A stretch of 34,721 nucleotides of DNA from Desulfobacteraceae bacterium (GCA_021737225.1 JAIPEJ010000008.1:1-34721), one strand, 5' to 3'. Positions 1-34,721 are shown, numbered from the stretch's first letter. The notes: generated by a model from the sequence alone, not told the origin. A program made the numbers and translations.

Positions 1-350
1 CGGGCGATGGTCTGGGGCAGGTAAATGTTGAGCGCGACGCAGTCCCGGATAAAACTGTCTGCCACCGGCCGGGTCAGATCCTCCAGGGAAATGCCCAGTT
101 CGTTGGCCCGGGCAATGGCCTTGTCCTCCATGTCCGTGAAGTTGATCAGCCGATCCACCCGGTATCCGAGATATTCCAGGTAGCGCTGGAGGATGTCCTC
201 GAAAAGAAAAGTCCGGTAATTGCCGATATGCGGCCAGTTGTATATGGAGGGGCCGCAGGTGAACATTTTTACCGGCCGGCCGGGTTTCCGGGGGGTAAAC
301 CGGTCTTTTTTCCGGGTCATGGTGTTATGCAGATGCAGGCTGGCGGGCAT
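1..350 (-). CDS. cysS: Cysteinyl-tRNA synthetase, N-terminal part (gene runs off the left edge)
   Basis: Manual translation from the CAT at 348-350: MPASLHLHNTMTRKKDRFTPRKPGRPVKMFTCGPSIYNWPHIGNYRTFLFEDILQRYLEYLGYRVDRLINFTDMEDKAIARANELG...; class I CysRS hallmarks (TCGPS.YN..HIGN.R, NFTDMEDKAIARA). Confidence 0.93.
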   Translation of the reverse strand, partial: MPASLHLHNTMTRKKDRFTPRKPGRPVKMFTCGPSIYNWPHIGNYRTFLFEDILQRYLEYLGYRVDRLINFTDMEDKAIARANELGISLEDLTRPVADSFIRDCVALNIYLPQTIA

Positions 351-408
351 TTTCGTATGATCCTCGTTTGATGATGGTTTCAATAGATGTCAGATTTTTC
401 AAAGCCCG

Positions 409-750
409 TCAATGCCCGTGGCCGTGTTCGGAGTGGCCGCCGGCGATGACATACACGGCTTCGCTTTCCCCGGGGTTTTCCAGAAACGCGGTATGATCTT
501 CTGTAATGTGAAAGGCATCGCCCGGGCTCAGGTCTCCGGTTACCGCGCCGGTGACCCGTAAAGTCGCATTTGTTGCCAGAACCATTTCCTCGTGACCGTG
601 GCCGGGCTTGATCAGGCGGTCTTTTTCCCCGGGCTGCAGGATGCCGTAAATCATGTAGCAGGCGTGGCTGCCCGTGTGGTCGGCGCCGAACACGATTTCC
701 CCGTCCTCGGATTTTTCGGCCTGTTTGCGCAGATTGATAAACATATGCAT
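409..750 (-). CDS. Small cupin-domain protein
   Basis: ORF of 113 aa; single-domain cupin pattern (PGHGHEEMVLATNATLRVTGAVTGDLSPGDAFHITEDHTAFLENPGESEAVYVIAGGHSEHGHGH). Lies 23 bp downstream of the second radical SAM gene, same strand. Confidence 0.8.
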   Translation of the reverse strand: MHMFINLRKQAEKSEDGEIVFGADHTGSHACYMIYGILQPGEKDRLIKPGHGHEEMVLATNATLRVTGAVTGDLSPGDAFHITEDHTAFLENPGESEAVYVIAGGHSEHGHGH

Positions 751-773
751 GGATTTTCCTCCGTTTTTCTATT

Positions 774-1709
774 TTACCGCACGCAGCGCGGATCCGGGGC
801 ATCCATTCGCCCCTGGTACAGATAGCTCATGGCCGGACACCCGCCGTGGCATTGCGGGTGAAGCCGGCAGGTTTGTCTCGGACACGGGTTGCCGGAAAAC
901 CGCCGGAAAAAATTGAGCGTTGGATGGTTCCATATCCCGGAAAAGTCGTGTTCCAGGATATTGCCCAGGCAGAACTCCGGGTACCGGAAAAACAGGTAGC
1001 AGGGATAGACCGAGCCGTCGGGCAGTACCGAGAGCTTGGTGGTGCCGGCCGGACAGCGGGTCTCTGCGAGTTCCGGCGTGTTTTTTGTATCCGGTACGAA
1101 TCCGCCGCAAAAGACCCCGTTTATACCCGGATGCTGCGCCTGCAGCGTTTCAAGGTGATCGCAGAACACGTCAAAGGGTTGGCAGTTTTCAAGATCCGCC
1201 GAATCCGCGGAATCCCTGTAAATCAGGCAGTACTCGATGCCCGGCATGCCGATATAGGGCCTGCAGGCCCCGGGCAGGGGATCGGGACGGGTGAACACGC
1301 TTTTTAAAATAGGGCGGCAGGCCCGGATGTAGGCATCAAGGCCTTGGGGCAGGGTGTCGCTGTTTACGGATATGCCGATGCGCAGCGAGTTTTCGGAAAA
1401 CTGCCGGGAAAGCGCCCGGAGCGCTTCCGGCCGGGTGCCGTTGGAACTCAGGGTGACCCGGAGTCCGTGCTGGCAAATGGCGTCAACCAGCCGGGCAAGC
1501 TCTGGGTGCAGAGTGGGTTCCCCGCCGAGAAAGTCGATGTGTTCAATGCCCAGCCGGCTGCATGCGGATGCCATTTTCTCCACGTCCGCCGGGTCTGCGT
1601 CCGGGGTCTCCGGCAGGCTGCGGTTAAAGCAGAAGCTGCAGGACATATTACAGCCCATGGTGGGGTAGAACTGGATGTATGCGGGTGCTTCAGTTTTTTC
1701 CGGATTCAT
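774..1709 (-). CDS. Radical SAM/SPASM-domain protein (second enzyme of the cluster)
   Basis: The track ORF starts at 1880, but the likely start is ATG at 1709 (MNPEKTEAPAYIQFYPTMGCNMSCSFCFNRSLPETP...), overlapping the upstream gene by 20 bp. CxxxCxxC motif (CNMSCSFC), GGEPTLHPEL, and a Cys-rich C-terminus (CPAGTTKLSVLPDGSVYPCY...CPRQTCRLHPQCHGGCPAM) typical of SPASM. Confidence 0.9.
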   Translation of the reverse strand: MNPEKTEAPAYIQFYPTMGCNMSCSFCFNRSLPETPDADPADVEKMASACSRLGIEHIDFLGGEPTLHPELARLVDAICQHGLRVTLSSNGTRPEALRALSRQFSENSLRIGISVNSDTLPQGLDAYIRACRPILKSVFTRPDPLPGACRPYIGMPGIEYCLIYRDSADSADLENCQPFDVFCDHLETLQAQHPGINGVFCGGFVPDTKNTPELAETRCPAGTTKLSVLPDGSVYPCYLFFRYPEFCLGNILEHDFSGIWNHPTLNFFRRFSGNPCPRQTCRLHPQCHGGCPAMSYLYQGRMDAPDPRCVR

Positions 1710-2865
1710 GCTCAACCCCGAACAGGCGGCACATGGCCGGATCCGGTGCAAGCGGGTGCGAAGCCCGGAAACGGCAGCCGCCGCGGCATTCCTGGAGGTA
1801 TTCGCAGTCCCGGCACTCCAGTTCGTCCAGCCGGATGTGGGGCATTTCGCGCCAGCATGCGGCCAGGCTGTCGGCGGCATCCCCCAGGGGACGATCCCGG
1901 TAAAATCCGCATTTGACGGCCTGCCGATCCGGCATGACCGCCATTAAGTGGCGGCCGCAGGCGTACCCGTCCGATGCCCCGTGATACCCGCCGCCGTAGG
2001 CATATTCCATCAAGGGCGCGGCAGTTTCAAAAGGCACGCACAGGTCCGGGTGCTTTGCCAGCGATCCGGTGAGCGTCAGGATATCCACGCCCCATTCCAG
2101 GGCCCCGGTATCCTCGATGAACTTTCGCATTTGTTCGAATTCTTCGATGTTGCCCCTGTGGATCATGGTGGAAAAGGAAATGTCCATGCCCGCGGCCTTT
2201 GCCGCGTGCACGCCCCGCAGGAGTTGGTCAAAGTTGCCTTCGCCCCGCAGGCGTTCATGGCCGGCCTTCCAGCCGTCCATGCTGAACTGGATTTCGTCGG
2301 CATCCAGGCGGCCCGCGTTTTCCGGTGTCACAAGGGTGCCGTTGGTAAACAGGATGCGGCGAATGCCAAGGTCCCGGGTTTGGCGGAGAAAATCGGCCAG
2401 GTGCTTGTAGAGCAGGGGCTCGCCGCCGGAGATCAACAGGCGCAGTCCGCCGCTTTCGGCAAACTGCCGGGTGATGTCCACGGCATCCGAAAGCGGCATC
2501 TCTGATGCGCCGGGCGGTCCCAGATAGCAGTGGCGGCACCTGAGGTTGCACTGGTGCAGCAGGTGGAGCTCAAGGTAGCGAAGAGAGGGACAGTCGCCCA
2601 CATCCACGGAAACGGGAATTTCCGAGGGCCGCTCCAGGGCCTCGAGAATGTCTTCTGCCAGGCAGTACTGCACGAATTCGGCCTCATCTGTGAGTTCGCC
2701 GCCGGTGCGGGTGCCGTTGCACTGCTGCAGAAAATTCAGGGCCCGCGCATCGATTTCGTAAAGCTCGTCTCTGCCGGTGTGGTAGACAAACGGCGTTTCC
2801 AGGTTTTTCAGCGCGGCCTGCGGTGCCAGTCGGAGATAGGCCGAATGCCAGTTGCTTTCGTTCAT
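1690..2865 (-). CDS. Radical SAM/SPASM-domain protein with PqqD-like N-terminal region; probable peptide maturase
   Basis: 391 aa. CNLRCRHCYLG motif, GGEPLLYKHL, and a SPASM-type C-terminus (CGRHLMAVMPDRQAVKCGFY...CRDCEYLQECRGGCRFRA). N-terminal FVYHTGRDELYEIDARALNFLQQCNGTRTGGELTDEAEFVQYCLAEDILEAL resembles the PqqD-type RiPP recognition fold. Confidence 0.9.
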   Translation of the reverse strand: MNESNWHSAYLRLAPQAALKNLETPFVYHTGRDELYEIDARALNFLQQCNGTRTGGELTDEAEFVQYCLAEDILEALERPSEIPVSVDVGDCPSLRYLELHLLHQCNLRCRHCYLGPPGASEMPLSDAVDITRQFAESGGLRLLISGGEPLLYKHLADFLRQTRDLGIRRILFTNGTLVTPENAGRLDADEIQFSMDGWKAGHERLRGEGNFDQLLRGVHAAKAAGMDISFSTMIHRGNIEEFEQMRKFIEDTGALEWGVDILTLTGSLAKHPDLCVPFETAAPLMEYAYGGGYHGASDGYACGRHLMAVMPDRQAVKCGFYRDRPLGDAADSLAACWREMPHIRLDELECRDCEYLQECRGGCRFRASHPLAPDPAMCRLFGVEHESGKN

Positions 2866-3218
2866 AAGACGTCTTTTATATCCGCCTGATCAATTATGCG
2901 GTTTTCCAGCAGATGGGCCAGCACGATATAACCGCCGCAGGGCTCCAGGTCGTCTGCGGGCTGCGGGGATTGAAAATCGCAGTCTTCGGCCCTGAATTCG
3001 CATTTCCCGCAAAGGATCTCTCCCAGGTCCTGCCTGCGGGCTTCCCACACGGAGCGGTTTTTTTCTGCCGCATTTACGTGCGCGGTATCAATTTTGCCGG
3101 CGGCAAGCAGCCGTTCGGCAACCCGGGCGCCCAGGCATGCCATTTCCTCTTTTTCGCCCTCGGCAAAAAACATGCACCAGGGCCGGCAGATCCGGTCCTG
3201 AAAATCGACTTTACCCAT
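2862..3218 (-). CDS. Small Cys-motif protein of unknown function, start codon coupled to the radical SAM gene
   Basis: Probable start at 3218 (MGKVDFQDRICRPWCMFFAEGEKEEMACLG...), 118 aa. Cys motifs ICRPWC, LCGKCEFRAEDC and PCGG. Stop overlaps the start of the 1690-2865 gene (ATGA, 2862-2865). Confidence 0.75.
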   Translation of the reverse strand: MGKVDFQDRICRPWCMFFAEGEKEEMACLGARVAERLLAAGKIDTAHVNAAEKNRSVWEARRQDLGEILCGKCEFRAEDCDFQSPQPADDLEPCGGYIVLAHLLENRIIDQADIKDVL

Positions 3219-3231
3219 GTGCAGTGCTGCC

Positions 3232-3280
3232 CTATAAAAACAAATGGCCTGTGCAGGGAATCGATGTCCATACACAGGCC
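3232..3280 (-). terminator. Terminator/attenuator-like hairpin between the 20-aa ORF and the downstream genes
   Basis: Minus strand: GGCCTGTGTA-(15 nt)-TGCACAGGCC (10-bp stem with one G-U pair) followed by ATTTGTTTTTAT. Confidence 0.6.
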
Positions 3281-3302
3281 CGGGTGTTAAAAATGATTTC
3301 TT

Positions 3303-3365
3303 CTAGCAGGAACGTTTACACTTGCAAAGACCGGTGGGTGCTTTTCTGACCTTTTGAATCTTCAT
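3303..3365 (-). CDS. Candidate 20-aa Cys/Lys-rich precursor peptide MKIQKVRKAPTGLCKCKRSC
   Basis: Manual translation: ATG AAG ATT CAA AAG GTC AGA AAA GCA CCC ACC GGT CTT TGC AAG TGT AAA CGT TCC TGC TAG. A strong Shine-Dalgarno (GAAAGGAGGCCAATC) lies directly upstream. Same strand as, and immediately upstream of, the radical SAM cluster. Appears in the ORF track only as the C-terminal tail of the 3303-3614 ORF. Confidence 0.72.
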   Translation of the reverse strand: MKIQKVRKAPTGLCKCKRSC

Positions 3366-3467
3366 GATTGGCCTCCTTTCTTCGTGAAAGTAATTGATCC
3401 GGGCAATTAAAGCCGCATTTCTGACAGCGCGCAGGCTGCCGGTCGCGTTCTTCGCGATGTTATTTAT

Positions 3468-3496
3468 AAAATAACAGCCCGGGATACGGCTGTCAA
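3468..3496 (-). promoter_or_regulatory. Sigma70-like promoter for the 20-aa ORF
   Basis: Minus strand: TTGACA - 17 bp (GCCGTATCCCGGGCTGT) - TATTTT, about 100 bp upstream of the ATG at 3365; the -35 overlaps the stop codon of the GNAT gene. Confidence 0.55.
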
Positions 3497-3996
3497 TAAA
3501 CCGGGACGAGATTTCTCTGCATGGGAATGTAGCGGATTCCGTTGATGATCTTTTCCGGCGGATTCGGGGTGAATCCCAGGTGCCGGTAGGCGGGCACTGC
3601 ATTTGGAGAGGCATTCACGGTTACCGCCTCCAGGCCCGGGTTTTTCTGCATGCACCGGTTAAGCGCGCATGCCAGAAGCTGCCGGCCGATGCCCGTCTGC
3701 TGGTATGCGGATTTGACAAAAAACATGGATATATGCCGATGGTCCCGGATTTCGATCATGCCCACCGGCTGGCGGTCCTGCCGGGCCACCCAGACAAAAT
3801 GCGCGTGTTTGGAGCGAAAGGCCATTTCCTTGAGACTGGCGTATTTTTTAAACTCCGCGACCCCCTGGCTGGAATACAGGGGTGCAATCGCGGCCGCAAA
3901 ACTCGACAGGACCATTTCGATCACGGCGCTTTCCTCGCCCGCACGCAAGGGGCCGTATTCGATGGGTTCCGCCCGGGGTTTGGATTGGTGCTTCAT
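3493..3996 (-). CDS. GNAT-family N-acetyltransferase
   Basis: 167 aa; GNAT core signature VKSAYQQTGIGRQLLACALNRCMQ...VTVNASPNAVPAYRHLGFTPN. Confidence 0.85.
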   Translation of the reverse strand: MKHQSKPRAEPIEYGPLRAGEESAVIEMVLSSFAAAIAPLYSSQGVAEFKKYASLKEMAFRSKHAHFVWVARQDRQPVGMIEIRDHRHISMFFVKSAYQQTGIGRQLLACALNRCMQKNPGLEAVTVNASPNAVPAYRHLGFTPNPPEKIINGIRYIPMQRNLVPVY

Positions 3997-4748
3997 TGGC
4001 TGCTGACCGCAATGTTGACTTTTTGGATTACGCCCTTGAACCTGCGCATGCCTCCGCCGCAGCTGACAATGTGCAGCAGTTCGGCCGGGCGGGTCACCAG
4101 CACGCCCGAAAGCCCGGTAACCGGATAGTCTGTAAACAGACCGGGCAGCAGCGGCGTGGATGCACCCAGCAGGATTACACAGCGGCAGTTGGATGCCTGG
4201 TCAATGATTCGGTCAAACGTGTGGTTGATAATCGAGGTGGCCGTGAAAAGGCAAACCGTACACTCCGGCAGTTGATCCGGAATCTCCGCGGCGGGCTGCA
4301 GCATCCCGGAAGGGGCGTCGATCTGTTCGAATATGGTCAGCCGGGCCCCGGTATCCCGGACATTTTTCACCAGGGGGGCGAAGTGGCCGACCATGCCCAC
4401 GTGGTCGGCCGGGCCGAGTTTGACCGCATTGAGCACGTCCCCGGTGTCGTGCTCCGGGGCCGGGGTGTTGGCCAGCGCATTGGCGGCGGCCAGGCCGATG
4501 GCGGTTTCAAGCGGTTCTGCGGATGTCACGAATGTCAGCAGTTCGTCGGCCTTTCGGCCGGTCAGGGGCAGCATGCCCGTAAAAGTCGTGCAGCTCGGCC
4601 GAAGATGCCGGATCGGGGTGCAGGCAACCCCGGTCTGCCCGTTTTCCAGCATTACGGCGGTATACCCCAGCCCGATGCGCACGTCCGCGATCCGGTTTTC
4701 GGATGCCGGCCCGAGCAGATGGTCTTTGATGCGTTGCTGAATACCCAT
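3993..4748 (-). CDS. DUF364-like (putative heavy-metal chelation) domain protein
   Basis: 251 aa; pattern typical of DUF364/DUF4213 proteins (GLGYTAVML...ETAIGLAAANALAN...GMVGHFAPLVKNVR...CTVCLFTATSIINHTFDRII...LLGASTPLLPGLF). Overlaps the GNAT start by 4 bp. Confidence 0.7.
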   Translation of the reverse strand: MGIQQRIKDHLLGPASENRIADVRIGLGYTAVMLENGQTGVACTPIRHLRPSCTTFTGMLPLTGRKADELLTFVTSAEPLETAIGLAAANALANTPAPEHDTGDVLNAVKLGPADHVGMVGHFAPLVKNVRDTGARLTIFEQIDAPSGMLQPAAEIPDQLPECTVCLFTATSIINHTFDRIIDQASNCRCVILLGASTPLLPGLFTDYPVTGLSGVLVTRPAELLHIVSCGGGMRRFKGVIQKVNIAVSSQ

Positions 4749-4778
4749 GATGTGAAGAACCGCGCTTAATAATGATAG

Positions 4779-4805
4779 GCCTGTAAAAAAGTCTTTTTTA
4801 CAGGC
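4779..4805. repeat. Perfect 12-bp inverted repeat with 3-nt loop, GCCTGTAAAAAA-GTC-TTTTTTACAGGC
   Basis: Read directly from the sequence; lies 31 bp upstream of the DUF364-like gene start. Confidence 0.85.
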
Positions 4806-4809
4806 AGTG

Positions 4810-4838
4810 TTAAGTTTTAAGTGATTAAGTGTTTAAGT
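4810..4838. repeat. Four direct copies of TTAAGT at 7-8 bp spacing
   Basis: TTAAGT at 4810, 4817, 4825 and 4833; read directly from the sequence. Confidence 0.8.
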
Positions 4839-4995
4839 AAAATTAAAGCGTTATATTTTCATTGCTTGCCGGTGGTGCGGGAAAGCGGGTTTCCGAGCGG
4901 AAATTGAGGCTCGCATAGGCTCTTGGAGCGAGCAAACGCCTTTTTCGCGCCGCCGATCAGCCAATGTGCTTACGGATTCATGAATTTTTTATTTA

Positions 4996-6180
4996 TCATT
5001 CCGGCGCTTTTTCCACAAGCCGAATCACCGCAATCTCCGGGCGGCCCGTGGTCCGCATGGGCGGTCCCCAGGAGCCGACACCGCAGGAGGTATAAAGATA
5101 AAACCCGTTGATTTTTGTCAGTCCGTAATCCCTGCCCCTGTAAAGCAGCCGGGTAAGCAGGTTCACGGGAAAAACCTGGCCGTGATGGGTGTGGCCGGAG
5201 AGCTGCAAATCCATATCGAGCTTTTGATTCAGGGCATAGGCGGTATCCGGCCGCCAGTAGTTGGCATTGTGCTGCTGCTGCATGCCGCCGGCGTTTTTCG
5301 CCATTTCCGTGGGGGTATGAAACATGGCGATGCGGACACTGCCCGGGGTTTTTTGTGGCTGCAGGTTCTTTATTTCCGAAGGATCGGCAATGCCCGGGTA
5401 GCTCACGCCGATGATTTCCAGGCCGGCGATTTCTAAGGTTTCATCGTCTAAGACGCGCAGCGGGGTTTTGCTGATGATTTCAAGGGATTTTTCGATGCCC
5501 GCGTAGTGTTCGTGGTTGCCGGTGACAAAAAAGGTGCCATGCGATGCCCGGAGCTCGTCCAGGGGAGCCACGTTTTCTGCATAGTTCCCGCCCATGCCGT
5601 CGAGCAGATCCCCGGTGACCAGCACCAGTTCCGGATTCAGGGCGTTGATCCGGTTTACCACCCGGGCGGCAAACGCTTTTTGATGAAAAAACCCCAGGTG
5701 CAGATCCGAGATATGGACGATCGTGGTGTTTTTCCATGATTCCGGCAGGCTTTGCACGGGCACGGCCACATGTCTGAGCGCCGGGTGGAATGCGGCCCAT
5801 ATGCCGTAGCCGGTGCCCAGTATAGCGATTGCCAAGGCTGCGGCGGCAATCGTCTTGGCGGAAACCGATATCCCGGTGACCCGGGCCGCGGCCAGCAAAA
5901 GCCAGGCTGCGGCAGCGGCGGCAAGGCAATGGATTACAAAGCCCGTCCACACGGCAGCAAACTTGTAATAGGCAACCGTCCAGAGGTTTTCCCGCCAGTG
6001 AAGGGCGATAAACGCGGTGATAAAGGTAAAGCTCAGCACCGCCATGGCCGTGTACAGGAGGATTTTCACCTGCGGGCGGCTGATCTGGAAAAAATGCATG
6101 AAGCTTTTAAAGACCGCGAAATGAATCCCCAGCATCAGGCAGATCAGGGCTGCCGGGAAGAAAAGAAGTTTCATGTTCAT
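4996..6180 (-). CDS. Membrane-anchored calcineurin-like metallophosphoesterase
   Basis: 394 aa; N-terminal transmembrane segments, then HISDLHLGFFHQ, VTGDLLDG, TGNHEHYAG, LSGHTHHGQ motifs. Confidence 0.93.
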   Translation of the reverse strand: MNMKLLFFPAALICLMLGIHFAVFKSFMHFFQISRPQVKILLYTAMAVLSFTFITAFIALHWRENLWTVAYYKFAAVWTGFVIHCLAAAAAAWLLLAAARVTGISVSAKTIAAAALAIAILGTGYGIWAAFHPALRHVAVPVQSLPESWKNTTIVHISDLHLGFFHQKAFAARVVNRINALNPELVLVTGDLLDGMGGNYAENVAPLDELRASHGTFFVTGNHEHYAGIEKSLEIISKTPLRVLDDETLEIAGLEIIGVSYPGIADPSEIKNLQPQKTPGSVRIAMFHTPTEMAKNAGGMQQQHNANYWRPDTAYALNQKLDMDLQLSGHTHHGQVFPVNLLTRLLYRGRDYGLTKINGFYLYTSCGVGSWGPPMRTTGRPEIAVIRLVEKAPE

Positions 6181-6213
6181 GCTTTTCCAGGTACTTTCGG
6201 GCTTTCAGGTGTC

Positions 6214-6645
6214 TTACAACCGCCACAGGGGCAGTCCGGTTTCCTCGTCAAAACTGCGTTCAAATGCCGGGCCTTCAAAGGATTCGATGACGATTTCACA
6301 CGCGAAAACCACGGTACCCGGAGCGACGTGTCCGCCGTACGCATTTCCGGCATCATCTGCCAGGGTGATGTGGGCATGGACCATGGGCTCGCCGTCTTTG
6401 AGCGAGATATTTCCCGAGAGATTGAGGATTTCCAGGGCCTGATCGATTGTGAAAAACCGATATTCCCGGGTTTTCTGGTTATAGTAAGCCAGGCGCGCGC
6501 GCTGGACCGCGCCTATCGCCTGAATCCGTCCGAGCCGGATGTTTTCCTTGTTGCAGGTTTGCGTGATTTCCTCCAGCAGATCGGCGCCGTGCTGCAGTTT
6601 GCCCATGTAGACTTGCTGCGGGCTGATTTTTTTCATCATGGCCAT
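6214..6645 (-). CDS. PPC/DUF296 domain protein
   Basis: Likely start ATG at 6645 with GCAGGAGA RBS; MAMMKKISPQQVYMGKLQHGADLLEEITQTCNKENIRLGRIQAIGAVQRARLAYYNQ...MVHAHITLADDAGNAYGGHVAPGTVVFACEIVIESFEG matches PPC/DUF296 features (GH...G..V..C+). Confidence 0.85.
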   Translation of the reverse strand: MAMMKKISPQQVYMGKLQHGADLLEEITQTCNKENIRLGRIQAIGAVQRARLAYYNQKTREYRFFTIDQALEILNLSGNISLKDGEPMVHAHITLADDAGNAYGGHVAPGTVVFACEIVIESFEGPAFERSFDEETGLPLWRL

Positions 6646-6658
6646 ATCTTCTCCTGCA

Positions 6659-7171
6659 TTATTCAACGGTTTTGAATTTTTCCTTTGGCGCACCGCAGAC
6701 CGGGCATTTGTCGGGCGCCTTTTTGTCTGTGACGTAACCGCATACCTGGCATACCTGGTAGGCTTTTACCGTGTTTTTGATCACCTGGTACAGGGCCCGT
6801 TCGTAGAGCTTGGCGTGGTAGGCTTCCGCGTCCCGGGCATGGCCGAAGGTAACCGCGGCCTGTTTTTCGCCTTCGTCTTCGGCCTCCTTGATCAGGTTCG
6901 GGTATTCGTTTTCGCTCACGGATTGCTCCCGCTTAAACGAATTGAGCAGGTTGGTGTCCGTGTCCTGGACCAGCAGGTCGCGGACCAGGTTCAAGTGGCG
7001 CGTGGCATGCACCCGTTCGGCCTCGGCAACGGCCCGGAACAAAAGGGCGATCTGGGGCACTTCTTCTTCCTCGGCCTTTTCCGCGTAGGCCAGGAGCCGG
7101 AAATACGCCTTGGCTTCGCCGATAAACGCCTTGTACACGTTATCCTTTGTTTTCGGTTCCATCCTTGTCAT
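6659..7171 (-). CDS. Rubrerythrin
   Basis: 170 aa; ferritin-like diiron part (FIGEAKAYFRLLAYAEKAEEEE...AEAERVHATRH) plus C-terminal rubredoxin motif (CQVCGYVTDKKAPDKCPVCGAPKEKF). Confidence 0.95.
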   Translation of the reverse strand: MTRMEPKTKDNVYKAFIGEAKAYFRLLAYAEKAEEEEVPQIALLFRAVAEAERVHATRHLNLVRDLLVQDTDTNLLNSFKREQSVSENEYPNLIKEAEDEGEKQAAVTFGHARDAEAYHAKLYERALYQVIKNTVKAYQVCQVCGYVTDKKAPDKCPVCGAPKEKFKTVE

Positions 7172-7464
7172 CCTTCCAGATCAGAGGTTGTCATTTCAGC
7201 GACCCGGGGCGGTTGCCTGAGCCGCTTACTTCCGGCCTGTATATAAAAAATTCGCTTGAGCATCAAATGGCTTTATAATATTGTCATAATGCTGAACGAC
7301 TTTCAAGTCTGCCGAACATATGACCGCCAGCAGGGCATGTTTACGCCTTTGCGGACCGGATAGCCGGATCCGGGGCAGCCTGTTTATAAATTTAACATCA
7401 AGTGATTTGAACGCATCTTTTTTTCGGTGCAGAAGAAACCACCCAAATCAAAGAAGGAGGAAAC

Positions 7465-8340
7465 ATGAAGATCAGCGACGTAAAAAACATTGCGGTTGTC
7501 GGGGCCGGAAACATGGGTCACCAGATTGCCACCCTGTGTGCCATGAAGGGCTACAAGACCGTTTGCACGGATGTTAAGCAGGAGGTTCTCGAAAAGGCGG
7601 AGTCTTTTGTGGACAATTATCTGCCCGGGCGGGTGAAAAAGGGCAAGATGACCGAGGAGCAGGCCAAGAAGGCCCGGGATAATATCCGGTTTACCCAGAG
7701 CCTGGAGGATGCGGCAAAAGATGCGGATTACGTGATCGAGGCGGTGATCGAGGTGCTGGATTTAAAGCGCAAGATTTTTGCGGACCTGGATAATATGGCC
7801 CCGGAACACGCCATTCTGGCCACCAACAGTTCGTTTATTGTCAGCTCGCGGATCGCGGATGTCACCAGGCGGCCGGAAAAAGTCTGCAACCTGCACTTTT
7901 TCAATCCCGCCCTGGTGATGAAGCTGGTGGAAGTGGTGCAGGGCCCGCATACCTCGGATGAGACAGTGGAGATTTCCATGGAGCTCTGCAACAGCCTGGA
8001 AAAGGTCCCCGTGCACCTGAAAAAGGAAGTCGACGGCTTTCTGCTCAACCGGATCATCCGCGCAATCTTTAACGAGGCACAGTGGATGCTGGAAATGGGC
8101 GTGGCAGACGTGGAAGATATCGACAAGGCCTGCGTCTACGGTGCGGGTCATCCCATGGGTCCGTTCCGGTTAAACGATCTGACCGGCATTGATCTTGCCT
8201 ATACCATGGCCATGGAGAATTTCAAGGATAGCGGCGATTTCAAGGACCTGCCTTCGCCCAGCGTGGTCGAGCATTATGTCAGGGGCGAATACGGGGAAAA
8301 GACCGGCAAGGGCTGGTATGATTACTCGGACAAGAAATAG
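7465..8340 (+). CDS. 3-hydroxyacyl-CoA (3-hydroxybutyryl-CoA) dehydrogenase
   Basis: 291 aa; VVGAGNMGHQIATLCAMKG Rossmann motif, NLHFFNPALVMKLVEVV, GFLLNRI, GAGHPMGPFRLNDLTGID. RBS AAGGAGGAAAC. Confidence 0.94.
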   Translation: MKISDVKNIAVVGAGNMGHQIATLCAMKGYKTVCTDVKQEVLEKAESFVDNYLPGRVKKGKMTEEQAKKARDNIRFTQSLEDAAKDADYVIEAVIEVLDLKRKIFADLDNMAPEHAILATNSSFIVSSRIADVTRRPEKVCNLHFFNPALVMKLVEVVQGPHTSDETVEISMELCNSLEKVPVHLKKEVDGFLLNRIIRAIFNEAQWMLEMGVADVEDIDKACVYGAGHPMGPFRLNDLTGIDLAYTMAMENFKDSGDFKDLPSPSVVEHYVRGEYGEKTGKGWYDYSDKK

Positions 8341-8379
8341 GCGGCTGAGAAGAAATTATTTAATTGCGGAGGATTTGCA

Positions 8380-9588
8380 ATGACTGATAGAGAAGTTGTT
8401 TTTGTTGATGGTGTGCGTACGGCATTCGGGCGGATGGGCGGCACCATCCGGGATTTTTTCTGTTCCCAGATCGGCGGGATCGCGCTGAAAGGGCTGCTGG
8501 ATAAAACCCAAATTGCGGAAAAAGCCCATGTGGAGACTGTTATGGCGGGTTCGGCCGCCCACTGTTCCCATGCCCTGAACCCCGCCAGGTGGGTCACCCT
8601 GTATGCGGGACTGCCGTATGAAACCACGGCATCCTATGTGGAGATGCAGTGCGGCTCGGCAATTGATTCGGTTAATCACGCGGCCTGGAAGATCCTGGCA
8701 AACCAGGCCGACATTGTTATTGCCGGAGGCATGGAATCTTACAGCCAGCTTCCGGCCAAGTTTTCCATGTCCACGCCGCCTTACCGTCTGATTCCGCCCA
8801 TGCCCATCCAGCAGCAGCTCTCGCCCGTTGCCGAGGAGTGCATCGGCATGGGCCTGACCGCCGAAAACCTGCAGCAGATGTATAACATCTCCAGGGAAGC
8901 TGCCGACGAGTTTGCATATAACAGCCAGATGCGGGCCAAGGCGGCCATGGAAGCCGGGTATTTTAAAGATGAAATCGTGCCGGTGACCATTCCGGGCACC
9001 CGCAAGACCCCGGAGGTCGTATTTGACACAGACGAGCATCCCCGGTTCGAGACCACCCTGGAGGCACTGGCCAAGCTGCCGCCTGCGTTCACAAAAGACG
9101 GGACCGTTACTGCCGGAAATGCCTCCGGGCAAAACGACGGCGGGGCTTTCCTGCTGATGATGACCCGGCAAAAAGCCGAAGAACTCGGTTATGCGCCAAT
9201 GGCGAAGTGGCTTTCGGGTGCGGAAGCCGGCTGTGACCCGAAGATCATGGGTATTGCCCCGGCCTATGCAGTGCCAAAGGCGCTAAAACGCGCCGGGGTC
9301 AAGCTTTCCCAGGTGGATCACATGGAGTGCAACGAGGCCTTTGCCGTGCAGAACCTCTCCGTGATCAAGGAGCTTGAAAACCAGACCGGCGACAAGGTGG
9401 ACATGGATAAATGGAATCCCATGGGCGGGGCAATCGCCTATGGCCATCCAAACGGCGCTTCGGGTGCCCGGGTGGGCATGTTTACCATCCGAAACCTGAT
9501 TCGAAACAGCGGCAGGTACGGGTTTTTCAGTTCCTGCTGCGGCGGCGGCCTCGGGGTGGCCACCGTGATCGAAAATCTGCAGAGATAA
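8380..9588 (+). CDS. Thiolase (acetyl-CoA acyltransferase)
   Basis: 402 aa; DGVRTAFGRMGG, YVEMQCGSAIDSVNHAA, NEAFAVQNL, GGAIAYGHPNGASGAR, CCGGGLGVATVIE. Confidence 0.95.
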   Translation: MTDREVVFVDGVRTAFGRMGGTIRDFFCSQIGGIALKGLLDKTQIAEKAHVETVMAGSAAHCSHALNPARWVTLYAGLPYETTASYVEMQCGSAIDSVNHAAWKILANQADIVIAGGMESYSQLPAKFSMSTPPYRLIPPMPIQQQLSPVAEECIGMGLTAENLQQMYNISREAADEFAYNSQMRAKAAMEAGYFKDEIVPVTIPGTRKTPEVVFDTDEHPRFETTLEALAKLPPAFTKDGTVTAGNASGQNDGGAFLLMMTRQKAEELGYAPMAKWLSGAEAGCDPKIMGIAPAYAVPKALKRAGVKLSQVDHMECNEAFAVQNLSVIKELENQTGDKVDMDKWNPMGGAIAYGHPNGASGARVGMFTIRNLIRNSGRYGFFSSCCGGGLGVATVIENLQR

Positions 9589-9604
9589 CCTTTTTGCCGG
9601 ATTC

Positions 9605-9632
9605 GCCGGGGATGCGTATCTTCATCCCCGGC
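9605..9632. terminator. Strong hairpin after the thiolase gene, GCCGGGGATG-(8)-CATCCCCGGC
   Basis: Perfect 10-bp stem 17 bp after the stop codon; no clear U-tract, so a terminator role is uncertain. Confidence 0.5.
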
Positions 9633-9642
9633 CCGCCTCTCC

Positions 9643-9720
9643 AAAAAGGGGACAGATCTATTTTTAAAAGGGGACAGATCTATTTTTTGCGAACCGCAAA
9701 AAATAGATCTGTCCCCTTTT
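9643..9720. repeat. REP-like palindromic repeat: AAAAGGGGACAGATCTATTTTT, one extra direct copy plus a 26-bp perfect hairpin
   Basis: Direct copy at 9643-9665. Stem 9666-9691 AAAAGGGGACAGATCTATTTTTTGCG, loop AAC, stem 9695-9720 CGCAAAAAATAGATCTGTCCCCTTTT. Confidence 0.9.
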
Positions 9721-9931
9721 TGCGATTGCGCCTGAGGGGAACCCCGTTTTTCAGATGTTATCAGTGTTTTTAAAAGTAAATGGGTTTCATCGAAACTTCC
9801 TGATTTTTTAATTAAATTCTTCTTGCACCCAGGTCCGTGTTTTGTTAAAAATCACCGTTTTAACCCCGGTGGGCGGGAAATGTCCGCAGGTGACGGATGC
9901 GGATGGAAAATCAATTCTTTGAGGTGCGTGT

Positions 9932-12109
9932 ATGGAATCCACGAAAAAGCCATTGTATTTAAGCATTGAAGAATGTGTCGATTATATCGTCGACGAGTTC
10001 GGGCCCGAGATTACCATCGGGCCGCCCCTGGGCCTGGGCAAGCCGGTGCCCCTGGTCAATGCCCTGTACCAGCGGGTAAAAAGCGATCCCGGGCTTTGCC
10101 TTACTATTTTTACCGCGCTTTCTCTTGAAAAGCCTTCCTGGACAAACGAACTGGAGCGCCGGTTTCTCGAGCCTTTTGTCAACCGCGTCTACGAAGGCGT
10201 GCCAGACATGGATTACCTCCTCGATCTCAGGAAAAACGAAATTCCTCCCAACATCAAGCTCCACGAGCTTTACTGCAAGGCCGGTGCCTACACCAAGAAT
10301 CCGGTAATGCAGCAGAATTACATAAGCACCAATTATACGCACGTCGTTCGGGATTGCACAATCAACGGCAACCGGATTTATGCCAACATGCTCGCCAGAA
10401 ACGACAACAACGGACACCGGTGCTACAGCGCCTCCTGCAACGCGGATACCACCATCGAGGCCCTTTCGGAATTCCGGAAAGCCCGGCAGCGGGGAGAAAA
10501 GGCCCTGTGTATCGGCGTGGTCAACTCCTACCTTCCCTTTATGTACGGAGATGCCGAGATCGCGCCGGAACAATACGACATTATTATCGACACGGGTGAA
10601 TGCGATCACCCCCTGTTTAACACCCCCCGCATGCCTGTAAACGACCCCGACTACATGATCGGCCTGCATGCCAGCACGCTGATCCGGGACGGCGGGACGC
10701 TGCAGATCGGCATCGGCGCACTTGGCGATGCCATTGCCAGCACACTGGATATGCGCCATAACAGAAATGATGTTTATCAGAAAGTGATCCGGGATGCCGG
10801 AATCGAAGATGCCTATGCTTCCCTGATCAAAGAAATCGGGGGTACGGGCACTTTTGAGCAGGGGATCTATGGATCCACCGAAATGCTGGTGGATGGTTTT
10901 CTCCAGCTTTATAAAAGCGGCATTATCAAGCGCAGGGTGTATCACCACATCGGCATCCAGACCCTGCTCAATAAGGGGCTGATCACCGAGCAGATCCCGC
11001 CTGAAACGCTTTCCATGATGATTGACCACGAGGTGCTGCATCCGTATATCACGCGCAAGGATTTTCAGTCCCTGCAGCATTTCGGGGTGCTCCGGGAGGA
11101 CCTGTCCTATGAAAACGGGGAGATCATAACCCCCGGGGGCCGCCGTTTTTCAGCCAACCTGGATGATCCCGAAAACCTGGCGGCAGTCAGCGAAAACTGC
11201 CTGGGCAATTGTTTGAAAAACGGGGCTGTGCTCACCGGCAGTTTTTTTATCGGTCCCCGGGATTTTTACGATACGCTGCGTGACATGTCTGAGGCCGAAC
11301 GCCAGTTGTTTGAAATGGTGGGGGTGGAAGTGGCCAATCAGCTTTATGGTAATGAATGCCTGCGGACCCTGCAGCGCAAGGATGCCCGGTTCTGCAACAC
11401 CGGCATGAAAGCCACGCTGCTGGGCCATATTGTCTCAGACGGGCTCGAGGACGGCACGGTGGTAAGCGGAGTGGGCGGTCAATACAACTTTGTGGCCATG
11501 TCCCATGCCATCCCTGACGCCCGGGCGGTAATGCTCATTAAAAGTACCCGGCAGGAATCCGGAAAAGTGCTTTCCAATATTGTGTACAACTACGGTCACG
11601 TCACCATTCCCCGCCATCTGCGGGATATCGTGGTAACCGAGTACGGCATTGCCGACATCCGGGGCAAGTGCGACAGCGACATCATCAAGGAAATGCTCAA
11701 GATCACCGATTCGCGATTCCAGGAAGAGCTTTTGGCCGAGGCCAAGAAGCACAACAAGATCGAGGCGGATTACGAGATCCCGGAGGCATACCGCAACAAT
11801 ACGCCTGAGCGTGTCTCGGCGGTGCTGCAGCCCTATAAGGTAGAAGGGGAATTCGGCCCGTTTCCGTTCGGCTCGGAATTCGATCTCGTGGAGATGATCC
11901 TGGCGCACTCGCTCAAGGTGCTCAAGCAGAAGTACAGCAGTGACAGCGCTGATGAACTCGGCCCCATGATCGAACAGATGCCGGATACACCGCCCGGGAA
12001 TGCCGTGCCCATGCTGGAGCGCATGGGCCTGGACAATCCCGGCGACTCGGACGAAGCATTCATGCAGAAAACCGTGCTGGCCGGGATGAAATTGGCCGGG
12101 ATGCTTTAA
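9932..12109 (+). CDS. Acetyl-CoA hydrolase/CoA-transferase family protein
   Basis: 725 aa; DGGTLQIGIGALGDAIASTL, GSTEMLVDGFLQLY, SGVGGQYNFVAMSHAIPDARAVMLIKSTR, and the C-terminal ...VVTEYGIADIRGK signature of acetyl-CoA hydrolase/transferase C-terminal domains. Confidence 0.88.
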   Translation: MESTKKPLYLSIEECVDYIVDEFGPEITIGPPLGLGKPVPLVNALYQRVKSDPGLCLTIFTALSLEKPSWTNELERRFLEPFVNRVYEGVPDMDYLLDLRKNEIPPNIKLHELYCKAGAYTKNPVMQQNYISTNYTHVVRDCTINGNRIYANMLARNDNNGHRCYSASCNADTTIEALSEFRKARQRGEKALCIGVVNSYLPFMYGDAEIAPEQYDIIIDTGECDHPLFNTPRMPVNDPDYMIGLHASTLIRDGGTLQIGIGALGDAIASTLDMRHNRNDVYQKVIRDAGIEDAYASLIKEIGGTGTFEQGIYGSTEMLVDGFLQLYKSGIIKRRVYHHIGIQTLLNKGLITEQIPPETLSMMIDHEVLHPYITRKDFQSLQHFGVLREDLSYENGEIITPGGRRFSANLDDPENLAAVSENCLGNCLKNGAVLTGSFFIGPRDFYDTLRDMSEAERQLFEMVGVEVANQLYGNECLRTLQRKDARFCNTGMKATLLGHIVSDGLEDGTVVSGVGGQYNFVAMSHAIPDARAVMLIKSTRQESGKVLSNIVYNYGHVTIPRHLRDIVVTEYGIADIRGKCDSDIIKEMLKITDSRFQEELLAEAKKHNKIEADYEIPEAYRNNTPERVSAVLQPYKVEGEFGPFPFGSEFDLVEMILAHSLKVLKQKYSSDSADELGPMIEQMPDTPPGNAVPMLERMGLDNPGDSDEAFMQKTVLAGMKLAGML

Positions 12110-12140
12110 GCGGGCGTGATTTGTCGGGCAGAGAAATTAT

Positions 12141-12605
12141 TTACTGCCAGTGGTGTTTTTCATTGCCTCTGCCTCTATCGTTGCCTTTGTTTTTTGCATG
12201 CCCCGGCGGATAGCGCCGGACAACCTCGGAATGGTACCTGTAGGGCCGATCCGTGCCCATTTCCAGGGTGACATGATCCCCCATATTCACCCGGATGCGG
12301 CCCGGCAGGCTTGCGGAAACCCGCCAGTCGCCGCCGCTGTAGTAGAAGTAGACATCGCGCTGCGTATCAAAATAGACCTGTGTGGAGGGGTAATACCGAT
12401 ACCTTTTGGCCCGATGCCCGTGGGCCGGGGCCCAGGGCGGCGGCCCGCCCCGGTCTTCGTGATGCTCGTAGTTTCTTTCCCGATGGTCCGGGTAGCCCGG
12501 GTCATTTTCCAGGACCACCCGCGTGCCCGGGGCGCAGCCGGAAATCATAAGCACTGCGCACACCGCCAGCGCGGCTGCCAGACCATTGCAAACCTGTTTC
12601 TGCAT
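12141..12605 (-). CDS. Lipoprotein of unknown function
   Basis: 154 aa; signal peptide with lipobox (AVLMISGCAPG); Tyr/Arg/Pro-rich mature part. Confidence 0.75.
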   Translation of the reverse strand: MQKQVCNGLAAALAVCAVLMISGCAPGTRVVLENDPGYPDHRERNYEHHEDRGGPPPWAPAHGHRAKRYRYYPSTQVYFDTQRDVYFYYSGGDWRVSASLPGRIRVNMGDHVTLEMGTDRPYRYHSEVVRRYPPGHAKNKGNDRGRGNEKHHWQ

Positions 12606-12643
12606 TGGGATTCTCCCTTTTTCTGAGTCGGTCCCGTGATTTT

Positions 12644-13489
12644 TTAAAATGTGACACCGGCATTGATGCCGAATATATCGGCTTCTGATTTCGGCTGGTA
12701 GTAATAGCTGTTTCCAAAGGCCACCCGGTCGGATTCGGAAAACCGGAGGCCCTCGTAGAAAATGCTGAGCTTTACCATGCCGATTTCCAGTCCCGTCTCG
12801 GCAAATCCGGAAACCCGGTTGCCGGGTTCAAGGGTGATAAAGACCGAATCGGTTAACTCCGCTTCGTTTTCCGTGTAGATCGGGATCTTGACTCCTGCCG
12901 TGACAAATACTTCCAGCCGGCGGGAAAAAGCGTGAGCACCGTTTATGCCAGCCCGTGCGTAATAGTTCCGCCATCTTTCAGCGGCGCCCCTTGCATATTC
13001 GGTTGTCTGGCTGTCCGGATTCCAAAACGTGTTGCCCTGGATGTCCCGCTGCCACAGTCGGGCCCCGAAGCCCCCAAAAGGGCCTATTTCGGACTTTTCG
13101 CCTGGCACCAGGTCCATGCCCACGTCTGCTTCCAGCTTGACCCCTGCGTAATCCGTATCCGAGGTCAGCGGATAGTTTCCCAGGATTGTCTGACCATCAT
13201 AATCGATTTTTCCGCCGAACAGCTCGCCCCTGAATTTCGCGGTCACGATCTGTGTTATCGGGAGCCGGACACTGCCCCCCGCGCCATAAATCGGGCCGGA
13301 TTCCTCCAGTAGTTGCTCGCCGTTGACATATTCATTCCAGGTGAAATGTTCAATTTTCCCGTAGGCCTCAAATTCTGCCGCTGCAAAGCCGGTGTCAGAT
13401 CCAAAAGCGGCAAGCGGCATGGCGATCAGGCTGAAAACCACGGCAAAAAAGGCGGCGATTGGATGGCAGGATCCGGTGCCTGTATTCAT
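12644..13489 (-). CDS. Exported protein, probable outer-membrane beta-barrel
   Basis: 281 aa; N-terminal signal sequence, alternating amphipathic segments, C-terminal ...ADIFGINAGVTF ending in Phe. Confidence 0.7.
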   Translation of the reverse strand: MNTGTGSCHPIAAFFAVVFSLIAMPLAAFGSDTGFAAAEFEAYGKIEHFTWNEYVNGEQLLEESGPIYGAGGSVRLPITQIVTAKFRGELFGGKIDYDGQTILGNYPLTSDTDYAGVKLEADVGMDLVPGEKSEIGPFGGFGARLWQRDIQGNTFWNPDSQTTEYARGAAERWRNYYARAGINGAHAFSRRLEVFVTAGVKIPIYTENEAELTDSVFITLEPGNRVSGFAETGLEIGMVKLSIFYEGLRFSESDRVAFGNSYYYQPKSEADIFGINAGVTF

Positions 13490-13746
13490 GTGGCTTTTCT
13501 CCTTTGCTCAGGGCTGATCCCGGGATTGGGCCCGGGCCATTGAACCGGGAATGCATCTGTCTTATTTTGATTACAAATCGGATATCTCTGTGTGCCATCC
13601 GGAAATGAATAATAAAAACTTTAACAGGAAATCGGGGACTTTGCAAGGCAACGCCCTTCCAGGCCGCCGGGATGCGCAAGGAGTTGAATTTTATGCCGGA
13701 AAATAAAAATCGCAGAAGACAGGTGACAGCCGAAAAACTCGACCCT

Positions 13747-13767
13747 CTCCGGCAGCAACTGCCGGAG
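13747..13767 (-). terminator. Hairpin downstream of the exonuclease gene, CTCCGGCAG-N3-CTGCCGGAG
   Basis: Perfect 9-bp stem, 3-nt loop, immediately beyond the stop at 13774 on the minus strand; T-tract is about 10 nt away, so only moderately supported. Confidence 0.5.
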
Positions 13768-13773
13768 CCGGGA

Positions 13774-14292
13774 TTACTTGCTTTGCCCGCAGAGGCATTG
13801 CCGGATGTGGTCCACAAATTCCAGCAGCCAGAACACGTCTTCACCGGCGCGGTGTCTGCGCACCTGCCTGGAGCAGGAAAACCCGCAGATATAGTCGCCA
13901 AGGGTTTCGGCCCGGGATGCGGCTTTGATCATGTGCTTTAAATACAGGTTTAAGTCCCGGATCCGTATTTGGGATGGATCATAACCCGAGTCCGCCAGCA
14001 GCCGGTTTTTCCACCGGGTGTCATACCGGGGTTCATCGGAATATACCTTCTGCCCGGCCAGTTCCTGGACCATTTTTTCAGCCGCCAGCCGGGGATCGAT
14101 GCCTTCCCGTCGCAGCATTTCCCGCGATATCCCGTGGTATTCATAGCTTTTGGGATTCCAGTCCGTCCAGCCGGCCATGTAATCCGGGTTTAAAAGAAAG
14201 GATCGGATGGCATCCGGTTGTTCGCCCCAGGCCACCTCGATTGGATGGGAGTTTTTGCGCAGGCTGGAAGCCTCAAAATCGATGATGATCAT
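13774..14292 (-). CDS. DEDD-type 3'-5' exonuclease-like protein
   Basis: Likely start ATG at 14292: MIIIDFEASSLRKNSHPIEVAWGE...YHGISREMLRREG; DFEAS (Exo I-type) and the C-terminal HRAGEDVFWLLEF (Exo III-type). Confidence 0.8.
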   Translation of the reverse strand: MIIIDFEASSLRKNSHPIEVAWGEQPDAIRSFLLNPDYMAGWTDWNPKSYEYHGISREMLRREGIDPRLAAEKMVQELAGQKVYSDEPRYDTRWKNRLLADSGYDPSQIRIRDLNLYLKHMIKAASRAETLGDYICGFSCSRQVRRHRAGEDVFWLLEFVDHIRQCLCGQSK

Positions 14293-14385
14293 ACCAAATT
14301 TCTGTAGCACAGAATATTGATCGGGGCAATACGCGGTTTTTGCGGCATCCTGCAAAAAAGAAATTCAGCTCTTCCCGGATTTTCG

Positions 14386-14474
14386 CAGGGTCGGGCCGGC
14401 CGGGAAGTTTGCGCATCTGCCGTCCGCTGCCGCGCCCGATGCATCTGCGCAAACCACCTCGCCGGCCCGCCCTG
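14386..14474. repeat. Long two-tier palindrome
   Basis: CAGGG-t-CGGGCCGGC (14386-14400) / GCCGGCCCG-CCCTG (14461-14474), symmetric 6-nt internal loops, then GTTTGCGCA (14407-14415) / TGCGCAAAC (14446-14454), apical loop of 30 nt. Confidence 0.75.
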
Positions 14475-14534
14475 GCCCAACTCCCTGATGGTTTCACCCG
14501 TCTAAATTCGGAAGGCTTCAAAGCCCTGCTGTAG

Positions 14535-14556
14535 GGGCGAACCTGTGTGTTCGCCC
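14535..14556. repeat. Short palindromic repeat GGGCGAAC-CTGTGT-GTTCGCCC
   Basis: Perfect 8-bp stem; resembles the widespread 'GTAGGGGCGAACCTGTGTGTTCGCCC' dispersed repeats. Confidence 0.75.
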
Positions 14557-14610
14557 GGATGAATGGTTGTCAATGAATGCATGAGCCGCCAGGGTTTTCC
14601 CGTTCGGAGA

Positions 14611-14778
14611 TTGACGGGGCTGCCGCATGGAGCATTGCACGAGGGCCGGAGCAGCTCTTGGCGAAGCTGAGCAGGCGGCCGGCTTTGTTTGAGCCGGCAG
14701 GCGAGTTTGCCGAGCCGCTGCGAAGCAAGCCTTAGAGATGCCCGGCCCGAGTGCAGCGACATGCGGTTGCCCCGTCAA
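14611..14778. repeat. Structured element closed by 19-bp imperfect inverted repeats
   Basis: TTGACGGGGCTGCCGCATG (14611-14629) versus CATGCGGTTGCCCCGTCAA (14760-14778), 17/19 complementary; internal hairpin GCCGGCT-(7)-AGCCGGC at 14678-14698. Confidence 0.7.
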
Positions 14779-14973
14779 GCGACGTACGCGGTTCGGCGTT
14801 GAAGACCGGAGTATTTCCCAGAGGCTTTCAATATTGTCCCGCCCTGTCCCAATTCTTCGCCATTGCATTGAACTGCGCGGGCAAAAGGCTTATATTGGGT
14901 ATTGGTTTTGTTTGAAGATACTGCGACGGGAACAGCGAATCAACAGGATGACAACTGCAAGGAGGTTTTTTTT

Positions 14974-15573
14974 ATGTACGCACTGGCTGTAAACGGAAGT
15001 CCCCGCAAAGACGGAAACACGTATAACATGTTAAAGGCGGTGCTCGCGCCCCTGGAAAAGGCCGGCTGGGAAACCGAAATGGTCCAGGTGGGCGGAAAAA
15101 ATATCCGGGGCTGCATTGCCTGTTACAAGTGTTTTGAAAACCGCGACAGGCGGTGTTCTGTGGACACGGATATGTTCAACCAGGTGATGGAAAAAATGGA
15201 CCGGGCAGACGCCCTGATCATGGGCTCGCCCACCTATTTTACGGATGTCAGCGCAGAGCTCAAGGCCGTACTGGACCGATCCGGGCTGGTGTCGCAGGCA
15301 AACGGGGTGCTGCTGCGCGGCAAGATCGGCGCGGCCGTGGCCGCGGTTCGGCGCGGCGGCGCCACCCACGTGTTTGACACCATTAACCACATGTTTTTGA
15401 TGTCCCAGATGATCGTGCCCGGCTCGACTTACTGGAATATCGGCATGGGCTTTAACAAGGGAGATGTGCTTGAAGACGCCGAAGGCATGACCAACATGGC
15501 ACACCTGGGCGCGGTAATTGACTGGCTGGGCAAAGCCGTGAATGATCATCTGGATTCCTACCCGCAGCCGTAG
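14974..15573 (+). CDS. Flavodoxin-like / NADPH-dependent FMN reductase family protein
   Basis: Start at 14974 preceded by AAGGAGG; MYALAVNGSPRKDGNTYNMLKAVLAPLEKAGWETEMVQVGGKNIRGCIACYKCFEN...ADALIMGSPTYFTDVSAELKAVLDRSG. Confidence 0.93.
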   Translation: MYALAVNGSPRKDGNTYNMLKAVLAPLEKAGWETEMVQVGGKNIRGCIACYKCFENRDRRCSVDTDMFNQVMEKMDRADALIMGSPTYFTDVSAELKAVLDRSGLVSQANGVLLRGKIGAAVAAVRRGGATHVFDTINHMFLMSQMIVPGSTYWNIGMGFNKGDVLEDAEGMTNMAHLGAVIDWLGKAVNDHLDSYPQP

Positions 15574-15630
15574 TCCCCTCGCGGAAGCTGATTTGCGGGC
15601 CGGCGGCGAGAAAATTCTTCGGAGAACGGA

Positions 15631-16197
15631 TTACCGGTAAAAGTAGGGATGGCGCCAGTGCCGGAAATAGGGGTCCCGGAAATAGGGATCGGGCCACGGG
15701 TAAAACGGATCGTAATAGTATTTCCGGGGCTCTTTGGGTTCCTGCCAGAGATGGATCTCGCGTGAACGCAGCACCGGCAGGGCGTATTCATGCTGGTTGA
15801 TCTGTACGGATTGCGTTCCCGTGATTTTTCCGGCCACGGTGATTTTTCGGTCTTTTTCGTAGATCACGGGGTCCAGAAATCCGTTGTGGACCACCAGGAA
15901 ACGGCCCTCTGAGCGGTCGCGCCCTGCCGGCTTATCGCTGATATCCAGCGGGGCATGCAGTATCGTGATCCTGGTTTCACCTGCGAGATTTCGGGTTTCC
16001 AGGATATAGCCCCCGAGGATTACGGTTTTTCCGGTATATGCATTTGTATTGCGTTTCAGGGAGGCGAAGTTCACCTCTGCTGCCGCTTCCTGCCGGATGT
16101 CCCGTGATATGACCGAACAGCCGGAAAAAAGCCCTGCGATCATGGCACAGATCAGCAGGGTGATGGCTGGTTTTTGGGGTAACTGTTTCCGGATCAT
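15631..16197 (-). CDS. Slp-family-like outer-membrane lipoprotein with Tyr/Pro/His-rich tail
   Basis: 188 aa; lipobox AGLFSGCS; NTNAYTGKTVILGGYILETRNLAGETRITILHAPLD...GRFLVVHNGFLDPVIYEKDRKITVAGKITGT; tail KYYYDPFYPWPDPYFRDPYFRHWRHPYFYR. Confidence 0.8.
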   Translation of the reverse strand: MIRKQLPQKPAITLLICAMIAGLFSGCSVISRDIRQEAAAEVNFASLKRNTNAYTGKTVILGGYILETRNLAGETRITILHAPLDISDKPAGRDRSEGRFLVVHNGFLDPVIYEKDRKITVAGKITGTQSVQINQHEYALPVLRSREIHLWQEPKEPRKYYYDPFYPWPDPYFRDPYFRHWRHPYFYR

Positions 16198-16342
16198 TGG
16201 CGCGTCCTTTGTGCGAATTCGTTTTTCGTCTTATTTTATAATTAAACATCCGGCAGGGGTTTTCAAGGCGGTTTGCCTGCGGAGCGCAAAAAAAGCCGTC
16301 AACATCGGGGCCGGGCAAAAAACAAAAGGAGGTCTCAGGATC

Positions 16343-16840
16343 ATGCGAATCCCGTATTTTTTGATTTCAGCAATGCTGGTGTTTGTACTTGCCGCGGCCG
16401 GGTGCGGATCGAAAATCCCGCCGGAGGTCACAGACCGGGTGAGCTGGAAAGGCGGTTTTAAAACCCTGCAGGCCGACCCGGAAGCATATGCCGGCGAGTT
16501 CGTTATCCTCGGCGGTGAGATCGTCGGCATTGAAAACCTGGCGGATTACTCCGAGATCACCGTGGTGCAATACCCCCTGGACCGGGAAAAGCGCCCCCAG
16601 CCGGAAAAGGCCTCGGCCGGCCGGTTTCTGATCCGATCCGACTCCTTTCTCGACCCCGAGATATACGAACCCGGAAAGCTGGTGACCGCTGCGGGCGAAA
16701 TCACGGGTGCCCAAAAGCGGGCCATCGGCGAATATTTGTACGAGCACCCGGTCATCCAGGGAGATCTGTGGGCGTGGGAGCCCCGCGAGACCAGCTTTCC
16801 CCGGTTTCATTTCGGCGTGGGCGTGGGCAAGACGTTTTGA
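16343..16840 (+). CDS. Slp-family-like outer-membrane lipoprotein
   Basis: Start at 16343 (MRIPYFLISAMLVFVLAAAGCGS), 165 aa; DPEAYAGEFVILGGEIVGIENLADYSEITVVQYPLD...GRFLIRSDSFLDPEIYEPGKLVTAAGEITGA, clearly paralogous to the divergent gene at 15631-16197. Confidence 0.8.
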   Translation: MRIPYFLISAMLVFVLAAAGCGSKIPPEVTDRVSWKGGFKTLQADPEAYAGEFVILGGEIVGIENLADYSEITVVQYPLDREKRPQPEKASAGRFLIRSDSFLDPEIYEPGKLVTAAGEITGAQKRAIGEYLYEHPVIQGDLWAWEPRETSFPRFHFGVGVGKTF

Positions 16841-16848
16841 AGGTTGTC

Positions 16849-17202
16849 ATGAACACCAGGAACGTTGAATTCACCCATCCGGTGTTAAACGAGCAGGTAT
16901 CTGCCATTGGCGGCCATTACGTGTTCACTCGGGAGGTGCGCGCGGTTTTTGCCGGCCGGGAGATGCTTTATTATACCGGTTATTTCGTGATGGATCGGTC
17001 CTGCTGCGGTGTTGGCGGGTGTGCTTATGCCCTGGTGGCGGGTTTTGTGCAGGACTGGCATTGCGGGTCCGCAGCCGACGGGCGCCCGGTATCCCGGGTG
17101 CGGCCGGTCACAGACAGCAAATGGCAGGCAAGTATCACGGCCGGGATCAAAAATGCAGACCCAATGATCCAGGTTTCTTTTCTGCCTGCCGAGTTCGGGT
17201 AA
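16849..17202 (+). CDS. Small protein of unknown function with Cys-rich motif
   Basis: Start at 16849, 8 bp after the upstream stop: MNTRNVEFTHPVLNEQVSAIGGHYVFTREVRAVFAGREMLYYTGYFVMDRSCCGVGGCAYALVAGFVQDWHCGS..., 117 aa. Confidence 0.65.
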   Translation: MNTRNVEFTHPVLNEQVSAIGGHYVFTREVRAVFAGREMLYYTGYFVMDRSCCGVGGCAYALVAGFVQDWHCGSAADGRPVSRVRPVTDSKWQASITAGIKNADPMIQVSFLPAEFG

Positions 17203-17248
17203 AAACCGGCTGCCGGGCGGATCCTGCACCCCCATGAACAGTTTCCCT

Positions 17249-17599
17249 TTACCACAGGCAGATCACTTTCCGGCCTTCCTCCAGCCGGGCGCCCACCTTT
17301 TCCATGTGGCGCAGGGGCGCCATTTCCCGCTCGAAATCGTCCATACTCATATCCAGATCGGCTGCCAGTTTTTCCGGCGGGGCAGGACCGTTTTTTTTCA
17401 GATAGTCGATAATGGCAGATTGTTGTTTATTTACCGTGGCACCGGAAGACGGCAGGTTCCTGGCGCTATACACGGCCCACGGATCACATGCCTTGGGCTT
17501 TGCCGCAAGATCGATGTAGCAGTCCTCGCACACGGTCTGGCCGCGGGCTTCCATGGCCTCATCTGCGTTGATTTCAGCACCGCATTTCTGGCATTTCAT
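17249..17599 (-). CDS. Small zinc-ribbon protein with C-terminal winged-helix-like part
   Basis: Likely start ATG at 17599 (MKCQKCGAEINADEAMEARGQTVCEDCYID...); two CxxC pairs; C-terminal QQSAIIDYLKKNGPAPPEKLAADLDMSMDDFEREMAPLRHMEKV. Confidence 0.7.
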   Translation of the reverse strand: MKCQKCGAEINADEAMEARGQTVCEDCYIDLAAKPKACDPWAVYSARNLPSSGATVNKQQSAIIDYLKKNGPAPPEKLAADLDMSMDDFEREMAPLRHMEKVGARLEEGRKVICLW

Positions 17600-17680
17600 T
17601 TCCAATTCCTCCGTAACTTTTCGTATTCTTTGATACACAAATAGTAAGAAGTGCCCGGAGGGAATGCAAGGCGTTGTTTC

Positions 17681-17723
17681 CGGCCCCTGTCGGCGCTGTG
17701 CGCGAGTATCCGGCAGGGGGCCG
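17681..17723 (-). terminator. GC-rich hairpin downstream of the 17740-28311 operon
   Basis: Arms CGGCCCCTGTCGG and CCGGCAGGGGGCCG, complementary with a bulge; just beyond the last stop codon; no U-tract. Confidence 0.4.
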
Positions 17724-17739
17724 TATCAGCGGAGATGGT

Positions 17740-18159
17740 TTATTTGCCTCCCATGTTCTGCATGGCCAGTGTAATGCGCTGCTGGGCCTGCTGAACTTTT
17801 GGGTCGCCCATATAAGGCATGGCTTTCATGAAGCTGCTGCCGACTTTCTGCATCACCGCTTCATGTTCTTTGGTGGTTTGCCTGAATTGTTCGGGCTGCT
17901 GGTCCGGATTTTTGAGTTCAGGATATTTTTCATTGATTTCCCGGACACGCGGGGCCATTTCCTCGAGTCCGGCGGCGTAATCGTTCATGGCCGCAGCAAC
18001 TTTATCCGCACTGTCTGCTGAATCCATGGCCGCAACATAATCGCCGGCCAGGCTGATAAAATCCTCCTGCACATCCACGGCATCGTCGTATTTTCCGCCG
18101 CATCCGAATGTGAACACAAGCAATACGCAGCATAACAGGTACATCAGGTTTTTTTTCAT
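17740..18159 (-). CDS. Small lipoprotein of unknown function (last gene of the operon)
   Basis: Likely start ATG at 18159: MKKNLMYLLCCVLLVFTFGCGGKYDDAVDVQEDFISLAGDYVAAMDSADSADKVAAAMNDYAAGLEEMAPRVREINEKYPELKNP..., lipobox FTFGCG, 139 aa. Confidence 0.75.
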   Translation of the reverse strand: MKKNLMYLLCCVLLVFTFGCGGKYDDAVDVQEDFISLAGDYVAAMDSADSADKVAAAMNDYAAGLEEMAPRVREINEKYPELKNPDQQPEQFRQTTKEHEAVMQKVGSSFMKAMPYMGDPKVQQAQQRITLAMQNMGGK

Positions 18160-18185
18160 GTTTTCTCCTTGATTTTTTGGGACCG

Positions 18186-20168
18186 TTAAAGACCCGTGGA
18201 AGATTTGATTTTTTCCAGGACGGTTTCCGAGGGGGCGCAGTAAATATAATTCCCCGCCACCGGCTGCCAGTTTTCCTGTGTGATTTTGCCCAGTTTTTTG
18301 TGATAGTAGGTTACCCGGTATGAAAGCGCGTCCCTGTCGGCATCCTGGTAGATGACCTTGTTGACCAGGGGTTCGCCCACGGCCGGGGAAAGCGCCAGGG
18401 CGCGGCTGTCGGTGTGCTGCCTGCCGAATTGGTTGTAACGCAGCTCGACAAGGGCGCGTACGATCCCCAATCTTTCCATTTCCGCCAGATCGGCTTCCGC
18501 TTCCAGGGTGCGGGGGCGCACCGGTGCGGCCAGGGTGACGGCCATGAGCTCGCCCTCGGACCACCGGGGCTCCGGGGGATAAAGATGGCCGCCCCGCAGG
18601 CTCCATTGCACGGCATAGTCATATGTCTGGGCGTCATCGCCCATGCGCGCATAGGTCAGGGTTGCGGTCTGTCCGTTGGTTTCCAGGTATTTCTGGTCAA
18701 TGGTGAGTTCATCGATAAACGGCCGCTGGTCTTTTCGGGGCACCCGGACCTGCACTGTGGCGTAATTGACCATTTCATTGAATATGTCATAGGCTTCGTT
18801 ATCAATAACAAAGCGCATCTCCCGGCGCTGGAAAAACGGATCATCCAGGTTGACTTCAGTGACCAGCTTTGGATTGTCCTTGTATTTTTCATACCAGGCC
18901 CCCACGTTGCCGGTCATGGTATAGTGTTCATACCTGGCCATGACTTTCTTCAGGTTGAGCCTCTGCGTGGATTTTGCATGCGTTTCTTTTCGCTGGAAAA
19001 CCTTGTAGCTGTAATTGTTGTGTTTTGCGGCCTGTTTTCGTCTTTCCGCAATTGCTTCTGCATCCTCATCTTCTTCGTTGTCGGATAACAGTTCCTCTGC
19101 CGCGGGTTGTCCCAGGCGGGTTTGCGTGTCAAAAAACGCTTCCAGAACGAGTTTGTGCAGCCCGCTTTCCACAATCTCCTTGTCGCTTTCCGGCACGTGC
19201 TGGTTATAATTAAAGGTCACCGCGCCGGTTTCCTGCAGGAACTTCACTGTCTGGGAGCGCTCTTCTTCAGTAAGCATGGTGCTTTTTTTGGTGCTGGTAT
19301 TCAGCGGATTGTACCATTTGGGATCCCAGTATTTGCGCGTTTCCACGGTTTTCTTCCGGTCATGGGAATATTCTGATTCGATTTCATGGAATCTGTCAAA
19401 ATCCATGACCACTTCCACATCGTATGCCGGCAGTTTGACCACGTATTTTAGATCGAAAACCACGGAAACCTGGGATGTGGGCTGCTTGAAGCTCTCTGCC
19501 AGAAGCGTGGCCCCGTAGGCGTCCAGGCGGGCGGCAACCGCTACCTGCTGACCTTCCATGACCGGGGCTTTGCCGCTGGTAATCAGCGTGGAGGTAAATT
19601 CCTCGTCTCCCAGAACAGCGGAAATTACGTTGAAACTGTTGCCCTCGGCGCCGATTTCCAGTGGAACCGCGCCTTTCAGGCGGGCGCCCTTGACCCTTTT
19701 TTGCAGCAGTGCTTCGGTTTCCTGCTGCTGGTTCTTGCTCAGCCCGTATTCAGCCAGGAAATGCAGCACCGCACCCTCGGCCCCGCCTTCTTCCTTGGTT
19801 TTATCCGTGACAAACCGGATCAGGGAGAATTTCGGCGTGCCGTCCGGATGCCTGGACACGTGCGGATTGGCCGGCAGATAGTAATAGGTCTTGCTGGTTT
19901 TTTCCGGATTGTCGACGGCTGCGGGAAAACACCGCACGGTCGTGCCGTCTTTGAGTTTTACGTCGATGTGGCGGCCGTACTGAATCCCGCCCACCTCCCG
20001 GGCGGTCTCGGATGAAGGCACCGTCACAGTCGGCCGGATCGTCAGCGGTTTGAATTTCCGGGCATGCTGGAGATTTTTCTCCTGGGTGACCCCGGCCCGG
20101 GCCGGCCCGGGGAGAGCCAGGACAATCATCGCCATGATAAATACCGCGGGCTTCCATGGTTTCTTCAT
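18186..20168 (-). CDS. Exported protein of unknown function, paralog A of the operon family
   Basis: 660 aa with signal peptide; shares YYYLPANPHVSRHPDGTPKFSLIRF, KAPVMEGQQVAVAARLDAYGATLLAESFKQPTSQVSVVFD, YKDNPKLVTEVNLDDPFFQRREMRFVID with the two neighbouring large genes. Confidence 0.85.
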   Translation of the reverse strand: MKKPWKPAVFIMAMIVLALPGPARAGVTQEKNLQHARKFKPLTIRPTVTVPSSETAREVGGIQYGRHIDVKLKDGTTVRCFPAAVDNPEKTSKTYYYLPANPHVSRHPDGTPKFSLIRFVTDKTKEEGGAEGAVLHFLAEYGLSKNQQQETEALLQKRVKGARLKGAVPLEIGAEGNSFNVISAVLGDEEFTSTLITSGKAPVMEGQQVAVAARLDAYGATLLAESFKQPTSQVSVVFDLKYVVKLPAYDVEVVMDFDRFHEIESEYSHDRKKTVETRKYWDPKWYNPLNTSTKKSTMLTEEERSQTVKFLQETGAVTFNYNQHVPESDKEIVESGLHKLVLEAFFDTQTRLGQPAAEELLSDNEEDEDAEAIAERRKQAAKHNNYSYKVFQRKETHAKSTQRLNLKKVMARYEHYTMTGNVGAWYEKYKDNPKLVTEVNLDDPFFQRREMRFVIDNEAYDIFNEMVNYATVQVRVPRKDQRPFIDELTIDQKYLETNGQTATLTYARMGDDAQTYDYAVQWSLRGGHLYPPEPRWSEGELMAVTLAAPVRPRTLEAEADLAEMERLGIVRALVELRYNQFGRQHTDSRALALSPAVGEPLVNKVIYQDADRDALSYRVTYYHKKLGKITQENWQPVAGNYIYCAPSETVLEKIKSSTGL

Positions 20169-20207
20169 TTTCTGCCTCCTTGTTTTTCTACGGCACCGGC
20201 CGCGATA

Positions 20208-21971
20208 TTATTGGCCCGGCGGTATCAGGACCAGATAGGTTTCATCCAGTTTCTGCCAGGCGCCTTTTATGGGTTTGGATCCGGACGGGTACCAGTTAAC
20301 CCGGTATTCGAGCCTCTGCCCGGGATCATGGAAAAGCACATGCCGGGAAACCGATTCCCCGTCGGTAACCCTCATTACTGCCAGGCGTTTTTTGACTTGC
20401 TGGTCGAAAACCGGATACCTGACTTCCATGGTGGCACTCCGGATGCCTGCATCTTCAAACAGGAATCGGTCCGCGTCCAGTTCCAAGTCCGTGCGCTCAA
20501 GCGGCGGGGCAATGGTGACAATGGGGTCGCTGCTTTTGTTCCATTCCCCCTCGTTTTCGGGATGCTTGATCCTGTGCTGGCCCTTGATGCTCCAGGTGGT
20601 GCGATAGCCGTAGTTCAGCCAGTTTTCGTCTTTTTCCCCGAGCCGGGCATAGCGCCAGGATTTGCTCAGTCGGCCTTCCCGGATATCTTCCCGGGTAAAT
20701 ATCAGCTCGCCGGTGGCGTCCTTGTGATCACCGTATTTTTTCAACACGGAAATCCCGGCAAAATTCATGATATCCTCAAAAACCCCTGAAAAATCACCGT
20801 CAATGCGGAAAAACACGTCCCGCTTCGCAAAGGCCGGATCAGCCAGGTTCACCACGCGGAACATTTCCGGGTTTTCCTTGAATTCCCGGTAAAGCCCGGA
20901 GATGTTTCCTGCGGTGTCCACCGGTACGCGGATCACCGCCCGGCGGTTTAAATGAATATTAAATGAGGCCCGGTTGATGTCTGTGCGCTCTTTGATCACG
21001 TACTGGTTGTCCGTGTAATACTTCTGGTTGCCGGAACTGGTAAACAACTTGGCCAGCCAGCCCTTTTTCTGGCGGCCCTTGAGCTGTCCGGATTCCACGG
21101 CTTTCTCCTTTTCCGGAATGGCGGTAAACCCGGTTTCCTGGTCAAAAATAATTTCCGTCAGCTTGGTTGTGGCCAGATCCACCAGGCTCTGCATGGCCTT
21201 GTTGGCCGCATCCTCTGGAAGGCGGTCAAAAATCTCCACGTTGATCACCCCGGTGCGGACCAGTTCATCCGTGATATCCCGGATCTGGCGCTTGGTGTAG
21301 TTTTCCTGCCGGTTGATGACCTGCGAGAAATGTTCATAAACGGTGCTGACATCCGCACTGATTTTGGCCTCAAAAGAGGGCAGGGCGGCTTCGTAATATG
21401 TGCGCAGCGCCACTGAGACATCAGAGGTGGGTTTGTTCAATGACTCCCACAGCAGTGTCGCCCCGTGGGGCGACAGGGTGGCGGCAATCGCGGCCTTTGA
21501 GCCCGGTGTGACCGGTGCGCGGCCGCTGCTGATCAGACTGCGGGTAAATCCCTCGTTTGAGAGCGTGCCCGAAATAATGGAAAAGCTGCCTTCTTCCTCC
21601 TGGTTCAGTGGTACCGGACCGGCCAGCCGGGCTTTGCCGTTTTTCTGTTTCAGGGCTTTTTCAAGCGCAGCGCGCTCATCTGCAGGCATGGAAAAGCTCA
21701 CCAGCATGTGCAGCAGCCCGCCGCTGGTATCTCCTTGCGGATCGATAAACTTCACCAGGGAGATTTCCAGGGCGCCGTCTTTTTTTTCAGATACCCTGGG
21801 CACAGTGGGCAGGTAGTAATACACATCCGGATCCCCGGCATCCTGGAGCAATAAAACCCCGTTTATTTCCATCTGCCCGGCCTCGTAATTGACCAGCCCC
21901 CATGCCGGTGGCACGGCCGCAACAAGAAAAAAGCAGATCGCCGCAATTGCGAGTCTTTTGAAATCCGCCAT
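20208..21971 (-). CDS. Exported protein of unknown function, paralog B of the operon family
   Basis: 587 aa with signal peptide; YYYLPTVPRVSEKKDGALEISLVKF, RAPVTPGSKAAIAATLSPHGATLLWESLNKPTSDVSVAL, FKENPEMFRVVNLADPAFAKRDVFFRIDG. Confidence 0.85.
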   Translation of the reverse strand: MADFKRLAIAAICFFLVAAVPPAWGLVNYEAGQMEINGVLLLQDAGDPDVYYYLPTVPRVSEKKDGALEISLVKFIDPQGDTSGGLLHMLVSFSMPADERAALEKALKQKNGKARLAGPVPLNQEEEGSFSIISGTLSNEGFTRSLISSGRAPVTPGSKAAIAATLSPHGATLLWESLNKPTSDVSVALRTYYEAALPSFEAKISADVSTVYEHFSQVINRQENYTKRQIRDITDELVRTGVINVEIFDRLPEDAANKAMQSLVDLATTKLTEIIFDQETGFTAIPEKEKAVESGQLKGRQKKGWLAKLFTSSGNQKYYTDNQYVIKERTDINRASFNIHLNRRAVIRVPVDTAGNISGLYREFKENPEMFRVVNLADPAFAKRDVFFRIDGDFSGVFEDIMNFAGISVLKKYGDHKDATGELIFTREDIREGRLSKSWRYARLGEKDENWLNYGYRTTWSIKGQHRIKHPENEGEWNKSSDPIVTIAPPLERTDLELDADRFLFEDAGIRSATMEVRYPVFDQQVKKRLAVMRVTDGESVSRHVLFHDPGQRLEYRVNWYPSGSKPIKGAWQKLDETYLVLIPPGQ

Positions 21972-21974
21972 TTT

Positions 21975-24380
21975 TTAGACCCCTCCCCCGGGAAGCTCGT
22001 CCCAGTAGATGATATCCCCTTCCAGCTTTTTTTCTGCCGAGGAGATTTTCCGGTTTTCTGTCAGATACCAGGTGATGTTCACCCGGGTCTCCGGGTTGTC
22101 CGGATCCTCCGGAATGTCTAAGACCAGGGAAGGCGCCGGGCCTTTATTCCGTATGGTGGCCTGCCGGGTGACATAATGATCTTTGATCCGGCATTTCACC
22201 GTGATGACGCCATGACGCACATCCGCCCCTGTCAGGCGGCTGCCGTCGCCCTCAATGGAAATCGTCCTGTAGTGATGGGGCGGTGCCAGCGCCAGCATGG
22301 GCGCGTCGGTGGCTTTCCACGGCGTCCGGATCTGCATTCCGCCGTGGAAGGACCAGATGGCCTGGTATTGGTAATCCAGCCAGGCACTGCGATCAGCGTC
22401 GTTTTTCCACCCGTAGGTCATGGAGAAATGGTTGCCGGATTCCGTAAATGTCTCGGGCGTAATCACGACTTCTGCGGTTGTCACATCGCCGGCCTGGTGG
22501 CGTTTTTTCATTTTCACGGTGACAAAGTTCATGTACCGGGTAAATGTGGCCGCATCCTGGCCGTCTAAGGTCACCCGGATTTCGCGCTGTTTGAAAACCG
22601 GATCGTCAATGGTCACAGCGCGAAACACCCGGGGGTCGTTGCCGTATTTCCGATAAATCGGCCCGATGTTTTCGGCCATGGCAAAGGCCTGGTTTTCCGT
22701 GCGGTAGTGGTTCATGTGATAGACCATTTTCCCGGAGCGCTTGATCCGCTTCATCTGATAGGAGGCCACCAGGGAAAATCCCGGAAATCCGTTTGAACGG
22801 TTCTTTTGGGCGGCCGTGGCTTTTTTGCTTTTGTTTTCGGACTTTTTAGATTTGGCGTTCCCTGCTTTCGCCTCTTCGCTCGGGCCGGATGCAGATTTTT
22901 TCATCGCCGGATTTGGACTGCCGGCATTTTTGTCTGCATCCGCCACGCTTTTTTCTTTTGCGGAAGAGCCGGGCTTTGAGGAGGCGCCGGAAGAGCTGTC
23001 AGACTGGACTTTTTCCGGCTTTTGTTCCGGGGATTCAACAGAGGGAATGGTTTCTATGGCTTCCTCTACTGCAGAGCTTTCTGTTTTTGCTTCCAGACGC
23101 TTGCCAAGCATCCGGATGCGGCCGTTGACCTCCTTGGCGCGGCTACCCGTGGGATTGTGCTTTTCCCGGTATTCTTTATAGGTTTCCAGGGCGGCCCGGG
23201 TATCCTCAACTTTGAATCCGCCTTTTCGTGCCTTTTCGTAGCGCTCTCTGGCCAGGTTATAGGCATAGCCGGGGTCTATCTCGAAAGCTGCTTCTTCCAT
23301 GGCCGTTATTTCCGCATGGGTTTTCTCTGAGAGCGTTCCGGATTCTGCATAGGCCCGCGGAAAAAGGGTGCTTAAAACAGTGTTCCAGATATTGCTGTCC
23401 ACGCCTGCGTTTTTCTTGGATGTCTTTTTGCCTGAGCCGCTGTCTTTGGCACCTGCAGCGTTTTTCAGAAGTTTTACCGCCTGGTTTAAGCTCCCGTAAC
23501 TGTCCTTGTCTTCAGAGGCCCGGGCCAGGGCGTCTGCAGGCGCCGGGTCAAACATTACCTTGAGCAGTTTTTCATTTGCGCTCTGCAGGATTTTGTCCAT
23601 GTTTGCGTTTTCGCCCTTTGTGGTGATCTTAACGGCGCCTGTCTGGCGCAGTTCCTGAAATAGAAGATCCACATCCGCACCGAACCAAGCATACTTGAAG
23701 CCTGCCTTTAGGCTGTCGTGCTTGCTGACCCGTTTCCAGTCCGCCTCCAGGGTGGCCTCATAGGGCTCCCGGATTCCTGCGAACTCCATGTCAAACACCA
23801 GGGAGATATCCGGCGTGTCGCTTTGGAAGCTTTCCCACAAAAGCTCTGCACCTTCCCGGGTCAGGGCCATGGACACGGCGGCTTTCTGTCCTTCCATCAA
23901 GGGGGCTTTGCCCACGGCCACCGTGCGCGTGGTCCGGTCCTGTCCTTGCTGAAACGAAGTAATCAGGGCAAAGCTGCCTTTGCGATAAGCCACCGGACCG
24001 ACCAGGCTTGCCTCGGGGTGCCGCTGTTGCAGATCCTTTTCGGCCTGCCGGACCCGGTCCCGGGAGACCCCGTAAGTCACCAGGAAATGCACAATGCCGC
24101 CGCCCCTGGCGCGTCCCGTACCGGCCTTGCCGGTTTCATGCGTCCGTGCGTACTTGAGAAACGAAAACTGGGGTCTGCCGTTTTTATAGGCGAGCCCGGG
24201 CTGGTCCGGCAGATAGTAGAATCGATCCGGTGCCTTTGCGTCGGGATAGCAGATCAGGTCCGCACATTTTTCCATTTGATCCAGCAGGATTTCCTGTGCC
24301 GCTGCCGGGCCGGCCATGATCCCCGCAAACAGGAAAAAAACCGGCAATGCCGTCAAAAGCAGTTTTCGGAAAACAGACAC
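21975..24380 (-). CDS. Exported protein of unknown function, paralog C of the operon family with a long Ser/Lys/Glu-rich linker
   Basis: 801 aa with signal peptide; FYYLPDQPGLAYKNGRPQFSFLKY, KAPLMEGQKAAVSMALTREGAELLWESFQSDTPDISLVFD, YGNDPRVFRAVTIDDPVFKQREIRVTLDG. Confidence 0.85.
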   Translation of the reverse strand: MSVFRKLLLTALPVFFLFAGIMAGPAAAQEILLDQMEKCADLICYPDAKAPDRFYYLPDQPGLAYKNGRPQFSFLKYARTHETGKAGTGRARGGGIVHFLVTYGVSRDRVRQAEKDLQQRHPEASLVGPVAYRKGSFALITSFQQGQDRTTRTVAVGKAPLMEGQKAAVSMALTREGAELLWESFQSDTPDISLVFDMEFAGIREPYEATLEADWKRVSKHDSLKAGFKYAWFGADVDLLFQELRQTGAVKITTKGENANMDKILQSANEKLLKVMFDPAPADALARASEDKDSYGSLNQAVKLLKNAAGAKDSGSGKKTSKKNAGVDSNIWNTVLSTLFPRAYAESGTLSEKTHAEITAMEEAAFEIDPGYAYNLARERYEKARKGGFKVEDTRAALETYKEYREKHNPTGSRAKEVNGRIRMLGKRLEAKTESSAVEEAIETIPSVESPEQKPEKVQSDSSSGASSKPGSSAKEKSVADADKNAGSPNPAMKKSASGPSEEAKAGNAKSKKSENKSKKATAAQKNRSNGFPGFSLVASYQMKRIKRSGKMVYHMNHYRTENQAFAMAENIGPIYRKYGNDPRVFRAVTIDDPVFKQREIRVTLDGQDAATFTRYMNFVTVKMKKRHQAGDVTTAEVVITPETFTESGNHFSMTYGWKNDADRSAWLDYQYQAIWSFHGGMQIRTPWKATDAPMLALAPPHHYRTISIEGDGSRLTGADVRHGVITVKCRIKDHYVTRQATIRNKGPAPSLVLDIPEDPDNPETRVNITWYLTENRKISSAEKKLEGDIIYWDELPGGGV

Positions 24381-24404
24381 TTTACACGCCTCCTTTCTTA
24401 CAAA

Positions 24405-25442
24405 TCATGGATGCTCAGCTGCCTGACCGGTTTTTCCGGCCCTATCCGCCGTATTTTCATAGGCGGTGATATCCAGCAGGGCTTCCCCGCTTTTTTTTTG
24501 CCACCTGCCGGTTTTCTTGCTGCCGTCTTTGTAAATCCGGGAAATCCGGTATCGGTAAGGCCGGTCCAGGTCTTTGGCCAGCTTGAACTCGATGCGGCGG
24601 CGGTAGTCGCCGTTTTTCCGGAATGTCAGTGTTTCCACCAGGTCCCTGCCGGCCGTGGGGATGGCCACTTCAACGATCTTTGCGTACAGGTTTTCTTCCA
24701 GGTTTTCCAGAAAGTCAAAGCAGAAAACATCCAGGCCGGTATATCCCACTTTCATCCGCGCGCCGAGATCCATGCGCCGGAAATGGGCCGGATGGGCGTT
24801 CATGTCCATTTCAACCGGGACGACCCAGGTTTGCGCGGTGAAAGCAGGCTCCCATTGATCCCCGGTTTTGCGCACGCCCGCAAGGGTCTCATCAATGGCC
24901 AGGCTCACCTGGGTCTGACCGGCTGTGACGGCATCCCACAGAATTTCAGCGAGCCGCGCATTCAGGGGCAGTACTAGGGTGCCGCCTTTCCACCGGGTGG
25001 AATAGGACCGGGAGTCCTGCGCGTCTGCAAACATCAGGGAGATCCGGGTTTCCGAAATCGGCATGGTACTCGTTTTGGGCGAACCGATACCCCTGGTGCG
25101 GAGTTCTTTGCGGATTTTTGTTGAAATTTCGGATTTGCGCGGGCGGTCAATGCCGAATGTGAGAACCCCTCGCACCCAAAAGTCGCCTGAATCGCTCGTG
25201 CCTTTGCGTCCAAGGTAGCGGTACAGGGCCAGTCCGTAGTCCGGCGTACCGTCGGCCCGTTTGTCCAGCAGGGGCTGGGCCGGCATCATATACCATTTGG
25301 AAGGATTCTCGTGATCCCGGTATATCCGCACGCCTGCGATGTCTGTAAAGTGATCCAGATCGGGCGCGGCCCGGCAGACAGCGCCGCCGCACAGCACCAG
25401 GATGGCCGACAGCAGCAGATATTTCATGGGTGGCGTTTTCAC
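24405..25442 (-). CDS. Exported protein of unknown function, shorter relative D of the operon family
   Basis: 345 aa with signal peptide; WYMMPAQPLLDKRADGTPDYGLALY, LVLPLNARLAEILWDAVTAGQTQVSLAID, C-terminal YRYRISRIYKDGSKKTGRWQKKSGEALLDIT. Confidence 0.82.
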   Translation of the reverse strand: MKTPPMKYLLLSAILVLCGGAVCRAAPDLDHFTDIAGVRIYRDHENPSKWYMMPAQPLLDKRADGTPDYGLALYRYLGRKGTSDSGDFWVRGVLTFGIDRPRKSEISTKIRKELRTRGIGSPKTSTMPISETRISLMFADAQDSRSYSTRWKGGTLVLPLNARLAEILWDAVTAGQTQVSLAIDETLAGVRKTGDQWEPAFTAQTWVVPVEMDMNAHPAHFRRMDLGARMKVGYTGLDVFCFDFLENLEENLYAKIVEVAIPTAGRDLVETLTFRKNGDYRRRIEFKLAKDLDRPYRYRISRIYKDGSKKTGRWQKKSGEALLDITAYENTADRAGKTGQAAEHP

Positions 25443-25457
25443 ATTTCCGTCTCCGCG

Positions 25458-26954
25458 CTAGTCGGTGGCACCATTGAACAACACTTCAAGTTGGCTGGAT
25501 CCGAAAAACTGGGTCAGTTTTCTGGCGTCCTCCCATTGGGGGGCCATCCGGGTTTGCCCGGTCTGCGTGACGGCTTCGAGGCGGTATTTGTACAACAATG
25601 GATCGGCGCCCTTGTCTGAGGGCACATAAACCATGAGATTTTCGCTGACGTTGTTGTCAGCGGTCAGCGTGATCTCCTTTTTCTGCACTGTTGAGGCCTG
25701 TGCGGTAAAATACGGGGACTGGACATGGACAATTAACTTGTATACGCTGAATTCATCAAACAGCCCGGGAATGGCCTCCATATGAATCCGGCTGCCCGGG
25801 GCCAGCGCCACGCCTTTGCGGATGCGGCGATCGATTGTATCCAGGCAGTCTGCACAACTGCCGTCTATGTCAAGTCCCATCCAGCTCACCATGCGGTTGT
25901 CTCCCAGTAGCTTTTCAGCCGGCGGCAGTTTCAGGGGCCTGTCGGTTCCCGGGTCAATGCGCACGGTCTTGAGTTTCTTGGAAATCCTTTCGAGCTTGCC
26001 GTTTTTCAGGCGGTAGGCATTGATTGCCTCGAGCGCCACCGGAAAGTCTGTTACGTTTTCAAGGGATGCAATGCCCTGGCCGCTGGCCCACGCATCAAAT
26101 CCTTTCAACCGGGGACCGGAAAACTGCGCGTACTGGATACGGATGGGAACGGGGATTCGGGTTTGCTCAACGGCCACGTTCAGGGTTCCCACCAGGCCGT
26201 CATGGGCGATCTGGGCCAGGACTTCCTCTGTTTCGTCCTGTGTCAGCGAGAGCGTGAGCCTGAAAACCTGTTTTAGATGTGCCGGCGGATTCAGGTGAAT
26301 TCGTTCGGCCGGCAGGGCCAGGCCGGTGGCCAGTGCCTGCAAATCCGCTGTTGCCCCCAGGCCCGGCAGTGCTTTGATCGTAAGTGGGTCCGTGGACTTG
26401 AGCGCAAATGCCTGGCGCAGGATTGATTTCAGCAAATGGACGTCCCCCGGAAGATGCGGTGCCTGGAGTTCCGCAGTGACCATCACGGAAGGCTGTCCGG
26501 GTTCCGCCCGGGTATTGTACTGAACATTGAGTCGATAGCCGTCTGCATCGCGTTTTAGCAAAAACGCCCGGGGGATGTAATAAAAGACATTTCCCGCAGC
26601 TTTGTCCTGGAGGATCAGGTGACTGTCCCAGCCGCAGACCATGCCCAGATCCGCAAGCAGTGCGGGGTCATCGATCACGTCGCTTAAATCCAGGGTGGCT
26701 GACGGGTCCGGCCCCCCGGGTTCGGCGGGTTCGGTTTTCGGGATCACCGGCCGCAGGTTTTTCAGCCTGGATGGTATGGGTCTTCTGATTTGTACCGCGG
26801 TTCGCGGTTGAAACGTAAAGGTTTGCGTTGCCCTGGCGGCCTGAACGGTATCCGGGTGGAGCCTTAGCGTTTTGTTTGTATCCGGGGAAGAGTCTGCAGC
26901 CTGGGCGGTTATGCCGAGAAATAAAGAAAATATGACAGCAGCGAATTTTCGCAT
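25458..26954 (-). CDS. Exported protein of unknown function, distant relative E of the operon family
   Basis: 498 aa with signal peptide; FYYIPRAFLLKRDADGYRLNVQY and a C-terminal YKYRLEAVTQTGQTRMAPQWEDARKLTQFF resembling the C-terminal ends of A-D. Confidence 0.75.
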   Translation of the reverse strand: MRKFAAVIFSLFLGITAQAADSSPDTNKTLRLHPDTVQAARATQTFTFQPRTAVQIRRPIPSRLKNLRPVIPKTEPAEPGGPDPSATLDLSDVIDDPALLADLGMVCGWDSHLILQDKAAGNVFYYIPRAFLLKRDADGYRLNVQYNTRAEPGQPSVMVTAELQAPHLPGDVHLLKSILRQAFALKSTDPLTIKALPGLGATADLQALATGLALPAERIHLNPPAHLKQVFRLTLSLTQDETEEVLAQIAHDGLVGTLNVAVEQTRIPVPIRIQYAQFSGPRLKGFDAWASGQGIASLENVTDFPVALEAINAYRLKNGKLERISKKLKTVRIDPGTDRPLKLPPAEKLLGDNRMVSWMGLDIDGSCADCLDTIDRRIRKGVALAPGSRIHMEAIPGLFDEFSVYKLIVHVQSPYFTAQASTVQKKEITLTADNNVSENLMVYVPSDKGADPLLYKYRLEAVTQTGQTRMAPQWEDARKLTQFFGSSQLEVLFNGATD

Positions 26955-27000
26955 GGGCGTTGCTCCGGGTTTGCGGGTAAGCTTTTAAGGCCCTTGGCGG

Positions 27001-28311
27001 TTATTGCTTGACCAGCTTGGGGTTTACCCACACCGCCCAGTCCCGGGCACTGGTTCGGCCGGCAGACGTCCGCAGAACAATGTTGACGGGCTTGCCCGCC
27101 CAGGCGGACAGGTCTGCTGTCAGCGGGGTGTAAGCGCGGTTGGTAATGTGTTTGCGAAGCACCCGCCGGGCGTTTTTGCCCTGTTCCAGGACAAAAACAG
27201 ACATCACAACCCCGTCGGAGGCCTCCGCGCCTTTTAGCAGGGCACCGGTGGCCTTGAATGTGACGTTTCTGCCAAGCCGCATCAGGGGGAAGCGTCCTTG
27301 TATCCATCCGCCGACTTTCCATTGGGGATGGGTCTGCAAAAGGTTTACCGCCTTGTTGTTGGGGCAGATGACACCGTTTTTCAGGGTTCTTGCAAAACCG
27401 CGCCTGTCGTTGTCCGGTCCCGGAAAGGGCAGTGGTCCGGCATTGCTTTTCCACTGGGCCATGTCCGCCTGGTCAAAGAAATTATATTCGGAAACCGTAT
27501 GCTGAATTTCCACCTTTTCCGGTGCAACAGAGACTCGCCGGTTTACGCCGCCTGCCTCTGAAGCCGGACTCGGTGCCGATTTATCCACAGTTGCGGTTGG
27601 CAGCGCCTTTAATGTTGTTCCGGGCCGTATGACTGCAGCACCGGATCCCGCCGTGTCACTTTCCTCGGTGGTTTCACCCGCCGCCAGTTCAATGGTTTCC
27701 TCTGAATCGGCTTCTTCTTCCATGTTTTGCACAGGGGTTTCGATTTCGCTGCTGTCTGTCCATGTTTTTGGGAAATCATAGACCAGGCTGCCGAACGGAC
27801 GATCCGGATTGGTCTTTCGCACCAGGTACAGGTGGATCTGATCGGATTTCACTGCTTCTGCGGCCGAGCCCCATTCGTCATTGGCCGCCTGCGGATCCCG
27901 GCCGATTCTGAGTGTCACAGTGCCCTTTTTGCCCTGTACGGGAGAAATCGTACTTGAAAAACCGTCCAGGGGTTCGCTCCAGCGCATCACTTCGCCCTGT
28001 ACGGAAACGCCGTCCTTGCGTTTGACTTTTTCGTATTCTACTTCTAGAACAATTTCATTTCCTCGTCTTTCCAGAAGTTTTACTTCTCCGATCCGGCCTT
28101 CGTAGTTTCCGATGAATTCCTCGATGCCTTCTTCCATGGATTCCTGCGCCGCTTTGCCGACTGCTTTGAATATCCCGTCGAGCACTCCGCCGCTTTCGCC
28201 CTGGGTTTGTTCAGTCTGGGGATTGTCTTCAACTTGTGCATACAGGGGGGCGGCAATTGCCAGCGAAAGTAAAAAAATTAAAATCCCCCGGGAAAATAAA
28301 TGCTTATTCAT
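27001..28311 (-). CDS. Exported protein of unknown function, first gene of the operon; C-terminal beta-sandwich-like domain
   Basis: 436 aa; signal peptide (MNKHLFSRGILIFLLSLAIAAPLYAQ), acidic/Thr-rich linker in the middle, C-terminal YNFFDQADMAQWKSNAGPLPFPG...HPQWKVGGWIQGRFPLMRLGRNVTFKATGALLKGAEASDGVVMSVFVLEQGK...NIVLRTSAGRTSARDWAVWVNPKLVKQ. RBS CAAGGAGACC. Confidence 0.8.
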   Translation of the reverse strand: MNKHLFSRGILIFLLSLAIAAPLYAQVEDNPQTEQTQGESGGVLDGIFKAVGKAAQESMEEGIEEFIGNYEGRIGEVKLLERRGNEIVLEVEYEKVKRKDGVSVQGEVMRWSEPLDGFSSTISPVQGKKGTVTLRIGRDPQAANDEWGSAAEAVKSDQIHLYLVRKTNPDRPFGSLVYDFPKTWTDSSEIETPVQNMEEEADSEETIELAAGETTEESDTAGSGAAVIRPGTTLKALPTATVDKSAPSPASEAGGVNRRVSVAPEKVEIQHTVSEYNFFDQADMAQWKSNAGPLPFPGPDNDRRGFARTLKNGVICPNNKAVNLLQTHPQWKVGGWIQGRFPLMRLGRNVTFKATGALLKGAEASDGVVMSVFVLEQGKNARRVLRKHITNRAYTPLTADLSAWAGKPVNIVLRTSAGRTSARDWAVWVNPKLVKQ

Positions 28312-28387
28312 TTTCGTGGTCTCCTTGTTGATCGGGTGATCAAAAGACGGATGCGGGTACGGATGGAAATATACTTTTGCTGAAAGA

Positions 28388-28416
28388 TTTATACTAAAAA
28401 TGGAGTTGTATGTAAA
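28388..28416 (-). promoter_or_regulatory. Sigma70-like promoter for the 17740-28311 operon
   Basis: Minus strand: TTTACA - 17 bp (TACAACTCCATTTTTAG) - TATAAA, about 80 bp upstream of the ATG at 28311. Confidence 0.6.
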
Positions 28417-28515
28417 GACGGAATTGTGTTTTACGAAAAATATGATCTGAAAGGATTCGGACTCGGATTTCGCAGGCTTAGAAGAGGAGACGCGAAAAAA
28501 TCCCTTGAATATTCT

Positions 28516-28544
28516 AAGGCAGCGCAGGGCGGCTGCCTTTTTTT
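28516..28544 (+). terminator. Intrinsic terminator oriented on the + strand
   Basis: AAGGCAGC-(8)-GCTGCCTT followed by TTTTT; plus-strand polarity although both flanking genes are on the minus strand. Confidence 0.6.
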
Positions 28545-28598
28545 GTGCTCCGGGGCATTGCGCCGGTACAAGGGCGAATCCGGTACTCCTGACGGCTC

Positions 28599-29492
28599 TC
28601 AGGCCTGCCGGCTTCTATAGAAAACCGCCCCGATGCCGCACAGCAGTGCCAGCCCGCAGAATATCAGCACCATGCCGAGGCCCTCCCACGGGCCCGGGAC
28701 TTCGCCCAACTGCAGCCATGCCGCCAGCACGCCCAAAACCGGCACTGTCAGCGTGCCCAGACCCGCCATGCCTGCGGGCATTTCCTGCAGGGCGAAAAAC
28801 CACAATGTCCAGGCCACGGCAGTGGCCAGTACGGCGTTGTAGGCAACAGCGCCGATAAAGTACGGGGTCCATTCGATGGCCCGGGACTCGACAAAAAGGG
28901 CGATCAGGATGAGGGGCACCGCGCCCGCCATTAACTGCCAGGCGTTTGCCGCAAGCAGGTCCACCTGCACCCGGGCGCGGAAATATTTGTTCCACACCCC
29001 GGCAAGCGCCCAGCACAGGCCGGCCAGGCTGGCCAGCACGGTACTTGCCAGGTGCGGATGGCTTTTCCAGGGATGGAACAGAAAGACCAGCCCGCAGAAG
29101 GCCAGGCCTGCGGCAATTGCCTGCCATCTGTGGATGCGCTCTCCCAGCAGGGGCCATGCCAGCAGCAGCAGCCAGAAGGGCATGGTGTATACGAGCATGA
29201 CGGTTTTTCCGGCCCCGCCGCTGACAAGGGCCCATATGGAAAACCCGAAAAAGCCCGTTGTCTGCAAAAGTGCCAAAAGCAGGATTGCCGGCAATGAACC
29301 GGGCCGCAGAGACCGGCCGGAAACGGCTGCAACGAAAAACAGCACCATGCTGCCGATGACCGCCCGGATAGCCCCGAAGGCAAACGGACCGCAGAAGTTC
29401 AGGGCCGTTTTCATGATTACCCAGTTGTATCCCCAGATAAAGGCCAGCATGACCAGGCCGAGGATGGGAAGCCATTGATTTCGGTGCGCCAT
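28599..29492 (-). CDS. DMT-superfamily (EamA) transporter
   Basis: 297 aa, about ten hydrophobic segments; FIWGYNWVIMKTALNF, AIRAVIGSMVLFF, ... PVLGVLAAWLQLGEVPGPWEGLGMVLIFCGL. Confidence 0.92.
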   Translation of the reverse strand: MAHRNQWLPILGLVMLAFIWGYNWVIMKTALNFCGPFAFGAIRAVIGSMVLFFVAAVSGRSLRPGSLPAILLLALLQTTGFFGFSIWALVSGGAGKTVMLVYTMPFWLLLLAWPLLGERIHRWQAIAAGLAFCGLVFLFHPWKSHPHLASTVLASLAGLCWALAGVWNKYFRARVQVDLLAANAWQLMAGAVPLILIALFVESRAIEWTPYFIGAVAYNAVLATAVAWTLWFFALQEMPAGMAGLGTLTVPVLGVLAAWLQLGEVPGPWEGLGMVLIFCGLALLCGIGAVFYRSRQA

Positions 29493-29498
29493 TTTTTG

Positions 29499-30218
29499 TT
29501 ACAAGAGGTCTTTTCCGATTAACTGTTGAAACGCGGCCGCATCGTAAAACATGGACACGTTGTTGAAGAAGCAGTAATTGGGATTCTGAGTGCTTAACAT
29601 GGACCGGAGCTGTTTGAGTTCTTCTGCGGTGTATCGGTGATCATAACCGGAAATCCCGTGCAGCCGGTAGTAGCGGATACCGCTGGTGACCGGAAGCTGT
29701 TTAAAGGGATCGACCGCGTGGTACAATCCGGATATCCGGCAGACCTGGTCAATGTCTGTATCCTGCCATTTGCCGAGGGGTTCGAACAGCAGGATGCACC
29801 CTCCGGTGTCAATGGCCCGGAAGAACCGGGCCACCCGTTCCATGTTCTCATCCGTGGGCTGAAAGGAGGCCGGGCATTGAAACAGGATCTTGTCTGCGTG
29901 CAGGGCCCGGGCGCAGGCAAGGGTCTTTTCCCAGGCCTGCCGGGTGAGCGCATTTAGCTGGAAATCCCCGGCCTGGGACTTTTCCTGCTCGGACAAAGGC
30001 GTTTTCACCCTGCGGTAGGTCGGGCTGGCCGATCTGTGCGTTATCAACTGCCAGGCCTTGACCGTGAACTCGAAGTTTTCGGGTGCGTTGTGCCGCCACC
30101 GCGCAAGCGTTGCCGTCTTGGGCGGCTGGTAAAAGGTTTTCTGCACCTCGAGCGCATGGAAAGCGGCGAAGTACTTGTCCTGTGCTTTTGCAAATCCGCA
30201 GCATCCGATGCGAACCAT
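29499..30218 (-). CDS. DUF72 domain protein
   Basis: 239 aa; VRIGCCGFAKAQDKYFAAFHALEVQKTFYQPPKTATLARWRHNAPENFEFTVKAWQLITH...YYRLHGISGYDHRYTAEELKQL typical of DUF72 (YecE-like) proteins. Confidence 0.88.
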   Translation of the reverse strand: MVRIGCCGFAKAQDKYFAAFHALEVQKTFYQPPKTATLARWRHNAPENFEFTVKAWQLITHRSASPTYRRVKTPLSEQEKSQAGDFQLNALTRQAWEKTLACARALHADKILFQCPASFQPTDENMERVARFFRAIDTGGCILLFEPLGKWQDTDIDQVCRISGLYHAVDPFKQLPVTSGIRYYRLHGISGYDHRYTAEELKQLRSMLSTQNPNYCFFNNVSMFYDAAAFQQLIGKDLL

Positions 30219-30254
30219 GAGGCCTCCTTGAAAACAAATATTTTTTCCGGAATC

Positions 30255-31028
30255 TTATTCCGCGTAAATCATTTTCCGGGTCATGCCGCCGTCTGTCACG
30301 AAGTTCTGTCCGGTGATAAATCCGGCCCGGTCTGATGCCAGCCAGGATGCAAGCCCGGCCACATCGCGCGGATCGCCCACCCGGCCCGCCGGGTGCTGTG
30401 CATGGTCTGCTTTGGTGAGCCGGGGGTCTTCGCGTTTGCTCTTTTTCTGCCACGCTGCGGTTTCAATCCAGCCCGGACTGATGCAGTTCACACGGACCCG
30501 CGGACCCAAGCTGACGGCAAGGGCGTGGGTGAGCGCGACAATGCCGCCCTTGGATGCGGCGTAGGCTTCGGTGTGGGGTTCTGACTGCAGGGCCCGGGTG
30601 GAGGCAATATTGATGATGCAGCCGCCGGTTTTTTCCAGATACGGCACCGCGTGTCTGGCAAACAGAAAGCAGCCGGTTAAATTCACGCAGATTACGCGTT
30701 GCCACTGCTCCAGGCTCAACTCCGTGACCGGCACACCGAAATAACCGCTTATTCCCGCGTTACAGACCAGCACGTCAAGCCTGGCAAATCGCCGGATGGT
30801 TTCTGAAACCGCGGTTTTGACATCGCCTTCATCTGATACATCACAGCGCACCGCGGCCGGATTCTCGTCTTTTCCCAGTTCAGCTGCTGTCTCCTCGCAG
30901 GCCTGGCTGTCGCAGTCCGCAATCAGCACGTTCATGCCGTCTGCCAAAAACTGCTCCGCGATCGCCCGGCCGATGCCCTGGGCGCCGCCGGTGACCAGGG
31001 CTGTCGGCTTTGTTTCTTTTCCGGTCAT
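30255..31028 (-). CDS. Short-chain dehydrogenase/reductase (SDR)
   Basis: 257 aa; TGGAQGIGRAIAEQF, VCNAGISG, YAASKGGIVALTHALAVSLGPRVRVNCISPGWI, ITGQNFVTDGGMTRKM. Confidence 0.94.
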   Translation of the reverse strand: MTGKETKPTALVTGGAQGIGRAIAEQFLADGMNVLIADCDSQACEETAAELGKDENPAAVRCDVSDEGDVKTAVSETIRRFARLDVLVCNAGISGYFGVPVTELSLEQWQRVICVNLTGCFLFARHAVPYLEKTGGCIINIASTRALQSEPHTEAYAASKGGIVALTHALAVSLGPRVRVNCISPGWIETAAWQKKSKREDPRLTKADHAQHPAGRVGDPRDVAGLASWLASDRAGFITGQNFVTDGGMTRKMIYAE

Positions 31029-31049
31029 AACAAATTTACCCTGCTCGCG

Positions 31050-31880
31050 TTAATTCTGGTACAGGTGCACATCCCTTTGCGGAAAGGGAATTGAGATGCC
31101 GTTTGCGTCAAACTGCTTTTTGACGGCTTCTGTCATTTCAAAATAGAAAGTCCAGTAGTCCCCGGCATTGACCCAGGGCCGGCAGGCGATGTTAACGCTG
31201 CTGTCTGCCAGTTCCAGCACCACCACCATGGGCTCGGGTTCGGGCAGTATGCGGCTGTCGTTTTTCAGCAGATCCCACAGAATCTGCTTGGCCTTGTCAA
31301 TATCGGAATCATAGGCAATGCCAAATACCATATCCACCCGGCGGGTGCCCTGCTTGGCGTAATTGACGATCTTGTCGCCGGTCATCTTTGCATTGGGCAC
31401 GATCACGGTCTTGTTGTCCGGGGTGAGCAAAATGGTGTTAAAAATCTCAATTTCCCTGACCGTGCCGGCCGTGCCCCCGCCCTCTATATAATCGTTTACC
31501 TTGAATGGCCGGAAAAGAAGCATGAGCACTCCGGCCGCGAAATTGGCAAGCGAGCCCTGCAGGGCCAGGCCGATGGCCAGGCCGGCGGCGCCCAGCAGGG
31601 CGATAAAGGAAGTGGTCTGAATGCCCAACTGGGCAAGGGCCGCAATAATGACAAAGGCAAACAAAGCGATGTAGGCAAGGTTGGCGGTAAACGAAATCAG
31701 GGTTTCATCCACGTCGCTTCGCCGCATGGATTTTTCAATGAAATTGCGCAATAAAATGGCCACCCACCGGCCCAGAACAAGGACCACGATGGCGGCCAGC
31801 AGTTTTATCCCGAAGACCGTCCCTATGTCTATGAGCCTGGCAAGCATTTGTTCCATGCCGCTTACTGTGAAGTCATTCAT
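31050..31880 (-). CDS. Small-conductance mechanosensitive channel (MscS family)
   Basis: 276 aa; LGAAGLAIGLALQGSLANFAAGVLMLLFRPFKVNDYIE, VIVPNAKMTGDKIVNYAKQGTRRVD. Confidence 0.94.
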   Translation of the reverse strand: MNDFTVSGMEQMLARLIDIGTVFGIKLLAAIVVLVLGRWVAILLRNFIEKSMRRSDVDETLISFTANLAYIALFAFVIIAALAQLGIQTTSFIALLGAAGLAIGLALQGSLANFAAGVLMLLFRPFKVNDYIEGGGTAGTVREIEIFNTILLTPDNKTVIVPNAKMTGDKIVNYAKQGTRRVDMVFGIAYDSDIDKAKQILWDLLKNDSRILPEPEPMVVVLELADSSVNIACRPWVNAGDYWTFYFEMTEAVKKQFDANGISIPFPQRDVHLYQN

Positions 31881-32088
31881 GGCTTCCTCCTGTTTTTAAA
31901 TACCAATTTAAGTAAATGGTTGCGATGCACCCGGTTAAACACCTGTTTATCCGGTGGTGGCAGTCAAACCGGCAGGGTTTATCGGCAAGCCCGACTTTTT
32001 ATCTTTTTAATATAACTGCGGTTGGTGCATATGGAAAATGGAAAAAGTGCTTTGCAGCGGAAAGCATCGGCCCGACGGCTGTCGGAAA

Positions 32089-32742
32089 TCATCTTTTTTC
32101 AGATGAGTATCCGGAATCCGGGACAGCGCGGATTTCCTCCGGACCGGTGATGCATATATCCAGGTCATTTAATATGCCGTCTTCAATCCGGTATATCCAG
32201 CCGTGCACAGCCAGTTCCCGGCCGGATTGCCAGGCCTGGCAAACCATGGGAGTGCGCGATACGCTGATGGCCTGTTCAATAACATTGAGTTCACAGAGCA
32301 GATCGTGCTTTTCATTTTCATCACGGCATGCATCAATTTTGTCCCGGTGCCGGCTGTGGATATCTTTGACGTTTTCCAACCAGTTACTGATCAATCCATG
32401 ACCGTCGCCGGCCAGGGCCGCCTTGATGCCGCCGCATCCGTAATGGCCGCATACTATAATATGCTTTACTTTTAATACTTCCACTGCGTACTGGATCACA
32501 GACATGCAGTTGACATCCGTGTGGATCACAAGGTTGGCGATGTTTCGGTGTACAAAAACTTCCCCCGGGGGCATGTCTATAATCTGATTTGCCGGCACCC
32601 GGCTGTCCGAACAGCCGATCCATAGATATTGCGGGGCCTGCTGCTTTGCCAGGCGGGCGAAGAAACCGGGATCCGCGCACCTGATCCGTTCGGCCCATTT
32701 CCGGTTTTTTTCAAAAAGGTGGGATAAGACCCGCATAGGCAT
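32089..32742 (-). CDS. Beta-class carbonic anhydrase
   Basis: 217 aa; WIGCSDSRVPANQI, VFVHRNIANLV, IIVCGHYGCGGIKAAL, HGWIYRIEDG. Confidence 0.95.
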   Translation of the reverse strand: MPMRVLSHLFEKNRKWAERIRCADPGFFARLAKQQAPQYLWIGCSDSRVPANQIIDMPPGEVFVHRNIANLVIHTDVNCMSVIQYAVEVLKVKHIIVCGHYGCGGIKAALAGDGHGLISNWLENVKDIHSRHRDKIDACRDENEKHDLLCELNVIEQAISVSRTPMVCQAWQSGRELAVHGWIYRIEDGILNDLDICITGPEEIRAVPDSGYSSEKR

Positions 32743-32770
32743 CTGCTTTCATTTCGTTGCAGCTTCTGGT

Positions 32771-33736
32771 TCAAGACTTGCGCGTGGTAAACCGTCCTGC
32801 AAGGATTTGCGGGGTGCTCCACTGGGTGACGGATTGGGCGGAATAGGGGTTGCCGGTAATAATGGCCCGGGCCGCCAGCCTGGCGCTTTCAATGGCCGGG
32901 CCGATGCCTTCGCCCATATCCCGGGTGGCAAGCCCCGCTGCATCGCCGAGGATAAACGCGTTTTCGCGGCAGACAGCATCGGATCGGCCCCGAAGGTAGT
33001 AGATGTGTCCCTTTGGCGCAAGCCCGCGGGTCTCGGTCAGGCCCTTTCGCGCGAGCTTGCCGGCAAAGCGCCTCCAGTGGGTGTTGATGGTTTCGCCCCG
33101 CTTTTTCAGGGAGGAAAGCTTGCCGCCGATGCCCACGTTGAGATAACCGTTTTGCTTGGGGACGTACCAGGCATAGCCCGGAAGGCCGCGGTCGAAAAAC
33201 CACAAGCGGCACTGGGGGTCCTGCCATTGCCAGGCAAATTCCTTTTCGGCCGTGGCAATGCAGCGTCCGGGATCCCGGGGGTGGATTTCCGAAAAAAGCG
33301 ACTTGTAAACCGGGCAGTGCGTGCCGCCCGCACCCACCAGGTAGGTGCACTGGTATGCATCATCAATGATGTACTTGCTGCCGGCCCTGCGGATCTTTTT
33401 GACGCGGTGGCGGTCTACGGGCACCCCGGCGCGTTTTAACAGGAAATCGTCGAATTCAAAGCGCCGGATGGAATACTGGTGGGTGGGTACGGGCACGGGC
33501 ACGCCCTTGATATAAAACACGATCCGCCGGTAGGTCAGCAGTCGGTGGGGGTAATCGGCCGGGGCGAGTTCGAGGTCTGCCAGCACCCGGGGCGTGATCC
33601 AGCCGGCGCAAAGCTTGGTTCGCGGAAATTCCGCCTTGTCCAGGATCAGCACATCCGTGCCGTGCCTTGCAAGCTCCCGGGCGCAAGTGGCGCCGGCCGG
33701 TCCGCCGCCCACGATAATGACGGTTGCGGTTTTCAT
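32771..33736 (-). CDS. Geranylgeranyl-reductase-family FAD-dependent oxidoreductase
   Basis: 321 aa; VIIVGGGPAGATCARELARHGTDVLILDKAEFPRTKLCAGWITPRVLADL, YAWYVPKQNGYLNVGIGG, FILGDAAGLATRDMGEGIGPAIESARLAA. Confidence 0.9.
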   Translation of the reverse strand: MKTATVIIVGGGPAGATCARELARHGTDVLILDKAEFPRTKLCAGWITPRVLADLELAPADYPHRLLTYRRIVFYIKGVPVPVPTHQYSIRRFEFDDFLLKRAGVPVDRHRVKKIRRAGSKYIIDDAYQCTYLVGAGGTHCPVYKSLFSEIHPRDPGRCIATAEKEFAWQWQDPQCRLWFFDRGLPGYAWYVPKQNGYLNVGIGGKLSSLKKRGETINTHWRRFAGKLARKGLTETRGLAPKGHIYYLRGRSDAVCRENAFILGDAAGLATRDMGEGIGPAIESARLAARAIITGNPYSAQSVTQWSTPQILAGRFTTRKS

Positions 33737-33743
33737 GAGAAAT

Positions 33744-34721
33744 TCACGTGAGCCGGCAGTCGGGCTGGGCCCGTCCCGGTTTGGTCATCACGATCTGCCA
33801 CAGCTGGATCGACCTGGAGCGGAAGGCCGCGGCCGAGCTGAGCAGGTAGAATCTCCACATCCGGTAGAAGCGTTCGCCGTAGCTTTCCCGGTACTTGGGC
33901 CAGGATTTTTCAAAGTTGTCGTTCCAGACCATCAGGGTCTTGTCGTAATCCGGGCCGAAGTTGTGCCAGTCTTCCATGACAAAGATGCCTTCCATGGCCG
34001 CGCCGAGCTGGGAGATGGAAGGCAGCATGCTGTTGGGAAAGATGTAGGTGGTGGTCCAGGGATTGCTGGTGGTGGTGCTCACGTTGCCGCCGATCGTGTG
34101 GATCAGGGCGATGCCGTCGTCTTTCAGGCACTGGTCTGCCTCTTCCATGTAGGTGCGGTGGTTTTTGTAACCCACGTGCTCCATAATACCGATGGACACC
34201 ACCCGGTCGTACTTGCCGGTTGCGTTTCTGTAGTCGTCCAGGTAAATATTGACCGGCAGGCCCTCGCACATCTTGTTCCCCAGATCCACCTGCTCCTGGG
34301 AAACTGTAACGCCAGTGACTTCCGCGCCGTATTTCTCCGCTGCATACTTGGCAAAGCACCCCCAGCCGCAGCCCAGGTCCAGCACCTTCATGCCGGGTTC
34401 AAGCTCGATTTTCCGGCATACCAGATCCAGCTTGGCCTCCTGGGCCTCATCCAGGTCGCAGGCACCGCCGCCCCAGTACCCGCAGGTGTATGCCATGCGG
34501 GAATCAAGCATGTCCCGGTACAGGTCGTTGCCTACATCATAGTGCTGCTGGCCCACCTTGTAGGCCCGCTGATTTTTCTGAAGGTTGAGCAATTTCGCCT
34601 TGAGCAGGTGAAGCGTGGCCTTCCAGTTGTCCTTGAAGTACTGCTGCAGATCGGCCCGGAACACCCGGTCGAAAAACTGGTCCAGCGCCGGGCAGTCCCA
34701 CCAGCCGTCCATGTAGGATTC
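33744..34721 (-). CDS. cfa: Cyclopropane-fatty-acyl-phospholipid synthase, N-terminus beyond the right edge
   Basis: Reading frame continues to the window edge (ESYMDGWWDCPALDQFFDRVF...); VGQQHYDVGNDLYRDMLDSRMAYTCGYW, LEPGMKVLDLGCGWGCFAKYAAEKYGAEVTGVTVSQEQ, SIGIMEHVGYKNHRTYMEEADQCLKDDGIALIHTIGG. Confidence 0.95.
   Translation of the reverse strand, partial: ESYMDGWWDCPALDQFFDRVFRADLQQYFKDNWKATLHLLKAKLLNLQKNQRAYKVGQQHYDVGNDLYRDMLDSRMAYTCGYWGGGACDLDEAQEAKLDLVCRKIELEPGMKVLDLGCGWGCFAKYAAEKYGAEVTGVTVSQEQVDLGNKMCEGLPVNIYLDDYRNATGKYDRVVSIGIMEHVGYKNHRTYMEEADQCLKDDGIALIHTIGGNVSTTTSNPWTTTYIFPNSMLPSISQLGAAMEGIFVMEDWHNFGPDYDKTLMVWNDNFEKSWPKYRESYGERFYRMWRFYLLSSAAAFRSRSIQLWQIVMTKPGRAQPDCRLT

Follow-up and report, generated by a model that had tools for sequence, protein, structure and literature searches.

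What do seven closely spaced genes for exported proteins, several of them paralogs of one another, build together in a member of the Desulfobacteraceae? The genes lie on the minus strand of the window, the 34,721-nucleotide stretch analyzed here (contig C161), which belongs to an assembly of 2.67 Mb in 208 contigs that is 77% complete (76.9%). They had been proposed as one operon in a reading made from the DNA alone (the sequence-only reading), and all seven of its minus-strand open reading frames (ORFs) were recovered. Genes are named G1 to G7 in order of transcription, and genomes carry three-digit labels such as G503 and G045. G1 (27001–28311, 436 aa) is an ORF with an ortholog in every contig covering its position, and G2 (25458–26954, 498 aa) encodes an exported protein that profile comparisons place as a remote relative of the paralog family. 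G3 (24405–25442, 345 aa) is a short exported paralog, for which alignment, a repeat HMM and profile comparison delineated an N-domain and a C-terminal repeat. The longer exported paralogs G4 (21975–24380, 801 aa), G5 (20208–21971, 587 aa) and G6 (18186–20168, 660 aa) were defined by ORF and alignment, together with a structure model for G5. The last gene, G7 (17740–18159, 139 aa), was assigned as an accessory lipoprotein by cross-genome comparison.

The intergenic gaps were measured as 46, 15, 24, 3, 39, and 26 bp, in agreement with the 3–46 bp read earlier, and most of the gaps contain AGGAG-like ribosome sites. This spacing suggests that G1–G7 are read as one transcript. The promoter-like element TTTACA-N17-TATAAA upstream of the cassette (28388–28416, minus strand) was found exactly as previously described, but a general scan gave such sites no more frequently than shuffled sequences, so that it counts as no more than a plausible promoter. 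Export of the whole set was borne out, since all seven N-termini are signal-peptide-like with a hydrophobic core of 2.6–3.25 on the Kyte-Doolittle scale. The lipobox ascribed to G7 is visible by eye as an FGC lipobox-like end, but did not match a stricter lipobox pattern. Purifying selection was detected on all seven genes (dN/dS 0.11–0.30 in genus-level comparisons, with G3 from one comparison). Just downstream, a 129-aa protein encoded at 17249–17638 (minus strand) appears by eye to have a zinc-ribbon-like N-terminus with CxxC and a stretch resembling a helix-turn-helix, and a similar gene likewise comes after the cassette in genome G008. Close to the cassette, Slp-type lipoprotein genes stand back to back, with the Slp outer-membrane lipoprotein family (PF03843) matched by two overlapping ORFs on opposite strands (15631–16197, minus; 16049–16840, plus).

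Shared domains and structure models

The relationship claimed for the three long proteins was confirmed by alignment, with E = 3e-60 for 587 versus 660 aa (G5 and G6) and E = 1e-27 for 801 versus 587 aa (G4 and G5); G4 and G6 (801 versus 660 aa) gave E = 1e-26. The 345-aa G3, also assigned to the family from the start, matched the 801-aa G4 (E = 5e-9), and its own family matched the other paralogs in a profile comparison (97.7%, E = 2e-12). Homology of the paralogs is thus, as judged from these alignments, far above chance. The traces of the family noted in the 498-aa G2 held up only as a remote relationship, for which a profile comparison with the shared N-domain gave 72.7% and E = 3e-5. The motifs by which the family had been described are composites, of which "SLxKF" and "LLWES" are broken in some members.

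The shared N-domain ("YYLP" domain) was located with profile A7 on the minus strand at 24858–25355 (G3), 23556–24293 (G4), 21192–21866 (G5), and 19164–19961 (G6). It is followed toward the C-terminus by a repeat of about 85 beta-rich residues at a spacing of about 95 residues. The repeat HMM identified one C-terminal copy each in G3 (residues 265–319; 24486–24650, minus strand; E 3e-7), G5 (residues 496–576; 20244–20486, minus strand; E 2e-3) and G6 (residues 567–637; 18258–18470, minus strand; E 7e-13, for an iterated HMM to which this G6 copy itself contributed), and a weak, partial copy in G4. The repeat is beta-sandwich-like, and the G5 copy was modeled as beta strands with pLDDT mostly 75–87. 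In G4, the N-domain is separated from the C-terminal half by a long variable insert of low-complexity or helical character, which occupies the same place as an insert of the longest leaderless paralogs described below (L028 13851–18416 and L101 12606–15659), where an OmpA-like stretch was seen by eye between N-domain and repeats.

The beta-sandwich protein of the sequence-only reading corresponds to the 436-aa G1, which consists of a signal peptide, a beta-rich domain (approximately residues 73–180), a low-complexity linker and a predicted C-terminal jelly roll (residues 336–435; 27007–27306, minus strand). The G1 model, built from three sequences, is weak overall (mean pLDDT 50), while the jelly roll reaches pLDDT mostly 62–83. 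A Foldseek search with this weak model placed the jelly roll close to carbohydrate-binding modules (CBMs) and MAM domains at E 1e-5 to 1e-3, with a probability of about 1.0 for several CBMs; the matches were CBM61 (2xom), a porphyran CBM (8xmz), a beta-sandwich-superfamily CBM (2c26) and MAM domains. Jelly rolls are common among domains that bind no sugar. For G5, the model from 12 sequences was poor (mean pLDDT 64, pTM 0.40), and its usable regions are limited to the beta-rich C-terminal portion and a fraction of the N-domain. The generic Ig/FnIII or complement-like folds that Foldseek returned for it (TM ~0.1) were not taken as evidence of homology, given the poor quality of the model.

A place for these proteins in a characterized family, which would have refuted the sequence-only reading, was searched for and none was found. 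Comparison of the cassette proteins with Pfam, NCBIfam, and PHROGs gave nothing convincing; weak matches to CheZ, LUC7, and DUF736, and that of a lysozyme inhibitor model to the G7 leader, were below cut-off and unrelated. Profile searches of the PDB with four alignments and the repeat alignment gave none or chance matches, and searches of the freely readable literature found no mention of these proteins. A phage origin, as prophage or tailocin structural genes, was rejected, as the cassette proteins have no significant PHROG match and no relative in viral contigs, and a relative without signal peptide, likewise compared, matched no phage. On these searches, the cassette proteins lie outside every known family tested.

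Distribution of the cassette and its leaderless relatives

Co-occurrence of the genes in other genomes was looked for and was observed for G1–G6. This six-gene cassette recurs with its gene order unchanged across six or more families of Desulfobacterota, namely in the genus of the window's genome and in genomes G503, G302, G306, G323, G731, and G754. Genome G659 also keeps the order, but its G3 and G5 look truncated. In this single-contig genome the two genes (locus L095, approximately 8605–9646 and 12383–13729) appear truncated or frameshifted, through either sequencing error or decay. The set is patchily inherited: within the genus, four genomes have the cassette and five do not, fragments were detected in G463 and G745, and G023 holds a decayed remnant, which suggests loss of the cassette after its gain. 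The remnant (locus L029, approximately 3987–5784) retains parts of G2 and of G5 and is interrupted by a stop. The N-domain profile, made of 30 rows, matched 14/390 genomes of the order and 6/395 of the phylum. These counts also take in the two leaderless carriers (G045 and G476), the G023 remnant and a lone divergent protein of G682. The latter is a leaderless N-domain protein of 729 aa (L102 2–2188) with no array on its short contig.

Genes flanking the cassette are unlike between loci, and in a concatenated G2-G5-G6 tree the sequence of G306, a genome of another order, was nested inside the order's sequences with a support of 99–100%. This nesting points to transfer between orders, unless the 12 kb contig of G306 was mis-binned, and thus suggests that the cassette has moved between lineages. 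G7 was present only in the four cassette-bearing genomes of the genus. The lipoprotein "cap" envisaged earlier is accordingly a genus-level add-on outside the G1–G6 core, and the conserved core holds no gene for secretion or anchoring.

The family as first described was also extended by sister arrays whose proteins share the N-domain and, unlike every cassette protein, have no signal peptide. Such leaderless arrays were found in two other Desulfobacterales genomes, G045 (4,455,399 bp) and G476, and on two alphaproteobacterial plasmids, one of Paracoccus and one of Pararhizobium. Each contains 3–5 N-domain paralogs, the proteins carry 2–5 tandem copies of the beta-sandwich-like 85-residue repeat, and a G2 counterpart was recognized in three of the four arrays (profile comparison 96%, E 4.8e-9). 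Two of the four adjoin a STAND NTPase, which is suggestive but was noticed post hoc and is not a statistical test. In G476, the only nSTAND1 match of the genome above cut-off (E 2e-95) lies approximately 320 bp upstream of the array on the same strand. Directly upstream of the Paracoccus array lie genes for an EAD1-Trypsin_2 protein, an EAD1 protein and a STAND-like NTPase, which are the only two EAD1 proteins and the only above-cut-off nSTAND1 match of that plasmid. The same locus also encodes a phospholipase D-like protein, and genes for another trypsin-like protease and a tyrosinase stand at its end. The longest array protein of G045 has a fused trypsin domain (E 1e-9), and no STAND, EAD1 or trypsin was found alongside the Pararhizobium array. 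EAD1 (PF19955) was present only at the Paracoccus plasmid locus and in G004, there away from the cassette, and was not found in the window's genome (76.9% complete) or in 11 of the 12 other genomes tested. An extra protein common to leaderless arrays (L101 16570–17406, L103 688–1641, and L105 16476–18572) has by eye the look of a squalene-cyclase/prenyltransferase alpha-barrel, of which the L101 copy has no Pfam match; the gene preceding that for the nSTAND1 protein (L101 2–439) appears TIR-like by eye, again with no Pfam match.

A tree built from 38 N-domains showed each of G3, G4, G5, and G6 as monophyletic with a support of 99–100%. G4, G5, and G6 together formed one clade (97/94) that was separate from the leaderless proteins (92/85). 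As each paralog forms its own clade across the families sampled, the gene copies arose before the cassette spread, and a recent tandem duplication within this genome was ruled out. The earlier proposal of repeated duplication into subunits therefore stands in so far as the duplicated genes are kept together and exported, with the addition that the duplications are old. A one-to-one correspondence of G4, G5, and G6 with leaderless paralogs was unsupported by the two clades, and the leaderless arrays seem to have been expanded separately. All four paralogs are retained in every complete locus.

Proposed function and rival explanations

We tentatively propose as the most likely reading, at somewhat less than an even chance, that the cassette encodes an exported (extracytoplasmic) hetero-oligomeric assembly with a component of the glycan- or target-binding type. 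The products of G1–G6 would form this one assembly, in which the anciently diverged paralogs G3–G6, together with their remote relative G2, would act as non-interchangeable subunits. The carbohydrate-binding-type domain of G1 may tie the assembly to a glycan, either of the cell's own envelope or of a foreign surface, and its putative purpose would be target recognition. It could be viewed as the secreted sister of the cytoplasm-type arrays, some of which may be coupled to STAND NTPases and to proteases of the trypsin type. That the subunits are distinct is argued chiefly from the retention of the full paralog set and the monophyly of each member, from which we infer that the cassette proteins may form one complex. 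A selected function is indicated by the constancy of the six genes as a set in distant sulfate reducers and by their apparent movement between lineages. A wider reading, that of an undescribed multi-subunit recognition machine with two forms, one cytoplasmic and coupled to STAND NTPases and trypsin-like proteases, the other exported, transferable, bearing a lectin-like protein at its tip and performing recognition of that kind outside the cell, is unlikely.

The most interesting live alternative, itself rather unlikely, is a role in defence or inter-bacterial conflict, for which the cassette would be an extracytoplasmic version of STAND-NTPase/EAD1/trypsin sensor or effector arrays directed against phages, predators or competitors. 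In its favor are the nSTAND1 gene beside the G476 array, the nSTAND1 and both EAD1 proteins, one of them a Trypsin_2 fusion, beside the Paracoccus array, the trypsin fusion in G045, and the sporadic spread of the cassette, apparently by transfer. However, a STAND gene adjoins just two of the four arrays and is absent beside that of Pararhizobium. The exported cassette has no nuclease, protease or other recognizable effector, and a STAND, AP-ATPase or MoxR-type NTPase core was found at two of the four leaderless loci and in none of the cassette proteins. Six proteins submitted to PADLOC at E 0.01 (those of 587, 801, 498, and 436 aa and two leaderless paralogs) matched nothing, and the flanks hold no recognized defence-island genes.

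Proteins that are exported and combine beta-sandwich repeats with CBM-like and low-complexity stretches are a usual feature of coats and adhesins, and the cassette has this makeup; pilins and a Bacteroides adhesin are also among the Foldseek matches of G5, at TM < 0.25. The cassette might encode an adhesin or a surface structure such as a fibre, a sheath or an S-layer-like coat, with recognition limited to envelope anchoring and the scattered distribution reflecting niche. We consider this quite unlikely, as no usher, chaperone or sortase domain was detected by Pfam or NCBIfam in the cassette, nor by Pfam in the neighboring window genes scanned, and the cassette has no T9SS domain; moreover, a fixed number of four divergent paralogs exceeds the needs of a simple coat, and the NTPase and protease neighbors of the sister arrays would be left unexplained. 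A periplasmic complex that handles polysaccharide or lipid, with one paralog being an unrecognized enzyme, would agree with the CBM-like domain of G1 and with the phospholipase D-like protein and tyrosinase of the Paracoccus locus. This is very improbable, since most residues invariant among the paralogs are structural ones (Y, L, P, and G), no catalytic set is recognizable among them, and neither a CAZyme nor a transporter travels with the cassette.

Comparison with known systems

The exported assembly proposed here can be set beside several known systems, among which its newness consists in lying outside the families tested, its mechanism being a proposal. With carbohydrate-binding modules (CBM61, CBM4, and MAM-type) it may share a jelly-roll fold, as the weak model of the G1 C-terminal domain suggests, but G1 has neither a sequence profile match to them nor a catalytic partner. 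SusCD-like loci for glycan uptake differ in that no SusC or SusD domain was found in the window genes scanned and the flanks of the cassette vary by locus. The cassette-family repeat resembles Ig/FnIII repeats in being beta-rich, approximately 85 residues long and, in the leaderless proteins, tandem, and 14 repeats compared with the Pfam Ig, FnIII, and CBM20 families gave no significant match.

The closest context is that of the predicted conflict systems described by Kaur et al. in eLife (2020, PMC7159879; 2021 follow-up, PMC8195603), in which combinations of trypsin, EAD1, and STAND, and nSTAND1, are discussed and lectin-fold NPCBM modules are described as sensors of invaders. No Ig-like term was met in a search of the main text of these two papers. 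The window cassette differs from such systems in being exported and in having no NTPase, EAD or protease, but its leaderless relatives adjoin EAD1-Trypsin_2, EAD1, and STAND NTPase genes in Paracoccus, or an nSTAND1-pentapeptide gene in G476. This link between the exported cassette and the leaderless arrays provides a concrete, testable route to what may be a new bacterial recognition or defence assembly.
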